Shown here one piece after another: positions 1-64,000 of a DNA stretch of 64,000 nt. Position 1 is the stretch's first letter; each line of letters begins with the position of its first letter. The notes beneath the pieces were generated by a model. That model saw only the letters and a list, made by a program, of their open reading frames with translations, was not told where the DNA came from and ran no database searches. The DNA is from Pseudofrankia sp. DC12 (GTDB lineage: Bacteria; Actinomycetota; Actinomycetes; Frankiales; Frankiaceae), in contig NZ_KQ031391.1 of the NCBI RefSeq assembly GCF_000966285.1, positions 3,321,208 through 3,385,207 of the forward strand. Direction: 5' to 3'. The position numbers and the translations under genes were made by a program.

Positions 1-733
1 AGGTGCCCAGGGGCCCGATCAGGAGCTGGCGGACGCCGGTGGAGACGCACGCCGTGACACCGCCGGCCAGTCCGACCGAGATGGTGCCTGTTCCGCCGGG
101 AGGTGTCACCGCCAGCGCGGACGCCTCCCTGGTCGCGTCCGAGCGCAGGCAGCCCTCCTGGATGCCCGGCTGGGTGATGCGCAGCACGGCCGTCGCCGCG
201 CCACCCGGGGCCAGTAGCGCCGGCCCTGGCATGGGCCTGGAGTCGTCGTGGTCCGCCGGCGCGCCGAACTCGGCCCCACCGGCGTCGACGAACCGGACGT
301 CGAGGAAGCCGTTCAGCCTGCAGGCGGCCGGGCCCGCGTTGGTGAGCACCAGCTTTCCGTATACGTGTCCGGCCGCGCCCTCGATGTCGTCGAGCTTGCC
401 GGTGAGGGCGCCTGCCGCGCAGCTGGGCGTGGCCGCTACCTCCTCGGGTGCGGCACTGTATCCGGCCACGGCCGCCGCCATGCCGGAACCACCGAGGCCA
501 CCCCGGCCGGGCGCCGAGGGGGCGGCGGACTGCGCCAGCCCCCGCGGACCCGCTGCCGACGAGCCCGCGGCCACGGTCGCGGAGCTCCTGCCGGCCACGG
601 TCGAGCCACACCCGGATCCGACCATGACCAGCCCAAGCGCAGCCGCGACCACCGCGGCCGCCTTCGCCCTTCCGGCACGGGGCGCCTCGGCATGCCGCCG
701 GCATGCCGAGGCCCTGACCCGATCCGTCCGCAT
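1..733 (-). CDS. DUF4232-type secreted lipoprotein (3' end outside window)
   Basis: Reading leftward from ATG 733 the frame is open to the window edge, so the C-terminus is missing; 244 residues are visible. A GGAG ribosome site lies 7 bases upstream. Residues about 24-42 form a hydrophobic signal ending in the lipobox VGSGC, so the mature protein should be lipidated and held outside the membrane. After an Ala/Ser/Gly-rich linker, the part from about residue 108 (CAAGALTGKLDD, then LVLTNAG and CRLNGF) matches the DUF4232 pattern of actinobacterial lipoproteins, which have a beta-sandwich fold and unknown function. The family call rests on motif resemblance. The opposite-strand reading frame is long only because of GC bias. 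Confidence 0.75.
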   Translation of the reverse strand, partial: MRTDRVRASACRRHAEAPRAGRAKAAAVVAAALGLVMVGSGCGSTVAGRSSATVAAGSSAAGPRGLAQSAAPSAPGRGGLGGSGMAAAVAGYSAAPEEVAATPSCAAGALTGKLDDIEGAAGHVYGKLVLTNAGPAACRLNGFLDVRFVDAGGAEFGAPADHDDSRPMPGPALLAPGGAATAVLRITQPGIQEGCLRSDATREASALAVTPPGGTGTISVGLAGGVTACVSTGVRQLLIGPLGT

Positions 734-927
734 CGCGGGCTCCTTGGTCCGGCAGGCGGCAGCCTCGTGACACACTGCTGACACTCCGCATTCGATTCCT
801 GACGGAAATAACCGTAGCCAGCGAGCGACGACCGGCAAAGCTCCACGCATCGTGAAACGCGTGTCGCGCGAGTCTCGAGTCCCCACGGTCACGTTCGCGG
901 CTCTGGCCGAGGCAGTGGAACGCCGCG

Positions 928-1848
928 TCAGCGGCGCAGGCGAGCCCGCCATGACGGCACCGCGGCGGGCAGCAGCACGGCCGCCGTGATGTTGTCGCCG
1001 GCGCCGGCGGCCCCGGCCCGGCCGACGAGGGCTCGGGCGACCGCGGGGGCGTCGGAAGCGGACCGCCCGTCGCCGCGAAGAACAGCCCTTGTCGCTTCGG
1101 GGAAGGCGCGGCCCAGGTAGTCGGGCACACCGTCGGAGACGATCAGAACGGCGTCTCCCGGCCGGCGGCGGCGCCGCTCAACGGACCGGCCCTCGTCCTC
1201 GCTCCCGCGCGTACCCGGGCCGAGGAACTCCGACGGCGTGCTGATGACCCGGGGGCGGCCTCGACGCACCAGCGCCGTAAGCGTGTCGCCGTAGCCGATT
1301 GAGAAGATCGACTCGTCGACGGCGAGTACGAGGCCCAGCGCGGTGCGCGCCGGCTCGGCGACGTCCGCGACGCCGTCCACGGCGGCCACGGCGAGCGCGC
1401 GCACGAGCCGGGCGCCGCCGCCGCGACCGGCGGCCCCTTCCGCGGGAGTGGCGAGCAGGTCGGCCGCCGCGATGGCCAGCGCGCGCAGGGCCGCGGCCGC
1501 GGCGGCCGAGCCGCCGTGGCCGTCCGCCACCGCGAGCAGCAGCCCGCCGGGGCCGGCCGCCAGCATGACGCCGTCCTCGTTGGGCTCCACAGACGGCACC
1601 GCCTTCGGCAGCCAGCCGGCCGACAGCGCCGCGCCGAGTGCGGCCGGGTCGCCCCGGCGGCCGTCGATGCCGGCGACGCACCCGGAAATGCCGGCGGTGA
1701 CCGTCTCACGTAGGGCCGGATAGTCCGGGCCCAGCAGCAGCACCGGGCGGACAGTCGATGCCGGGCGCGGGAGGCGGGCCGCCACGTCGGTCACGTGGTC
1801 AGAGCCGGCACGGCAGCACGGCCCAGCCACCCCACGAGGCCGTCGCAC
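928..1848 (-). CDS. PP2C-family protein serine/threonine phosphatase
   Basis: Metal-dependent phosphatase of the PPM/PP2C family, predicted cytosolic. The metal-binding motifs are in the expected order: VADGHGG near residue 107, SDGVPDYLG near 240 and GAGDNITAAVL near 285. At 306 residues it is about the size of one catalytic domain with no sensor or membrane segment. The N-terminus is uncertain. GTG 1848 follows the stop of the upstream reductase gene by two bases, while GTG 1794 (protein starting VTDVAARL) would give a more typical start. It is the last gene of the leftward exopolysaccharide operon, so it might dephosphorylate proteins of that pathway. That role is only an inference from position. 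Confidence 0.8.
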   Translation of the reverse strand: MRRPRGVAGPCCRAGSDHVTDVAARLPRPASTVRPVLLLGPDYPALRETVTAGISGCVAGIDGRRGDPAALGAALSAGWLPKAVPSVEPNEDGVMLAAGPGGLLLAVADGHGGSAAAAAALRALAIAAADLLATPAEGAAGRGGGARLVRALAVAAVDGVADVAEPARTALGLVLAVDESIFSIGYGDTLTALVRRGRPRVISTPSEFLGPGTRGSEDEGRSVERRRRRPGDAVLIVSDGVPDYLGRAFPEATRAVLRGDGRSASDAPAVARALVGRAGAAGAGDNITAAVLLPAAVPSWRARLRR

Positions 1849-1850
1849 CC

Positions 1851-2804
1851 TCAGTCATCGCACCCTCCGTCATCGCGGCCTCCGTCATCGCGGCCTCCGT
1901 CATCGCGGCCTCCGTCGGCTCGGCCTCCGCCGGCTCGCATCATGATCTGTTCGGCGAGCTCGTCGAGCATCACGTCCCAGCCGGGAGCGGTGTAGCCGGT
2001 CGCCTCAGCGAACCGGTCGGCTATCAGGCCATGGTCGCGGGAGGGCCCGTCGACGGCCACGACCTCGGCTGCCGCCCGCCCGGCCCGGCGCAGCCGGTCG
2101 TCCAGGCGGACAAGCAGGTCGTACTCCGTGACTGCCTCGGCGGTGGCGACGTGCCACAGCCCCGCCAGGTTCTCGTGCTTGACGAGCACCCGGTCAACGA
2201 GCCGAGAAAGCTCCACCGTCGTCAGTGCTGTGCAGATCGCCCGACGGTTGCCGGGCACCCGGCCGCGCTGGCTGAGGAACGACTCGATCAGACCGCTGGC
2301 CCGCCCGGCTGGCTCCAGCCCGATGACCGAAGTCCGCAGCGTCACGGCCGGCGCCTCGCGTATCTCGCCGAGCAGCTTGGACATGCCGTGGACGTCGACC
2401 GGGTCCGGCTGGTCATCCTCGGTGTACCGGCCGCGCCGGCCGGAGAACACACAGGCGGTACTGATGTGCACAAGCCGGACGGCGGCGACCCGGCACAGCC
2501 GGGCAAGCCGGTGCGGGAACACCGTGTTGACCTCGACGGCAGGCAGTGCCAGCTGCGCCTCCGGACGCTGCTGGACCAGACCGATCGCGTTGACCACCGC
2601 GTCCGGCCGGAACCGCTCGAGCAGAGCGGCCACGTCATCATGACAGCGGGCGTCGATCCCGCCGAAAACCCGCTCGGGCCCGGGGCGCGGCCGCGCCGCC
2701 ACCGCGGGACCGCGAACAGTGACGGCGACCTCATGGTGGCCGGCGAGCGTGCCAGCGAGCTCGTGCCCGAGCATCCCGTCGCCGCCGAGAACGAGGACTC
2801 TCAT
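1851..2804 (-). CDS. RmlD-like NAD(P)-dependent sugar reductase/epimerase
   Basis: SDR-type nucleotide-sugar reductase resembling dTDP-4-dehydrorhamnose reductase. The Rossmann motif GGDGMLG is at residues 8-14. Start ATG 2804 follows GGGAGGGGG and puts that motif at the N-terminus, where the family has it; the longer open frame upstream is Arg-rich shadow. The active site is atypical: the YxxxK seen in most SDRs is not obvious, with VHGMSKLLGE at the corresponding place. The C-terminus ends in four near-identical GGRDD repeats encoded by a direct DNA repeat (1856-1910). The gene overlaps the end of the glycosyltransferase gene by 74 bases, consistent with one operon making a deoxysugar-containing polysaccharide. 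The exact substrate is unknown. Confidence 0.75.
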   Translation of the reverse strand: MRVLVLGGDGMLGHELAGTLAGHHEVAVTVRGPAVAARPRPGPERVFGGIDARCHDDVAALLERFRPDAVVNAIGLVQQRPEAQLALPAVEVNTVFPHRLARLCRVAAVRLVHISTACVFSGRRGRYTEDDQPDPVDVHGMSKLLGEIREAPAVTLRTSVIGLEPAGRASGLIESFLSQRGRVPGNRRAICTALTTVELSRLVDRVLVKHENLAGLWHVATAEAVTEYDLLVRLDDRLRRAGRAAAEVVAVDGPSRDHGLIADRFAEATGYTAPGWDVMLDELAEQIMMRAGGGRADGGRDDGGRDDGGRDDGGCDD

Positions 2805-4143
2805 CCGGCCCCCTCCCTGGCGCGGCGCCCAAGGCCGGCCAGCCTGGCCGCTCCCGCGCCGACGGCGCCCGCGGCGTCTCCTCCGTGGCCGCCGGCCCAC
2901 CGACTGGCACCCGCTCCGCCGCGGCCGACAGGCCCGCGGCGGCGCGCAGATGCCGCTCGACCCGGTCAAGCAGGGCGGCCCGCAGGTAGTGGGTCAGGTA
3001 GTACTGTCGCGCGGCGACGCCCATCGCCACCCGCTCGGCTGGCCCCAGCGCCGCCACCTTCGCGATCGCGTCAGCGAGCGCCACCGGGTCCTGCGCCGGT
3101 ACCGCGATTCCGCCAGCCGCGGCGACCACACGGGCGGCCGCGCCGGTGGCCGAAGACACCATCGGCCGGCCGCAGGCGAGGAACGACTGCACCCGGCTAG
3201 GAACCGTCAGCGCCCCGATGGGATCGCGGCGCAGCGTCGTGACCAGCACGTCCGCGTGTGCCAGCAGAGCGGGCGTCCGCTCGGGCGAGGCACGTCCCAG
3301 CAGGTGGACCCGGTCACCGAGGCCTCTTCGGCGCACCTCGTCCGCCAGCCACCGGGCCCGCTGGCCGTCGCCGAGCACTGCCCAGCGCACCCGCGCGCCA
3401 TGGGGATCCCCGCGCAGCCGCTCGGCCGCCGCGACCAGTGTCTCCAGCGACTGGCCGACGCCGAGGCTGCCGGCGTACATCGCGACGAACCCGTCGGGGA
3501 TTCCGGCCGCGCGGCGGACCTCCGGGTCGGCCGGAACCGGGCGGTAGCACTCCTGCGCCCAGTTCGGCACGTAGTCGAGCCGGTCGACCGGGACCCCCGC
3601 CTCGCGCAGCAGCGGCAGAAAGTCCTCGGACCGCCCGAGCACCCGGGCGCAGCGCCGGAAGCCGGCGCGCGCCATCCAGTCGAGCAGAGTGAGCACCCGT
3701 TCGGAGCGGACCGCGCTCGTCGCATGCAGGCTCCACGGCCACAGGTCCTGCACCCACAGCACCACCGGAGTGCCCCGGAGCTGCCTCAGCAGCAGCGCCG
3801 GCACCAGCATCACCGGCGAGGTCTGGTAGACGAGCACCACGTCGGACGGTGGCAGCCGAGGCACGCCCAGCACGCTGGCGCTGGCCGCGAAGGACAGGTG
3901 GCTCAGCGCGAGACGCCGTGGCTCGCCCCCGCCGCGAGAGGCCAGCGGCACCCGCACCACCTCGACGCCCTCGTACCATTCCCTGGCCGAGCGCCGGCGG
4001 CCCGCGAACGCCTCCCCGTCCGGGCAGCCAGGCTGCCCGGTCAGCACCGTCATCCGGTGGCCGCGCTCGCGCAGGCCCACAGCGAGATCGTTGACCCGAG
4101 ACTGCTCAGGCCAGAAGTACTGACTGACGATCGTCACCCGCAT
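2731..4143 (-). CDS. GT4-family glycosyltransferase (WbuB-like)
   Basis: Retaining glycosyltransferase of the GT4/GT-B type that should transfer a sugar from a nucleotide donor to a polysaccharide or lipid-linked acceptor at the inner face of the membrane. The N-terminus, MRVTIVSQYFWPEQ, is typical of WbuB/WcaI-like enzymes, with a glycine-rich acceptor-domain loop. The C-terminal domain carries the donor-site stretch around AGSLGVGQSLETL and a later VPSRVQSFLACGRPMV segment in place of the usual EALA acid-base motif. Start ATG 4143 has GGAAAGG upstream. The last 40 or so residues are Arg/Pro-rich and overlap the next gene, so the functional domain probably ends near residue 410. It lies between the chain-length kinase and the reductase. 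Confidence 0.85.
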   Translation of the reverse strand: MRVTIVSQYFWPEQSRVNDLAVGLRERGHRMTVLTGQPGCPDGEAFAGRRRSAREWYEGVEVVRVPLASRGGGEPRRLALSHLSFAASASVLGVPRLPPSDVVLVYQTSPVMLVPALLLRQLRGTPVVLWVQDLWPWSLHATSAVRSERVLTLLDWMARAGFRRCARVLGRSEDFLPLLREAGVPVDRLDYVPNWAQECYRPVPADPEVRRAAGIPDGFVAMYAGSLGVGQSLETLVAAAERLRGDPHGARVRWAVLGDGQRARWLADEVRRRGLGDRVHLLGRASPERTPALLAHADVLVTTLRRDPIGALTVPSRVQSFLACGRPMVSSATGAAARVVAAAGGIAVPAQDPVALADAIAKVAALGPAERVAMGVAARQYYLTHYLRAALLDRVERHLRAAAGLSAAAERVPVGGPAATEETPRAPSARERPGWPALGAAPGRGPDESPRSRRRRDARARARWHARRPP

Positions 4144-4272
4144 CGGTTCGCCTTTCCTCGAGGCGCCATGCGTGTTCCGGCATCGCGAGCGGCGGGGACG
4201 GGCCGCCGTCCCAGACGCACTGGGCGGCCCGGACTGGCCCGGCCCGCGAACGGCGCACGGCCGGGTCGGCCG

Positions 4273-5970
4273 TCATTGGTTGGCCTCGACCTCACTGCCC
4301 TCGCTGAGTCGCTGGTCGGGGATCCGGTGGCGGCCGGCCGGCGCCACCATAGCGGCGGGCCGGGCCGTGTGGCGCCCGTAGCCATAGCTGTAGCCGTAGC
4401 GCCGCTTGGACCCGACCGACCTGTTGAAGACGTAGCCCAGTACCGGCGTACCGACGAACTCCAGTCGGTGGCGGGCCTCGGAGAGCACCCGCAGCGGCGT
4501 GCCGCGCCCGACCACCAGCACCACCGCATCGGCCTGCGAGGCGATCGCGGCCGCGTCGCTGGCCGCGAGCAGTGGCGGCGAGTCGACGATGACGACGTCG
4601 GCGTGGATGCGCAGCCGGCCGACCGCGCGGCGGAACCGGCCGGTCCGAAAGAAGCTGGCGGGGTCGTCGAGCGCAGTCCCGGCGGCCACCACGTCGAGCG
4701 CCTCGGCACCGTCGAGGTCGAGGTGGCGCACGGCGGCGCTTACCGGCACGTCGCCGCCCAGGTCGGACAGGCCCGGCTCGTGGGAGACGTCAGCCAGCCC
4801 GGTCAGCCCCCGCATCCGCTCGTCACCGTCGACGACCGCCACCTTGCGGTCGTCGCGGGCCATCGCGATCGCGAGGTTGAGCGCGGTCACCGTCTTGCCG
4901 TCACCAGGGCGTGCGCTGGTCACCGCGACGACGCTGCCGCCGCCCTCGGCGGCAAGCGCGAACCCGATGCTCTCCACCAGGAAGTTGTAAGCCTCGCCCG
5001 CCGGGGACATGGGCTCGCGCGCGGCGGGCAGCGCCCGGCCGTCGCTGGAGACGGCGAACTCGGGGACGTCGCCGAGCAGCGGGACGCCGAGGATGGCTGC
5101 CGGGTCCTGCTTCTCGTCCGCCTTACGGCGGAACTCGTCGCGCCACCACACCGCACCGGCGGCGAGCAGGAGCCCGAGGAAGGCGCCGACGACGACCGCG
5201 CGAAGCGGCCTGGGCTGCACCGGCGCGTTCGGCGGGTTCGCCTGCTCGAACATCTGCACGCCGTCGCCGTACGTCGCGGTGTCCACCGCGATCTCGTCAG
5301 CCCGGCTCTGCAGCGTCAGCAGTTGGGTGGCCGCGGCCTGCCGGGCGGCGGACAGGCTCGGGTCGGCCGGGCCCTCGCTCGATTTCAGCTGCTCGTCCAG
5401 ATCGCTGATACGTCCGCGCAGGGTGGCGATCGTCTGGTCGAGCTCGTCGGTGGTGACCTTCGCGTTCGCCTGGGTCAGGTTCCGGACGGTCTGGCGGTAG
5501 GCCTGGCAGACGGCGTTGACCACGGTGGCGGCCCCCTCGGCCGTCGGGTCGGTGGCAGTCACGCTGACCTGGTTGAGCTGGTCCGAGGAGGTCGCCTTCA
5601 CCCGGTCACGCAGCTGGTCGACGGTGAGCCGGTTGTGAAGGAGCGAACGGGCGGTCGTCAGCACCTCGGTGGAGATAACGTACCGCGCCTGCGTGCGGAC
5701 GTACCGCGACGGGTCACCGGCAACACGGTTGTTGTCGGCGAACACGCTGGTGCTGCCCGGGTCGTTGAGAAGCATGGTCGCGCTGCTCGAGTACAGCGTC
5801 GACTGGAGCGAGGCGAACAGGAACCCAGCCGTGCCGAACAGGATGGTCACGACAAGTAGCAGGTGCCATCGCCGCGCAAGCAGCGTGAGCAGGCTCCGAC
5901 CACTGCGGGCAAAATCGGCCCGAGTGTCCGCGGTGGGGTCCGTCTCCACAGGCTCGCCGCTCCTTTCCAT
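4273..5970 (-). CDS. Wzz/BY-kinase fusion: polysaccharide co-polymerase and tyrosine autokinase
   Basis: Membrane protein that sets chain length and export of exopolysaccharide and autophosphorylates on tyrosine. Two membrane spans (about residues 36-54 and 257-276) flank a coiled periplasmic-type domain. The cytosolic kinase follows, with Walker A ARPGDGKT (353-360), Walker A' VAVVDGDERM (377-386) and Walker B ADVVIVDSP (457-465). A tyrosine cluster, RYGYSYGYG (524-532), ends the kinase and is the usual autophosphorylation site. Walker A' has DGDERM where VDADLRRP is more common. GTG 5949 behind AAAGGAGCGG is an alternative start. As first gene of the leftward cluster, it should be co-expressed with the glycosyltransferase 130 bases downstream. 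Both kinase and chain-length parts are in one polypeptide, as in Gram-negative Wzc. Confidence 0.88.
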   Translation of the reverse strand: MERSGEPVETDPTADTRADFARSGRSLLTLLARRWHLLLVVTILFGTAGFLFASLQSTLYSSSATMLLNDPGSTSVFADNNRVAGDPSRYVRTQARYVISTEVLTTARSLLHNRLTVDQLRDRVKATSSDQLNQVSVTATDPTAEGAATVVNAVCQAYRQTVRNLTQANAKVTTDELDQTIATLRGRISDLDEQLKSSEGPADPSLSAARQAAATQLLTLQSRADEIAVDTATYGDGVQMFEQANPPNAPVQPRPLRAVVVGAFLGLLLAAGAVWWRDEFRRKADEKQDPAAILGVPLLGDVPEFAVSSDGRALPAAREPMSPAGEAYNFLVESIGFALAAEGGGSVVAVTSARPGDGKTVTALNLAIAMARDDRKVAVVDGDERMRGLTGLADVSHEPGLSDLGGDVPVSAAVRHLDLDGAEALDVVAAGTALDDPASFFRTGRFRRAVGRLRIHADVVIVDSPPLLAASDAAAIASQADAVVLVVGRGTPLRVLSEARHRLEFVGTPVLGYVFNRSVGSKRRYGYSYGYGRHTARPAAMVAPAGRHRIPDQRLSEGSEVEANQ

Positions 5971-6555
5971 AGTGGCAGGTGCGACCGATGCTCGACCACA
6001 CCCACCTTTTGATCACAAAGAGAACCCAGAAGAATACTTAGAGTGACAGTAGGGCTGGGACGCCGAAGGCGGTGGAGGCGCGCCGACGGCTCTACCACAC
6101 GCGATGGATGACCGCATCCCGACGGCCGGAATACCGACGGCAACGGGACGCGCCGCCAAGCGTTTGAGTCACTACCACCCGCTCGGCCTTCGTGCGGTCG
6201 TCAGCCTCAGGACGACTCCACCAGCGGCGAGCCGGCCCCAGTTCCCGAGGCCGGGTCAAGGCGTTCGACGGCCACGGCGGGCCATTGCGCGGGGATGCGT
6301 CGGATGGCAGCCAGCCAGCCAGCGGTGGATGTCGAGCACGGCGCGGACCTTGCGCGCGCCCGAGTCGCGTGGGAACCGGTCGTGGTCGACGAGGTCGGGA
6401 CGCAGCCAGCTCTGTGGCCGGAAGCAGCCTCCGTCTTTCACGGCCCGTGGTGATATGCCGGGCTGACCTGGCCGGAACGTGATCGAGGTGCACCTGACCA
6501 GCAACGATGTGATTTGTCTAGGATCACTTCTCGTTGAAACGGGTGCACCTCTTCC
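5971..6555. other. Intergenic region between exopolysaccharide operon and IS transposase
   Basis: No gene is recognised in these 585 bases. The segment 6005-6050 is unusually AT-rich for this window and lies upstream of the leftward exopolysaccharide operon, so it probably holds that promoter. From about 6440 the sequence should belong to the left end of the IS element, but no terminal inverted repeat could be matched by eye. Confidence 0.4.
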
Positions 6556-7977
6556 GTGCAGGCTACGCCATGCTCCGCGTGGGCCGATCGACTTGAGTTC
6601 GTCGGCGACGACGACCGGCTTGTCGCCTCCGTCGGCGTGTTACCGATCCGGCTTCTGGCCGAAAAGCTCGGCCTGCAGGCCGCGCTGTCCGCGGCGTGGG
6701 CCCGGCCCGGGTTCACCCCGGTCTACGACCGCGGCCAGCTCGCGGTCGACCTCGGGCTGGCGCTTCTGCTCGGCGGTGAGGCGATCAGCGACTTCCAGGG
6801 CCTGCGCCACCTGGCCCCGGTGACCGGGCCGGTGGCCTCGACCCCGACGGTGTGGCGGTTCCTCGACGAGGCCGACGAGGAGACCCTCGACGGACTGCAC
6901 CGGGCCGTGGCCGCGTTCCGCCGCCACTGGTGGTCGCTGCTGGCCGCCCGGCCGGAGGGGTTCCCGTGGCTGAGGGTCGCCGGCCGGGAGCTGACCGGGA
7001 TCACCGTGATGGACCTGGACGCGTCGATCGTGTTCGCCCGTTCCGAGAACAAGGAGAAGGCGGCGGCGACCTACAAGGGCGGGGTCGGCTTCTGCCCGAA
7101 CCTGGCGACCTGCGACAACACCGACGATGTCCTGGTGATCGACCCGCGGCCGGGCAACGCGACCTCGAACGACGCCGCCGACAACATCGCGACCCTCACG
7201 AGAGCGGTCGAGCGGATCCCGGGCGCCTACCGCCACCGGATGCTCGTCCGCCTCGACGGCGCGGGCTTCTCCCACGACCTGCTCGAGCACATCGCCTCGG
7301 GCGGCGGGAAACGGGGCCGGCGCTGGGAGTTCTCGGTCGGCTGGTCGTGCACCGACGTGGAGACGGCCGCGATCGCCAAGCTCCCGCAGAAGGCGTGGGC
7401 CCAGGCAATCGAGCAGGACGGCACCCCGGTCGAGGACGCGTTCGTCGCCGAGCTGACCGGCCTGCTCGACCTGTCGGCCTGGACGAAGAAGATCCCCGGG
7501 CTGCGGATCCCCGTCCGGGACGAGCCGCTGCACCCGAAGTACCTGAAACGAGCCTCGGCGAGGGAGAAGGAGCTCGGCCGGCGCTACCAGCTGATCGCCG
7601 TCAACGCGAAGGCCGGCCAGCTCGCGTGGATCGACGCGCGGCACCGCTCCCACGTCCACGTCGAGAACGACGTCAAACAGGGCAAGGCGATCGGCCTGAA
7701 CCGTTGGCCGTCGCGGCACTGGGACATCAACGTGGCGTGGACCCAGATCGTCCCGCTGGCCGGGAACCTGCTCGCGGCCTACCGCTGGCTGGCCCTCGCC
7801 CCCGGCGAGCAGCGCGACGCCTCAGTCAAGCTGCTGCGGCTCCGGCTGTTCGACCTGCCCGCCCGGCTCACCCGCGGCCAGCGCAGACGCTGGCTGCACC
7901 TGCGCGCGGACTGGCCCTGGATCGACGCCGTCACCGGCAGCTGGACACGGGTGAAGGCGCTACCCACCGCGACCTGA
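6556..7977 (+). CDS. IS1380-family transposase
   Basis: DDE transposase of 473 residues, the usual length for IS1380, starting at GTG 6556. The first acidic residue lies in ITVMDLDASIV, followed by the characteristic YKGGVGFCP segment, then RLDGAGFSHD with the second acidic residue. The C-terminal part around HVHVENDVKQGKAIGLNRWPS holds the family's final catalytic acid. The frame is intact, so the protein may be active. The insertion lies beside a truncated recombinase whose missing 5' end suggests the IS or an earlier event cut it. Terminal repeats and a target duplication were not found by eye, so the element boundaries are left open. Confidence 0.85.
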   Translation: MQATPCSAWADRLEFVGDDDRLVASVGVLPIRLLAEKLGLQAALSAAWARPGFTPVYDRGQLAVDLGLALLLGGEAISDFQGLRHLAPVTGPVASTPTVWRFLDEADEETLDGLHRAVAAFRRHWWSLLAARPEGFPWLRVAGRELTGITVMDLDASIVFARSENKEKAAATYKGGVGFCPNLATCDNTDDVLVIDPRPGNATSNDAADNIATLTRAVERIPGAYRHRMLVRLDGAGFSHDLLEHIASGGGKRGRRWEFSVGWSCTDVETAAIAKLPQKAWAQAIEQDGTPVEDAFVAELTGLLDLSAWTKKIPGLRIPVRDEPLHPKYLKRASAREKELGRRYQLIAVNAKAGQLAWIDARHRSHVHVENDVKQGKAIGLNRWPSRHWDINVAWTQIVPLAGNLLAAYRWLALAPGEQRDASVKLLRLRLFDLPARLTRGQRRRWLHLRADWPWIDAVTGSWTRVKALPTAT

Positions 7978-8162
7978 CCATTCTCCCCCGCCCCTACGAC
8001 CTTGATCAGTGGGTCGTCGATCTGGTGCGCGGTGCGGTAGTCCTCGACTGCCCGCCGGCATCGCTCGGCGCAGCCGTAGTCGTCGACTGTTCGCACTCTC
8101 ATTGCGCCGATCAGGAGGCCGTCGTTTCGCAACGGCGGCTCTTGTTTTCGTCAATTCAACGG

Positions 8163-8965
8163 CCATGGCGACTGGGTGCACCGCGGCGGATTTTCGGGGG
8201 GTGCCTCGGACCCGTAACACCCGCCTCGCCGCGATCCACTCCCTGTTCGGCTACGCGGCACTGCGCCACCCCGAGCACGCCGCCGTCATCGCCCGGGTGC
8301 TCGCGATCCCACCGAAACGCTCCGACCGGCCGCTCGTCACCTACCTCACCGAACCCGAGATCACCGCCCTGATCGCCGCGCCCGATCAGGCGACCTGGAC
8401 CGGACGGCGCGACCACGCGCTGCTCACACTCGCGGTCCAGACCGGCCTTCGCGCCAGCGAACTGACCGCGCTGACCGTCGCCGACCTGCACCTGGGCACC
8501 GGAGCGCACGTCAGTTGTCTCGGCAAGGGCCGCAAGCAACGGATCACCCCGCTGACCCGAACGACCGCGACCATCCTTCGTGCCTGGCTCGCCGAACACG
8601 CAGGCCAGCCGACCGACCCGCTCTTCCCGACCCGCCGCGGCACCCGACTCAGTCACGACGCACTGCAGGGCCGCGTCGCCACACACGCCGCCACCGCGGC
8701 CGCCAGCGCGCCGACCCTGACCGAGAAGAACGTCACGCCCCACGTCCTGCGCCATTCGACCGCAATGACCCTTTTACGCGCCGGCGTCGACACCACCGTC
8801 ATCGCGCTCTGGCTGGGCCACGAGGCCGTCACGACGACGCAGATCTACCTTCATGCCGATCTCGCCCTGAAGGAAACCGCACTCGCGCGCACCGCCCCGA
8901 CCGACGCCGGCCGGCTGCGCTACCAGCCCCCCGACACTCTGATCGACTTCCTCAACAGCCTCTGA
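8163..8965 (+). pseudogene. Tyrosine recombinase, 5'-truncated transposon integrase
   Basis: The catalytic domain of a tyrosine recombinase is intact: RASEL carries the first Arg, HVLRHSTAM the HxxR box and GHEAVTTTQIYLHA the last His and the nucleophilic Tyr. Recognisable homology begins only at about VPRTRNTRLAAIHSLF (from 8201), in the middle of the N-terminal core-binding domain, so the first hundred or so residues are missing. The residues before that point look like random in-frame extension. The gene resembles the third member of the three-recombinase (RIT-type) mobile units seen in actinobacteria; this is from memory of the family. The loss is adjacent to the IS1380-type insertion. 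Confidence 0.7.
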
Positions 8966-9047
8966 TAACGCCGACCGGTGAGCTGGCCGGAGCCACCCGG
9001 CCAGCCCGTCCGCGCAGCGGGTCGGCATAACGACGGCGTCGTCATTA

Positions 9048-9079
9048 GACGCCTTATCCCGACGTCGGGATAAGGCGTC
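9048..9079. repeat. Perfect 32-bp palindrome at a mobile-element junction
   Basis: The half-site GACGCCTTATCCC is followed by GACGTC and then its exact complement, giving a perfect dyad of 32 bases. It lies 82 bases beyond the stop of the truncated recombinase and directly abuts the point where homology to the neighbouring transposase fragment ends. It is probably the terminus or recombination site of the recombinase-type element. It also resembles a strong terminator, but there is no T-run. Confidence 0.6.
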
Positions 9080-9606
9080 GCCGACCCAGAGCTCGTTCGG
9101 CCGGCTCGCCTCGAACGGGGCGAACACCCCGGCCTTCGCCTCGGCGAGCTGGCGGGGTCCGACCCCGACCCGGGTGAAGTGGCGCTGCAGAGTGCGCTCG
9201 TCGGGCGCCCAGCCGTGGCGCGCGGCGATGATCCGCCGGATCTGCGCGGCGGTGCCCGCGGGGTTCTCCCGGCGCAGCGCCACCGCCAGGTCGAGCACTT
9301 CGGCCGGGGTCCGTGGTGTGAGGTGCCGCTCCGCTGGGATCAGCGCCTCGAACCCGCCGGTCCGCCAGGTCCTGATAAGCGGTCCAGGGTCCAGCGGGTC
9401 ACCCGCACTGGCCGCCCGTCCGGCCCGGTGTGCTCCTGCTCGGCGATCTGACGGACCAGCTCGCCGCGCTGCCGCGACGTCAGGGACGGGTCGCCCGCCT
9501 CGCGCACGAGCAGATAGCGGAACAGCGCGATGTCGCGCGCCCGTTCCGCCCGGGTCGGCGTCTCCCGTCCAGGTTCGCGCCGCGCGCGTGTCTCCTTGCC
9601 GGCCAC
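9080..9606 (-). pseudogene. DDE (Mu/IS481-like) transposase, frameshifted and truncated
   Basis: The original start is GTG 9606 behind GGAGGATG (protein VAGKETRARREPG). The N-terminal helix-turn-helix part reads as far as VRVTRWTLDR near 9380, where the frame shifts. The continuation, RTWRTGGFEALIPAERHL through LQRHFTRVGVG to NELWVGDAL, is in another frame. Homology stops at WVGDAL, just before the first catalytic Asp region, where the 32-bp palindrome begins. At least two lesions have therefore destroyed it. It forms one IS with the zinc-ribbon gene on its right (9714-10316), a pairing known for this transposase type. Confidence 0.7.
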
Positions 9607-9713
9607 CAGGCATCCTCCGCGTTCGTGGGCATACGACCCGCGCAGGCTCCCAACCGGTGGCCACCAGGCAGAAGAGGCGACTCGCGTTGATCCACAATCA
9701 CGCGAACGAATGA

Positions 9714-10316
9714 TCAACGATCAGGTGGACGGCGCACAGCAGTGATCATCTGAGGGGCGAGGAACGTCCCGTGCGTCACCGCCGCCGCGACCCGCCACGG
9801 CGCCAGGCCCCCCGGCCTCGGCCAACGGCTGGCCACCGCGACTGCCGCGCCGAGTACCGCCTCAACCGCGTCAGCCAGCGGCGAGCCCGCCCCCGCCGGC
9901 ACCACCGGGTCGACCCCGACCGCCACCAGCAGCGTGGTGAACACCCGCCGGACCGCCTCCGCCCGGCCCGCCAACCGGCGCAGCCAGCCCCGCACCGTCC
10001 CGACCGGCCGGCCCAGCACCCCGGCGACCCGGCGCGCGCCCAGCCCCGAAGCCGCCGCGACCAGCCCCGCCCCGATCACCGCGGCCAGATCCGCCCGCCG
10101 CGAGAAGGCCACGACCGGCAGCAGCACATGTGTCCGCCCGCAGCGGCGGCACCGCGCCCGCCGCGGCCGGCGCGCCACGACCCGACCGAACCCCCGCAGC
10201 ACCCGCCGCGCCGCGAACGCCCACGGCCGCAACGAACCATCACACACCGGACAGGACAGCTCACCCGCCGTCAGCTTCCGGTCGACCGAAGCAGGATCGT
10301 CCTCTACCGTGAGCAC
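9714..10316 (-). CDS. DUF6431-type zinc-ribbon/HTH accessory protein of an IS
   Basis: A 200-residue protein starting at GTG 10316 with GGGAGGCGCC upstream. It has a CPVCDG...CRRCG zinc ribbon (about residues 22-60) and then a helix-turn-helix segment, RRVAGVLGRPVGTVRGWLRR. This arrangement matches the short first frame (DUF6431-like) that precedes a DDE transposase in actinobacterial IS elements. It presumably helps recognise the element ends. Its transposase partner is broken here, so it is probably a leftover. Family assignment is by motif order only. Confidence 0.6.
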   Translation of the reverse strand: MLTVEDDPASVDRKLTAGELSCPVCDGSLRPWAFAARRVLRGFGRVVARRPRRARCRRCGRTHVLLPVVAFSRRADLAAVIGAGLVAAASGLGARRVAGVLGRPVGTVRGWLRRLAGRAEAVRRVFTTLLVAVGVDPVVPAGAGSPLADAVEAVLGAAVAVASRWPRPGGLAPWRVAAAVTHGTFLAPQMITAVRRPPDR

Positions 10317-10574
10317 GGCGCCTCCCGAGGCGCTCCGCGGCCCTCCCTTACCCGCGCAAACAAGGATCGGGGAGGGCCGTCCTCATCCCTGACGTACTCA
10401 CCGTCACCGGCCTGCCACCCCAAAAACCCACCACGGACCCACCAAACCCAACGCGACCGCCGGCGCTGATCCCGCCCATCGACACGCTGTCGCCACCCAC
10501 CCAGCCCGGCCCGCCCAACGCCAGCCCACCGCCGTCGTCAGCGACAGCGCCGCACTGCCCCAGTCCCGTCGGCA

Positions 10575-11756
10575 TCGAAAGCGCCGTTCAACAGGTGGCC
10601 TTCGAGAGGGTCGTGGCTGATGGTCTGGACGTCGAGGAGACGCCGGTTGGCGTTGAAGCCGATCTGCCAGAGCGCAGGCAGGTTGACCAGCCGCTTGCCG
10701 ATCTCGAAATCGCGGGTGTCGTTGATGGTCGTTTCGGTGCGTAGGGCGCGGTTTTCCTTGTGGTACTGCTTGATCGTGGTGTGCTTGTAGTCGACGTGCA
10801 GGCTCGGGGTCACGCCTTCGGTGAGGACCCGGGTGCGGAACCGGCCGGGGGTCGGCCGGTTACGACCGGTGTAGATCTTCCTGTCGAAGATGAGGCTGAC
10901 CTGGTCGGGCCGGCCGGCCGAGGTTGTCGCGGATGACCTCCTCGAAGAACACCCGTCCTGACAGGGGCCGGTCGAGCATCTGGGTCAGGGAGAACTCGGC
11001 CTGCAGGATCGAGATGTCGTAGGTGTAGCCGGCGTCGCGGTCAGCCTGGGTGAACAGGTGCGGCAGGAGGTCGAACCACTTGCGTGCCAGTGCGTCGATC
11101 TGGTCGGGGCCGAGCTGGTCGCAGACCTGCTGGAGCGCGGTCGGGTGGTCGACGGTGGCGAAGGCGTTGTCGAGCGGGGTGAAGCCGATCCCGGCTTTGG
11201 CGGCTTGGCGCTGGGCCCAGTGGTTGCCGCCCCGGCAGAGCTTGGCGTTGTATGGGAAGTAGGAGCAGAACTTCAGGAAGAACGGGCCGAAGTCGGTGTC
11301 GACGCAGTAGAAGTCGAACTGGTTGACGTTGACCAGCCCGGTCGTCTTCACGATCCACGGGTAGGTCACACCCTTGGCGTCGCGGCGCTTCTCCGTCCGG
11401 AACAGTGGGACCTTCTCCTGCGCCCGGCCGATGAACACCACCCCCTCGTCGTCGGTGAACCCGGCAGGTGGGCGTGCATGACGTCGTCCTTACGCTGGCC
11501 CCTGACGACGTCGACGATCGGGACTCCTCGGTCGGTGGCGAAGGTCCGCACCGCCCTGACGAACCGGTCCGTGATCGCGCCCAGTGGGGCGGTCGAGGCG
11601 ACCGGCATGCCGAGCTGGTTATGGACGTAGCCGACGATCCCCCGGTCGAACTGGAGCCGGGGCACGTAGACGTTCGTACATCCGGTCGATGCACTCGACC
11701 TCGAAGCTCACATGACCGGACAGGACGTCAGCGACCGTGCGGGGTAGCGTCATCAT
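10575..11756 (-). pseudogene. Frameshifted conserved actinobacterial gene of unknown function
   Basis: The reading starts at ATG 11756 or 11753 with GGAG upstream (protein MMTLPRTVADVLSG) and can be followed through at least three frame changes: near 11670, where VPRLQFDRGIVG begins; near 11460, entering GVVFIGRAQEKVPLF; and near 10915, entering SLIFDRKIYTG. The last recognisable piece is DYKHTTIKQYHKENRAL and NANRRLLDVQTISHDP, ending near 10575 where homology is lost. The pieces look like a roughly 500-residue protein common in Frankia and Streptomyces with no assigned function. This family memory could not be checked. The strong residual coding character suggests the inactivation is recent. 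Confidence 0.6.
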
Positions 11757-11928
11757 CAGCTCCGGACCGGGACGGTCAGCCCTCGGGCCACCGCCGCCGT
11801 CGTGCGGCACCACAACGGGTTCATCGTCAACCCGTCACACCGCCCGGCCGGAGCCCCAGATCACTACCCGACCACAGCAACATGCCTCGTCGGGCTGGGG
11901 CGAAGCCCCGTTAGGACTGAGAAAGCAC

Positions 11929-11959
11929 TGAGACCGCCGGCGACGTGCCGGCGGTCTCA
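11929..11959 (-). terminator. Hairpin terminator after the HdeD-like gene
   Basis: TGAGACCGCCGGC and GCCGGCGGTCTCA form a perfect 13-bp stem with a 5-base loop, just downstream of the leftward HdeD-like gene. There is no T-run, as is common in high-GC actinobacteria. It may also separate that gene from the decayed gene on the left. Confidence 0.65.
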
Positions 11960-11976
11960 GTCTCCATCCAACGCGT

Positions 11977-12594
11977 TCAGCGATAGCGCGGCGCACCCTG
12001 GTCGGCTCGCCGGGCGGACTCGGGATACGGCGCGCTGTCCGTCCAGCCGCCGCCGAGGGCGTCGCCGCCCCTGGCACCGCGGCGGCGCATCCGCACGCCC
12101 GTCATCATGAGGTCGACGCCGTAGACCAGCAGGAACAGGCCGAACAGCAGGGTCACACTGAGCACGCCGACGCTCGGATGGGTGAACACGACGATCCCGA
12201 ACACGATGCTGGCCAGACCGACCACCACCATGCCGGTGCGAACGCCGCGCCGGACAGGCGCCGCGAACGCGGCACCGACCTCGACGACGCCGGTGACCAC
12301 GGCCCAGACACCCAGCCAGACCGTCAGCACGAACACCGTCATCGCGGGCCAGACGAGCGCCACCACACCGGCCGCGACGTCCAGCAGCCCGAGGGCGATG
12401 CTGCCCGCCGCGGGGCCCGCCCGGTCATGCGCGAACGCGCGGTGGAAATGGCCGATCGCATCGCAGAACACATAGATCGCGAAAAGCACGATCAGCGCGC
12501 TCACAGTGACCCCAGGCCAGGCGATGGCGACAATTCCCAGTGCCACGGCAACAAAGCCGCGCAGCAGGAAGGAAGTGGATTCCGACCTGAGCAT
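11977..12594 (-). CDS. HdeD/DUF308-family membrane protein
   Basis: Small integral membrane protein of 205 residues with six predicted membrane helices in three hairpins (for example GFVAVALGIVAIAWPG, then IALGLLDVAAGVVALVWP, then GLASIVFGIVVFTHPS). The recurring pattern of a helix, GIV, and a WP or HP turn is the hallmark of the DUF308/HdeD repeat. HdeD was described in E. coli acid resistance, but the role of the actinobacterial relatives is unknown. Start ATG 12594 has GGAGGTGATGG upstream. The C-terminal 35 residues are polar and cytosolic. It is a single-gene unit followed by a hairpin terminator. Confidence 0.85.
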   Translation of the reverse strand: MLRSESTSFLLRGFVAVALGIVAIAWPGVTVSALIVLFAIYVFCDAIGHFHRAFAHDRAGPAAGSIALGLLDVAAGVVALVWPAMTVFVLTVWLGVWAVVTGVVEVGAAFAAPVRRGVRTGMVVVGLASIVFGIVVFTHPSVGVLSVTLLFGLFLLVYGVDLMMTGVRMRRRGARGGDALGGGWTDSAPYPESARRADQGAPRYR

Positions 12595-12786
12595 GTCCCA
12601 TCACCTCCAGGCTGTTGCTCGGTCGCCACTAAGCGTGCCCACCCAGCCTCGCCCGGACGCCTGGCACCTCCGGGTCAGGACGGTTGGCCCGGTCCAGACC
12701 AGTCCCGAGCAGGCCAGACCGGGCGAAACGCCGGGTTGCCCCACCTGGGAGAAATCGGCTGAACAACGCGCGGGCGTTGGGACAGG

Positions 12787-14133
12787 ATGGCGGGCATGGT
12801 CGCTCCAGCCGAGACCGCGTCCGCCCGTCCCACTCCGCCGACGCACGGCTACACCGTCACCTGCGAGTGGTCAGGCTCAACCGGGGCCGGGTACGATCAG
12901 TACTCCCGGTCGCACCTCGGGAACGCTCCGCCGGCGGCCGCCGCGGTCCGGCTCTCCTCCGACTCCGCCTTCCGCGGCGACCCGTCGCTGCTCAACCCCG
13001 AGCAGCTGGTCGTGTTGGCGGCGGCGTCCTGCCAGCTGCTGTCGTTCCTGGCGATCGCCGCGCGGGCCCGGGTCGACGTGCGGGACTACCAGGACGCCGG
13101 CACCGCCGTGATGACCGAGGACGGCCGGGGCGGCGGCGCGATCACCGAGATCACCCTGCGGCCCCGGATCACCGTCGTCACCGACGCCACCGAGGAAAGG
13201 CTGGGCCGGCTCGCCCAGCTGGCCCATGAGCAGTGTTTCATCGCCGCCTCGCTGAACTGCCCGGTCACCGTCTCCCCGACGTTCGAGATCCTCACCCCGT
13301 ACGCGTTCCGGGACACCGAGACGGCGGCTCACCGGCTCGCGCTGGTCGCCGACGTCTTCGGTCCCGGCTCCCGCGCCTTCGTCCGGGACCGGGTCGGCGC
13401 ACACGGGCCGGCCGACGTCCGGCTCGCCGTCGACCTCGGCTGCGGGCCGGGCCACACCACCCGGCTGCTGGCCGCCGCGACCGGCGCGGCCCACACCGTC
13501 GGGCTGGACGCGTCGACGGCCTTCGTCGCCGCGGCCACCGGCGCCGAGACGGTCAACGCCGAGGACGATGGGCGCGGCGGCGAACTGACCTTCCTGCGCC
13601 ACGACGTCCGCCGGGTGCCGTTCCCGGCCCAGGCACGCGCCGCCGACGTCGTCTACGCCCGGCTGTTGCTGCCCCACCTGGTCGACGTCACCGACGCGAT
13701 CGGCGGCTGGATCACCCAGGTCGCCCCGCACGGCCTGCTGCTACTCGACGAGGTCGAGTCGATCGACACCGACCAGCCGGCACTCGCCGCCTACCTCGAC
13801 CACGCGCGCCGGCTGCTGACGGCCCGCGGCACGACCCTGCACGCCGGCCGGCTGGTCAGCACCGCGCTGCACGACCTGGCCGCACACCGCGACGGGGCGT
13901 CCTTCGAGGTCGAGTACGACGCCACCGAGCTCGTGCGTCCTTCGGTGCCGGCCGCCGCCGCGATGTTCGGCCTGAACCTGGTCGTCTGGCGCACCGACCC
14001 CCTGTACCGCGGCCGACAGCCCGAGCTCGACCAGCTGGCCGCCGACCTGGCGGCGCTGGCCGCTGGCCCGGAGCGTGCTGGTCAGATCACCTGGACGATG
14101 CGCCGCGTCGCCGTCCGCCGCCTGGCCGGCTAG
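12787..14133 (+). CDS. OsmC-like domain fused to SAM-dependent methyltransferase
   Basis: Two domains in one uninterrupted frame of 448 residues. Residues about 20-165 are OsmC/Ohr-like, with a first Cys in AAASCQLLSFL and a second in HEQCFIAASLNCPV, the positions of the peroxidatic and resolving cysteines of that family. From about residue 180 a class I methyltransferase follows, with the SAM motif VDLGCGPGHTTRLL (about 215-228), HDVRRVPFP and VYARLLLPHL. OsmC-family proteins reduce organic peroxides, while the methyltransferase substrate is unknown. The two are normally separate genes. The start is uncertain (ATG 12787 or 12796; no strong ribosome site), but the fusion point lies well inside continuous coding sequence. 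Confidence 0.8.
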   Translation: MAGMVAPAETASARPTPPTHGYTVTCEWSGSTGAGYDQYSRSHLGNAPPAAAAVRLSSDSAFRGDPSLLNPEQLVVLAAASCQLLSFLAIAARARVDVRDYQDAGTAVMTEDGRGGGAITEITLRPRITVVTDATEERLGRLAQLAHEQCFIAASLNCPVTVSPTFEILTPYAFRDTETAAHRLALVADVFGPGSRAFVRDRVGAHGPADVRLAVDLGCGPGHTTRLLAAATGAAHTVGLDASTAFVAAATGAETVNAEDDGRGGELTFLRHDVRRVPFPAQARAADVVYARLLLPHLVDVTDAIGGWITQVAPHGLLLLDEVESIDTDQPALAAYLDHARRLLTARGTTLHAGRLVSTALHDLAAHRDGASFEVEYDATELVRPSVPAAAAMFGLNLVVWRTDPLYRGRQPELDQLAADLAALAAGPERAGQITWTMRRVAVRRLAG

Positions 14134-14195
14134 CTCCACCCGGAGCAGCCGCGGCCCGGCGGGCGCCTGGACCGAACTTCCGATCGGCCTAGGCC

Positions 14196-14342
14196 GTGCC
14201 CGAGCTGGCGGCCCTGCTCGCAAGCCATGGCTTCACCGTGACGCGCGACGAGTCCCTGCTCGCGATCTCCGAACGTCTCGGCCTGACCGGCACCCGCCGG
14301 GCGTCGGTCACGAACGCCCGCCTGGCCGTCGCCGACCGCTGA
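14196..14342 (+). pseudogene. Remnant C-terminus of a SAM-dependent methyltransferase
   Basis: An in-frame stop at 14190 precedes GTG 14196, and the frame then encodes 48 residues (ELAALLASHGFTVTRDESLL through VTNARLAVADR). This strongly resembles the last 45 residues of actinobacterial leucine-carboxymethyltransferase-like enzymes. No start region, SAM motif or ribosome site accompanies it, so it is most likely a leftover fragment. Confidence 0.45.
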
Positions 14343-14382
14343 CCCGCGCGGGCCGCCGGTCCGACGCCGCGGGATCCCACGG

Positions 14383-15051
14383 CTACACGCCGAGGAAGTC
14401 CAGGACGGCCGCCATGGCGCGCATGTTGGACTGCAGCGAGAAGTGGTCCGCGCGCTCGATGAGGACGCCGGTGGCGCTCGGGAGCATGGCCGCCAGCGCC
14501 TCGGGGTCGCCGGCGGGATCCCGCTCGCCGGTGACGACGAGAACCTCGCAGGTGATCGCGGCCAGCTCTACGGCGGTCAGCGGCTCAGCCGCGCGCCGGG
14601 CGAACGCGGCCAGCGGCGCGAGATCGTTGCCGGCGCTCTTGGCTAGGCCCCGGAACAGGCGGGCGCGAACGTCTGTCGGGTCGGCGTTCTCGATCGAGAA
14701 CGAGCCCGCCTCGCGGACCTCCAGCACGGCCGGGCCGATCCCCATCACGGCGAGCCGGTCGAACGACGCGAGCCCGCGCGCCGCGATCTCCAGCAGGGTC
14801 CGGGCGCCGGCCGAGAAGCCGACCGCGTCGACGGGACCACGGTCGGCGAACGCGGCGGCGACGGTCGCCGCGACGTCGGCGTAGTCCGCCGGGTCGGTCG
14901 AGCGCTGCGCCGTGCCGTGCCCGGGCAGGTCGACGGCGATCACCTCGCGGCCGGCCTCGCGCAGCATCTCGACCCAGCCAGCCGGCCCCCAGCCGTGCTC
15001 GCTGGAGGACGCGAACCCATGAACCAGGACGACAGGCGCCGAATCAGCCAC
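14383..15051 (-). CDS. Alpha/beta-hydrolase
   Basis: Serine hydrolase of 222 residues, predicted cytosolic, of unknown substrate. The oxyanion loop VLVHGFASSSEHGWG is near the N-terminus. The nucleophile elbow is GFSAG (about residues 98-102), the acid lies in VTGERDPAGD and the catalytic His is in ADHFSLQ, followed by a short C-terminal helix. All three catalytic residues are therefore present. The size is small, leaving room for only a minimal lid. It is a single leftward gene, divergent from the methyltransferase fragment and 121 bases from the next leftward gene. Confidence 0.85.
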   Translation of the reverse strand: MADSAPVVLVHGFASSSEHGWGPAGWVEMLREAGREVIAVDLPGHGTAQRSTDPADYADVAATVAAAFADRGPVDAVGFSAGARTLLEIAARGLASFDRLAVMGIGPAVLEVREAGSFSIENADPTDVRARLFRGLAKSAGNDLAPLAAFARRAAEPLTAVELAAITCEVLVVTGERDPAGDPEALAAMLPSATGVLIERADHFSLQSNMRAMAAVLDFLGV

Positions 15052-15172
15052 CCGCGAACAGTAACCGCCGCTGTTTCGGCCCGTCGAGCCACACGTGGTG
15101 GTCGCGGGTCTCGCCCCGTCACCGCCACCGGGAACGACAGCACCGGGAACGACGGTGACCGCGCCCGTCAGG

Positions 15173-15958
15173 TCAGCGGTCGCGGAGGCGGTAGCGCGAC
15201 CAGGGCAACGGGTCGTTCGAGCCCCGCCGTGGGCGGAGCCGGTCGGCCGGCGGTTCCGCCTGGTCGGGCTGGCGCGCGGGCGGGACGGTCGCAGCCGGGG
15301 CCGCCGGCAACCGGTGCGGCCCCGGCGTGCTGACGGGCGCCGATGGCAGGGCCCGGTCCAGATCGGCCGGCCCGCGCGCGGTCTGGTAGCCGATGGCGAT
15401 CTCGGCGCGGGCGAGCCAGTCGAGGTCCAGGGCTGGGGTCACGTCGACCAGCAACGCGTCGATGCGGTCGACCAGCACGTCGGCCTCCGGGCCGCGGCGC
15501 TGCCGGCGCGCGGCCATCGCCCAGCGGCTCGTGGCGCTCTCCAGGTCGTGGCGCGGGCTGGTGTCGTGCAGGCCGCGCCGGACGATCCCGGCCAGCTCGT
15601 CGGACAGCCGGGTCGACGGTGCCCGCTCGGCCAGGGCGACGAGCTCGGTGGCGAGCGCCAGCGCGCGTCCCCAGGAGAACAGGCCGCTGTGCTTGCGCGG
15701 CAGGGCGGCAAGCTGGCTGATCCAGCTGGTGGTGACGCCAAGCGCGCGGGCGACGGCGCCGACCCCACGGCGAGCGCCCTCATCGGTGGTCTCGGGCAGC
15801 AGCTGGTGGACCGTCATCGCCTGCAGGCTGGCCCGGTTGTCGGACAGCTCGCGCAGCGCCCGCCAGCGCACGGTAGGCGGCGCCTCGGCCCAGACGTGGA
15901 CCATCGCCGTCAGGAGCTCGTCAACCTGCCGGTCGACCTGGTCATCACGCCGACTCAC
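15173..15958 (-). CDS. Uncharacterised protein with a probable HTH segment
   Basis: A 261-residue protein not recognised as a known family. Start GTG 15958 has GAGGTGAAGGG upstream. A stretch around VGAVARALGVTTSWISQLAAL (about residues 65-85) reads like a helix-turn-helix, so a DNA-binding role is plausible. The rest is helical, with several Trp/Arg pairs, and the last 60 residues are a Pro/Ala/Arg-rich tail. No membrane span or signal is seen. Two GTAAAC direct repeats lie just upstream, possibly an autoregulatory site. Function is unknown. Confidence 0.6.
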   Translation of the reverse strand: MSRRDDQVDRQVDELLTAMVHVWAEAPPTVRWRALRELSDNRASLQAMTVHQLLPETTDEGARRGVGAVARALGVTTSWISQLAALPRKHSGLFSWGRALALATELVALAERAPSTRLSDELAGIVRRGLHDTSPRHDLESATSRWAMAARRQRRGPEADVLVDRIDALLVDVTPALDLDWLARAEIAIGYQTARGPADLDRALPSAPVSTPGPHRLPAAPAATVPPARQPDQAEPPADRLRPRRGSNDPLPWSRYRLRDR

Positions 15959-15991
15959 CGGCCAAACCGCCCTTCACCTCGCTTATTGCCC

Positions 15992-16017
15992 GTAAACTTA
16001 GTTAAGTCACGGTAAAC
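15992..16017 (-). promoter_or_regulatory. GTAAAC direct repeats in an AT-rich promoter region
   Basis: The word GTAAAC occurs at 15992 and again at 16012, exactly 20 bases (two helical turns) apart, in the only AT-rich patch of the 15959-16234 gap. It is just upstream of the HTH-like gene. A protein binding as a tandem on one face of the helix would fit. The rest of that gap shows no gene. Confidence 0.35.
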
Positions 16018-16234
16018 AACAGCGCACAGCGAATGAACTGTTACTTTCCGACCTCAAGGCCGGTCGAACGGGTCTTCTTGACCGATCTTCACCCAACATC
16101 CTCGAGCACCGCGCACCGGGTCCCCGAGCCAGCCACCGGCGGCCCGACTCGTGCACTGAGCGCTACAACCGGGCACGGGAGCCGACGGGAGCGCAGCGCC
16201 CCCGCAGACCCGCGGATGTAGGGGTTGAACCGGG

Positions 16235-17356
16235 TCAGTGGCCGCCGGGCTGGATCGGCGCCGGATAGCCGGCGGGCGGTTCGGCCGCCCAGGCGGCCGC
16301 ACCGACAGCGCCGGCGAAGCCGTCCACCGCCGTGAGGATCCGTGGGGCCTCCACCAGCACCGTGTACCGCGACATGACCTCGTCGATCTGCGGGCGGAAC
16401 GCCGGCAGACCTGCCGCGACACCCCCGCCGACGACGATGACCTCCGGTGCGAGCGCGTTCGCGAGGCCCGCCAGCGCGATCCCCAGGGCGTGCCCGGCGC
16501 GGGCAACCAGCCGTGCGCAGGCGGGATCGACGGGCGCCAGCCGCACCACGTCGGCGGGCTCGACCGCCTCGGGCTGCCCACCGACCGCGGCGGCGAGTGC
16601 CGGCGAAGCCCCGGTACGCACCAGGTCGGCGCCCATCTCGGCGAGTGCCCGGCCACCGGCGATCGTCTCCAGGCAGCCGACCGAGCCGCAGCCGCACCTG
16701 CGGCCGTCCACCGGCTCGATGGGCATGTGCCCGATCTCGCCGCCACGGCGGGCGCGACCCATCCGAAGCTGCCCGTCGGAGGCGATGGCACCACCGATGC
16801 CGGTCCCCAGAGTCACGAAGATCGCGTCCGACGCCCCCGCCGCGGCGCCGTGCCGCAGCTGGCCGTAGGCGAACGCACGGGCGTCGTTCGCCAGGTTCAC
16901 CGGTCGGCCGGTGGCGTCGGCGAGCTCCGGGCCGACCGCGCGGACCGACCAGTCGCCCGCGATGTTCGGGACGACGAGCAGCCGGCCGGCGACCGGGTCG
17001 AGCGCGCCGGCGGCGGCCACCCCGATCGCGCGGGCCTCGGGCACCTGGGCGGCGACCTCCGCCAGGGCGCCCAGCACGTCGTCCACCCCGCTGTGCGGGG
17101 TCGGGACCCGGCCCTTGCGGACTACCTGGCCATCCGCCAGCGTGACCCACTTGATCGAGGTGCCGCCGAGGTCCAGCCCGAGGACCGTCGAGGACCTCGG
17201 CTCGGCCTCCAGCGGCCAGGTGCGGGCCTGCGAATCCTGAGGCCAACTGGCGGCCTCGGGATCCTGAGGCCACGTGCGGGCCTGCGAATCCTGAGGCCAC
17301 GTGCGGGCCTGTGCATCCTGAGGCCACGTGCGGGCCTGGCGGCCGCCCTGAGTCAC
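16235..17356 (-). CDS. ROK-family sugar kinase (glucokinase-like) with N-terminal repeats
   Basis: ATP-dependent sugar kinase, probably a glucokinase. The phosphate-binding motif LGLDLGGTSIKWV, the second ATP loop VTLGTGIGGAI and the ROK zinc site RCGCGSVGCLE (Cys residues coordinating zinc, preceded by GGEIGHM with the conserved His) are all present, as is the catalytic Asp in NDARAFAYG. GTG 17356 behind GGAG is chosen as start. The open frame upstream is longer but lacks a ribosome site. Residues 7-51 are five tandem copies of a nine-residue unit (QARTWPQDS-like) not part of the ROK fold. The gene is transcribed away from an FMN reductase, with a palindromic site between them. Confidence 0.85.
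   Translation of the reverse strand: MTQGGRQARTWPQDAQARTWPQDSQARTWPQDPEAASWPQDSQARTWPLEAEPRSSTVLGLDLGGTSIKWVTLADGQVVRKGRVPTPHSGVDDVLGALAEVAAQVPEARAIGVAAAGALDPVAGRLLVVPNIAGDWSVRAVGPELADATGRPVNLANDARAFAYGQLRHGAAAGASDAIFVTLGTGIGGAIASDGQLRMGRARRGGEIGHMPIEPVDGRRCGCGSVGCLETIAGGRALAEMGADLVRTGASPALAAAVGGQPEAVEPADVVRLAPVDPACARLVARAGHALGIALAGLANALAPEVIVVGGGVAAGLPAFRPQIDEVMSRYTVLVEAPRILTAVDGFAGAVGAAAWAAEPPAGYPAPIQPGGH
17204..17338 (-). repeat. Five 27-bp tandem repeats inside the ROK kinase gene
   Basis: The units encode QARTWPQDA, QARTWPQDS, QARTWPQDP, EAASWPQDS and QARTWPLEA. DNA similarity between units is high, with runs such as CCTGAGGCCACGTGCGGGCC recurring, so the array arose by recent tandem duplication in frame and may vary in copy number between strains. 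Confidence 0.8.
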
Positions 17357-17548
17357 CGCGCCATTCTCCGTCTCCGCGCTGGGGCCGAACCGTGCTCGGC
17401 CTTGTTGTCCGCCGGCCGCCACCGCACGGCCCGCGCTCGCCGGGCAGCACCGCCTCGCCGAAGAGTAGGGGCGGATGGCAGGACTGTGGTCAACCCCATG
17501 ACCGTGCCGTCCGTTCGCCGGCGGCCCGGTCGCTAGCCTGGGATTTGG

Positions 17549-17560
17549 TTGCGTACGCAA
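17549..17560. promoter_or_regulatory. Palindromic operator candidate TTGCGTACGCAA
   Basis: Perfect 12-bp palindrome between the divergently read ROK kinase (start 17356) and FMN reductase (start 17595) genes, 35 bases upstream of the latter. The dyad form and central placement fit a repressor site controlling one or both genes; the regulator is unknown. Confidence 0.45.
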
Positions 17561-17594
17561 TCTCGTCGCCTGTCAGAAGGTGGAGGCAATTGTC

Positions 17595-18161
17595 GTGCCG
17601 AAGCTTGTGGTCATCATCGCGAGCACCCGTCCCGGCCGGATCGGGCCCTCGATCGGGACGTGGGTGGCCGAGCAGGCGACTGCGCACGGTGCCTTCGACG
17701 TGGAACTGGTCGACCTCGCCGAGGTGGACCTCCCGATGTTCAACGAACCAAGGCACCCTCGGCTGGGCGACTACGCCCATGACCACACCAAAGAGTGGGC
17801 CGCCACCGTGGCCGCGGCGGACGCGTTCGTCTTCGTGATGCCGGAGTACAACCATTCGTTCACCGCGCCGTTGAAGAACGCGCTTGACTTCCTGTCCGCG
17901 GAGTGGCAACACAAGCCGGTCGGTTTCGCCAGCTACGGCGGGATCGCCGCCGGCACCCGCGCGGTGCAGGCGATCAAGCCGGTGCTCGCGGCGCTCGACC
18001 TGGTCCCGGTGACTCCGGCGGTCGCCCTCGCGATGGTGGGCCAGAAGATCGGCTCGGACGGCCAGCTCACGGCCGACGCGGCGATGGACGCGGCCGCCAA
18101 GGTGATGTTCGACGAGCTCGCCCGCTGGACCGTCACGCTTGCCGCGCTGCGCACCAGCTGA
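17595..18161 (+). CDS. NADPH-dependent FMN reductase
   Basis: Flavodoxin-fold reductase of 188 residues that uses NAD(P)H to reduce FMN or quinone-type acceptors in the cytosol. Motifs are the phosphate-binding loop IIASTRPGRIGP near the N-terminus, the isoalloxazine-binding MPEYNHSFTAPLKNALDF, and FASYGGIAAG. Start GTG 17595 has GGAGG eight bases upstream; GTG 17580 is an alternative in the same frame. It is a single gene, convergent with the lipase gene 18 bases away and divergent from the sugar kinase across a palindromic site. Confidence 0.88.
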   Translation: MPKLVVIIASTRPGRIGPSIGTWVAEQATAHGAFDVELVDLAEVDLPMFNEPRHPRLGDYAHDHTKEWAATVAAADAFVFVMPEYNHSFTAPLKNALDFLSAEWQHKPVGFASYGGIAAGTRAVQAIKPVLAALDLVPVTPAVALAMVGQKIGSDGQLTADAAMDAAAKVMFDELARWTVTLAALRTS

Positions 18162-18179
18162 GCCAGGGTGACGGCGGCC

Positions 18180-19379
18180 TTAGAGCACCGGGCCGCAGAC
18201 GCTGTGCACCGGGGCCGGGCTGGCCAGGAAGCGGTTCGCGATCCAGGTGTACATGTCGTGCGCCGACGCGTTGAAGACGGTGCTGTGGCCGGCGGTCGGG
18301 TAACGGTGGTAGTCGACGGCGGTTCCCGCCGAGCACAGGTCCCGCACCACGCCGTCGGTGATCGGCCGGCGGATGACGTCGTCGGCGTCGCCCTGCAGCA
18401 GCAACAGCGGCGGCATGACACCGATCACCGCCTTGCCCTGCGCGGCGAACCTGGAGGCGTAGGGCTCGGTGGTCAGCGGGTCATGCTGGAACACCTGTGC
18501 CTCGGTGAGCCCCGTGCTGGCGGTCACCAGGTCGCCGGCGCACTCACGCTGCAAGATCGACAGTAGCCGCTTCCCCCGCGGAGTCAGGTCGGCCACCAGG
18601 TTCACGGCGGGATAGGCCACCGACACGCCGTAGGCCGCCAGCAGCACGTAGGCGACCCCGGTGTTGTTCTCGTCACGCAGGCTGGCCAGCGAACGTGGCA
18701 GGTCCGCAAGCGGCGACATGGCGACGATCCCCCGGACCGCGAGCTCCGGCGCGTAGCCGGCGGCCATCACCCCGGCGGCGAGCGCGGCCTGCCCGCCCTG
18801 CGAATAGCCCCAGATGATCACGTTGCTGCCCGCGTGCGCCGCCGGCAGCGCCCGCGCGGCCCGCACCACGTCGAGAAGGGCCTGGCCCGCGGGCCTGGCT
18901 ACGTAGATCGCGTGATCGCCGGGGGTGCCGAGGCCTATGTAGTCGGCGGCGGCGACGACATACCCCTGCTGCGCCAGCGAGAACGTGCTGCCGACCGCGG
19001 ACAGCGGAGGCTGGGTCAACGACGGGGCGCAGGCGTCCGCGACGCCCGTGGTGCCGTGACCGAAGGCGACCACCCGGCGGCCACCGGGCGGCACCGTGCC
19101 GCCGTGCCCCGGTGCCGGGCTGAGCACCACCCCGGAGGCCGCCACGTCGGTGCCGTTCTGGTCTCGGGTGTGGTAGATCACCCGCCAGGCCACGATGCCC
19201 GCCGGCGCGCCGGCCACCGGCGTGGCCGTGATCAGGCTGCCGGGTGCGCCCGGTGCCAGTTGCTCGGCTTCCCCGTTCGAAGCCGCGGCGCCCGAGGATG
19301 TGCCCGCCAAACAGCCAGCCAGCGGCACCGCCAAGAGCAGGGCCAGGGCTGCGTAGGCAAGGACGCCGCGTGTCCTCAT
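18180..19379 (-). CDS. Secreted lipase (LIP family) lipoprotein
   Basis: Predicted extracellular, lipid-anchored lipase or esterase of about 399 residues. ATG 19379 gives MRTRG followed by a hydrophobic stretch and the lipobox PLAGC at residues 19-23; the longer upstream frame would bury the signal. The nucleophile elbow is WGYSQGG, the acid lies in QGDADDVIRRP and the His in PTAGHSTVF, so the triad is complete. Several Cys pairs (ADACAPS, QRECAGD, RDLCSAG, HSVCGPVL) could form disulfides outside the cell. The gene is monocistronic and convergent with the FMN reductase gene. Confidence 0.85.
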   Translation of the reverse strand: MRTRGVLAYAALALLLAVPLAGCLAGTSSGAAASNGEAEQLAPGAPGSLITATPVAGAPAGIVAWRVIYHTRDQNGTDVAASGVVLSPAPGHGGTVPPGGRRVVAFGHGTTGVADACAPSLTQPPLSAVGSTFSLAQQGYVVAAADYIGLGTPGDHAIYVARPAGQALLDVVRAARALPAAHAGSNVIIWGYSQGGQAALAAGVMAAGYAPELAVRGIVAMSPLADLPRSLASLRDENNTGVAYVLLAAYGVSVAYPAVNLVADLTPRGKRLLSILQRECAGDLVTASTGLTEAQVFQHDPLTTEPYASRFAAQGKAVIGVMPPLLLLQGDADDVIRRPITDGVVRDLCSAGTAVDYHRYPTAGHSTVFNASAHDMYTWIANRFLASPAPVHSVCGPVL

Positions 19380-19550
19380 CCGGCCCGGTACGCCCGGGTC
19401 CGCCCGCCTCGCCACGCTTCGAGCGTATTCACCAGCCTGGCGCTTCGACGATTCACGTGGGTCACGCCCCACGTGGATTTCGACCGGCACCGAGGCCGGT
19501 CGCCACCCGGCAGGCCGCGCGCGGCCGCGCGGGACTGCGACCTCTCGCAG

Positions 19551-19578
19551 CCCCACGGGCGCCGCGGCGCCCGTGGGG
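19551..19578. terminator. Perfect 28-bp GC palindrome, likely terminator
   Basis: CCCCACGGGCGCCG is followed by its exact complement, giving a 28-bp dyad within the 410-bp gap between the lipase start and the end of the PII gene. A second weaker GC palindrome lies at about 19513-19530. Placement suits termination of the leftward PII transcript. Nothing else is recognised in this gap. Confidence 0.5.
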
Positions 19579-19789
19579 GCCTGGCTCCAAGCAACAAGAA
19601 GGCCCCGACCAGGCCGACTCGGGAGGACGGCGAAGTGGGGCAAAGAAGAGTCCCGGTGACGTACCCATCGATACGGGGGGATTCGAGGGGTACGCCGACC
19701 GGGACAAGCCACACGTTACAGGTTCGGCCTGCGCTTGTCGCCGCTCCCAAGAACAACGGACGACATCGGGACCCTCAGCTCCTGGAACT

Positions 19790-20128
19790 TTAGATGGCGT
19801 CCATGCCGCGTTCGCCGGTTCGTACCCTGGTCAACGCGACGACCGGGGTGACCCAGACCTTGCCCGCGCCGCTGGCGGTGCTCGCGGCCGAGCTGAGGAT
19901 CAGGTCGACGACGTCCTCGGTGTCGGAATCGTCAACGACGACCTCCATGCGGACGTTGCTCACGGACTCGCCATGGAACCGCTGCCCCCGATACGAGCTG
20001 GTCCGCCAGAGCTCCATTCCGTAACCGGTGGCCTGGCTGATTGTCATCCCATGGATACCAAACGTGTTCAGCGCGGCGCGCACGTCGGCCACCCGGTGCG
20101 GACGGAGAATTGCGGTGACAAGCTTCAC
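19790..20128 (-). CDS. PII-family signalling protein with Phe in place of Tyr51
   Basis: PII proteins are trimers that sense 2-oxoglutarate and ATP/ADP and control ammonium transport and nitrogen enzymes. At 112 residues the length is canonical. The start MKLVTAILRPHRV, the T-loop region YRGQRF (46-51), VVVDDSDTEDVV and the C-terminal signature KVWVTPVVALTRVRTGERG are present. Residue 51, the tyrosine modified by uridylylation or adenylylation in GlnB/GlnK, is Phe, although Tyr46 remains. There is no adjacent amtB or glnD, unlike the usual actinobacterial operon, so this is likely a divergent paralogue. The start is GTG 20128. Confidence 0.85.
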   Translation of the reverse strand: MKLVTAILRPHRVADVRAALNTFGIHGMTISQATGYGMELWRTSSYRGQRFHGESVSNVRMEVVVDDSDTEDVVDLILSSAASTASGAGKVWVTPVVALTRVRTGERGMDAI

Positions 20129-20240
20129 GACCAGGCCCCACTCATCCGCTCGGACTGCGGTATTTCATCCTGCCAAAGCGTAGAGCCGACGGATGTCGGG
20201 GTCCTGTGCCCCACACCGGCTCTTCTGGAGGACCGACGAA

Positions 20241-20783
20241 ATGTCGCTGGCTGACCGAGCTCCGGCACCGGACCCGATCGACCTGCTCCCGCCCGCGCCG
20301 ACCTTCGCCGTGACCAGCACGGACCTCGCCGACGGCGCGCCGCTGCCACTGGCGCACGCGCACCGCAGCGCCGGCGGCGGCGGCCTGTCGCCGCAGCTGT
20401 CCTGGTCGGGCTTTCCGGCTGAGACGCAGTCATTCGTGGTCACCTGTTACGACCCGGACGCACCGACCGGCTCCGGGTTCTGGCACTGGGTCCTCGTCGA
20501 CGTCCCGGCCTCGGTGACCGAGCTCGCGACCGGCGCCGCCTCCGGCGACCTCTCCGGCCTCCCGGCCGGCGCCTACCACGTCGCCTGCGACTGGGGCGCG
20601 AAGAGCTACGGAGGCGCCGCGCCGCCGGCCGGCGACCGCCCGCACCGGTACGTCTTCGTCGTGCACGCGGTGGACGTGCCGAAGCTTGAGGTCAACGACG
20701 CCGTCGCCCCCGCGGTCGTGGGTTTCAACCTGGCGTTCCACACCCTCGCCAGGGCCGTCATCCGCGGCACCTACCAGCGCTGA
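20241..20783 (+). CDS. PEBP-family protein (YbhB/YbcL type)
   Basis: Cytosolic phosphatidylethanolamine-binding-protein-like fold, 180 residues. Family motifs are LSPQLSWSGFP, YDPDAPTGSGFWHWVLVDVP (the DPDAP and HW anion-binding residues) and GDRPHRYVFVVHAVDV. The bacterial members have unclear function; kinase-inhibitor annotations derive from eukaryotic relatives. Start ATG 20241 has GGAGG upstream. The gene is divergent from the PII gene, with about 110 bases between the two starts. Confidence 0.88.
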   Translation: MSLADRAPAPDPIDLLPPAPTFAVTSTDLADGAPLPLAHAHRSAGGGGLSPQLSWSGFPAETQSFVVTCYDPDAPTGSGFWHWVLVDVPASVTELATGAASGDLSGLPAGAYHVACDWGAKSYGGAAPPAGDRPHRYVFVVHAVDVPKLEVNDAVAPAVVGFNLAFHTLARAVIRGTYQR

Positions 20784-20883
20784 GTCTCGCGCCGCGACCA
20801 GCCAGACCGGGATACCTTGACGGGATGAGCCGACGGTCCGCCGTCCGTAGGCTCCCCGGAACCCAGGCAGAGGAGGGCGTCCG

Positions 20884-21015
20884 ATGATGCGCAGGCTTGC
20901 GCTGATCGCCGCGGTCGCCAGCGCCGCCGCGCTGGCCGCCCGCTGGCGCAAGGACAAAGGCGAGCAGGTCGACCTGTGGCACGAGGCCACCTCGGCCGAC
21001 CAGGGTGGTCGCTAG
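20884..21015 (+). CDS. DLW-39-family small membrane-associated protein
   Basis: A 43-residue protein (MMRRLALIAAVASAAALAAR, then a polar tail with VDLWHEATS) behind GAGGAGGGCG. One hydrophobic helix at the N-terminus and the DLW motif in the tail identify the DLW-39 family, whose gene in many actinobacteria lies a few hundred bases beyond gyrA and the tRNA-Ile/tRNA-Ala genes. Here it is 37 kb from tRNA-Ile and on the opposite strand, so the local order has been rearranged. Function is unknown. Confidence 0.75.
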   Translation: MMRRLALIAAVASAAALAARWRKDKGEQVDLWHEATSADQGGR

Positions 21016-21080
21016 GCCCGACAGGCCGGGATGGATCCCCGCGTCAGGGGACCATCCCGGCCCAGGCCTGGCGGCGGCCC

Positions 21081-22052
21081 TCAGACGGGGACGACGCCCA
21101 GGTCCTCCTCGGGCGCACGGGCCTTCGCCCCACGTCCGACAACGAAACCCCCGGCGGCCAGCAGGATGCCGCCGACGAAGATGATCGTCGCCATCACGTT
21201 GACCTGTGGCGGGACCCCGTTCTTGGTCGCGCCCATCACCCACAGCGGGAACGTGAGCGTGCCGCCCGCGTTGAACGCCGTGATGATGTACTCGTCGATC
21301 GACAGCGAGAACGCCAGCATCGCGCCCGACAGGATGCCCGGCAGGATGATCGGGAGCGTCACCAGCCGGAACGTCGCCCACGGCCCGGCCCCGAGGTCGC
21401 GCGCCGCCTCTTCGAGGCTCCTGTCGAAACTGGCCAGCCGGGTGCTGACGACCACGGCGACGTAGGCCAGGTTGAACATGACGTGCGCGATCAGGATCGT
21501 CAGGTACCCGCGCGGGATGTTCATCGTGATGAACAGCGAGAGCAGCGACGAGCCCAGCACCACCTCGGGTGCGGCGATGTTGGCGAAGAGCAGCAGGTTG
21601 ACGCCACCCTGGCCACGGAACGAGTGTTTCCCGATCGCCATGCCGATCATCGTGCCGAAAGCCGTCGCGATGAGGGTCGACAGCACGCCGATCGTCAGCG
21701 AGTTCACCAGTGAGCTGGTGAGGTCCGGGTAGGCGCCGAGCCGGCCCCACCATTTGAAGGTGAAGCCCTGCCAGTGGGTGTTCTGCCGGCTGTGGGTGTC
21801 GTTGAAGCTGAAGACGATCATAAAGATGATCGGCGCGACCAGCCACAGCAGGATCAGCCAGGTGTAGGCGTGCATCAGGTGCTCGCCCCAGCGGATGCGC
21901 GGTCGCCGCCGAGGCGTGGCCGACTGCGCCAGAGCGGTCGCCGCGACGGTGGGGGCGCTCAGAGTCCCTGGTTCGCTCCGTCCGCCGCGAGCTACGGCCC
22001 CGTCCTCCGCAAGCTCCGGACGGGACCTCCGCCCGCGTCCTCCCGCGCTCAC
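21081..22052 (-). CDS. potC: Polyamine ABC transporter permease PotC
   Basis: Second inner-membrane subunit of a spermidine/putrescine-type importer. It has six predicted helices and the EAA loop that contacts the ATPase (EEAARDLGAGPWATFRLVTLP), plus the PotC-like segment FNDTHSRQNTHWQGFTFKWW. Start GTG 22052 overlaps the potB stop by four bases (GTGA), implying translational coupling. The N-terminal 50 residues are a polar extension; the first helix begins near residue 60. It is the last gene of the leftward potA-potD-potB-potC operon. Substrate specificity (polyamine) rests on family resemblance. Confidence 0.87.
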   Translation of the reverse strand: MSAGGRGRRSRPELAEDGAVARGGRSEPGTLSAPTVAATALAQSATPRRRPRIRWGEHLMHAYTWLILLWLVAPIIFMIVFSFNDTHSRQNTHWQGFTFKWWGRLGAYPDLTSSLVNSLTIGVLSTLIATAFGTMIGMAIGKHSFRGQGGVNLLLFANIAAPEVVLGSSLLSLFITMNIPRGYLTILIAHVMFNLAYVAVVVSTRLASFDRSLEEAARDLGAGPWATFRLVTLPIILPGILSGAMLAFSLSIDEYIITAFNAGGTLTFPLWVMGATKNGVPPQVNVMATIIFVGGILLAAGGFVVGRGAKARAPEEDLGVVPV

Positions 22053-22972
22053 CGCGTCGCCATCTCGAAGACGTCACGCGTGCCGAGCACCCGGGCGTAG
22101 ATGAGGATGCCGACCAGCAGGATCACCATCAGGATGAACGACAGCGCCGACGCGAGGGGATAGTCCGCGTTCGTGAGGAACGCCGTCTGGATGATGTTCC
22201 CGATCATCGTGTTGTGGGTGCCTCCGAGGATCGACGCGTTGACGTAGTCGGAGGTCGCCGGGACGAACGTGAGCAGCACGCCGGCGAACACCCCCGGCAT
22301 GGACAGCGGCAGCACGACCCGGCCGAACACGCCGGCCTTGTTGGCGTAGAGGTCACCCGCGGCCTCCAGTAGCCGCGGGTCCATCCGTTCGAGCGCCACG
22401 TAGATCGGAAGCAGCATGAACGGGAACGAGTTGTACGTCAGACCGCCGATCACCGCCGCCGAGGTCGCCATGACCCGGAAACCGTCCGGCAGCAGCCCGA
22501 TGTGCTTGAGGTTCCCGAGGATGACGCCGTCGTCGGCGAGCAGGAACTCCCACGAGACGGTCCGGATGATAAACGAGACGAGGAACGGCAGCAGGACCAG
22601 GAAGAGGTAGGTCGCGCGCCGCCTCCCGCCGTAGAAGGCAATCCAGTACGCCATCGGGTACGCCAGCACGATCGACAGCACCGTGCAGACGCCGCCATAG
22701 ATGAATGACCGGATCAGCTGCGTCGAGTACTCGCTGATCGCGTGCGGGTAGATCCCGAAATTGAAGGTCTGGGCGAAGCCGTCGGTCACGTTCCCGGTCT
22801 GCAGCGAGACCGAGAGCATGACCAGCATCGGCACCACGAAGAAGATCGCGAGGTAGAGCCCGCCTGGGGTGGACAGCAGGTAGGGGGTCCACGGCGAGCG
22901 CCAGTGCTTCGGCTTCTTCCCGCGGCCGCCCGCCGCCCCGGCCTCCGGGGCGGCGGCCACGGTCTGGGTCAT
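22049..22972 (-). CDS. potB: Polyamine ABC transporter permease PotB
   Basis: First permease subunit, 307 residues. Features are an N-terminal cytosolic segment, the helix TPGGLYLAIFFVVPMLVMLSV, five more helices and the EAA loop LEAAGDLYANKAGVFGRVVLP. ATG 22972 is preceded by GGAAAAGG, which lies inside the right arm of a 15-bp inverted repeat, so translation may be modulated by a hairpin between potD and potB. It pairs with PotC (overlapping downstream) to form the membrane channel for substrate delivered by the binding protein encoded upstream. Confidence 0.88.
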   Translation of the reverse strand: MTQTVAAAPEAGAAGGRGKKPKHWRSPWTPYLLSTPGGLYLAIFFVVPMLVMLSVSLQTGNVTDGFAQTFNFGIYPHAISEYSTQLIRSFIYGGVCTVLSIVLAYPMAYWIAFYGGRRRATYLFLVLLPFLVSFIIRTVSWEFLLADDGVILGNLKHIGLLPDGFRVMATSAAVIGGLTYNSFPFMLLPIYVALERMDPRLLEAAGDLYANKAGVFGRVVLPLSMPGVFAGVLLTFVPATSDYVNASILGGTHNTMIGNIIQTAFLTNADYPLASALSFILMVILLVGILIYARVLGTRDVFEMATR

Positions 22973-22975
22973 GAT

Positions 22976-23046
22976 TGAACCTTTTCCATTTATGCGTGCA
23001 CTGGTCCAGGTCGGTCCTTCTCGTCAACGGCAATGGAAAAGGTTCA
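22976..23046 (-). promoter_or_regulatory. Intercistronic hairpin masking the potB ribosome site
   Basis: In the potD-potB gap, TGAACCTTTTCCATT (22976-22990) and AATGGAAAAGGTTCA (23032-23046) are exact complements with a 41-base loop. In the leftward mRNA the arm nearer potB contains the potB ribosome site GGAAAAGG, three bases plus the start codon away. The stem would mask it and also shield the 3' end of the upstream binding-protein message, giving more PotD than permease. Confidence 0.65.
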
Positions 23047-23065
23047 TTCGCTCCGGCTCAGGCGC

Positions 23066-24310
23066 TCACGACTGGACGATGGGCTGGAAGATGCTGTTCC
23101 AGGTCTTCTCCTCGGCCGCGGTGAGATCCCGGTACCGGTAGCTCTTCTTCAGGTCGTCCGCGGTCGGGAAGATCAGCGGGGAGCCGGAGAGCGACGAGTC
23201 GACCAGCGCCTTCGCGCCCGGCACCGGGGTGATGTAGTTGATGTAGTCGGTCAGCATCGCCGCGATAGCCGGCTTGTACACGTAGTCCATGTAGGTGATC
23301 GCGTCGACCGGGTGGGCGGCGGTGATCGGGATGCACATGTTGTCGGTCCAGAAGAGGCCACCCTCCTTCGGGACCACGAACTTGAGGTTCTTGCCACCGG
23401 CCTGCTGCTGGTAGACGTCGCCGGACCAGGCCATCGACAGCCACAGGTCGCCCGAGGCGAGCGCGTCGATGTAGCCCTGGTCGTAGTACTTGCGGACGAT
23501 GCCGTCGTCGCGCTGCTTCGTCAGCTTCGCGGCGGCGTTCTTCCAGTCCGCCTCGGTCGACGTCTCCGGGTTGACGCCCATGCCGACCATGCAGAAGTTC
23601 GGCAGGTCCTCGTTGTCGCCGAACATGCCGACGTGGCCCTTGAAAGCCGGGTCGAAGAGATCCTCGTAGCTGGTGATCTCGCGGCCCGTCTTCTCGGGGT
23701 CGTACCCGATGCCGACCAGGCCGGACTGCCACGCGACGGTGTACTTGTTGCCCTTGTCGTAGGACGGGTTCTTCACCGACGGGTCGGCGTTCTTGGCGAA
23801 GGTCGGCAGCTTCGTCTGGTCCAGCGGGGCGAGGAAGCCCAGCTCGATGAACTTGTCCAGGTAGATGCCGTTGGTGATGACGATCAGGTCAGCGCTGATC
23901 GACTGGTGCGCCGCGAGCTGCGGCTGCACCTTCGCGAAGTACTCGCCGTTGTCCTGGATCGACTCCCGGTAGTTGACATGGATACCGGTGTCCTTCTCGA
24001 ACTGGACCAGCGACGGGTGCTTCCCGGCGTCGTCGGTGTCCATGTAGAGCGGCCAGTTGGCGAAGTCGAGCGTGCCCGCCTTCTTCTTGTCGCTCCAGAA
24101 CTTGGCGACGTCGTCGGCACTCGCCGGCGCCTTCTTCTCCCCCTTGACGCCACAGGCGGCGAGGAACGCGGCGAGGCCGGCGGCGCCGCCTGCCTGCAGG
24201 ACCTGCCGGCGGCCGAGGCGGGGCTGGGTGAGGCCGCGCAGGAGGGCCGGGTCGACGGCGGGAGCCGGCGACTGCGCGCCGGGATGGTCCGTGCTGTCGT
24301 GCGTCGTCAC
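23066..24310 (-). CDS. potD: Polyamine ABC transporter substrate-binding lipoprotein PotD
   Basis: Periplasm-equivalent binding protein of 414 residues, captured outside the membrane and feeding PotBC. The N-terminus has a twin-arginine signal (LGRRQVLQAGG, residues 31-41) running into the lipobox LAAC, so it is exported folded through Tat and then lipidated. The mature part shows PotD hallmarks: FANWPLYMDTDD, YRESIQDNGEYF, the ligand-pocket SADLIVITNG and KFVVPKEGGLFWTDNMCIP. Operon neighbours are PotA upstream (121-base gap) and PotB downstream (93-base gap holding a hairpin). The exact polyamine cannot be told from sequence. Confidence 0.9.
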   Translation of the reverse strand: MTTHDSTDHPGAQSPAPAVDPALLRGLTQPRLGRRQVLQAGGAAGLAAFLAACGVKGEKKAPASADDVAKFWSDKKKAGTLDFANWPLYMDTDDAGKHPSLVQFEKDTGIHVNYRESIQDNGEYFAKVQPQLAAHQSISADLIVITNGIYLDKFIELGFLAPLDQTKLPTFAKNADPSVKNPSYDKGNKYTVAWQSGLVGIGYDPEKTGREITSYEDLFDPAFKGHVGMFGDNEDLPNFCMVGMGVNPETSTEADWKNAAAKLTKQRDDGIVRKYYDQGYIDALASGDLWLSMAWSGDVYQQQAGGKNLKFVVPKEGGLFWTDNMCIPITAAHPVDAITYMDYVYKPAIAAMLTDYINYITPVPGAKALVDSSLSGSPLIFPTADDLKKSYRYRDLTAAEEKTWNSIFQPIVQS

Positions 24311-24431
24311 GTGGGAGGTCCTCCGCGAGGTGCTGTCAGCTGAACGCGCTTCTTGTCAGGGATCTGTTGGTCGTTGCTTGCCAGGTCGGCCCGAGGGCCG
24401 GCTGGGAGGTGCTTCGGGTCGGCTGTCACCG

Positions 24432-25691
24432 TCAGACAGCGACGGGCGTGGAGCCGGTGGGACCGGACGCGAGGGCGAACGAGTGGTCCTCCCGCCAGGA
24501 CAGCCAGACCTCGTCCCCACGGCGCGCGATGTCCGCCGAGTCCGAGCTGTTCTGCCAGAAGACTGTGATCTCGTCGCCGCCCGGGGTGAACACCGTGTAG
24601 GTGGTGTTGGTCCCCAGGTAGACGACCTCGGTGACCCGGCCGCGCAGCAGGCAGACGTCGCCGTCCGGCCGCTCGACGGTCATGCCGATCTTCTCGGGAC
24701 GGACGGTCAGCTCGACGACGGAGCCCGTCCGCACCGACTCCAGGTCCTCGTGCAACGGCACCATCAGCCGCTCGTCGATGCCCGCGTCCAGGATCGCGAC
24801 CGGACCGGTCGCGCCGCCAGCCTCGGCCGAGAGCGGGCCAGTGGTCACCGTCCTGACCGTCCTGCGCAGCACGTTCGACGTGCCGATGAACCCGGCGACG
24901 AACCGGGTACGCGGCCGCTCGTAGAGGTCGCGCGGGGCCGCCAGCTGCTCGATCCGGCCCTTGTTCATGACCGCGATGCGGTCCGACATGGTCAGCGCCT
25001 CGCTCTGGTCGTGCGTCACGTAGACGAACGTGATCCCGACCTCACGCTGGATGCGCTTGAGCTCGATCTGCATGGTCTCGCGCAGCTTGAGGTCGAGGGC
25101 GCCCAGCGGCTCGTCGAGCAGCAGCGCGCGCGGCTCGTTCACCAGCGCACGGGCCAGCGCCACCCGCTGCTGCTGGCCACCGGAGAGCTCCTTGGGCTTG
25201 CGGTCGGCCAGCGCGCCGAGCTCGACCAGCTCCAGCATCTTCGTCACCCGGTCGCGCATCGTCTGGCCACGGATGCCCTTGCGCTTCAGGCCGAAGGCGA
25301 CGTTGCCGGCGACGTCGAGGTGCGGGAAGAGCGCGTAGCTCTGGAAGACCAGGTTGACGTCCCGCCGGTTCGGCGGAGTCGCCGTCACGTCGTTGCCGTG
25401 CAACAGGATCTGGCCCCGGCTCGGCTCCTCGAAGCCGCCGATCATGCGCAGCGTCGTCGTCTTCCCGCAGCCCGAAGGCCCCAGCAGCGAGAAGAACTCG
25501 CCCTCGGCGATCTGGAGGTCGACGGTCTCGACGGCCGTCACGGCGCCGCGCCGCGAGGCGTAGTCCTTCGCGACGCCGATCAGCTCGATCGCGGGCGCCG
25601 CCGCACCCGCTCCACGGGTGGGCACCGTCGGCGTACTGACCGCCGTCACCGGCGCCGCCACCCCGTCCGCGGTCACCGCCAAGGCCCGCAC
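24432..25691 (-). CDS. potA: Polyamine ABC transporter ATPase PotA
   Basis: ATP-binding subunit of 419 residues powering the importer at the cytosolic face. Walker A is GPSGCGKTT, the Q-loop is FQSYALFPHL, the signature is LSGGQQQRVALARAL, Walker B is ALLLDEPLGALD and the switch His lies in YVTHDQSEAL. The C-terminal part is the TOBE/MOI regulatory domain typical of PotA/MalK-type ATPases. The first 34 residues are an Ala/Pro-rich extension before IELIGVAKDY. Start GTG 25691 has GGAAGGCAG upstream. It is the first gene of the operon; its promoter must lie in the AT-richer stretch right of 25692. Confidence 0.9.
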   Translation of the reverse strand: MRALAVTADGVAAPVTAVSTPTVPTRGAGAAAPAIELIGVAKDYASRRGAVTAVETVDLQIAEGEFFSLLGPSGCGKTTTLRMIGGFEEPSRGQILLHGNDVTATPPNRRDVNLVFQSYALFPHLDVAGNVAFGLKRKGIRGQTMRDRVTKMLELVELGALADRKPKELSGGQQQRVALARALVNEPRALLLDEPLGALDLKLRETMQIELKRIQREVGITFVYVTHDQSEALTMSDRIAVMNKGRIEQLAAPRDLYERPRTRFVAGFIGTSNVLRRTVRTVTTGPLSAEAGGATGPVAILDAGIDERLMVPLHEDLESVRTGSVVELTVRPEKIGMTVERPDGDVCLLRGRVTEVVYLGTNTTYTVFTPGGDEITVFWQNSSDSADIARRGDEVWLSWREDHSFALASGPTGSTPVAV

Positions 25692-26434
25692 CTGCCTTCC
25701 CGAGTTTCGTGACAGATCGATGGCAATCCGTAGAAGTCACGCACCGATGCCGAGTCAGACTGCCAGCGGCATGTGCCCTCGACAAGGGATCCGACGTAAA
25801 TGTTCGATTTCCCAGCCGAATCAGAGCCGAGACGCCCTGCCGGCCAGGGAATCCACTCGCAAGGCGGGGTCATCGACACTGATGCGATGGCGCGGGCCAC
25901 CGAACCACCGCTCCTGGAGGGAAAGGGTCCGTGCGCGGACGGAGACCATCCATGCACACCGCCGGTGGCGCTGACCCAATAGTGGTCAGCCTACGGGCGG
26001 TGCGTGGCCGCCCGGCCGCCCTGACCGGGCAGTGAGGGCAGAACCACCCGGGGCAGGACAGACCGCCACCTGGTCACCGTCCGCAGGCGGACGACCTGGC
26101 TCTCCCGGTCACCTACCGCCGATGGTCACCGTCCCGCTCAGGACCAGCACTCTCGACCGGAGGCCACGGCCCACCGGAGGCGTTGACCACCGGCGGGCAT
26201 CGTTAGATCATTTGACGCTTTCCCCACGGGGGCCTGGCGCCATCGGCGCCGGAGCGCCGTACTGTCCCGCCCCCAGCCGTGGCGACGCTGCCCACCCATG
26301 GAGACGGCGATCGCCACGGCGCTGCCCCCCAGTGGGCAGTGCCTTCGCGGCGGTGACCAGACAGACCACAGATGAGCAGCGTCTCCAGGGGCGGTCGGCT
26401 GGCGGTTGGGCACCCAGCGGCGCATCGTGGACGG
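25692..26434. other. Intergenic region between potA and the DinB-like gene
   Basis: These 743 bases separate divergent genes. The part 25700-25830 has the lowest GC and should contain the pot promoter. Around 26287-26343 there are GC hairpins of the CGCTGCCCA/TGGGCAGCG type that recur right of the next gene. Several long frames exist on both strands, but none has a ribosome site or recognisable domains. Confidence 0.4.
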
Positions 26435-27268
26435 ATGGCGACCGAGACGCGCGCCGGGGCCCGGGAGTCAGGCCTGCCGCCGTCCGCACGGGCGACGCAC
26501 ACCACGCCCGTCGGCGCCGGCTACCTTCCCTCCCCGGTTCCGCACGACCTACTGGCCGGAGTGTCCGCGTCGCACCGGCGGCTGCTGGCCCTCGCCGCGG
26601 CGTTGGACGACGCCACCGTCGCCCGGCCCTCCCTGCTGCCCGGCTGGACGGTGGGCCACCTGCTGCACCACCTCACCGTCGATGCCCACGGACACACGAA
26701 CGTCGTCCAGGCAGCCTGCGCCGGCGCGGCCCCAGTACCTCTGCGCGACACCGGCCCAACAGGTCCCGACGCGGGCGCTGCCTCCGCAGCCGAGCGTCTG
26801 CACGCGGACCTGGCCGCCGCCATCGCCGGGCTGGAACGTGCCTGGGACACCGCCCATGTCGAGGTCTGGCGCACCGGTCTCGGCCGGTGCCGGCCGGAGC
26901 CAGCGGACGGCGCGCCGCCCGATGGTCCGGTGACCCTGTCGGACCTGGTGTTCCTGCGCTGGCGCGAAGTCGAGATCCACGGTGTCGACCTCGGGCTCGC
27001 CGACCGCGGCGGGCCTGGCTGGGCCGACCTACCCGCTCCCTACGTGGACACCGAATGGGACTGGACGACCGCGCGCCTGCCGGAACGGTTGCCACCCGGG
27101 GTCAGCGTGGTGCTGGCGCCTGGCGACCGGCCCTCGCGCGCGTTCGGCGCCGGCTCGCGGCCAGCCGTCGTCCGCACCTCCACCGCGGAGACTCTGCGCT
27201 GGCTACTGGGTCGCCTTCCTCGCCCGGCCGCGCCCAGGGGTTGGCCGGAGCTGCGTTCCTGGGAGTGA
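26435..27268 (+). CDS. Mycothiol-dependent maleylpyruvate isomerase-like (DinB-fold) protein
   Basis: A 277-residue member of the actinobacterial TIGR03083 type: an N-terminal DinB-like four-helix bundle with LLPGWTVGHLLHHLTVDAHGH, whose His residues are candidate metal ligands, and a C-terminal domain with RWREVEIHGVDLGL. The founding enzyme uses mycothiol to isomerise maleylpyruvate, but many relatives have unknown substrates, so only the fold is claimed. ATG 26435 is chosen; its ribosome site is weak (GGACGG). No aromatic-degradation genes are adjacent. GC hairpins of a common type flank it on both sides. Confidence 0.75.
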   Translation: MATETRAGARESGLPPSARATHTTPVGAGYLPSPVPHDLLAGVSASHRRLLALAAALDDATVARPSLLPGWTVGHLLHHLTVDAHGHTNVVQAACAGAAPVPLRDTGPTGPDAGAASAAERLHADLAAAIAGLERAWDTAHVEVWRTGLGRCRPEPADGAPPDGPVTLSDLVFLRWREVEIHGVDLGLADRGGPGWADLPAPYVDTEWDWTTARLPERLPPGVSVVLAPGDRPSRAFGAGSRPAVVRTSTAETLRWLLGRLPRPAAPRGWPELRSWE

Positions 27269-27723
27269 TGGAGCCCGCTGCAGTGACGGGCTCCGACGCT
27301 GCTCGCCCATGGGCAGCGTCGCGTCGCCGATGGGTAGCGACGCGGCCTGGCGACGGCCGCTGTCCATGGGCGGTCCCGGTCGCCAGGGAACGCTGCCCAC
27401 AGATGCGCCCTGGTGATCGTCAGCCTCAGCACAAGGCGGCACCCACCCGCGCACGATCCGCCTGCGTGGGATCCGTCCGGCCTCGCTGCCCACCAGCTGG
27501 GCAGCGTTAGAACCCTCGACGCCGGCAGAGCTACGACGATGGTGCCGTGGCGGTGCGCCCGTCGCCGACGGTTCGGAGACAATGGTCCGGTGCGTGCGCA
27601 CCATGCCGATATGACTGGTTTGCCCGGCCCTCGCGACCGGGGGTGGCGGGGCGGCGTCGGGTCGCGCGCTGCCGACCTCCCCGACGTGACACCGGCCTGG
27701 CGGGCGGCGCGAGGGGGCCACTG
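27269..27723. repeat. Non-coding gap with repeated CGCTG/CAGCG hairpins
   Basis: No gene is seen. At 27297-27318 a dyad reads CGCTG...GGGCAGCG around CCCATGGG, and at 27484-27506 CGCTGCCCA and TGGGCAGCG form perfect 9-bp arms with a 5-base loop. A single half-site lies near 27390. A related hairpin is at 26318-26343 on the other side of the preceding gene. The second could act as a terminator; the shared sequence suggests a small dispersed repeat. Confidence 0.5.
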
Positions 27724-28842
27724 TTGATCACGATGGCACTGTTCAACAACAAAGGTGGCGTCGGCAAGACCACGCTGACCTTCCATCTGGCGCACATGCT
27801 CGCCCGGCAGGGGCATCGGGTGCTCGCCGTCGACCTCGACCCGCAGGCGAACCTCACCGCGCAGTTCCTCGACGAGGACGACCTGGCGACACTCTGGCGC
27901 GAGCAGATCGTCGGCGCGTCGGCCGGTGGTGGCCTCGGGTCGACCGCGTCCTCGGCGCCACGCCACGACATCCTCGGCGGCCGACGGTCGCGGATCGCCG
28001 CGGGCACCGGCACGATCGCCACCGCCATCGCTCCGATCATGGAGGGCGTCGGGGACGTCGCACTGTCCGAACCGGTCTCGGTCGACGACAACCTGTGGCT
28101 GCTGCCCGGCGACGTGGACCTGAGCGTCTTCGAGGACAAGCTGTCCGCCGCCTGGCCGAACAGCTTCCTCGGCAAGGACGTCGCCGCGCTGCGCACGACG
28201 ACCGCGCTGCACCGGGTCGTCGACCACGGCGGCAAGGCCGTCCGCGCAGAGATCGTGCTCATCGACGTCGGCCCGAACCTGGGGGCGATCAACCGCGCGG
28301 CACTGCTGTCCGCGGACACGGTGCTCATGCCACTGGGCGCGGACCTCTTCTCGCTGCGCGGCCTGCGCAACCTCGGCCCGACGTTGCGGGACTGGCGCTC
28401 CACCTGGCAGGGCATGGTGCTGCCGAAGGTGCCCGACCGGATCGTGGCGCCGCGCGCGCTGATGATGCCCATCGGCTACGTCATCGTGCAGCCGGCGTCC
28501 GGCCGGGACCGGCCGGCCCGCGCCTACGACCGCTGGCTGGACCGGATTCCGGAGGTCTTCGCGACGTCCGTGCTCGGTACCCAGCGAGCCGACCCCTACG
28601 ACAAGTCCTTCGAGATCGCGAACCTGCCCCACTACCAGACTCTGATGCCGCTGGCCCAGGACGCCCGCAAGCCGATGTTCGAGCTGCGGGCCGCTGACGG
28701 CGCGCTCGGCAGCGCGCAGACCTACGTCCGCAAGTGCTACCAGGAGTTCCGCGACCTCGCGGTGACCGTTCGGGAGCGGCTGCGCTATCTCGACCCGACC
28801 CTGCCCAGGCTGCCGGTCTCCGCGGCGGGGACGCGACAGTAA
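27724..28842 (+). CDS. ParA/MinD-like ATPase of unknown system
   Basis: Deviant-Walker ATPase of 372 residues, starting at TTG 27724 with GAGGGGG six bases upstream (LLITMALFNN). Motifs are KGGVGKTT (Walker A with the signature Lys), VLAVDLDPQANLT (A') and EIVLIDVGPNLGAINR (B). ParA proteins move or position cargo using ATP-dependent dimers. No parB, plasmid-partition or cell-division partner is adjacent. Instead two single-span membrane proteins follow in the same direction. An insert at about residues 60-110 and the C-terminal helical part (TYVRKCYQEFRDLA) are outside the core fold. The biological role is not known. Confidence 0.75.
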   Translation: MITMALFNNKGGVGKTTLTFHLAHMLARQGHRVLAVDLDPQANLTAQFLDEDDLATLWREQIVGASAGGGLGSTASSAPRHDILGGRRSRIAAGTGTIATAIAPIMEGVGDVALSEPVSVDDNLWLLPGDVDLSVFEDKLSAAWPNSFLGKDVAALRTTTALHRVVDHGGKAVRAEIVLIDVGPNLGAINRAALLSADTVLMPLGADLFSLRGLRNLGPTLRDWRSTWQGMVLPKVPDRIVAPRALMMPIGYVIVQPASGRDRPARAYDRWLDRIPEVFATSVLGTQRADPYDKSFEIANLPHYQTLMPLAQDARKPMFELRAADGALGSAQTYVRKCYQEFRDLAVTVRERLRYLDPTLPRLPVSAAGTRQ

Positions 28843-28915
28843 CTAACACCTGGCCAGCCCGGAAAGGTCCTCCAGACGCCCAGGTGACCGACACAGTAAG
28901 GCGGACGCCACAGCG

Positions 28916-29443
28916 ATGCCCACCAGGATCCCGCTCAGCCACGACGGCCTGCCCGCGGACGTCACGGACCGGTTCGCGTGGCACCACCGTCCGGACGCGC
29001 CGACGACCGGGCCCGGCACCGGCTTACCGGACGGGGTGACTGGCACCGCCGGACGGCCCGTCCGAGTCCCACTGGCCGCGCTGGCCGGGTTCGCGCTGAC
29101 CGGCGTCCTGATCGTGGTCGCCGTCGTCCTGTTCGCCCGCAACCCCGCCCTGAGCACGACGGCGCCGGTCGCCTCCGAGAGTGCGCAGACCGGCGCGGCC
29201 ACTCCGGCGTCGATGGTCGCGGCGCGGGCGGTCACCCCGTCACCCACGGCCACCACGACCGCGGCCGCGGCGTCGAGCCAGAGCCCCGCCGCGACCACGC
29301 GGATCAGGCTGCCCGGCGCCGGCCCGAAGTCGACGGCCACCACGGGCACCGGGCGCGACGACACCGACGCCGCGGCGAGCGCCTGCCGGAGTTCGCCGAT
29401 CGCCCAATACCTGGTGCGGCACGGAATGCCGCTACCCTGCTGA
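28916..29443 (+). CDS. Single-span membrane protein with C-terminal Cys pair
   Basis: A 175-residue protein. The cytosolic N-terminal 57 residues are polar, one helix follows (LAALAGFALTGVLIVVAVVL, about 58-78), and the outside part is a Ser/Thr/Ala-rich linker ending in a short globular tail ACRSSPIAQYLVRHGMPLPC. The tail has two Cys about 18 residues apart and ends in Cys. The protein encoded two genes after the ParA-like ATPase ends in a similar tail, so the two membrane proteins appear related in their extracytoplasmic ends. No known family is recognised. It lies 73 bases after the ATPase gene, probably in one operon. Confidence 0.6.
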   Translation: MPTRIPLSHDGLPADVTDRFAWHHRPDAPTTGPGTGLPDGVTGTAGRPVRVPLAALAGFALTGVLIVVAVVLFARNPALSTTAPVASESAQTGAATPASMVAARAVTPSPTATTTAAAASSQSPAATTRIRLPGAGPKSTATTGTGRDDTDAAASACRSSPIAQYLVRHGMPLPC

Positions 29444-29613
29444 TGGCGGATTGGTGGTCTGTTGTCAGCCCTCGCCGGTCGGCCCGCCTGCGGGGATGAC
29501 CTCTACCGCCATGTGGAAGCGTGGGACCTCGGAAGCCCGCCGTCCGCAGCTGCGGCGCGGCGCGGTGTCACGCGCGGACCCGCGCGAACAGTAGGCGACA
29601 GGGGCAGGTCACG

Positions 29614-30948
29614 ATGAGCGAAATCGCCGCCGGGGACTGGGAAGACACCCCCGACGCGACGTCGGGGCTGGCACGGCCCGAGGCCGCCGTCGACCCCGAC
29701 GAGACACTTCGGCCCGGCCCGGTGAAAGGCGCGGAACAGGTCACCGAGGCCGCCGCCCCGCCGCCGCCGTCCACCGCGACCGTCGACAACAGTCAGCGGG
29801 GAACTCACCACGACACCACCATGGCACCGACCAATTCTCCAAATGCGGACAATCCGGGCGTGGCTGCGGTGGCTGCCGCAGGTCTTTCGCTCACGAAGGC
29901 CCAGACGCCGCCGGTGGCCGTGCACGAGCCGTCGCGAGGGGCCAGCCCGGCGGCCGGTCCAGGCTCCGTCGCGGCTGGCCCCGCCGGGGCCAGCGCGGAC
30001 GCCGTGGCCGCCGCCTCAGGCTCGGTCGTGCCCGGCGTCGCCGGTTCCGGCCCGGACACGCCGCAGGACGCCGACCAGGCCAGGGTGGCGGACGACCTCG
30101 AGACGCAGGCACTCGGCGAGGAGACGATCCGGGCCGCGGACGCACCTGTCGGGACCCCGCCGGCTCCCGCCGCGACGGCCCCGCGGCAGGAGGGCGCCAA
30201 GCCCACTGGTGACACGTCGCCAACGGACGCGTCGGAGTCGGTTCAGGCTGGCCTCGATGCCCACGACCCCGAGGCCGGCGACGCGGACGGTGTCGATGCC
30301 GAAGCCACGGTGGTCGGCCTGCCGCCCCACCGGGCCGCCTGGCTCCCGGTCGACGACTCCGCGGAGATCAACGAGGTCGACCGGGCGGCCGCCATCGGCG
30401 CGGCCAACGGCGATCCCGGGCCCCTTGGCCCCGGGCCGCACCCACAGCGGGACGCGCGGAAGTGGATTCACGTCGTCCGGCACGGCTACGTCCTGCGCTC
30501 CCGGGCAGGCATGGCCGTCGCCGCCGCCGTGGTGCTCATCGTGCTGACGCTGGTCGGCCTGACCGGACTCCTGGTGGCCGGCAACAGCCCCTCCGAGGGC
30601 ACCGGCGAAGCAGTCGTGTTCGTGAACACCGAGGCGCCCACGCTGGACTTCGCCAGCATTCTCCCCATCGTCGAGCCGCCCGTCACCGTCCCGCCGCCGA
30701 GCCAGCCCGGCTACAATTCCCTGCAGGCGCAGTCCGTCGACCGCGTCGGCGGGCGTCCGCGCCGCTCGAGCGCCAACGTCCCAGCCAGCCACGGGCCCCA
30801 GCCGACCTCTGCCGCCGCGGCGCCAACCACCTCGGCCAGCCAGGCTCCGACCAAAGTCCCGGCTCCTGCCACCAGCAGCTCCAGTTCCAACTGCTGGACC
30901 AACTTTCCGGCCATCGCCACGCTGCTCAAGCGCATGGGCGGCTGCTAG
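29614..30948 (+). CDS. Large Ala/Pro-rich single-span membrane protein with C-terminal Cys pair
   Basis: ATG 29614 has AGGGGCAGG upstream and gives 444 residues. The first 300 are acidic, Ala/Pro/Asp-rich and probably disordered in the cytosol. One helix follows (MAVAAAVVLIVLTLVGLTGLL, about 300-320), then a Pro/Ser-rich outside linker ending in NCWTNFPAIATLLKRMGGC. Like the preceding small membrane protein it finishes with two Cys 16-18 residues apart and a terminal Cys. The disordered inner segment could be the partner of the ParA-like ATPase. That is inference from gene order. No homologous family is recognised. Confidence 0.6.
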   Translation: MSEIAAGDWEDTPDATSGLARPEAAVDPDETLRPGPVKGAEQVTEAAAPPPPSTATVDNSQRGTHHDTTMAPTNSPNADNPGVAAVAAAGLSLTKAQTPPVAVHEPSRGASPAAGPGSVAAGPAGASADAVAAASGSVVPGVAGSGPDTPQDADQARVADDLETQALGEETIRAADAPVGTPPAPAATAPRQEGAKPTGDTSPTDASESVQAGLDAHDPEAGDADGVDAEATVVGLPPHRAAWLPVDDSAEINEVDRAAAIGAANGDPGPLGPGPHPQRDARKWIHVVRHGYVLRSRAGMAVAAAVVLIVLTLVGLTGLLVAGNSPSEGTGEAVVFVNTEAPTLDFASILPIVEPPVTVPPPSQPGYNSLQAQSVDRVGGRPRRSSANVPASHGPQPTSAAAAPTTSASQAPTKVPAPATSSSSSNCWTNFPAIATLLKRMGGC

Positions 30949-31337
30949 GGCCTCATCCCGGGACGCTCCCGCCAGCCCAGGGGGCCTTCGCGAGACGAAG
31001 ACCCCACCGCGTCCGTCACGGCCGCCCAGACCTTCGCGCTCTGGCCGTTGACGTCGTTCTAGCCCGCTAGTGGTCGCTGTCGGACAGTGACCGCCAGTGG
31101 GCTTTTGCGATCATGTCGGGCGACCCCGTGGCGGCCGCTCCGAACGGCGGAGTTCCGGCCGGCGCGCGGAGTTCAGGCCGGGGGACTCAGAGGGCAGCCG
31201 AGGCATCCAAAACCGCTCCTGGACAGCGGGATTGCCCGCCAGGCACCCGCCACGGTGGCCACCTCGATGCCGTACAGTTGGAAGGCGTGCCGCCCGGCGG
31301 CAGCGCCCGTCCAGCGGTCACGCCGGACGCGACCCAC
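30949..31337. other. Intergenic region before tRNA-Ala
   Basis: No gene is recognised. An inverted repeat around 31062-31095 (GGTCGCTGTC and GACAGTGACC) may terminate the preceding operon. The tRNA promoter should lie in the last 60 bases. Confidence 0.4.
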
Positions 31338-31410
31338 GGGGGCGTAGCTCAACTGGCAGAGCACTGCCTTTGCAAGGCAGGGGTTGGGAGTTCGAGTCTC
31401 CCCGTCTCCA
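31338..31410 (+). tRNA. tRNA-Ala (TGC)
   Basis: The cloverleaf can be drawn in full: acceptor GGGGGCG pairs with CGTCTCC and includes the G3:U70 pair that marks alanine tRNAs; the D stem is GCTC/GAGC; the anticodon stem is CTGCC/GGCAG around loop TTTGCAA (anticodon TGC); the T stem is GGGAG/CTCCC around TTCGAGT; the discriminator is A. CCA is not encoded. The 3' part from the anticodon loop onward doubles as the attachment site of element 1 and is repeated at 39007. Confidence 0.95.
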
Positions 31411-31412
31411 CC
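31369..31412 (+). repeat. attachment site, tRNA-proximal copy (element 1)
   Basis: 44 bases beginning TTTGCAAGGCAGGGG and ending CCGTCTCCACC, identical to 39007-39050. It starts in the tRNA-Ala anticodon loop and runs two bases past the tRNA 3' end. Confidence 0.92.
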
Positions 31413-31428
31413 CAGCACCACCAGGGCT

Positions 31429-32658
31429 TTAGCTCTCCTCCCCCTCGCCGATCAGCGGTGAAACAGGCTCGTCGCGTACGGATTCGCCCACGTCGGCATC
31501 GTCGTCCGCCGGCGGCTCGCCGAGAATCGCGTTCGCGATCAGGCCGGCCGCGTCCTTGTCCATGCCCGGGATGACGTGGCTGTAGAAGGCCAGCGTGAAC
31601 GCCACGCTCGCGTGACCGAGCCTCTCGGAGACCACCTTGGGGTGTACGCCGGCCTTGAGCGCGGCGGTGGCGTAGCTGTGCCGGACGTCGTGCAGTCGGA
31701 TCACGGGGAGCCCGGCCGCACGCGCGTGCTTCTGGAACCAGTCCGTGATCGTGTCCGGGTGGATCTCGCCGCCGTCCGGCCAGCAGAACAGAAGCTCGGT
31801 CGTGTGCTCGGCCGCCTCCCGCTCGGCGTCCCACTGCTCGACGTGGGCACGCAGCGCGGCCAGGGTCACGGGGTCGAGCACGAGCGGCCGGTACGCGCTG
31901 TCGGTCTTCTGCTCCCCGTCGACCGCCTTGTTGTCGACCACGATGCGCGGCCGGCTGGGCGACACTGTGCCCGCCTCAAGGTCGAGGTCGGGGCGGCGCA
32001 GTCCAGCGAGTGCGCCGCGGCGAAGTCCGGTCGTGATGACCAACAGGTACATAGCGAACAGCCGGTCACCCCGGATGTGCTTTACGAACGCGCGGAGCTG
32101 CTCCGGCGTCCAGATCGTTGGCGGCCGGCGTCCAACCTGCGGCTTGTTCGCGTCCGTGGCCGGGTTGCGAGGCAGGTAACCCCATTTCACGGCATCACCC
32201 AGGGCGCGATGCAGCACACGGTGCGCGGTGGAGACGCTGGCCGACGCGAGGCCCGCGGCCTGGCCCGTCCGCTGATGGCGTCGGCCTGCGGTGAGGAGAT
32301 GCGCGTACAACAGGCTTACGCGCACCGGGGTCAAGTCCTGGAGTGCCGTCATCCCGACAACCGGAATGATGTAGCTGTTGCAGTACGTCCGGTATTTGCT
32401 CCAGGTCACCGGTCGGATTGACGGCCTGGTCGCCTCCAGCCATTCCGCCAGAAACTCACTAACTGTGCGGCGAGACGGCGCTACTCGCCGGCCCGCCTCG
32501 TGCGAGGAGATCGATTCCCGCATTGCCCTCTCTGCTTCTTTGCGAGTCTTGAAACCGCTCTTGCCGGTCGTCCGTCGCTTGCCGGTGAGCGGGTCCGGGT
32601 CGAGATCGTGACGGTACTCCCAGACGCCATTGGCGCGCTTCCGCGCACTTCCCTTCAT
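31429..32658 (-). CDS. int: Tyrosine integrase of element 1
   Basis: Site-specific recombinase of 409 residues that would insert and, with Xis, excise the element at the tRNA-Ala site. It has an N-terminal AP2-like DNA-binding part (MKGSARKRANGVWEYRHDLDP), then a SAM-like core-binding domain, then the catalytic domain with Arg in TTGLRRGALAGL, HDVRHSYAT (HxxR) and LGHASVAFTLAFYSHV (final His and Tyr). All catalytic residues are present. ATG 32658 has GGAGGAG upstream. It is clearly homologous to the integrase of element 2 along its whole length although the two use different tRNA genes. The stop is 17 bases from the att repeat. Confidence 0.92.
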   Translation of the reverse strand: MKGSARKRANGVWEYRHDLDPDPLTGKRRTTGKSGFKTRKEAERAMRESISSHEAGRRVAPSRRTVSEFLAEWLEATRPSIRPVTWSKYRTYCNSYIIPVVGMTALQDLTPVRVSLLYAHLLTAGRRHQRTGQAAGLASASVSTAHRVLHRALGDAVKWGYLPRNPATDANKPQVGRRPPTIWTPEQLRAFVKHIRGDRLFAMYLLVITTGLRRGALAGLRRPDLDLEAGTVSPSRPRIVVDNKAVDGEQKTDSAYRPLVLDPVTLAALRAHVEQWDAEREAAEHTTELLFCWPDGGEIHPDTITDWFQKHARAAGLPVIRLHDVRHSYATAALKAGVHPKVVSERLGHASVAFTLAFYSHVIPGMDKDAAGLIANAILGEPPADDDADVGESVRDEPVSPLIGEGEES

Positions 32659-32748
32659 AGGAACTCCTCCGCTTTCAGAGTTTGCAGGGTTGCCTCAGAA
32701 GGCGGCGGACGGCGGTGATCCCGTCGCCCGCCGCCTTCTGGCGATTCT

Positions 32749-32940
32749 TTAGACAGACGTCGCGGTCAGGAGGTGGCGGATCTCGGCCGTAATGACGTAG
32801 ACCCGGCCGCCGAACCGCCTTGCCGGCAAGTCACCGCTGGCGGCGTACCGGTAGGCGGACGCGCGGGGAAGTCCCAGTAGCTTTGCGGCGCGGGGCACCG
32901 AGATAAGCGCGGGCAGAGCATTGATTTCGATGTCGGTCAT
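32749..32940 (-). CDS. xis: Excisionase (MerR/AlpA-type HTH)
   Basis: A 63-residue winged-helix protein of the HTH_17 type: ISVPRAAKLLGLPRASAYRYAASGDLPARRFGGRVYVI. It should bend att DNA and direct the integrase to excision. It lies 90 bases upstream of the integrase gene in the same direction, the usual AICE order. The protein is shorter than its counterpart in element 2 (116 residues), lacking the N-terminal helical extension, but the DNA-binding part is very similar. Confidence 0.85.
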   Translation of the reverse strand: MTDIEINALPALISVPRAAKLLGLPRASAYRYAASGDLPARRFGGRVYVITAEIRHLLTATSV

Positions 32941-32951
32941 CTCACCCGGAC

Positions 32952-33287
32952 CTATTCGTCGTCGCCGTCGTATGGGGGGTCGTCCGCTGGGTCGGCTTCA
33001 GGTAGCGCGTTGATCCACGCGTGCAGGACGGCGCGGGAGACGAGCCAACGGCCATTGCTGCCTCGCCGGCCGGGCATTTGGCCGGTGCTCATCCAGGCGA
33101 CGATTTCGGCGACGCTGGTCGAGAGTTTGTAGGCGACCTGTTCGACGGTGTAGAACGCCGGCTCACCGCTGGCTTGGACAGCGGCGGGACGGTCCCAGGG
33201 TGTGCCGGTCCGGCGGGTGCTGGGCCGCGCGCGGTTGATCGGGATGACCTTCGCCCATTCCGCCGGGCCGTCAGGGTGGTGGCTCAT
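32952..33287 (-). CDS. HTH_17-type DNA-binding protein
   Basis: A 111-residue protein starting at ATG 33287, whose ATGA overlaps the stop of the gene upstream. The C-terminal half carries a second excisionase-like HTH: FYTVEQVAYKLSTSVAEIVAWMSTGQMPGRRGSNGRWLVSR. The N-terminal 45 residues are basic and Pro-rich. It could be a regulator of excision or a replication accessory. Translational coupling with its neighbours suggests one early operon with xis. Confidence 0.65.
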   Translation of the reverse strand: MSHHPDGPAEWAKVIPINRARPSTRRTGTPWDRPAAVQASGEPAFYTVEQVAYKLSTSVAEIVAWMSTGQMPGRRGSNGRWLVSRAVLHAWINALPEADPADDPPYDGDDE

Positions 33288-33961
33288 GGAATACGCACCG
33301 TGCGGACGGTGGCCCACGGAGATTGCGGCACTTCCCCACGGCCTTCGTCGGCGGCGATACGGGCGAGGTGCATGGCGTTCTGGCGCTCGGGGGTGGTGCT
33401 GATCCGGGGCCATTCACAGCCGGTGGACCGGTACGGATCGGCCAACAGGCTGCCCAGGCGCGCGGCGTTGTGCGGGTCGTGGGGCGCCATGCTCGTGGCG
33501 ATCGTCGTCGCGCAGCAGGCGCACAGGCCGGTGTTCTTCTCGTAGACGTCGTGGTCGCATCTCGGGCCGGCGCAGACCGTCAGGTCCGCGACGGCCTTCC
33601 CCCGGCTGGCCGCGGCCGACGTCGGGCGAGGAACGGGACGTTCGGCCGCGAGTAGGTTGGCGACGGCCTGGCGGCAGCGGGCGACCCAGGCGGGCGGGTA
33701 GTCGGCGAGGCGGGCGATGACCTGGTCGAGGGCGGCCAGGCCGTCGACCGCGACGACGGTTTCGATGGTGTCGCGGACCCCGGCGGGAGTCGCGAGGTCG
33801 GCGGGGACGCCGCCGCAGACGAGTGCGGCGACCATCAGCGGTTCGGACAGGCCCACCCGTGCCCGCGAGCGGGTCACGGCCTGGCCGTGGTCGGGCTCGA
33901 TGTCCACGCGGCGGGCCGCGCGGCGCGGTCGGCGGCGGCTTAGCCGGGTCGGGGCGGTCAC
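33284..33961 (-). CDS. Uncharacterised element-1 protein with zinc-binding C-terminus
   Basis: GTG 33961 overlaps the upstream stop (GTGA), giving 225 residues. The N-terminal 20 are Arg-rich, the middle is helical (PLMVAALVCGGVPADLATPAG) and the C-terminal half has a Cys/His cluster CAGPRCDHD...GLCACC that looks like a zinc ribbon. No known family is recognised. It might be a replication or regulatory protein specific to this element type. It lies in the middle of a coupled leftward operon of three small genes. Confidence 0.55.
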   Translation of the reverse strand: MTAPTRLSRRRPRRAARRVDIEPDHGQAVTRSRARVGLSEPLMVAALVCGGVPADLATPAGVRDTIETVVAVDGLAALDQVIARLADYPPAWVARCRQAVANLLAAERPVPRPTSAAASRGKAVADLTVCAGPRCDHDVYEKNTGLCACCATTIATSMAPHDPHNAARLGSLLADPYRSTGCEWPRISTTPERQNAMHLARIAADEGRGEVPQSPWATVRTVRIP

Positions 33962-34404
33962 CGGTCGCCGTCCAGAGCGACGATGAGGCGCGGGCTGTGG
34001 CTGGCGAGCATGCCGGCGACGTGCCGGGCGCACCAGCGCCGCCGGGCCTGCCGTTCGGCCGTCCAGCCGTCCTGTCGGCTGCGGGGCTCAAGGTCATATT
34101 CGAAGACGGTGCGGGCCGCCCCCTGGACCACCCGCATCCCCCAGTAGTCCCGCAACCTGAGGATCTCCGAGGCGAGCGCGTTCACGGTGCCCAACTCGAC
34201 GCTGGTCTTTGTCGAGTGCATCGCCAACAGCGCGACCATCTCCCGCTCCGACAGACCGAACCGGGCCGTCACCGGGACCTGGACCGGCTCGACCGTTGCC
34301 CACGCCTCAGGTGTCGGCTCCAACGTCCGCGTGCCGGTGTTCCGCGCGGTCGGGGCGTTCGCGCGGCTGCGGGATCGCCGGACGGCGGTACTGTTCAACT
34401 GCAT
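33958..34404 (-). CDS. Uncharacterised first gene of the element-1 operon
   Basis: ATG 34404 behind AGAGGACG gives 148 residues; the longer upstream frame is dismissed because it lacks a ribosome site. The protein is basic at the N-terminus, with the helical segment RFGLSEREMVALLAMHSTKTSVELGTVNALASEIL and a C-terminal ERQARRRWCARHVAGMLASH. The following protein shows a similar short phrase (RVGLSEPLMVAALV), hinting at a common origin. No family is recognised. It is divergent from the TPR regulator gene, with a palindromic operator candidate between. Confidence 0.55.
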   Translation of the reverse strand: MQLNSTAVRRSRSRANAPTARNTGTRTLEPTPEAWATVEPVQVPVTARFGLSEREMVALLAMHSTKTSVELGTVNALASEILRLRDYWGMRVVQGAARTVFEYDLEPRSRQDGWTAERQARRRWCARHVAGMLASHSPRLIVALDGDR

Positions 34405-34481
34405 CTTTCGTCCTCTGAGCGGGGGAACTGGGTGCACTGGCCCCGGTGGGCGGCTACCCGCCGGGGCCTCTCTCGGAGGGA

Positions 34482-34504
34482 GAGTACTGACTGACTCAGT
34501 ACTC
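34482..34504. promoter_or_regulatory. Operator candidate GAGTACTGA-N5-TCAGTACTC
   Basis: Perfect 9-bp inverted repeat with a 5-base loop in the AT-richer gap between the leftward three-gene operon and the rightward TPR regulator. The dyad size fits a dimeric repressor controlling element induction, possibly the regulator encoded to its right. The gap also holds clustered GTGCA/TGCAC words near 34650-34675. Confidence 0.55.
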
Positions 34505-34701
34505 GTCAATCCCTGCCCACTGACGCGCGGGGGTAGTGCCACGTGCGCTCTGTGTGGTCCACTTGTGCAGGGCTTCGTCGGAGCTGGCATGGGTCCAAGT
34601 CAAGCGGCCGGCCTGGTAGTCGACCATGAACCGCCGATGCTCTACCAATGCACCGCCCGTGCATCACCAGTGCAGTTCACCGAGGATCGGGGCGCCTTCT
34701 G

Positions 34702-36108
34702 ATGGACGTCATCGACTCATGGACAGGCGCGAAGGCTGACACCTTGCGCGAGGCCCTGCGGATGTCCAATGAGAGCTTCGCCTCGCACCTCGGCGTTGCG
34801 GTCCGGACGGTGGCCAATTGGCGGGCACGGCCCGACCTAATTCCCAAGCCCTCTATTCAAGACGTACTTGATGCCGCATTAGATAAAGCACCGGAGCGGG
34901 CCAAGGATAAGTTCCTGCTCTTGCTTAGCCAACATAGCGACAGCTCCGAGGTGGACGCCCGCCCGGTCAGGGTCACAAACGTGCAGGACGACGCTGCCCT
35001 TCCTGCGGAATCGGCACTTTTGCTCCCGTGGACGGCTCACGATACACTTGATGTTGTCCGCGAACTGTCGGAAGGCGGGGGCGATGCCATGAATCGTCGG
35101 TCATTTTTGATTCTGTCCGGTACAGCTCTTACCACCCCCGCTCATGACTGGCTCATTGCACGTCCCGTCGATGAAACGATCGGAAGATCGGGCCGAGTGA
35201 TCGAACCGTCTTTCGTCGAGTACCTCGGCCAGATGACCGATAGCCTTCGGAAGATGGACGACAAGGTTGGCGGCGGATCGCTCATAAACGTCGTTCGCAG
35301 CCAAGCGGCCTACGTCCAAACGCTCTTGAGGGAAGGCCGCTACACCGATTCGGTGGGCCGCGACCTCTACGCCACCATGGCGGAGCTTCTGCGCCTTGCG
35401 GGCTGGCTCTCGTTCGACGCCGGCCGCCACGGTGAAGCTCAGCGCTTCTTCGTCGCCGCGCTTCGAGGCGCCCATACGGCCGGGGATCGCGCGCTCGGTG
35501 CAAACGTGCTGGGATTCATGAGCTGCCAGGCCAAGGACATCGGCCAATTCCGCGACGCAACAAGACTCGCGGATAGTGCGCGTTCCGGCTACGCGGACGG
35601 GAGTCCGACAGTGACGGCCATTCTCAACATGAGGGCTGCCCAGGCATACGCAAACGTTGACGACGTCACCGAGTCGCGGCGAGCCATCGACACCGCCCTT
35701 GCTGCGATGGGGGGTACTACACCGCAGCACGGCGAGCCCGCATGGTCCTACTGGCTTGACGATGCGCAGATCAATGAGCAGGTCGGTTACTGCTACATGC
35801 GCCTAGGCGACTGGCCGCGGGCACGGGAGCACCTACTGGCCGCCACCCAGGTCGAAGGTGTTGCGAACTCCCGAGAAGGCGTCTTGCGACAAGCGCTCCT
35901 GGCGGACACCTACGCACAGCAGGGCGAACCCGATACAGCCTGCGACATAGCTAGCCAGGCGATCGATGCCCTGTTGACTCAAGTCGATTCCGCACGCTGC
36001 GTCGGCCACATTCAGCGGGTGAAGGATCACTTGGAGCCCTTCGAGGGCCTCTCATGTGTCCAGGCATTCGGGGAGCGCGTCCGGCAGCTAGAAGCGCAAC
36101 CGGCTTAA
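34702..36108 (+). CDS. XRE-type HTH regulator with C-terminal TPR-like region
   Basis: Start ATG 34702 (MDVIDSWTGAKADTL) gives 468 residues. The HTH is LREALRMSNESFASHLGVAVRTVANWRARP (about 13-42). After a linker, MNRRSFLILSGTALTTP resembles a Tat motif but lies about 125 residues in, so it is probably not an exported signal. The C-terminal 300 residues are repeated helices (GDWPRAREHLLAAT, for example) typical of Streptomyces-type TPR regulators that bind signalling peptides or partners. Codon use is visibly more AT-rich than in the surrounding genes, suggesting separate acquisition. It probably controls the element through the dyad upstream. Confidence 0.75.
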   Translation: MDVIDSWTGAKADTLREALRMSNESFASHLGVAVRTVANWRARPDLIPKPSIQDVLDAALDKAPERAKDKFLLLLSQHSDSSEVDARPVRVTNVQDDAALPAESALLLPWTAHDTLDVVRELSEGGGDAMNRRSFLILSGTALTTPAHDWLIARPVDETIGRSGRVIEPSFVEYLGQMTDSLRKMDDKVGGGSLINVVRSQAAYVQTLLREGRYTDSVGRDLYATMAELLRLAGWLSFDAGRHGEAQRFFVAALRGAHTAGDRALGANVLGFMSCQAKDIGQFRDATRLADSARSGYADGSPTVTAILNMRAAQAYANVDDVTESRRAIDTALAAMGGTTPQHGEPAWSYWLDDAQINEQVGYCYMRLGDWPRAREHLLAATQVEGVANSREGVLRQALLADTYAQQGEPDTACDIASQAIDALLTQVDSARCVGHIQRVKDHLEPFEGLSCVQAFGERVRQLEAQPA

Positions 36109-36410
36109 TGCTCGCCTCGTGTCGGGTCGTCGGGCGACTTTTGGCCACCACCGGGCAGCCGGCCGCCGACCCCGACTCGAGTTCGAGCCTCGTGCCATTC
36201 CACGATGCGCGCCGGCCGCCACATGTGCGTTCGGCCGATCGTCTGGTCAGGCGCGGGCATCTGGCCGCGCTGGCGGTAGCTGCTTACGGTCCCGACCCGC
36301 ACACCGAGGTAGGCCGCGATGTCGGAAGTCGTCCACCATTCCGCCTCGGGGTCCGGGACGGTCCGCACCTGGTCCACTGCCACGATCAACGATCCTAACG
36401 TCTGATCCAC
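36105..36410 (-). CDS. AlpA/HTH_17-type DNA-binding protein
   Basis: About 101 residues from GTG 36410 (GTG 36377 and neighbouring codons are alternatives). The central part EWWTTSDIAAYLGVRVGTVSSYRQRGQMPAPDQTIGRTHMWRPARIVEWHEAR is a winged HTH as in excisionases and AlpA regulators. It overlaps the end of the TPR regulator gene by four bases on the opposite strand. It is the last gene before the 2.6-kb repeat array, so it is one candidate for a protein that binds those repeats, though nothing in the sequence proves this. Confidence 0.65.
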   Translation of the reverse strand: MDQTLGSLIVAVDQVRTVPDPEAEWWTTSDIAAYLGVRVGTVSSYRQRGQMPAPDQTIGRTHMWRPARIVEWHEARTRVGVGGRLPGGGQKSPDDPTRGEH

Positions 36411-36481
36411 CTACGCCACCGTGCCAACGCCGCGGCGAGCGAGGTTGCTCCCCAGTCTGCGCCACCCGGGATACCCCGGAA

Positions 36482-36588
36482 GGCGTTGACACGTTGACAA
36501 TCGGCCTTCTGCGCCCTGTTCCAGCAGGTCAAGCGGCATCTTTCGCTGTCAGCGGCCCCAGTTGACGCCCGCTGACAGCGTTGACACC
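36482..36588 (-). repeat. 107-bp repeat unit, family 1, copy a (inverted orientation)
   Basis: Read on the minus strand it starts GGTGTCAACGCTGTCAGC, has a middle with GACAGCGAAA and TTGACCTGCTGGAACAGGG, and ends TTGTCAACGTGTCAACGCC. It has the same length as the copies at 36608 and 38319 and is about 80 percent identical to the latter by eye. Confidence 0.85.
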
Positions 36589-36607
36589 GGCGGGCCGACC
36601 GGGCGGG

Positions 36608-36714
36608 GGTGTCAACGGTGTCAACGGCAGTCACCAAGTGATGCTGACGGGTGTCTCAGGGCTGTGACCTGCGGAAGCGGCGTCGTTGATGTTGGTTGTC
36701 AACGTGTCAACGCC
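36608..36714 (+). repeat. 107-bp repeat unit, family 1, copy b
   Basis: It starts with GGTGTCAAC twice in tandem, shares GTGACCTGC in the middle and ends TTGTCAACGTGTCAACGCC. The outer 19-20 bases are conserved with the other copies while the middle has diverged. It lies 20 bases from copy a in opposite orientation, so the two form a head-to-head pair. Confidence 0.85.
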
Positions 36715-37217
36715 TTTCCGGGCGCGCGGGCGGGTCGGGGCCTCGCGCGGAGCCCACGCCCGGCCAAAGGACAAGATCGGCCCTTCGGGGGCTCATCCCG
36801 TGGGCGCCTCCGGCGCCGCCGGCTGCCGCGGCGCCCCGGCCTGGCGGGCGCCCCGTACGCGCGTGCCTGTGGTTGCCTGGCCGCTCGGGACGTTGCCGGG
36901 GATGGAGGGGCCGCGCGCGGTGGCATGCGAAGTGGGGGGCACGGTGCCCGGCGGCGGGCACACGACGCCTCCGGCACCCGGTTTCCCAGCCTCGCGGGTG
37001 GTATCTGGGCAGGTCGAGGTGGTTGTGCCTGTCGCTGTGACGTGGCCCGGCGGCGGTGTTCGTTACCGCGTGAGCGCGACGACCGGCACGCCAGCGAGCA
37101 CACCACTGGTCGCGTCCTCTCACGGGGTCGAGCGGCGCGTCGTGTCGCCTCCCGACTGGGGTCGCCTGGCACGCACGCCCTACTCGGGCTACGTCCCGCC
37201 ACGTGACGGTGCGTAAG

Positions 37218-37325
37218 ACTCCGGAAACTCCGGAAACTCCGGCGGCTCGCCGGCCGGGTGCGCGGCGGCGGGGACACTACGCGCACCCCTACGCGCGCGA
37301 GGGCGCCAGCCGGAGTTTCCGGAGT
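37218..37325 (+). repeat. Covarying-arm unit, family 2, copy A
   Basis: The left arm is ACTCCGGAA in near-threefold tandem (37218-37242) and the right arm is CCGGAGTTTCCGGAGT (37310-37325), its exact 16-base complement. Between them a 33-bp core (37270-37302) carries CTACGCGC twice. The core is shared with copies B and C; the arms are not. Confidence 0.88.
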
Positions 37326-37571
37326 TCGCGACGACCGCAATCGGTGGCGATCCGTTACCAGTGGCCGGCTGCCGGCCCGTCGCGTCACGCAGGCGTGACG
37401 TGTCGCGCCCTGGCCGGCGGGGTCGCGTCCCGCCGGGCGGACCTGGGGCCGACGGCGGCGAGCTCGCCGACGCGGGCCGCCCATCGGTTGGCGGTCACCG
37501 GCCCCGCATCCCGCTCGCCGCCACGCGAGGCGGCGGCGCGGTGTGGTCGGTGGCGGCGGCCGGAGCGCAAG

Positions 37572-37678
37572 GGCCGGAAAGGCCGGAAAGGCCGGCGGCA
37601 GGCGCGAGGGCCTCCTGGGGAGGGGTCACTACGCGCGGGCCTACGCGCGCGAGGCATCCGACCGGCCTTTCCGGCCTT
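37572..37678 (+). repeat. Covarying-arm unit, family 2, copy B
   Basis: The left arm is GGCCGGAAA in tandem (37572-37595) and the right arm is CCGGCCTTTCCGGCCTT (37662-37678), complementary over 17 bases. Core 37622-37654 again carries CTACGCGC twice. The spacing from the left arm to the core (26) and from the core to the right arm (7) nearly equals copy A. Confidence 0.88.
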
Positions 37679-37872
37679 CCCTCGGCCCGCGCGGGCCGCT
37701 CATCGGCTCCGGCGGGCCGCGGCGCTTCCAGCCGGCGTGCGACCCGTCGCGCCGGCCGGCCCGCGCGACGTTTTCCTCCTCCGAGCGTGACCCGTCGCCC
37801 GTGGCCGCAGACGACGTGTCGACTCCGGCCCTGACGGACCCATCGGGAATTTCTCTGTGGCGCCGGGGGAAC

Positions 37873-38076
37873 ATCTCCGCAACCCCGCAACCCCGCAAAA
37901 TAGGTTCTGACCTGCGGTCTTAGGTGCGGAGATGTACTCAGTCTATCTCCGCAAACGGGGGTCTAACCCCGCAAAAGTGCGGGGTTGCGGAGATGGAGGT
38001 TCCTAGATCATTCTACCCCCGCAGGGTATTTGTGCTGGTCAAGGGGTCATTTGCGGGGTTGCGGGGTTGCGGAGAT
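37873..38076 (+). repeat. Cluster of GCAACCCC/ATCTCCGCAA repeats
   Basis: At 37873 ATCTCCGC is followed by AACCCCGC in tandem. Complementary words (GCGGGGTT, TGCGGAGAT) occur at about 37925, 37978-37995 and 38052-38076, and direct words again at 37945 and 37966. A GACCTGCGG segment at 37909-37917 matches the core of family 1 copy b. The whole can fold into several alternative stems. Confidence 0.75.
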
Positions 38077-38168
38077 GGTTTGGAGGGTCCGAGGGTCGCG
38101 CGGTCTCACGCCTAGCCATCCCCGCCCCCGGCCAGCCCCCGGGGTCCGGGTGACCAGTTACAGCGAGT

Positions 38169-38281
38169 GAAACTCTCCAAGCTCTACAGACTCTCCTCGT
38201 CCCAGCGGCCAGCTGGCTCGGTAGGGGTCACTACGCGCACCCCTACGCGCGCGGGGCGTCGAGGAGGCCTTGGAGAGTTTC
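38169..38281 (+). repeat. Covarying-arm unit, family 2, copy C
   Basis: The left arm GAAACTCTCCAAG (38169-38181) and right arm CTTGGAGAGTTTC (38269-38281) are exact complements, and an inner pair CTCCTCG/CGAGGAG (38193-38199, 38260-38266) extends the stem. Core 38224-38256 is nearly identical to that of copies A and B, while the arm sequence is unrelated to theirs. Confidence 0.88.
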
Positions 38282-38318
38282 CCGAGCCCCCGATCCGGCG
38301 GCGGTGGGTAACCCGGAC

Positions 38319-38425
38319 GGCTGTCAACGCTGTCACCAGGCGTCAACCAGGCACGTTGACAGCGAAATATGGTCTCTGACCTGCTGGAACAGGGGGCAGC
38401 AGGCCGATTGTCAACGTGTCAACGC
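38319..38425 (+). repeat. 107-bp repeat unit, family 1, copy c
   Basis: It starts GGCTGTCAACGCTGTCACC, has ACGTTGACAGCGAAA and CTGACCTGCTGGAACAGGG in the middle and ends GATTGTCAACGTGTCAACGC. It aligns end to end with copy a in the opposite orientation, 1.7 kb away. Confidence 0.85.
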
Positions 38426-38464
38426 ACTCCCGCCATTCGCCGGCACCGCCCTGCCGCCCACGCA

Positions 38465-38502
38465 CCCTGTTTCAGCCGCTCAACGACACGGCTGAAACAG
38501 GG
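38465..38502. repeat. CCCTGTTTCAGCCG inverted repeat
   Basis: CCCTGTTTCAGCCG (38465-38478) and its exact complement (38489-38502) form a 14-bp stem with a 10-base loop. The same 14 bases occur once in element 2 at 45227, and a variant (CCCTGTTCCAGC) is in family 1 copies a and c on the strand opposite their reading. Confidence 0.85.
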
Positions 38503-39006
38503 GCGGCTAAGCCGAGGCCACCACCGGCACCTTGCCCCGACCTGCCGGGCAGCCTACGGCCATTGCAGCGGCCTTCACGCTGCCCTGGGGTCGAGCCCGC
38601 CCCCGATAGACCGACGGCGCGGCCGGCCCTTAGGCCCAGTCGGAGAGATGCCCCCCCGGCCATTGCCTGCCCCAACAGGAGGCTGGCGGATATCGGAACC
38701 CCGACGGCGGCCAGGCGGCGCCGGGGACGTGCACGCCGCCCCCGCGGTGACGGGCGCGCGCCAGGCGCCGGGGGCATCTCCCTGTCGGACCGCCGGCCGC
38801 AGCAGGCGCATGCCAAGGCCGACGGCAGCGTTGGCCGGCCTGGAGATGAGCCCCGAAGGGTCGGCACTCCAAGGAGGCGGCGCGTACGAATCCGCGTACG
38901 AGACGCCCCGCGCCAGGGTGGACGCGCTGAGACAGGTGGGAGCGCGGAACTCCCCTCACCAGGATGGCTGAGATCAAATGGAAGTGGTGAGACAGGCGTC
39001 ATTCAG

Positions 39007-39050
39007 TTTGCAAGGCAGGGGTTGGGAGTTCGAGTCTCCCCGTCTCCACC
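39007..39050 (+). repeat. attachment site, distal copy (element 1)
   Basis: 44-bp perfect copy of the 3' part of tRNA-Ala plus two bases, marking the right end of element 1. It lacks the 5' half of the tRNA, so it is not a gene. Confidence 0.92.
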
Positions 39051-39147
39051 ACCTAGCGCACGCTGGTTGCGGCAGGTAAGTGCCCCGCAGCCGCCGAGGA
39101 GTGGCGCGGGGCTACGAGCGTCGGCATCACCGCACGCCAACCGATCT

Positions 39148-39293
39148 CCGCGTTCCGCGGAACGCGGGCCAGCGACCAGGCTCGTATTGCCAGCGCCGCC
39201 GCGCTAGCCGGTCCCGGCGTTCCGCGGAACGCAGACGACGGTCCCCGCGGCACGGCCGCGCGCCAACCGATCTCCGCGTTCCGCGGAACGCGG
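39148..39293. repeat. Three palindromes CCGCGTTCCGCGGAACGCGG
   Basis: The 20-bp dyad is perfect at 39148-39167 and 39274-39293; a 16-bp core copy is at 39217-39232. The first and third are preceded by the same phrase GCCAACCGATCT. Spacing is irregular (about 67 and 59 bases), so this is not a CRISPR array. They lie in the non-coding remains beside the broken phosphotransferase gene. Confidence 0.8.
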
Positions 39294-39309
39294 ACCCAGC
39301 TGGCGAGGA

Positions 39310-39625
39310 CGAAGTCGCGATGGATGAAGCTCCGGCAGGCCGGCCCCGTCGTCGGCCGTGGCGATCTCGCCACGCAGGGCCCGCAGCTGGGGATGGCCCA
39401 CCAGCCAGCCGAGAGTCTCCGTGTCCCCGAGAACCGCGTCCGCGGCCGGTGGGCGGCGAAGACCCGCGCCACCCCGTCCGGGCCAGCCGGCCGGGGAACC
39501 CGTAGAACCCCGGTGTCCAGCTGCTCGACGCCGGCGACGGCGCGGCCGTACCGCCGCCCCAGGTCGTCCAGCACCTCTCCCGGGGCGGGACGAGCCGGCC
39601 CTTGCTCGGAGACGGGCTCGCCCAC
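39310..39625 (-). pseudogene. Remnant of an aminoglycoside-phosphotransferase-like gene
   Basis: The leftward frame from 39625 reads MGEPVSEQGPARPAPGEVLDDLGRRYG to VARVFAAHRP, the typical N-terminus of the APH/choline-kinase-like family. Near 39445 the frame shifts and continues as AVLGDTETLGWLVGHPQLRALRGEI, ending around PELHP. The catalytic loop and everything after are gone; palindromic repeats and the distal att site of element 1 follow. A truncated, frameshifted relic of a chromosomal kinase gene is the simplest reading. Confidence 0.5.
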
Positions 39626-39716
39626 AGCCGGCAGCGTACCCGCGGCCCGAGACCGCCGGAATGCGCCGGATCAACGGAGCGCGCGGCGGCGGCCCACGCA
39701 CCGCCAGACCATACGG

Positions 39717-40334
39717 CTATTCGACGCGTTCGAGGACGCGCAGCGAGCCGGTGCGGGAGCGCTCCTTGAAGCCGTCCGCGAGAGCCCGCAGGTAGACGTG
39801 GTATGGCGCCTGTCCGCCGTCGGCCGGGTCCGGGAAGACGTCATGGATGAGCAGCATCCCGCCGGGGGCGACGTGCCGGCCCCAGGCCGCGTAGTCAGCG
39901 TGGGCCTGCTCCTCGGCGTGCCCGCCGTCGATGAACAGCAGCGCGACCGGTGTCGTCCACCAGCCGCCGACCTCCTCGGTACGACCGACGACCACTGTCA
40001 CGACGTCCTCGACGCCCGCGTCCCAGAGGTTGCGCCGCAGGAACGGCAGCGTGTCCATCCGGCCGGTACGCGGGTCGACGACGGTCGGGTCGTGGTACTC
40101 CCAACCGGCCTGGTTCTCCTCGGAGCCGCGGTGGTGGTCCACCGTCACGACCCGCGCGCCCACGGCCCGCGCCGCCGCGCCCAGGTAGAGCGTCGACTTG
40201 CCGCAGTAGGTGCCGACCTCAAGGATCAGGCCGCCGGCCGGCACCTCGGCCGCGGCGGCGTAGAGCGCGTCCCCCTCGTCCTCGGGCATGAAGCCCTTGG
40301 CGGCCAGCGCCGCCTGGCGCAACGTCTCATCCAC
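39717..40334 (-). CDS. SAM-dependent methyltransferase (Methyltransf_24 type)
   Basis: Class I methyltransferase of 205 residues, cytosolic. The SAM-binding glycine loop is LEVGTYCGKSTLYLG (about 38-52), the second-strand acid lies in VVTVDHHRGSEEN, and LLFIDGGHAEEQAHADY is the metal/SAM motif of the Methyltransf_24 group, which also appears in sugar O-methyltransferases. It is the last gene of a four-gene leftward set with an alpha/alpha-barrel protein, another methyltransferase and a GT4 enzyme, so methylation of a glycan or glycolipid is likely. The substrate is unknown. Confidence 0.8.
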   Translation of the reverse strand: MDETLRQAALAAKGFMPEDEGDALYAAAAEVPAGGLILEVGTYCGKSTLYLGAAARAVGARVVTVDHHRGSEENQAGWEYHDPTVVDPRTGRMDTLPFLRRNLWDAGVEDVVTVVVGRTEEVGGWWTTPVALLFIDGGHAEEQAHADYAAWGRHVAPGGMLLIHDVFPDPADGGQAPYHVYLRALADGFKERSRTGSLRVLERVE

Positions 40335-40358
40335 GAGCCAGGTACTCCCAGAGTCCGG

Positions 40359-41648
40359 CTAGCTGGCCAGCCGGCCGGCCAGCTCATCGTCCGACCAGGC
40401 GGCGATGACCGGCGCCGGGTCGCAGTCGCAGCCGAGCTCGCCGCGGGTCTCGACATCGTCGAGGTCCTCGTCGTCCGGCGCCAGCGTCGGCAGCGGCTCG
40501 GGCAGGTCGTCGCCGCGGAAGACCGCTTCGGTGACGCCTCCGCTGAGCGTGTCGACGGCGAGGATGACGGCGGCGGCCGTCCAGGTGCTGCGCTCGTCCG
40601 GCCAGTGGGCGCCACCCACGAACTGCCAGCCGGTCCAGTAAGCGCCGTCGTCGTGGCGCAGGTGCTGCATGTCCCGGACGAGCGTCCGGGCGGCCGTCAT
40701 CTCGCCGACGAGGTGCAAGGCGATCGCCAGCTCACAGGTCTCCGCGCCGGTCACCCATGGCTCGTCGGAGACGCACCGGATTCCCAGGCCGTCGATGACG
40801 AACTCGTCCCAACGGCCGCGCAGCCGCGCCAGTCCTTCGGATCCGCGCAGCGCCCCGCCGATCACCGGGTAGTACCAGTCCATCGACCAGCGCGACGTCG
40901 GCGCGAAGTACTCCGGATGGACGCGCAGCGCGTGCGCGAGCCGGCCGGCGGCCAGCTCCCAGTCGGGCTGCGTCTCGCCGGCGAGCGCCGCCAGGCCCAG
41001 CCCGCAGCGCAGGCTGTGCAGCGTGCTGGAGCAGCCCGTCAGCATCGCGAGCGGGTAGTCCTTGCCTTCGGCGTCGCGGGCCCACCAGATCACGCCGCTG
41101 GGCGCCTGCATGTCGATGACGAAGTTCAGCGCGGCGCGGACCACTGGCCACAGGGCCGCGACGAAGGCCGCGTCACCGGTGCGTCGCCAGTGGTGCCAGA
41201 CCGCCGTCGCGACGTAGGCGCACTGGTTGCTGTCGGCGAAGTCCTCCCGGACCCCGCCCCCGATGTAGCTCGTCGCCCAGGAGCCGTCGTCGCGCTGGTG
41301 GCGCACCAGCCACTCCCACGCGCGCTGGGCGGCATCATCACGTCCGCCGAGCTCCAGCGCCATCGCGCACTCGAGGTGGTCCCAGGCATCGGTGTGGCCG
41401 CCGGGAAACCACGGGATCGCGCCGTTCGGCTCCTGCATGGCGGCGATCGAGTCGGCCGTCGCCCGGATCTCGGCCGCGGTCAACAGCGGGCTCGTCTCCG
41501 GCGGGCGCGCCAGCGGGTGCAGGTCGGCCAGCCGGTCGGGGGCGAGCACGCCTCGCCTGGTGGGCACCGTCGGTCGCACGGTCGGTTTCGAGCCTGCTTC
41601 CTGGGCCGCCACGGACGGCTGCGTCGCCGATGCGTCAGTCGACGCCAT
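40359..41648 (-). CDS. Alpha/alpha-barrel protein (prenyltransferase/squalene-oxidase-like annotation)
   Basis: A 429-residue protein of repeated helical pairs. Phrases such as IAAMQEPNGAIPWFPGGHTDAWDHLECAMAL, RHQRDDGSWATSY and HLRHDDGAYWTGWQF repeat a QxxDGxW-like theme typical of terpenoid-cyclase/alpha-alpha toroid folds. In databases such proteins are often labelled prenyltransferase, but the canonical DxDD or metal motifs are not apparent. A glycan-processing role is equally possible given the neighbours. ATG 41648 (MASTDASATQ) with GGAG upstream is preferred over the longer frame. It overlaps the next methyltransferase gene by 14 bases. Confidence 0.65.
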   Translation of the reverse strand: MASTDASATQPSVAAQEAGSKPTVRPTVPTRRGVLAPDRLADLHPLARPPETSPLLTAAEIRATADSIAAMQEPNGAIPWFPGGHTDAWDHLECAMALELGGRDDAAQRAWEWLVRHQRDDGSWATSYIGGGVREDFADSNQCAYVATAVWHHWRRTGDAAFVAALWPVVRAALNFVIDMQAPSGVIWWARDAEGKDYPLAMLTGCSSTLHSLRCGLGLAALAGETQPDWELAAGRLAHALRVHPEYFAPTSRWSMDWYYPVIGGALRGSEGLARLRGRWDEFVIDGLGIRCVSDEPWVTGAETCELAIALHLVGEMTAARTLVRDMQHLRHDDGAYWTGWQFVGGAHWPDERSTWTAAAVILAVDTLSGGVTEAVFRGDDLPEPLPTLAPDDEDLDDVETRGELGCDCDPAPVIAAWSDDELAGRLAS

Positions 41649-42432
41649 GGCCGGTCTCCGCGAACGCCTCAAGCCGGGCGGGGGCCGCCGGTTCGGGCAC
41701 CACCGCCGGCTGGCTCACGTCCAGGGGCTTGCGCAGGTAAAGCACGATGCTCTTACCCAGGACCGGGTTGAGCAGCTGCTCGGTCCACCGCGTCGCCCGC
41801 GGGCGCTTCATCATGTCCCAGACCAGCATCCGGTGGTAAAGCCGCGTCGCCGGGTGGTCGTCGTCGTGCACGCCGACCAGGCAGCGCAGCCACCAGTAGG
41901 GCGCGTGCAGGGCATGCGCGCTGTGGCCCCCGAGGTAGTCCAGGCCGGCGTCGGTGAGCCGGCCCAGCAGCTCGTCGCGCCGGTAGATGCGCACGTGCCC
42001 GCCCTCGACCGTGTGGTAGCCGGACGACAGCGCCCAGCACAGCCGCTCCGGCAGCCACGCCGGCACGGTGACGGCGGCCAGCCCGCCCGGGCGCAGCACC
42101 CGGACCAGCTCGGCCATCGCCTGGCCGTCCGCCGGCAGGTGCTCGAGGATCTCGGACGCGATGATCCGGTCGAACGTGCCGTCCGCGAACGGCAGCCCGA
42201 AGGCGTCGCCGCGCACCCCGCCGGCGCGCGCGGCGGCCGGGACCTGGCCCTCCAGCGCCAACGCACCGAACATCCGGGCGACGCCGGCCACATCGTCGAA
42301 GGAGTAGTCCAGGCCCACGACATCGGCACCGCGGCGGTAAGCCTCAAAAGCGTGCCTACCGCCCCCACAACCGAGGTCGAGCACGCGGTCGCCTGGACCG
42401 ACCGGGAACCGGTCGAAGTCAACGGTCAGCAT
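41635..42432 (-). CDS. Class I SAM-dependent methyltransferase
   Basis: Ubiquinone/menaquinone-methyltransferase-like fold (Methyltransf_11) of 265 residues. Motif I is VLDLGCGGGRHAFEA (about 18-32), motif II VVGLDYSFDDV, and FDRIIASEILEHLPADG with LRPGGLAAVTVPAW covers motifs post-I and III. The C-terminal 80 residues include YWWLRCLVGVHDDDHP. It lies between the GT4 gene (three-base gap) and the alpha/alpha-barrel gene (overlap), so it is surely co-transcribed. The probable substrate is a sugar or glycolipid intermediate. Confidence 0.85.
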   Translation of the reverse strand: MLTVDFDRFPVGPGDRVLDLGCGGGRHAFEAYRRGADVVGLDYSFDDVAGVARMFGALALEGQVPAAARAGGVRGDAFGLPFADGTFDRIIASEILEHLPADGQAMAELVRVLRPGGLAAVTVPAWLPERLCWALSSGYHTVEGGHVRIYRRDELLGRLTDAGLDYLGGHSAHALHAPYWWLRCLVGVHDDDHPATRLYHRMLVWDMMKRPRATRWTEQLLNPVLGKSIVLYLRKPLDVSQPAVVPEPAAPARLEAFAETGHGVD

Positions 42433-42435
42433 CGG

Positions 42436-43695
42436 CTACCTGACGGCGTCGATCCGCTCGGCGTACCACCGCGCGGTGGCCGCCGTAGCAGCTCGCCAGG
42501 AGAACCTCGCCTCGACGCGGGCCCGGCCGCCGGCGCCCAGCCGGACCCGTAGCTCCGGGTCGTCCAACAGCCGCTTGATGGCCTCCGCCATGGCGCCCGC
42601 GTCTCCCGGCGGCACGGTCAGCGCCGCCTCACCGTCGGGCCCGGTCACCTCGGGCAGCGCACCCGCGGTGGTCGCGACCAGCGGCAGCCCGACGGACATC
42701 TCCTCGACGGCCGGCAGGCTGAAGCCCTCGTACAGCGACGGCACGACGGCCACCTCGGCGGACCGCAGCAGGTCGACCAGATCGGACTGTTCCAGGTTCG
42801 AGCGGAACGTCACCGCGTCGGTGAGCCCGAGCTCGACGACCTGCCGGGCGGCGGCGCCGCCGGGGCGTGCCTTGCCCACGCAGACGACGTGCGCGTTCTC
42901 CCGCTCGACCCGCAGCTTCGCGAGCGCCTCCAGCAGCACCATCAGCCCCTTGAGCGGGACGTCCGCGCTGGTGACGACGACGATCCGGCCCGGCACCCTG
43001 GCGATCGACGGGTCCGGCGAGAACACCTCGTGGTCGGTGCCGAGCGGCACCGTGTGCATCTGCCCGTCCGCCAGGCCCATGTCGGAGATGATGTCCGTCC
43101 GCGAGCTCTCGGACGGGATCACGATCCCGTCAAGCCCACGCGCGACCCGCGCCTGCATCGGAAGGAAGGAATACCAGCGCCGGACCCCGAACCGTGCCCG
43201 GCGGCCGGTGGTGGCCTCCAGGTGCAGCCGGCGGTCGACGGTGATCGGGTGGTGCAGCGTGGCGACCAGCGGGATGCGGTGCGGGGCCAGCGCCCGTCGC
43301 AGCGCGAGCATCCCGTATCCCAGGGTCTGGTTGTCGTGCACGATGTCGAACGGCGGCGGAGTCCCCTTGCGCGGCCGCAACGCCTTGTGCGCCCGCAGGC
43401 TGAAGGCCAGCGGCTCGGAGAACTGACCCGTTCGCATCATCACGAACTCCGCCATCGAGGCGACGTTGGTCAGCTCACGCGGTGCCGGCCAACGGAAGGG
43501 GTTCGGCTCGCTCCACAGGTCGAGGCTGGGCAGCTCCCTCAGCCCGACCCCGTCGTCCAGGACCGGATAGGGGGGTCCACTGACCACCGTGACCTCGTGG
43601 CCGAGGCCGATGAGCTCCTTGGACAGCTGGCGGACGTACACGCCCTGGCCCCCACAAGTCGGGAGACTGCGGTACGACAGCAACGCGATCCGCAA
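42436..43695 (-). CDS. GT4-family glycosyltransferase
   Basis: First gene of the leftward glycan locus, 419 residues. TTG 43695 (LRIALLSYRSLPTCGGQGVYVRQL) is taken as start because GGGAGGG lies nine bases upstream; the longer frame begins in unlikely sequence. GT-B hallmarks are the GGQGVY acceptor loop, HHPITVDRRLHLE, the nucleotide-site LGTDHEVFSPDPS, and PSLYEGFSLPAVEEMSVGLPLVAT with the donor-binding EGFSLPAVE motif. It should transfer a sugar from a nucleotide donor to a lipid or polysaccharide acceptor at the inner membrane. The partner methyltransferases suggest a methylated product. Confidence 0.88.
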   Translation of the reverse strand: MRIALLSYRSLPTCGGQGVYVRQLSKELIGLGHEVTVVSGPPYPVLDDGVGLRELPSLDLWSEPNPFRWPAPRELTNVASMAEFVMMRTGQFSEPLAFSLRAHKALRPRKGTPPPFDIVHDNQTLGYGMLALRRALAPHRIPLVATLHHPITVDRRLHLEATTGRRARFGVRRWYSFLPMQARVARGLDGIVIPSESSRTDIISDMGLADGQMHTVPLGTDHEVFSPDPSIARVPGRIVVVTSADVPLKGLMVLLEALAKLRVERENAHVVCVGKARPGGAAARQVVELGLTDAVTFRSNLEQSDLVDLLRSAEVAVVPSLYEGFSLPAVEEMSVGLPLVATTAGALPEVTGPDGEAALTVPPGDAGAMAEAIKRLLDDPELRVRLGAGGRARVEARFSWRAATAATARWYAERIDAVR

Positions 43696-44114
43696 CGGTG
43701 CGCCCTCCCACGGTTGAGGCTCCCTCTCGCCGACCGGTCGAGAGCAGCGCCGTTGATGGCACATTAGGACAAATTTCGCCGATCTTCCTGCAAATCGCCC
43801 GCACTCTCGACATCAAAGGCCCACGCGTAACGATTGCGTACAACCCAGCCGATCGTCCCGATGGCATCGCGCCGCGACCGTGCGGAAGCGTCAACACCTG
43901 CATCCACCAAGTAACTACCCGTCACCCCTAGTGCGAAATCAGATCATCACCCAAAGCAACCAAGCGGTCAGCCGCCCGGCCAAGCCGCCGAAGGCGGCGA
44001 GGTGAAGTCGGTGCGGAAGGAAACCCAACCCCAGAACATGGGGGATCGGGGGCTCGACCCCGGCAGGCATGAAAAAGATCCCCAGGCGACAGCCCGCCTA
44101 CGGGATCTTTTGGG
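43696..44114. other. Promoter region of glycan locus and terminator hairpin
   Basis: Contains no recognised gene. The AT-richer stretch 43760-43960 should carry the glycan-locus promoter. At 44073-44111 AAAAGATCCC...AGGCG pairs with CGCCT...GGGATCTTTT, a strong stem with A/T runs at both ends, which reads as a bidirectional terminator. Confidence 0.5.
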
Positions 44115-44332
44115 GCGATTCGCTCCTACGAGAGCCCACCCGGTCGGACGAAGTCCGACATCGGGGGTCCGGGGGTCGCCCCCCGGGCAGACATCGCGGC
44201 CAGCCGGGAAGCCGTGCAAAGCATGCGATTCGCTCCTACGAGAGCCCACCCGGTCGGACGAAGTCCGACATCGGGGGTCCGGGGGTCGCCCCCGGGCAGA
44301 CATCGCGGCCAGCCGGGAAGCCGTGCAAAGCA
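44115..44332. repeat. Tandem duplication of a 108-bp GC-rich unit
   Basis: Copies 44115-44223 and 44225-44332 differ by one C. Each contains GTCGGACGAAGTCCGAC and a GGGGGTCGCCCCC stem. A related copy lies between gyrA and gyrB at 62190-62267. The duplicate ends 24 bases short of the distal att site of element 2, on the chromosomal side. Confidence 0.85.
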
Positions 44333-44355
44333 CGGCGAACACAGTGAACCGGCTC

Positions 44356-44398
44356 GTGGACCTAGGTGGACTTGAACCACCGGCCTCTTCCTTATCAG
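44356..44398 (+). repeat. attachment site, distal copy (element 2)
   Basis: 43 bases from GTGGACCTAGGTGG to CTTCCTTATCAG, identical to 58022-58064. It contains only the tRNA-Ile 3' half (anticodon loop to acceptor) and is not a tRNA gene. Confidence 0.92.
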
Positions 44399-44694
44399 TT
44401 AGCCCACGGACGAAACGGCGTGGTCTCACCGTGGCATCTGTCCATCCCGTCCCGCCCGTCCGTGATCGTCCACGACCGATGATCGACGCCCGTCCGGGCG
44501 ATCCTCACGGCTCCCGTTCACGGTCTCGTGCACGAATGCGTGGTGCGACGCTCCGACGGGCGCGGGCGGGTGGCGGCCCGACGCGCCCGCCGAGCACGGC
44601 GCGCCAGCGCCGCGCGCAGGCGGCTGCGCGGCGGGGCCGCCGGGTCCTGGCCGCGCACGTCGCGTGCGGCGCGGCGCGCCAACGCTGCGGGTCG

Positions 44695-45054
44695 TCAGGG
44701 ACCACCAGACAAGGTGTAGTGCCGAAGATGCGCGTCGTCCGGATCGGCAACCCACACGACGGTTGGGCATGTCGTCTCGCCGCCGGCTACGGTCGCGGGC
44801 CCGTGACTGAAGATGGCCGCCCGACCTGGTGTGTGGCCGATGGCCACGAGCGTTCCGTGCGCTTCGGCCGCGGCCCGCGTCTCTATGCTGCCTCGCAGGT
44901 AGTGACGCCCCCCGCAATACGTCAGCCTGTCCGGAGTCCGCAGCCGGTCAAGGACGACGACCGTGCAGACAACGATGAGCCCAACCACCACCACGGACAG
45001 GAGTAAGACTCGTCGTCGCCGCTTCGGGTCACGCGCTTCGAAGATCGCCGTCAT
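44695..45054 (-). CDS. Small membrane-anchored protein of element 2
   Basis: ATG 45054 gives 119 residues: a basic N-terminus (ARDPKRRRR), one helix VLLLSVVVVGLIVVCTVVVL and an outside domain with two Cys (LTYCGGRHYLRG, ETTCPTVVWVADPDD) that may form a disulfide. It reads opposite to the rest of the element and is the first gene inside the distal att site. Such position-specific cargo genes may act in exclusion or be passengers. No family is recognised. Confidence 0.6.
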   Translation of the reverse strand: MTAIFEARDPKRRRRVLLLSVVVVGLIVVCTVVVLDRLRTPDRLTYCGGRHYLRGSIETRAAAEAHGTLVAIGHTPGRAAIFSHGPATVAGGETTCPTVVWVADPDDAHLRHYTLSGGP

Positions 45055-45176
45055 GCCGGAAAGTGTCACATCACGTTCGCTGTCTGTCGCCTGAGGGCCT
45101 GGCCCTCATGGCTGGGGCGAGCGTGATCCCTCCGGAGAGCTGGCGGGCTTGTCCCTACCGCCGGGTTCTCGACCGT

Positions 45177-45307
45177 GCAAGATCCGCCATCGGAGGAACG
45201 CCGGCCGTGCTCGATCCGCCGACGCCCCCTGTTTCAGCCGACAGCCGTGCGGATCGAGTGCGGTCGGGGGTCCGACCCTCCCCGATCGTCCGCCGTGCGG
45301 ATCTTGC
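45177..45307. repeat. Nested inverted repeat around CCCTGTTTCAGCCG
   Basis: The outer arms GCAAGATCCGC (45177-45187) and GCGGATCTTGC (45297-45307) are complementary, as are the inner arms CTCGATCCGC (45210-45219) and GCGGATCGAG (45249-45258). The two pairs share GATCCGC/GCGGATC but differ in the next bases, and each difference is matched on the opposite side. CCCTGTTTCAGCCG (45227-45240) sits in the centre. Confidence 0.85.
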
Positions 45308-45445
45308 GCGGTCGGGGTTCCGGTGGTAGCCCTCGGGCGCCAGATCTGCGGAGTGATCACGCGGACACGTTCCCGCACTTCCCTCCCCTCTGGATCTGGC
45401 CGGGGGGTTCGGGGGGCAGAGCCCCCTGAGGTCTTCCCACACGAC

Positions 45446-45481
45446 AACCGCCCCGTGCCGATCATCCGGCCCGGGGCGGTT
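45446..45481 (+). terminator. Hairpin upstream of the monooxygenase-like gene
   Basis: AACCGCCCCG (45446-45455) pairs with CGGGGCGGTT (45472-45481). It lies about 250 bases before the first gene of the rightward operon and could be a terminator or attenuator. The remainder of 45055-45736, apart from the nested repeat, holds no gene; the AT-rich 45590-45640 may be the operon promoter. Confidence 0.45.
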
Positions 45482-45736
45482 CTGCTTGTCCGGCCGAAGG
45501 CCGGTCTTGAAGGAGCAAGGAAAGTTGGCACAGCTCCTGCTCAACCCTCTCCGGGGGCACCCATCGCGCCGCCGCGCGGCCCGGGCTTTTGTATCAAAAG
45601 CCATATCTTGCTACACCATGATCCACTGATGATCCGCACGAAAAGTGCTAGGCGCGAGCTGCGGTGCGGCTGTGACATGATCTGGGCGCCAGGCGCGCTG
45701 GAGGGGGTGCGCCGCGCTGTAAGGGAGGCAAGATCG

Positions 45737-46054
45737 ATGTTCGGATTGGTGGTCCGGTTCGCGCTGAGGCCGGGCGCGGCGGCCGGGTTTGACCGGTTGG
45801 TCGCCGAGACGGTGCCGGAGATTGTGGCGCTCGAACCTGGCACGCAGGTCTACGCCACGCACGGTGTGGAGGGAGACCCGGATGCTCGGGTCTTCTACGA
45901 GTTGTACCGAGACCGGGAGGCGTTCGATGAGCACGAGCGTCAGGAGCACGTTCGGCGGTTCCTCGCGGCGCGTGAGGAGTTCCTCGCGGGTCCGCCGCGA
46001 GTCGAGTTCCTCTCTCTGATCGACGCCAAGGGCACGCCCGGCGGCGCGTCGTGA
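45737..46054 (+). CDS. ABM-family (antibiotic biosynthesis monooxygenase-like) protein
   Basis: A 105-residue ferredoxin-like fold protein: MFGLVVRFALRPGAAAGFDRL, then VYELYRD-type FYELYRDREAFDEHERQEHVRRFL, typical of quinol monooxygenase YgiN-like small dimers. ATG 45737 has AAGGGAGGC upstream. The stop overlaps the start of the XRE regulator by four bases (GTGA), so the two are coupled. In an AICE such a protein could serve as a sensor partner of the regulator; catalysis cannot be judged from sequence. Confidence 0.8.
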   Translation: MFGLVVRFALRPGAAAGFDRLVAETVPEIVALEPGTQVYATHGVEGDPDARVFYELYRDREAFDEHERQEHVRRFLAAREEFLAGPPRVEFLSLIDAKGTPGGAS

Positions 46055-47265
46055 GCGAGGCACCGCCGACGCTGGGCGACCGTGTCGCGTACCACCGGAA
46101 ACTGCGCGGGCTGTCTCAGGTCGAGCTGGGCCGGCTGATCGGCCGGTCGGAAGGATGGGTCTCGCAGGTCGAGCGCGGCGTACGCAAGATCGACCGGATG
46201 TCGGTGCTGGAGTCGCTCGCGGAGACGCTGAATGTGCCGGTCGCCGAGCTGGCGCCGACCGCTCCAGTTGCTCCCACGGCCGAGTCTGCCGCGTGGTGGT
46301 GGCCGCTGAGGCTGGCGATCACTGGTCACCCGGCGTTGGCCGCGCTGGTGGCCCCGGGACGGACCGAGGACGACACGACCGAGGCCAGGGCGCGAGAGCG
46401 GGTCGACGGCGCGTGGGCTCTAGTCCATGCGTCGCACTACTCCGAAGCCGTACCGGCACTCGCGGATCTGATCGGCGACCTGGAGCACGCGGCGCGACTT
46501 GCGCCCCCAGCGGAGCGCGCCGGTATCGCGGCGGCATTGTCGAGCGCCTACCAGGCCGCGGGCGCCCTGTTCGCGAAGGCCGGCGACACGGAGGCGGGCT
46601 GGGTAGCGGCCGACCGTGCGCTGTTCGCAGCCGAGCGGGCTGGCGATCCAGCGTTGGTCGCGGCCAGTCAGCACCGGCTGGCGCTGACCTTGCTGGGCGC
46701 TGGCCGCCTCGAACAAGCCCGGCACGCGGCGACGATCGGCGCGACCGTGCTGCGAGCGAACGCGACGGGCCGCGACGTCGCTGTCACTGCGGTACTAGGC
46801 GCGCTGCACCTGGTCCAAGCGGTCGCGGCCGCGCGGGCCGGCGACCGGACCGGCGCTCGCGCGTTGATCGCCGAGACCGAGGTGCTCGCGGATGCGGTCG
46901 GTCCTGGCCGCAACGACTACAACACCGAGTTCGGCCCAGCAAACGTCGCCATGCACGCGGTCGCGATCGCGGTGGAGCTCGGCGACGCGGGCGAAGCGCT
47001 GGACCGCGCGTCTCGCATCGACGTCTCGGGCCTCTCGCCCGAGCGGCGAGCGCGGTTCTTGGTCGACGTCGCCCGGGCGCACGCGCAGCGCCGCGACCGC
47101 AGAGAGGCAGTGGCCTCGCTACTCGAAGCCGAGCAGATCGCGCCGGAGCAGATCCGCGACCACGGGCGCGTGCGCACGCTCGTACGGGATCTCCTGCAAG
47201 GCGCGGACCGCCCGGCCGAGGAGGAGCTTCGCGGCCTGGCCGAACGGTGTGGCGTACCCGCGTAG
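46051..47265 (+). CDS. XRE-family HTH regulator with TPR-like C-terminus
   Basis: A 404-residue regulator. The HTH at residues 8-60 (LGDRVAYHRKLRGLSQVELGRLIGRSEGWVSQVERG) is a textbook XRE domain. The remaining 330 residues are Ala-rich helical repeats, probably TPR-like, that could sense a ligand or partner. It is translationally coupled to the ABM-like gene and followed by a hairpin (47270-47288), making a two-gene regulatory unit at the head of the conjugation module. It is related in architecture, though not obviously in sequence, to the TPR regulator of element 1. Confidence 0.82.
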   Translation: MSEAPPTLGDRVAYHRKLRGLSQVELGRLIGRSEGWVSQVERGVRKIDRMSVLESLAETLNVPVAELAPTAPVAPTAESAAWWWPLRLAITGHPALAALVAPGRTEDDTTEARARERVDGAWALVHASHYSEAVPALADLIGDLEHAARLAPPAERAGIAAALSSAYQAAGALFAKAGDTEAGWVAADRALFAAERAGDPALVAASQHRLALTLLGAGRLEQARHAATIGATVLRANATGRDVAVTAVLGALHLVQAVAAARAGDRTGARALIAETEVLADAVGPGRNDYNTEFGPANVAMHAVAIAVELGDAGEALDRASRIDVSGLSPERRARFLVDVARAHAQRRDRREAVASLLEAEQIAPEQIRDHGRVRTLVRDLLQGADRPAEEELRGLAERCGVPA

Positions 47266-47269
47266 CTAG

Positions 47270-47288
47270 GCCGAACAAAAAGTTCGGC
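47270..47288 (+). terminator. GCCGAAC-AAAAA-GTTCGGC hairpin
   Basis: A 7-bp stem with a 5-A loop immediately after the XRE gene stop and 44 bases before the whiB-like frame. It may terminate the regulatory unit or serve as a regulator site. Confidence 0.5.
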
Positions 47289-47331
47289 TACCCCCTAGAC
47301 GACACTGCAAGTTCGACCCCATACTTCGGGT

Positions 47332-48039
47332 GTGGGTTGGTGGCGGCAGTCACTGGCCCGCAACATAAGCGGCCCCGCGGCCGGTGTTCGCAGCACCGGC
47401 CCGGGGCCTGGGCACCCGACCATGTGGGGGTCGTGCACCTTGGCTCAGTATGGCTCGTCCGACGGCTGGCGTGGTGACGCTGCCTGCCTCGGCACTGATC
47501 TCGTTCTCTGGTCCGAACCGGGCGCCCCGTCCGCCGAGGCCGCGCGGCTGTGCCGTGACTGCCCGGTGCGTCGGGAGTGCGTCACGGAGGATCTGCCGGC
47601 CCGGTGGCCGGCTGGTGTCCGCGCTGGTCTGGCTGAGGATGTCCGTGAGCCGCTGCACGCGGCCTACGTCCCGTGGCGGGCCGCGATCGACCGCCGGCAC
47701 ACGGCGCTGCTGCGCCAGGCCGCCCGGACCAACGACCGGGCCGCACGTGGCCTGATCCGCGACCTGGCCGCCGCGCTGGTCGCCGAGGCCGACGCGCTGA
47801 CCGGCTACCTGGTCGCGTTCGTCGTCCACGCGGACGACGCCACATACGAGACGGCCCGTCTCGTGTACCTGACCGAGCTGGCCGGCCGCCTCGCCGCCGA
47901 GGCCGCCGCCGCGACCGAGGCCACCACACCCGCGATCGAGCGGACCCGCCCGGCGCTGTTCGCCGCCGCCCACCAGGTCGCCGACCTCGCCGCCCCGTCG
48001 ACTCCGCCTGTCCCGTCGTCGCTGGCGGGTGCGGCATGA
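47332..48039 (+). CDS. WhiB-like iron-sulfur regulator with helical C-terminal extension
   Basis: WhiB proteins hold a [4Fe-4S] cluster and act as redox-sensitive transcription factors in actinobacteria. Four Cys are placed as expected: DAACLGTDLVLW, then CRDCPVRREC (C-x2-C-x5-C). The turn GVRAGLAEDVRE corresponds to the G[VI]WGG motif, degenerate here. Normal WhiBs are 80-130 residues; this one has about 110 extra helical residues ending in PSSLAGAA. ATG 47422 (MWGSCTLAQYG) is an alternative start. The stop overlaps the next start (ATGA), and that next protein ends in the same tail. Confidence 0.75.
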   Translation: MGWWRQSLARNISGPAAGVRSTGPGPGHPTMWGSCTLAQYGSSDGWRGDAACLGTDLVLWSEPGAPSAEAARLCRDCPVRRECVTEDLPARWPAGVRAGLAEDVREPLHAAYVPWRAAIDRRHTALLRQAARTNDRAARGLIRDLAAALVAEADALTGYLVAFVVHADDATYETARLVYLTELAGRLAAEAAAATEATTPAIERTRPALFAAAHQVADLAAPSTPPVPSSLAGAA

Positions 48040-48563
48040 GCTTCGAGGACCTGACGCCGGACGAGCTGGATGCGGCTCGCGTCGAGCTGTTCCGCACCGT
48101 CGGCTCGGTCGTGGACTCGCCCCGCGACGACGCCATGCGGGCCCTGCGTTACCGCGCGGCTCTGGGAAACCTGGCCGATGCGGTCAACCTGCACCTGTCG
48201 TTCCCCGACAGTGCGTGGACGCCGCGCCGGGTCCGTGAGGGCCTGGCGATGGCCGCCGCGATCGACGCCGACGAGCCCGGCCGGGTCTCGCTCGCGATCT
48301 GGATGGCCGGTCCCGGCAGCGCCGGCCGCTACGGCACGCCAGAGGAGCGCCGCGCCCGTCTCACCGAGCTGCGCGCCGCCAAGGCCGACGACCTCACCCG
48401 CGCTCAGCGCCGCCTGGCCGACGCCCCGGCCGACGACGACGTGTGGCCCGTCTGCGACCTGTGGGCCGCCCGGGTCGCGACCCTCACCGACGAACTCGCC
48501 CGCATCGACGCCGCCCTCACCCCCGACTCGTCTGTTCCGTCGTCGCTGGCAGGTGCCGCATGA
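48036..48563 (+). CDS. Uncharacterised AICE protein, coupled to whiB-like and DUF2637 genes
   Basis: A 175-residue helical protein (MSFEDLTPDELDAARVELFRTVG) with ATGA overlaps at both ends, so it is translated in lockstep with its neighbours. It contains SLAIWMAGPGSAGRYG and a Trp-rich segment VWPVCDLWAARVATLTDEL, and it ends PSSLAGAA, exactly as the preceding WhiB-like protein does. The repeated tail corresponds to a repeated DNA stretch at both gene junctions. No family is recognised; a role in transfer regulation is possible from position. Confidence 0.6.
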   Translation: MSFEDLTPDELDAARVELFRTVGSVVDSPRDDAMRALRYRAALGNLADAVNLHLSFPDSAWTPRRVREGLAMAAAIDADEPGRVSLAIWMAGPGSAGRYGTPEERRARLTELRAAKADDLTRAQRRLADAPADDDVWPVCDLWAARVATLTDELARIDAALTPDSSVPSSLAGAA

Positions 48564-49426
48564 CCACGCCCGTTCTCACCATGCCCGCGCCCGATGACGA
48601 CCCGCGCGGCCTGGACCTGGCCGCCGTGCCGGTCATCGCCCCGGTGGCGGCTGTCGTGTCGTCGGCGGAGGACAAGCTGCGCCGGTTGCGGCGCTTGCAG
48701 TGGGGTGTGCGCGCCGCGCTCGTCCTCGGGGTCGCCGCATCGATCGCGGCGAACATGTTGCACGCCCAGCCCTCGATCGTGGGCCGGGCGATCTCCGCAT
48801 GGTCACCGGTGGCTCTGCTGATCACGGTGGAGCTGATCTCGCGGGTGCCGGTGCACCGCCGGGCGCTGGCCTACGTCGGCCGGGTGGCGATGGCCGCCGT
48901 AGCGCTGATCGCCGCCTACGTCTCCTACTTCCACATGGTGTCCGTGGCGCTGCGCTACGGCGAGACGCCGGTGTCGGCGCACCTGTTGCCGCTGTCGGTG
49001 GACGGCCTGGTGGTCGTCGCGTCGATCGCGCTGTTGGAGGTCGGCGGCCAGATCCGCGCCGCCCTCACCACCGCCCCGGCGGCCGTGGCACCGGTGCCAC
49101 CCGCTGACGCGCCACCCGCCCCGGCTCCCTCGGTGGTACCGGTGCCGGTCCGCCCGGCGACCTCGGCCGGTACCGGTGCCACCCGGCCGCGCGGCACCGC
49201 TGCCAGCCGTGCCCGTGGCACCGGTGCCACCCGCCGGCCGGCACGGTCGGGCCGTCACACGCTCGCCGAGCTACTCGGCCCGATCCCTCCGGATGACCCG
49301 CGTTCGGACCGGCAGCTCGCCGCCGAGCTGGGACCGGCCGCCGGGCTGACCCCGGCGACGGCGCGCCGCTACCTCGCCGAGATCCGTAACAAGCCCGCCG
49401 CTGCTGCGGCGATGGGAGGTGTCTGA
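48560..49426 (+). CDS. DUF2637 (SpdB-like) membrane protein
   Basis: Conjugation-associated membrane protein of 288 residues, related to the Spd/DUF2637 proteins encoded next to TraB in actinomycete elements, which aid spread between mycelial compartments. Four predicted helices cover about residues 46-150 (AALVLGVAASIAANMLHA and AMAAVALIAAYVSYFHMVSV among them), followed by LPLSVDGLVVVASIALLEVG. The C-terminal 110 residues are a basic Pro/Ala/Arg-Gly tail with repeated RGTAASRARGTGATR, probably DNA- or membrane-interacting. The start overlaps upstream (ATGA), and the end shares one base with traB (TGATG). Confidence 0.82.
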   Translation: MTTPVLTMPAPDDDPRGLDLAAVPVIAPVAAVVSSAEDKLRRLRRLQWGVRAALVLGVAASIAANMLHAQPSIVGRAISAWSPVALLITVELISRVPVHRRALAYVGRVAMAAVALIAAYVSYFHMVSVALRYGETPVSAHLLPLSVDGLVVVASIALLEVGGQIRAALTTAPAAVAPVPPADAPPAPAPSVVPVPVRPATSAGTGATRPRGTAASRARGTGATRRPARSGRHTLAELLGPIPPDDPRSDRQLAAELGPAAGLTPATARRYLAEIRNKPAAAAAMGGV

Positions 49427-51732
49427 TGCCCGAGCACGACCCGATCGACGCACTGACCCCGCCGGGGGGTGTGGTCGTGCCCGGCCCGTGGACCCCGGAT
49501 GTGCCCGCCCAGGGCGCGCCGCTGTACGTCGCCGACGCCCAGGGTGTTTCTGACTGGGCCGCCGTGGCTGCGGTCGCCGGCCGCTATCGGGACACGGCGC
49601 CGCCGGATGCGTCGACGCCGTCCGCCGACGACTCGTCGCCCGAAGCGGCTGACACGAGCACGGTCACGGCCCCCGCTGTCGCGGCCGGCACCCGTCCGGC
49701 CGCCGTCCCTCGCGGGGTGGTGCTCGAAGGTGTCGTGCTGCCTTCCCGGGGGGTGGAGGTCCGCCCGGTCGTTCCGGGATGGATGCGGTCTGCGTCGTCG
49801 CGTCGGGCGGTGGCCGGGTGGTGGCTGGGTGTGCAGTGGTACAAGGTCCGTTTCCATGCCTTCCGCGCCCCGGTGTACGTCGGCCGGGTGGCGTGGCGGA
49901 CCCCGAAGGGCGCGTTCCGCCTGGTGTCCCGGCTGCTGGTGTGGGCGCTGGACATCCGGGCGGACGGGATGGAGCAGGCCCTGTCCACCGGTGGCCGGAC
50001 CGATGCCGCGGACTTCGTCCGGGTGCGGGAGGACCGGGCGGCCCGGGTCAAGGCCCGCCTGGTCGTCCTGGCCCTCGGCCTGATCGCGACGGCGGTCGCG
50101 GCCACGATCGTGGTCACGACCTTCGGTGTCCTGGCGCGGACCCTGATCGGGGCCGGTGTCGTCGCGGGGCTGACGTGGCTGGGCTCGGACCCGGGCCGGC
50201 CGTTGGTGGCCGGGGTGATGGCGGCGTCCGGGAAGTACCGGGAACTGACCGACGCCATCGTCATGCGGGCGCTGCGGGCGGCCGGGCTGGGCGGGGCGCC
50301 GCCGCGGCTGGACAAGGACGGCCACGAACTGTCCGAGGACACCCGCCCGACCCTGGCCGCGCCGATCTCCCGGTCGGCGAACGGGCGCGGCTACGAGGTG
50401 GTGGTCGACCTGCCCTACGGCAAGACCGCCGGGGACGCCGCCGACGCGGTCGACAAGCTGGCGTCCGGGCTGGACGTCGACACCGCGCAGGTGTTCCCCG
50501 AACCGGTGGCCGGCCGGTCGCGTCGGGTGTCGCTGTACGTCGCCGACGAGGACCCGATGACGCTGCCCCCGACCCGGTCCCCGCTGGCCCGCCTGCCCAA
50601 GGTCAGTGTCTGGGACCCCCAGCCGATGGCCCGCACCCCGGTCGGGCACGCCGTGACCCCGTCCCTGCTGTTCAACAGCTTCCTGGTCGGCGCCGTCCCG
50701 CGGGCGGGCAAGTCGTTCGCCGCGAAGGTGCTGGTCGCCCCGGGGGTGTTGGACCCGTTCTGCGACCTGACGGCCATCGACTGCAAGGGCGGGCGGGACT
50801 GGCTGCCGACCGCTCAGGTCGCGGTCGACTTCTCCGCCGGTGACGAGGAGGAAGACCTCCTGCGGGCGCTGTCGATCCTGGAACGGCGCCGCAGCGAGGC
50901 GCGGGAACGCCTCGCGTCGTTCCGGACCCTGACGGCCAAGGAGATGCCCGAGGACAAGCTGACCCGGGAACTCGCCGACGCCGGGATGCGCGCCCATCTG
51001 ATCGTCGTGGACGAGTTGCAGAACCTGCTCAAGGCCACCAACCGCGACATCCGCAAGGCCGCCCTGGACGTGCTGGTGTGGCTGGCCAAGACCGCCCCGG
51101 CCGCCGGCTACACGCTGGTCGCGATCACGCAGCGGCCGGCCGCGGACGTGATCCCGGCCGACTTCCGCGACGTCACCACGGTCCGCATCGCGCTGCGGAC
51201 CAAGACCCGGCAAGGCTCCGACGCGATCCTCGGCGCGGACATCTCGGCCACCGGCTACCGCACCGACCGGTTCATGGAGCACCACAAGGGCGCCGCGATC
51301 ATCGGCGGTGTCCCCACCCCCCGCGGCGGTGACCTGCAAGTCGTGCGGACCGACCTGCTCACCCCCGCCGAGTTCGACCAAGCCTGCAAGATCGGCCGGC
51401 AGCGTCGTCTCGACGCCGGCACTTTGATCGGCGCCGCCGCCGGCGAGGACCGCCCGATCGAGGTCACCGTCACCGTGCTCGAAGACGTCGCCGCCGTCTG
51501 GCCCGGCGACGACCCGAAAGCCCAGGCCGCCTCGATCCTCGCCCGCCTCCAGGACATCTACCCGGCCCGCTACACCGGCATGGACGAAGGGTCACTCACG
51601 AAGGCCCTCAAGCCCGACGGGATCACCCCCGTCCAGGTCAACAAGGGCGGCCGCAACCGCAACGGCTACGCCCTGGCCGACATCCGCCGCGCCCTACGCG
51701 CCCGCCGGACCGACGACGACGACACCGACTAA
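49426..51732 (+). CDS. traB: TraB/FtsK-type conjugative DNA translocase
   Basis: The 768-residue pump that moves double-stranded element DNA into the recipient in Streptomyces-type conjugation. N-terminal residues to about 210 are Pro/Ala-rich, then two membrane helices (about 213-252, LVVLALGLIATAVAATIVVT and following). The motor domain has Walker A GAVPRAGKSFAA (about 421-432) and Walker B LIVVDELQN (about 524-532), with an AITQRPAADVIP sensor segment. A C-terminal winged-helix-like part (VNKGGRNRNGYALADIRRAL) should read 8-bp recognition sequences. Three CTAGACCC words directly downstream are candidates for those. Confidence 0.9.
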   Translation: MPEHDPIDALTPPGGVVVPGPWTPDVPAQGAPLYVADAQGVSDWAAVAAVAGRYRDTAPPDASTPSADDSSPEAADTSTVTAPAVAAGTRPAAVPRGVVLEGVVLPSRGVEVRPVVPGWMRSASSRRAVAGWWLGVQWYKVRFHAFRAPVYVGRVAWRTPKGAFRLVSRLLVWALDIRADGMEQALSTGGRTDAADFVRVREDRAARVKARLVVLALGLIATAVAATIVVTTFGVLARTLIGAGVVAGLTWLGSDPGRPLVAGVMAASGKYRELTDAIVMRALRAAGLGGAPPRLDKDGHELSEDTRPTLAAPISRSANGRGYEVVVDLPYGKTAGDAADAVDKLASGLDVDTAQVFPEPVAGRSRRVSLYVADEDPMTLPPTRSPLARLPKVSVWDPQPMARTPVGHAVTPSLLFNSFLVGAVPRAGKSFAAKVLVAPGVLDPFCDLTAIDCKGGRDWLPTAQVAVDFSAGDEEEDLLRALSILERRRSEARERLASFRTLTAKEMPEDKLTRELADAGMRAHLIVVDELQNLLKATNRDIRKAALDVLVWLAKTAPAAGYTLVAITQRPAADVIPADFRDVTTVRIALRTKTRQGSDAILGADISATGYRTDRFMEHHKGAAIIGGVPTPRGGDLQVVRTDLLTPAEFDQACKIGRQRRLDAGTLIGAAAGEDRPIEVTVTVLEDVAAVWPGDDPKAQAASILARLQDIYPARYTGMDEGSLTKALKPDGITPVQVNKGGRNRNGYALADIRRALRARRTDDDDTD

Positions 51733-51781
51733 CCCCCTCAGGATCGTCACTTTACGTAGCCGTCAGGTGGGGGTCGTGAGG

Positions 51782-51870
51782 CTAGACCCGTAGAGGCGGA
51801 CGGCTTCTAACCCTAGAGGCACCTCTAGACCCCCGCCCGGCACCCCACCAGCGCTCTAGGTCCTAGACCC
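51782..51870 (+). repeat. Three CTAGACCC direct repeats after traB (clt candidate)
   Basis: CTAGACCC occurs at 51782, 51825 and 51863 in one orientation, with CCTAGAGG and CTCTAGG words interspersed. In Streptomyces plasmids TraB binds short repeated 8-mers at the clt locus next to traB. The location, word size and repetition fit, but binding is not shown. The 51733-51911 gap has no gene. Confidence 0.5.
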
Positions 51871-51911
51871 CACCTGCCCTTTCGGTGCCCGAACCCGCTC
51901 CAGGAGCCCTC

Positions 51912-52151
51912 ATGCCTCCCGTCCTGGCCCTACTCCTACTCCTGGCCGTGGTGACGCTCGGTTACCTCGTGGCGTGTCGGTTCTGGCCCTACGCCGCGTG
52001 CCCACGGTGCTCCGGCGCCGGGAAACGCCGCTCCCTGTCGGGCCGTGCGTGGCGCACCTGCCACCGCTGCCACGGCTCCGGCGCCCGCCTCCGCATCGGC
52101 CGGCGCATCTCCAACGCCCTCACCCAACAGCACCGCCGAGCCCGCCGCTAA
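51912..52151 (+). CDS. Small membrane protein with DnaJ-like zinc ribbon
   Basis: A 79-residue protein behind CAGGAGCC. The N-terminal helix MPPVLALLLLLAVVTLGYLV precedes CPRCSGAGKRR...CHRCHGSGAR, two CxxCxGxG motifs as in DnaJ zinc centres, and a basic tail. It could be a membrane-bound zinc protein of the transfer apparatus; similar small genes are common after traB in AICEs. Function is unknown. Confidence 0.65.
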   Translation: MPPVLALLLLLAVVTLGYLVACRFWPYAACPRCSGAGKRRSLSGRAWRTCHRCHGSGARLRIGRRISNALTQQHRRARR

Positions 52152-52187
52152 CCCACGCCAACCCACACCCCTGAACGGAGAAGACCG

Positions 52188-52436
52188 ATGAGACGCCCCA
52201 CCCGCCCCAGCCGCCGGGCCACCCCCGCACCGGACGTGCCCACCGTCGCCGAGTCGCTCGCGAGCATCCGCGCCTCCCGCGCGAAGTACGTCGCCTGGGC
52301 CGCAGACGCCCGCCACAAGGCGGCCATCGCGACCGACCCCGCCGACCAGTCCGAATGGGCCGCCGAAGCCGCCGGCATCGACGTCTGGGTCGCCGAGTGC
52401 GACGTCGACATCGCCGCCATCCAAGCGGGCCGCTGA
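52188..52436 (+). CDS. Small helical AICE protein
   Basis: An 82-residue protein with GGAGAAG ahead of ATG 52188. The basic N-terminus is followed by an amphipathic region ESLASIRASRAKYVAWAADARHKAAIA and a Trp-rich end (AGIDVWVAECDVDIAAIQAGR). No family is recognised. It is the first of two adjacent small helical proteins before the zinc-ribbon set. Confidence 0.55.
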   Translation: MRRPTRPSRRATPAPDVPTVAESLASIRASRAKYVAWAADARHKAAIATDPADQSEWAAEAAGIDVWVAECDVDIAAIQAGR

Positions 52437-52492
52437 CCTCAGTTCGACTGCCAACCCCCGACGACATCACCCCGCCGAAAGGACCCGTGATC

Positions 52493-52726
52493 ATGCGCGA
52501 CAACTCGATTCGCCGCCCGATGACCGACGCCGAGCTGGCCCGCGACGCCCGGCTGTGTGACCGGCAGGTCGAGGTCATCGACGCGTCCAACCGCGCCTAC
52601 GACCTCGCCGACCGGGCCGGCCGGCACACCCCGACCGGCCGCCGTGCCGCCGCGCTCTCCGAGACCCTCGCCGACCGCCACGGCGAGGTCAGCGACGAGA
52701 TCGAGCGGCTTCGCGGCAGCCGATGA
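52493..52726 (+). CDS. Small helical AICE protein
   Basis: A 77-residue charged helical protein (DAELARDARLCDRQVEVIDASNRAYDLADRAG) starting at ATG 52493 with AAAGGA upstream; GTG 52487 is possible. The stop overlaps the start of the next tiny gene (ATGA). No domain is recognised. Confidence 0.55.
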   Translation: MRDNSIRRPMTDAELARDARLCDRQVEVIDASNRAYDLADRAGRHTPTGRRAAALSETLADRHGEVSDEIERLRGSR

Positions 52727-52869
52727 GCCGCGACGTCTGCCCCACGCTCCCGTCCGGGCGGCACGTCTGGTGGCGCCTGAACGGCGTGTACGAGTGCGTC
52801 GCGTGCGCGGCGCCGCTCCCCACCGCCACCGACGACGAGGCCGACGAGACACCCGACGACGAGAGCTAG
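52723..52869 (+). CDS. Tiny CxxC protein (48 residues)
   Basis: MSRDVCPTLPSGRHVWWRLN, then YECVACAAPL and an acidic tail. The CxxC and Trp-rich N-terminus resemble half a zinc ribbon. Its ATGA overlap with the gene before argues that it is translated. Confidence 0.5.
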   Translation: MSRDVCPTLPSGRHVWWRLNGVYECVACAAPLPTATDDEADETPDDES

Positions 52870-52913
52870 ATCTGCCCCCGACCACCAACCCCACCACCCG
52901 GAAGGAACCCCCG

Positions 52914-53111
52914 ATGGCCCGCTCATCCCGTACCCACGTCGTCTCGTCCCGCCGCGGCACCCAGACCTTCTCCGCCCCGACCCGCGACGAGCTCCCACCC
53001 GGCGCGTCCCGCGACGGTGGCCAGGCCTGCACCCACTGCGGCGCCAGCCGCTGGTTGCGGGTCACCGCCCGCCGCATGGTCTGCATGCCCGGCCACGGCT
53101 GCCAGAGCTAA
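52914..53111 (+). CDS. Small zinc-ribbon protein (65 residues)
   Basis: Start ATG 52914 has GGAAGGA upstream. The C-terminal half CTHCGASRWLRVTARRMVCMPGHGC has the spacing of a four-Cys zinc ribbon; the N-terminal half is basic. Possibly DNA-binding. It is one of a run of small zinc proteins in this element. Confidence 0.55.
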   Translation: MARSSRTHVVSSRRGTQTFSAPTRDELPPGASRDGGQACTHCGASRWLRVTARRMVCMPGHGCQS

Positions 53112-53149
53112 CCCGTCCCGCCTACACCCACCGAGAGGACCGACCGGCC

Positions 53150-53326
53150 ATGCCCCGTAAGACCCCCGGCGCCCTGCGCGCCGCCGGCCGCCGCGCGATC
53201 GCCGCACTGAGCTGCGCGGTCTGCCGCCAGCCCATCGACCCCGGCCGCCGTGTCATCCGCACCACCGGCCGCAACTACCACCCCGGCTGCGCACCCACTA
53301 CCCAAACCCCGACCGCCGGCAACTAG
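53150..53326 (+). CDS. Tiny zinc-finger-like protein (58 residues)
   Basis: ATG 53150 has GAGAGGACC upstream. CAVCRQPIDPGRRVIRT followed by NYHPGC gives a CxxC...HxxC pattern like a small LIM/treble-clef finger. The N-terminus is strongly basic (MPRKTPGALRAAGRRAI). Confidence 0.5.
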   Translation: MPRKTPGALRAAGRRAIAALSCAVCRQPIDPGRRVIRTTGRNYHPGCAPTTQTPTAGN

Positions 53327-53417
53327 CTCCGCCCGGGGCGCGGCGCCAACTCCGCCAAAGAACCGTCGCCGCGCCCCGGCCCTCACCACCCACCAGGGAC
53401 AGCAAGGGAGTTCCATC

Positions 53418-53591
53418 ATGGCGCACTGGTACTGCCCCGACTGCCGCACGACCTCCCAAGAGGTCGGCAGCCAGGCCGAAGCCAAGCAGCTCCTCCAGAC
53501 CCACCAGCGGCACTTCTGCCGCCCCGCCCGGCCCGTCCAGCGGCCGACCTCGACCCCCGCCGCCCGGCCCGCCAGGACCGGCCGCCGGTGA
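53418..53591 (+). CDS. Tiny zinc-finger-like protein (57 residues)
   Basis: ATG 53418 behind AAGGGAG. MAHWYCPDCRTTSQEVGSQ and LQTHQRHFC form a CxxC...HxxxxC finger; the tail is basic and Pro-rich. The stop overlaps the next start (GTGA). Confidence 0.5.
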   Translation: MAHWYCPDCRTTSQEVGSQAEAKQLLQTHQRHFCRPARPVQRPTSTPAARPARTGRR

Positions 53592-53728
53592 CCCCGCCCA
53601 CGGCGGCCGGTGAGGCCAACCCGACCAACCGGGCGTGCGCGCTGTGCGGCCAGACGACCGGCGGCACCGGGCTGATCTGCGCGAGCTGCGTCACCCTGCC
53701 CACGCCGACCCGAGCCGGCACCCGATGA
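53588..53728 (+). CDS. Tiny zinc-ribbon protein (46 residues)
   Basis: GTG 53588 overlaps the previous stop, and its own stop overlaps the next start (ATGA). CALCGQTTGGTGLICASC is a compact four-Cys ribbon. Coupling at both ends supports its being a real gene. Confidence 0.5.
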   Translation: MTPPTAAGEANPTNRACALCGQTTGGTGLICASCVTLPTPTRAGTR

Positions 53729-53910
53729 CCGTCCACCCGGCCGGGACCGCCCCGGCTCCGTGGCAGGCGTCGGTGCGCGTGACGTGTTCCTGCGGCCGGC
53801 TCGATCGCACCGTCACCGGCACCGCCACGGCCCGCCAGCTCGCCACCGGCCACGACCGCGCCTACCACCACGCCACGCCCATCGCCGTCGTTCACCCGGC
53901 CGGGCGGTAG
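53725..53910 (+). CDS. Small AICE protein with Cys pair (61 residues)
   Basis: ATG 53725, coupled to the gene before. VRVTCSCGRLDRTVTGTATARQLATGHDRAYHHATP combines a CxC and several His, possibly metal-binding. No family is recognised. Confidence 0.5.
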   Translation: MTVHPAGTAPAPWQASVRVTCSCGRLDRTVTGTATARQLATGHDRAYHHATPIAVVHPAGR

Positions 53911-53915
53911 CCCCG

Positions 53916-54284
53916 GTGGCCGTGTTCTACGACCCAGACGGCGCCCGCTACGGCATCCCGACCTGGCCGTACCGCATGGCCCCGGACCATTTGGCGACCC
54001 GCCGCCAACTCACCGCCCTGGGCCTACGCCCGACCGGCGACCCCGTCGCCCAGCTCATGTGGCGCTCCCGCCGCTCGGCCACCGGCATCCGGACCGCCGC
54101 GCTCTACCACCTCGCCGACACCGTCCAACGCACCCCAGCAACCCAGCGGCAACGCGCGCAGCTCGCCGCCGCCCGCGCCCGGCGCCGCATCTGCCCCGAC
54201 TGCCAGCAAGACGCCGGCTACGTCATCCCCGCCCACCTCGGCGTCTGCCTCGACTGCCACGACCGCACAGACCTCGCTGCCTGA
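53916..54284 (+). CDS. RRQRL-motif-type zinc-binding protein
   Basis: A 122-residue AICE protein. DHLATRRQLTALGLRPTGDPVAQLMWRSRR carries the RRQL-type motif that names the family, and ICPDCQQDAGYVIPAHLGVCLDC is a four-Cys zinc ribbon at the C-terminus. GTG 53916 is the likely start. The family is common between traB and the replication genes of actinomycete elements; its role is not established. Confidence 0.7.
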   Translation: MAVFYDPDGARYGIPTWPYRMAPDHLATRRQLTALGLRPTGDPVAQLMWRSRRSATGIRTAALYHLADTVQRTPATQRQRAQLAAARARRRICPDCQQDAGYVIPAHLGVCLDCHDRTDLAA

Positions 54285-54323
54285 CCAGCCCACCCGCTCC
54301 AGCACCGGAAGGACCGACCTGCC

Positions 54324-54752
54324 ATGGCCGGAGAAACCACGATCACCGTCGTCGGCAACCTCACCGCCGACCCCGAGCTGCGCTTCACCCCGAATGGTGC
54401 GGCCGTCACCTCGTTCACCGTCGCGTCCACACCACGGACCCTCGACCGGGCCAGCGGCGAGTGGAAGGACGGCGACCCGCTGTTCCTGCGCGCCTCGATC
54501 TGGCGCCAGGCGGCCGAACACGTCGCCGATTCCCTGACCAAGGGCATGCGCGTGATCGTCGTCGGCCGGCTCAAGCAACGGTCCTTCGAGACCCGCGAGG
54601 GCGAGAAGCGCACCGTCTTCGAGCTCGACGTCGAGGAGATCGGCCCGTCGCTGCGCTACGCCACCGCCAAGGTCACCCGCGCCGCCCGCGGCACCGGCAA
54701 CCCCGGCACCGACGCCTACACCACCCCGCCCGGCGACGAACCGCCGTTCTAG
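54324..54752 (+). CDS. ssb: Single-stranded DNA-binding protein
   Basis: A 142-residue OB-fold protein: [54 protein letters not shown] and the acidic C-terminal tip GDEPPF that recruits replication partners. ATG 54324 has GGAAGGACC upstream. It lies directly before repSA and would coat single strands made by rolling-circle replication of the excised element. It is shorter than chromosomal Ssb, with a reduced Gly-rich linker. Confidence 0.9.
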
Positions 54753-54839
54753 CCCCGACTCCCGGGCCGGCGGCCATCGCCGCAACCGGCCGCCGGCCCG
54801 GCATCCATCCCCCTGTGGCCTGAAAGGAGCGGCGAATCC

Positions 54840-56375
54840 GTGACCCCGGTCGATCTGCTGGAAGAGGCCCGGCCGCGTATCGCGGACGGCTCCCTTGCCG
54901 CGTTCCGCGTCCAGCTCGACCGGATCGCCGGCTGCACCCGCCCGATCCGCATCTCCGGCCGAAGCCTTCACGTCGACCTGCGCACCGGGGAGATCCGGCC
55001 ATTCTTCGAGTCGGCCACCCAGCCCGACGGGACGATCCTCATCCCCTGCGGCAATCGGCGCGCGAGCGTCTGCCCGTCGTGCTCGTGGACCTATGCGGGT
55101 GACGCCTGGCAGATCGTGCACACCGGCCTGGCCGGCGGCCGGGGCATCCCCGAGGCGGTCATCGACCACCCGGGCCTGTTCGTCACGGTCACCGCCCCCT
55201 CGTTCGGGCCGGTCCATACCCGCAACGCCAAGCACGGCCAGGACGCCCGGACCTGCCACCGACTCAAAGGCTTCTGCCCCCACGGAAAGCCCCGCGGCTG
55301 CTGGGCGGTCCACGACGCCAAAGACGATCCACAGCTGGGTCAGGCGCTGTGTCTGGACTGTTACGACTACCTCGGCGCGGTGATCTGGAACGCGATCGCC
55401 GCCCGCTTGTTCAAGCGGACCGTTGATCTCTGCTACCGCCGTCTTGCGCACATCGTCGGCGTGCCCCTCACCAGCGGTATTCGCAAAGACGGATCACGGC
55501 GCGTCGGAATCCGGGAACTGCTGCGGATCTCCTACGTCAAGGTCGCCGAGATGCAGGCCCGTAGCCTGATCCACTTTCACGGGATCCTCCGGCTCGACGG
55601 GTTCAGCCCGATCCCTGGCGACTACCCGCCCCCGCCCGACTGGGCGACCGGGAAGCTGCTCGCGCGGGCGTGGCGCTGGGCCGTCGAGCAGGTCAGCGAA
55701 CCCTGCCCGACCCCGGCCGCCGCCGGCCTGGCCGCCGCCCGTTGGGGAGAGCAGCACCACGAACGCCACCTGACCGTGGCCGGTGGCGTCGAACTCGACG
55801 ACACGACCACCGTGATTCCCGACGGGCCGCTGTCCGCCCGCGCGGTCGGGAACTACCTCGCCAAGTACGTCACCAAGGGCGTCACCGACTCCGGCGTGCT
55901 GGACCAGCCCATCCGGACCTCCGACGATCTGCGCCTGGTCCTGCCGCTGCTCACCGGCCACCAGGCCGCGATGGTCCGCACCGCCTGGTACCTCGGCGGC
56001 CCCGTCCTCCCGCTGCCCGGGCAGCCGGCCCGGGCGCTCGCCGAGCTGCGGTTGCGGCAAAACGCTCACCAGTTCGGGTTCCGGGGCCACTGGCTGACCA
56101 AGTCCCGGGTCTACTCGCTGACCTTCGGGGCCTGCCGGACCGAACGCCGCGAGTGGCAGCGCACCCACGACGCCAAGGGCAACCCGCGAACCCCGCTCGA
56201 CGCCTGGGGCCGCCCACTCGAAGCCGACACCGGCGACGAAGTCCTGACCATCGGCGAATGGCGCTTCGAGGGCGCCGGCTACCGCCTGTCCGGAGACGCC
56301 CAGCTCGCCGCGATGGCCGCCGACCTCGCCCGCTCGCGACGCGAGGCCGCCCGCGCCGACCGCGCCGCCGCTTGA
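54840..56375 (+). CDS. repSA: RepSA-type rolling-circle replication initiator
   Basis: The 511-residue initiator that nicks the double-strand origin of the excised element. Zinc-like Cys pairs (CPSCSW near residue 78; CLDCYD near 171) precede the HUH motif LIHFHGIL (His245, His247). GNYLAKYVTKG (Tyr339, Tyr343) supplies the catalytic tyrosines. GTG 54840 has AAAGGAGCGG upstream. It is close in arrangement to RepSA of pSAM2. It is followed within 35 bases by xis. The origin it recognises was not located. Confidence 0.9.
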   Translation: MTPVDLLEEARPRIADGSLAAFRVQLDRIAGCTRPIRISGRSLHVDLRTGEIRPFFESATQPDGTILIPCGNRRASVCPSCSWTYAGDAWQIVHTGLAGGRGIPEAVIDHPGLFVTVTAPSFGPVHTRNAKHGQDARTCHRLKGFCPHGKPRGCWAVHDAKDDPQLGQALCLDCYDYLGAVIWNAIAARLFKRTVDLCYRRLAHIVGVPLTSGIRKDGSRRVGIRELLRISYVKVAEMQARSLIHFHGILRLDGFSPIPGDYPPPPDWATGKLLARAWRWAVEQVSEPCPTPAAAGLAAARWGEQHHERHLTVAGGVELDDTTTVIPDGPLSARAVGNYLAKYVTKGVTDSGVLDQPIRTSDDLRLVLPLLTGHQAAMVRTAWYLGGPVLPLPGQPARALAELRLRQNAHQFGFRGHWLTKSRVYSLTFGACRTERREWQRTHDAKGNPRTPLDAWGRPLEADTGDEVLTIGEWRFEGAGYRLSGDAQLAAMAADLARSRREAARADRAAA

Positions 56376-56409
56376 CCGTCCCGCCCGAAGCCTTCGAGAG
56401 GAGCCCTCC

Positions 56410-56760
56410 ATGACCGTCTCCCCCATCGCCGGCCACCGGCCGCCGACCGCGCCACCCGCGGCCGATCTGGACCTGATCCGCGCCGAGCTGCGCGCGGTCC
56501 TCGCCCGGCTCGACGACCTGGCCGCCGTCCAGCGCGTCACCCCGACCCGGCCGGCGACGATCCTCGCGCCGGACCCGACCGCCGACCTGCCGCCGCTCGT
56601 GCCCGTGGAGCGCGCCGCCGACCTGCTCGGCCTGTCGCGCTCAGGCGCCTACCGCCTGGCCGCCAGCGGCGAGCTGCCGTCGCGCAAGCTCGGCGGCCGG
56701 GTGTTCATCGTCACCGCCGGCCTGCGCGCGATCCTCACCCCGGACGGAGCGGCGGCGTGA
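56410..56760 (+). CDS. xis: Excisionase
   Basis: A 116-residue protein. After a helical N-terminal extension, LVPVERAADLLGLSRSGAYRLAASGELPSRKLGGRVFIV is the MerR/HTH_17 DNA-binding domain shared with the element 1 Xis. GAGAGGAGCC lies upstream of ATG 56410. The stop overlaps the integrase GTG by four bases, so integrase translation depends on xis translation. Confidence 0.88.
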   Translation: MTVSPIAGHRPPTAPPAADLDLIRAELRAVLARLDDLAAVQRVTPTRPATILAPDPTADLPPLVPVERAADLLGLSRSGAYRLAASGELPSRKLGGRVFIVTAGLRAILTPDGAAA

Positions 56761-58004
56761 AGGGCAGCGTCTACCGCAAGGACGGCAAATGGGCCTACCG
56801 CTTCGACCTCGGGCCCGACCCGCTGACCGGCCGGCGCCGCCAGCCGTCCAAGTCCGGCTTCGAGCGCAAGACCGATGCGGAGAAGGCCATGCGCGCGGCG
56901 ATCACGGCGGCTGAGGCGGGCCGGCATGTCGGGGCCTCGCGCCGCACGGTCGGGGAGTTCCTGACCGAGTGGCACGCGGCGGTGCAGCACGCGATGCGGC
57001 CGAACACGTGGGTGAAGTACGGCTACTGCGCCGGCTACGTGACCCGGGTCATCGGGGAGACGCCGTTGCGGGAGTTGACCCCGGTGCGGCTGAACCTGCT
57101 CTATACCCACCTGCTCAAGGCGGGTCGCGTCCGGCCGCGCGGGGACCAGGGCGCGGGGCTCTCGGCGTCGACCGTGGCGACGGTGCACCGGATGCTGCAC
57201 CGGGCGCTCGGTGACGCGGTGCGCTGGGGCTACCTGGCGCGCAACGTCGCCGAGGACGCGGCCCCGCCCCGGGTGGGCAAGCGGCCGGCGACGGTGTGGA
57301 CGACGGAGCAGCTGCGGACGTTCGTCGAGCACATCCAGGGCGATCGGCTGTACGCGCTCTACCTGCTGATCGTGACGACCGGGATGCGGCGCGGGGAGGC
57401 GGTCGGGCTGCGCCGTCAGGATCTCGACCTGGCGGCGGCCACGGTCGTGCCGGCGGTCCCGCGGGTGGTGGTCGACGGCCAGGCCGGCGACGGCGAGACC
57501 AAGACCGAGTCCGGGGAGCGCCCGCGTTCGCTCGACCCGGCGACGCTCGCCGCGCTGCGCGCCCACGTCGAGCGGTGGGAGAAGGAGCGGGCCGACGTCG
57601 GTCACACCTCGGATCTGCTGTTCTGCCACCCGGACGGGTCCAACATCCACCCGGACTCGGTCACCGACTGGTTCCAGGGCCACGCCCGCGCGGCGGGCCT
57701 GCCGGTGATCCGGCTGCACGACGTCCGCCACAGCTATGCGACCGCCGCGTTCAAGGCCGGGGTTCATCCCAAGGTGGTCAGCGAGCGGCTCGGCCACGCC
57801 GACGTGGCGTTCACCCTGCGGACCTACAGCCACGTCATCCCGGGCATGGATGCCGCCGCCGCCGACCTGGTCGCCGGCCAGATCCTCGGGGCGTCCGAGC
57901 CGCTCGCGCCGCCCGCTGACGAGACCCCGCAGGACGACGACGTGCACGATCCTGTGCACAAAGAAGCCGGTCCGCTCCCAGAATGCGGGGGCGAGACCGG
58001 CTGA
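56757..58004 (+). CDS. int: Tyrosine integrase of element 2
   Basis: A 415-residue recombinase (MKGSVYRKDGKWAYRFDLGPD) with N-terminal arm-binding, core-binding and catalytic domains. The catalytic residues are Arg in TTGMRRGEAVGL, HDVRHSYAT (HxxR) and LGHADVAFTLRTYSHV (His, Tyr). It is clearly homologous to the element 1 integrase but acts at tRNA-Ile. The stop lies 17 bases from the att repeat. The xis-int overlap and the repSA gene just upstream match pSAM2 organisation. Confidence 0.93.
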   Translation: MKGSVYRKDGKWAYRFDLGPDPLTGRRRQPSKSGFERKTDAEKAMRAAITAAEAGRHVGASRRTVGEFLTEWHAAVQHAMRPNTWVKYGYCAGYVTRVIGETPLRELTPVRLNLLYTHLLKAGRVRPRGDQGAGLSASTVATVHRMLHRALGDAVRWGYLARNVAEDAAPPRVGKRPATVWTTEQLRTFVEHIQGDRLYALYLLIVTTGMRRGEAVGLRRQDLDLAAATVVPAVPRVVVDGQAGDGETKTESGERPRSLDPATLAALRAHVERWEKERADVGHTSDLLFCHPDGSNIHPDSVTDWFQGHARAAGLPVIRLHDVRHSYATAAFKAGVHPKVVSERLGHADVAFTLRTYSHVIPGMDAAAADLVAGQILGASEPLAPPADETPQDDDVHDPVHKEAGPLPECGGETG

Positions 58005-58021
58005 TGTGCTGGTACCAAAGG

Positions 58022-58064
58022 GTGGACCTAGGTGGACTTGAACCACCGGCCTCTTCCTTATCAG
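58022..58064 (+). repeat. attachment site, tRNA-proximal copy (element 2)
   Basis: 43-bp perfect copy of 44356-44398 containing the 3' half of tRNA-Ile from the anticodon loop through the discriminator base plus one further base. The integrase gene is adjacent. Confidence 0.92.
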
Positions 58065-58096
58065 GGAAGCGCTCTAACCGGCTGAGCTATAGGTCC
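58023..58096 (-). tRNA. tRNA-Ile (GAT)
   Basis: Full cloverleaf on the minus strand, 74 nt: acceptor GGACCTA/TAGGTCC, D stem GCTC/GAGC, anticodon stem CTTCC/GGAAG around CTGATAA (anticodon GAT), T stem GGTGG/CCACC around TTCAAGT, discriminator A. CCA is not encoded. It is the integration target of element 2, which regenerates the tRNA 3' end on insertion. Confidence 0.96.
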
Positions 58097-58181
58097 GGGG
58101 AGTTGCTGGGGCCCGTTGGGGGCGCGAGAGCAAGAGTACAGGACGGCGGCGACCGGGTGGGAGCCACCGCCCGGCTCCTCG

Positions 58182-59498
58182 CTATCGATCGCTGAGCGTT
58201 ACCTCGATCCCACCGATCATGTCGGCGCAGAGGTTGTAGAGCATCGCCCCGAGGGTGGCCAGCAAGGTCAACAGGACGACGTTGATCGCACCCACGAGCA
58301 GGCTGATCTGCATGGCCCGGCCGAACGACAGCCAGGAGCTCACGCTGTGGCTCTCGCCCGAGGTCAGGGTGCCGGCGGCGTTCGTGATGCTGTCGAACAC
58401 ACCGACCGAGTTCAGCACGAACCAGAGCACCGCCACCGCGACCATGATCACAAGGAACAGGCACAGCGAGAACGCGAACGCGAGCCGGGTCACGGTCAGC
58501 GGGCTGACCCTGGTGAGCCGCAGCCTGGCCCGCCGGCCGGTGCGCGAGCCGTCCGCGTCGCCGTAGTCGGCCGAGTAGTCACCCGCGCGGGCCGGCTCGG
58601 ACCGGTCCTGGTCGCCCCGGCCCGGGTAGCCGGCGGCCGGATCCGGCGCGCCGCGGCCCGGCCGGGCCCACTCCCGCTGCTCACGGCCTCCGGCCGGCGC
58701 GGCGCCTGTACGGACGCCGGACACCGGGGCCGGCATCCGTTCCGCCGGCACCGCCGGGCCGCGGCTGGGCTTGGCCAGGTTCGGTTTCGGGGTGGTGTCG
58801 GCGACGGTCCGGTCCGGATCGGCCGACACGGACGCCGCGCCGACGGCCGCGACCGTCCGGGTCTCGGCGCCGCGGTCGGCGGCACCGGCACGACCGCGGT
58901 CGTCCCGGGCGCCGCTGTCCCTGGCGCCGCCGCTGTCCCTGGCGCCGCCGTTGTCCCTGGCGCCGCCGTTGTCCCGAGCGCCACTGTCCCGGCCGTTGTC
59001 CGACCCGGAGGGCCGGGCTGGGGTACGCACGATGGCCATGGTGTCTGGGTCGCGCGGCGCTTGCGCCAGCTGGTCCGTCGCGGCCGTTTTGGCCGGCGCG
59101 CCACGGCCAGCCGCGGCATACCGGTCCGAACCGGCCGACGGTGGCTGGCTGGCGACCGGCGTGGCGACCTTGGTGGTCGCCGCGCCGCCCCTGACGGTGT
59201 CCGAAGCAGCTCCCTTGGACCCGGCCGAGGATTTTGACGGGACCGAGGACGGGGCCGGCACGGCCGACGACACCGACCGGACGGCGGCCGTCTTGTCGGC
59301 GTCGCCCTCGACCGGCTCCTTGGTCGCCGTCCGCGCTCCCGCGGCGTCGTCGGACGCGGCGACGGCTGGCTTGGCGGGCACATCCTTCTTGGGCCCGCCA
59401 ACCTTCTCGAAGAAGGGGTTGCCGGCCGCCGACTCGCTGTCGGCCGCGGCCGTCGGGAGGCCGCCGGACCGACCCGGCCGCTCGTCCTTCTCGCTCAC
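58182..59498 (-). CDS. DUF3566 membrane protein downstream of gyrA
   Basis: A 438-residue protein. The N-terminal 310 residues are low-complexity and probably disordered, with a tandem GGARDNGGARDS-type repeat encoded near 58905-58992. The C-terminal 120 residues are the DUF3566 domain: ARLRLTRVSPLTVTRLAFAFSLCLFLVIM, a second helix MQISLLVGAINVVLLTLLATLGAML and the end YNLCADMIGGIEVTL. Its gene follows gyrA in most actinobacteria, and its function is unknown. GTG 59498 has GGGGAGAC upstream. Confidence 0.85.
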   Translation of the reverse strand: MSEKDERPGRSGGLPTAAADSESAAGNPFFEKVGGPKKDVPAKPAVAASDDAAGARTATKEPVEGDADKTAAVRSVSSAVPAPSSVPSKSSAGSKGAASDTVRGGAATTKVATPVASQPPSAGSDRYAAAGRGAPAKTAATDQLAQAPRDPDTMAIVRTPARPSGSDNGRDSGARDNGGARDNGGARDSGGARDSGARDDRGRAGAADRGAETRTVAAVGAASVSADPDRTVADTTPKPNLAKPSRGPAVPAERMPAPVSGVRTGAAPAGGREQREWARPGRGAPDPAAGYPGRGDQDRSEPARAGDYSADYGDADGSRTGRRARLRLTRVSPLTVTRLAFAFSLCLFLVIMVAVAVLWFVLNSVGVFDSITNAAGTLTSGESHSVSSWLSFGRAMQISLLVGAINVVLLTLLATLGAMLYNLCADMIGGIEVTLSDR

Positions 59499-59550
59499 GC
59501 GTCTCCCCTTAGCTTCCCGCCAGCCATGGGCCCGTCCTCGCAGTCAGGCG

Positions 59551-62043
<2,493 letters not shown>

Positions 62044-62189
62044 GGTGTCCTTCCAGGGCAGTTCGGAGCTAACCGGTTGACTGCTGTCCCTCGAACGGCT
62101 GTCGTCTCAGCTAGCGCTGTAGGTCTCGGTCTTTCTGGTGGCTCGATCTGTCTCGGTCAGTGCATTCAGGCCCGTAGCCAGACCTGCCC

Positions 62190-62267
62190 CCAGTCGGGCG
62201 AAGCCCGACATCGGGGGGTCGGGGGGGTCGCCCCCCGGGTAGACATTGCGGGCCACCAGGGAAGCTG
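62190..62267. repeat. Dispersed GC repeat in the gyrB-gyrA spacer
   Basis: Contains GTCGGGCGAAGCCCGAC, a G-run, TCGCCCCCCGGG and AGACATTGCGG, closely matching the tandem units at 44115-44332. The first part is a perfect hairpin. The rest of the 62044-62307 spacer holds no gene. Confidence 0.75.
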
Positions 62268-62307
62268 GCCGCGGGCCAGCGAACAGGGCCGCCTGCCTCG
62301 GCCCCCC

Positions 62308-64000
<1,693 letters not shown>

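Follow-up and report, generated by a model that had tools for sequence, protein, structure and literature searches.

The clt loci of TraB-type plasmids are described, in the available passages of PMC3583192, as arrays of 5-9 bp repeats with inverted repeats, and the claim made in an earlier sequence-only reading of the DNA analysed here, that no named bacterial repeat family has such a design, was therefore too strong. According to the same passages, the clt loci of pWTY27, pJV1, pIJ101 and pSVH1 are read by FtsK-like Tra proteins, the repeats measuring 7-9 bp in pWTY27 and pJV1, while the 8-bp motifs of pSVH1 are stated to be read by helix alpha3; in pWTY27, clt has been mapped after the tra gene and is bound by the Tra protein (PMC3583192). 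Each of these Streptomyces loci lies on an element with its own tra gene, whereas the locus described here comprises three loci with different repeats, in a strict 3+2 arrangement around a common core, on one element without a TraB match.

Several other systems are comparable in part. Four integrated Frankia elements that lack tra or rep genes (Fean1457, Fcci0407, Fcci1144 and FeuI5809) were suggested to be remnants or mobilizable, and the available text of PMC3218068 mentions no cis-acting transfer loci in them. For the AICEs of Streptomyces, the relevant passages of PMC9513070 treat the use of other elements' TraB as an open question and describe no clt for pSAM2, while the accessible portion of PMC5704250 notes the mechanism of TraB but no satellites of the kind considered below. 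Mobilizable plasmids with several oriTs likewise carry several transfer origins, which are thought to widen the helper range (extracts of PMC11389934 and PMC7755788), but they depend on relaxase-based single-strand transfer and not on the double-strand transfer of TraB. Finally, iteron origins beside primase or helicase genes likewise have inverted arms of tandem 8-9-mers, placed where the motor gene ends at its 3' side, and RepA of pWTY27 is described as binding an inverted repeat of ca. 105 bp made of 7-8-bp iterons (PMC3583192, same passages).

A 7.7-kb integrated element with three repeat units

The window, i.e. the whole 64-kb stretch of DNA analysed, contains a 7.7-kb element (31369-39050) integrated in tRNA-Ala(TGC), the tRNA gene itself lying at 31338-31412. 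The features of the element are as follows, G003 being a second genome treated below and G028 a genome of the same genus.

31369..31412, forward strand: attL, the 3' part of tRNA-Ala(TGC), a 44-bp exact direct repeat of 39007-39050
31429..32658, reverse strand: tyrosine integrase (Pfam Phage_integrase, 4.3e-16)
32952..33413, reverse strand: HTH_17 protein, probable excisionase (Pfam HTH_17, 2.9e-07; 43% identity to the Xis of the G003 element over 68 aa)
33641..34254, reverse strand: apparently eroded region with fragments like a 223-aa protein of the G003 element (best tblastn match 42% over 91 aa, 2.7e-10)
34648..36108, forward strand: NsdA-family regulator with TPR repeats (NCBIfam NF053720, 1.2e-91; 63% identity to a G003-element protein)
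36105..36410, reverse strand: second HTH_17 protein, Xis-like (Pfam HTH_17, 5.4e-06; 77% DNA identity to the G003 element over 182 bp)
36480..36716, no strand: GTTGACA array, putatively origin-like, seven copies of CGTTGACA in both orientations
37218-37326: unit A, inside a non-coding stretch
37219..37242, forward strand: left arm of A, three copies of CTCCGG with spacer AAA
37270..37302, forward strand: core of A, 28/33 positions identical across A, B and C
37310..37326, forward strand: right arm of A, two inverted copies, 17/17 identical to G028
37572-37678: unit B, inside a non-coding stretch
37572..37595, forward strand: left arm of B, three copies of GGCCGG with spacer AAA
37622..37654, forward strand: core of B, 34/36 identical to the G028 core
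37662..37678, forward strand: right arm of B, two inverted copies
37872..38077, no strand: AACCCCGC array, putatively origin-like, 28-nt exact inverted arms and six copies of ACCCCGCA
38169-38281: unit C, inside a non-coding stretch
38169..38196, forward strand: left arm of C, with CTCTCC, CTCTAC and CTCTCC
38224..38256, forward strand: core of C, 33 bp
38263..38281, forward strand: right arm of C, two inverted copies, one of them degenerate
38322..38425, reverse strand: partial inverted copy of the GTTGACA array, 86% identical to 36483-36586
38465..38502, no strand: palindrome CCCTGTTTCAGCCG / CGGCTGAAACAGGG, 14-nt exact arms with 10 nt between
39007..39050, forward strand: attR, a 44-bp exact repeat of attL

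The element has the att repeats, integrase and excisionase of a satellite and no TraB or Rep match of its own, and its second HTH_17 protein (36105-36410), the candidate binding partner in the sequence-only reading, reaches the Pfam cut-off. In tblastn searches of the element at E 1e-3, none of 11 TraB queries gave a match, and the only match to 3 replication proteins was a 23-residue remnant of a DUF3987 C-terminus, contained in the GTTGACA array. The ORFs of the eroded region have no Pfam match, and other proteins there may still be a TraB or Rep. The approximately 2.6 kb that hold the repeats (36411-39006) contain no ORF of at least 70 aa with the codon signature used, and the non-coding region had no BLAST match among plasmids and phages. 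Neither the att-flanked element nor the two inverted 8-mer arrays (GTTGACA and AACCCCGC) had figured in the sequence-only reading.

That reading had proposed three units with a common 33-bp core carrying CTACGCGC twice, and both points are borne out: the cores start at 37270 (A), 37622 (B) and 38224 (C), 28 of the 33 positions are identical in all three, and CTACGCGC is present twice in each. The left arm of a unit consists of three copies of a 9-mer, made up of a hexamer and an A-rich triplet, and the right arm of two inverted copies, some copies being degenerate, mostly in unit C. The hexamer is CTCCGG in A, GGCCGG in B and CTCTCC in C, and CACTACG, as read from the sequence, lies 56 bp from the first left hexamer in A, 55 in B and 56 in C. 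The left arm was also rightly said to be an exact reverse complement of the right, the complementary stretches measuring 16 and 18 nt in A, 15 and 17 nt in B and 13 nt in C; however, although pairing arms are kept, three copies on the left face two on the right and the units are not one-to-one hairpins. The description of the flanking arms as differing entirely does not hold, as 18/24 positions are shared between the left arms of A and B, 13/24 between those of A and C and 7/24 between those of B and C. Between units the A-rich triplet spacer and the 9-bp period are constant, and change falls mainly in the hexamer. Tandem 9-mers had been recognised in A and B, correctly, but the arms of C are tandem too, if degenerate (CTCTCC-AAG-CTCTAC-AGA-CTCTCC).

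A strict detector, defined as tandem hexamer pairs facing inverted tandem pairs, found A and B in the 64-kb window and missed C. When run on third-order Markov copies of the window, 20 in number and 1.28 Mb in total, the same detector returned no unit, nor did it with periods 8 and 9 on Markov copies of the element amounting to 3.07 Mb.

Homologous units in transfer operons and in a second satellite

The exact A arm is present in 2 of the 35 genomes of the family, namely its own and G028, where the unit lies inside the transfer region, 1.65 kb upstream of a TraB-like gene. The arms of A and of the G028 unit are identical (24/24 and 17/17, together 41/41), but the linker between left arm and core agrees at only 10/23 positions and the core at 30/36; the core nearest to that of G028 is instead that of unit B (34/36). 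Since A has the arms of G028 next to a diverged linker while B has the nearest core, arms and core seem to be kept as separate modules. The G028 element resembles that of the window in its A-identical arms and in the same kind of core but differs in possessing a TraB-like translocase, a DUF3987 rep gene and just one such unit; a large ORF beyond rep occupies the place of the integrase, and a GTTGACA-type array is found at the rep gene in addition to the unit in the transfer region. The TraB-like protein shows a weak C-terminal winged-helix match (HTH_29, below the cut-off), and its P-loop was identified by eye.

The closest TraB homologue, 48% identical to the G028 protein, is in G019, with weak matches to NCBIfam plasmid_TraB (3.8e-9) and Pfam FtsK_SpoIIIE (6e-4), both below the cut-off. 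A unit with the hexamer GTGCGG and a related core lies at the orthologous place, and model R1, built without G019, recovers it at E 3.4e-10. In both genomes the unit is thus beside a TraB gene, inside the same operon and upstream of traB, not at its 3' end, whereas the window element, which carries the homologous units, has no TraB match. Homologues with non-complementary arms, named in the sequence-only reading as evidence that would speak against it, were not encountered in these two closest TraB homologues.

The pattern of a constant core with exchanged arms, also proposed in that reading, recurs in another genus, in G003, which is presumably Frankia casuarinae CcI3 and was recovered by model R1 at E 4.6e-7. 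The G003 element is 10.2 kb long, bounded by 49-bp repeats at tRNA-Gly, and encodes an integrase, Xis, an NsdA-like protein (63% identical to that of the window element) and a 545-aa protein in which a P-loop was identified by eye and which has no Pfam, NCBIfam or PHROG match; no TraB match was found in the element. Two 3+2 units with different hexamers, GAGTCC with spacer CAA and CTCCCG with spacer AAA, surround a common core, GTGACCAGCRCCAAC, which is unlike the core of the window. The element also has a longer third array, with the hexamer CCGTCC and nearly the core of these two units, which overlaps the 545-aa gene at its end. From its map position, the G003 element may be Fcci1144. The two other NsdA-like relatives, in G023 and G024, have no unit.

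The searches behind these results covered the 35 family genomes, which are also those of the order-wide search. Matches to model R1 at E 1 occurred in 30 of the 35, of which G028, G019 and G003 were kept (E 4.6e-7 or better) and the rest set aside, four of them after inspection; in the genome that holds the window, model R1 gave no further unit. In 118 class genomes at E 0.003, the only matches outside the family, G205 and G162, have no tandem arms and were taken as chance, and the exact core occurs in five stretches of genome contigs, none with complementary tandem arms and all with flanks that read as coding. B or C arms did not turn up at any TraB element, whether in the fetched loci, in viral contigs (B arms) or with model R1 in the 35 and 118 genomes. 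A search of 396 phylum genomes with a TraB profile gave no match and is uninformative, because only two candidates were scored per listed genome; the G028 TraB returned four stretches in viral contigs, none confirmed, and two distant records in plasmids.

Candidate readers of the arms and competing explanations

Units A, B and C are rather likely to be clt-type loading sites for FtsK-like TraB translocases, carried by a mobilizable satellite. TraB would recognise the 9-mers of the arms through its C-terminal winged-helix domain, their phase would be set by the A-rich spacer together with the 9-bp period, and the shared core would be the part that is independent of which TraB is used. With a conjugative element encoding a matching TraB in the cell, the satellite would excise with its own Int and Xis, the helper's TraB would load on the matching unit and the element would enter the recipient as double-stranded DNA, so that three units would correspond to three helper specificities. 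Of the possibilities raised in the sequence-only reading, namely a folded RNA, a single-stranded DNA structure or a set of addressable binding sites, the last is the one favoured here.

Inverted arrays of the same form are found at other TraB genes. Strict units were detected in only 4 of 28 fetched TraB-like loci (G028, G019 and one each of G013 and G018), a fifth, L120, being a weak case with period 11; in G013 and G018 the strict inverted 9-mer arrays start at the end of traB. Twelve plasmid loci were fetched, chosen from 44 records with a TraB match and including pWTY27, and short repeats were seen by eye just after traB in 11 of them, largely as direct repeats. Ranked against the other windows of the same locus, the repeats after traB fall in the top 5.3% in 8 of the 12 loci, at 8.5-12.8% in three and not at all in L141. 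In an alignment of 18 TraB C-termini, the type of putative recognition helix corresponds to the class of repeat: [SG]R[PST]W is present in all ten TraB proteins with GACA repeats and RS[VT][MI]SRLL in all three Frankiaceae TraB proteins with GTGC repeats, with other helices in G019 and G028. As the repeats were assigned to classes by eye and the proteins are not independent of one another, being related, this link is support and not proof; pSN22 and G018:C146 have other repeats but still R-x-W, and L141 has the common helix without repeats after traB. Against the clt reading stand the small number of strict units, the position of those in G028 and G019 upstream of traB, the absence of units from G023 and G024, the failure to find B or C arms at a TraB element in the sets searched, and the core itself, for which no clear counterpart emerged at other clt loci: in a comparison with 17 TraB-adjacent loci only L135 (2/65) and L138 (1/66) stand out.

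The main rival is that the units are replication origins, with tandem iterons on which the C-terminal winged helix of a primase or helicase loads, a core serving as an unwinding or deformable element, and several helper Reps. It comes to mind because similar arrays follow primase/helicase genes: the same architecture occurs right after primase-type genes in the phage-like contigs L244 and L194/L279, an array overlaps the end of a DUF3631 gene in a Streptomyces longwoodensis plasmid (L133), GTTGACA-type arrays lie at the ends of DUF3987 genes in G028 and G032, and the third G003 array, with nearly the core of its two companion units, overlaps the 545-aa gene, whose product is ATPase-like. The phage cases, however, come from 160 viral stretches fetched for chosen arm or 8-mer patterns and are a biased sample; four of these had a unit with extended arms and none had a TraB or rep match. 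An origin at A, B or C is nevertheless unlikely, although it deserves to be taken seriously, since the A-type unit lies inside transfer operons in G028 and G019 while G028 already has another array, GTTGACA, at its rep gene. No helicase gene was recognised beside the A-type unit in either operon, and no replication-initiator or helicase gene accompanies A, B or C in the window element, where there is no helicase match beyond the 23-residue remnant. For the GTTGACA and AACCCCGC arrays the same likeness to arrays following primase/helicase genes leads to the opposite reading, and these are probably origins that would serve the replication proteins of helpers. Relatives of the GTTGACA array overlap the 3' end of the DUF3987 replication genes of G028 and G032, and five copies of the AACCCCGC array's 16-mer are found around the 3' coding end of a phage primase gene, some of them within it.

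That the units act as operators or in maintenance, recognised for instance by a regulator of the element, a partition protein or a protein of the Spd type, or that they are what remains, in decay, of several conjugative elements since lost, is improbable. SpdA2 is described, in the passages available of PMC4170104, as binding palindromes inside spdA2 and affecting plasmid stability, and the GTTGACA array does hold the remnant of a rep gene, but a single regulator would need one repeat whereas each unit has another repeat around one core, and decay would not have left the arms exact between A and G028 while the linker diverged. Structured RNAs or single-stranded DNA hairpins, selected for pairing, are more improbable still, although the arms have changed in sequence without losing their pairing (89.7% of cells paired, 6/17 pairs changed on both sides and 0/500 shuffles as high, in an alignment of four sequences) and single-strand folding, with DNA parameters, gives z scores of -5.3, -4.1 and -4.2 for A, B and C. 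Inverted protein sites would give the same pairing counts and any inverted pair of sites folds strongly. Three copies facing two leave one over, and the plasmid arrays after traB are largely direct repeats; Rfam at the gathering score returned two tRNAs and no other family in the window.

Beyond a clt function of the units, a bolder interpretation, tentative and with less than an even chance of being right, is that the motorless satellite works as a keyring, in which one transfer locus was copied and its arms were replaced whole, making it loadable by several helper motors. As part of this interpretation, inward-facing tandem 9-bp sites would serve both conjugative TraB proteins and the replication helicases of phages and plasmids, and since both kinds of motor have a C-terminal winged helix and share this grammar, arms could be exchanged between transfer and replication. 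With no recognisable motor and three landing sites, one of which matches a related TraB-type element, the element may ride several helpers. Individual clt loci have been described before, but a full-text literature search, judged on titles, the starts of abstracts and passages and with most subscription papers outside its scope, found no TraB-less element with several clt loci. If the units function as the clt-type sites proposed, the arms of a satellite would reveal its helper range, arm hexamers and TraB helices together would form a recognition code open to testing, elements now called remnants would be active passengers, and the 3+2 inverted 9-mer rule would offer a way to search for clt loci.

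Further repeats in the window and in related genomes

An alternating purine-pyrimidine tract in the core, considered as a Z-DNA or unwinding signal, was rejected as such, being not rare for A-C (70-74 of about 2000). It is longest in G028 (22 nt; 0/572 windows as long), ranks at 1.2% or less in 4 of 16 TraB-adjacent loci and is absent from two G003 units. In L244 (1058-1171) and L194 (7084-7218), the inverted tandem 9-mer arrays that follow primase-type genes surround alternating purine-pyrimidine tracts. A near-identical stem-loop of about 90 nt (CGCCGGCCCGCATCATGGCCCCCGGACC...GGCGGGCCGGCG) is present in several Frankiaceae (L069, L070 and L072, from G007, G005 and G011) and gives weak R1 matches.

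A second integrative element lies 7 kb downstream in the window (46051-58096), with an XRE regulator, a DUF2637 protein, a TraB-like protein (49426-51732), RepSA, an integrase and tRNA-Ile; none of its repeats corresponds to A, B or C. Palindromes of GTGGCACCGGTGCCAC are found at 49085-49230, within the DUF2637 gene that immediately precedes the gene for the TraB-like protein, and a tRNA-Ala(GGC) called there by ARAGORN is without Rfam support and probably false, arising from the palindromes. In three genomes, TraB-like genes are preceded at a distance of some 3-5 kb by clusters of GTCTCG-type palindromes (L060 15918-16092, L061 5369-5494 and L057 6688-6789), which are reminiscent of the sps sites in spdA2 as presented in the available part of PMC4170104. 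In G009, 13 and 10 copies of CCGGTCCG lie upstream of a TraB-like gene (L062, 6701-7000 and 8501-8800). Elsewhere in the window, three copies of GCGTTCCGCGGAACGC are located just outside attR (39147-39294), and four direct repeats of ATCCTGAG, 27 bp apart, at 17234-17322.
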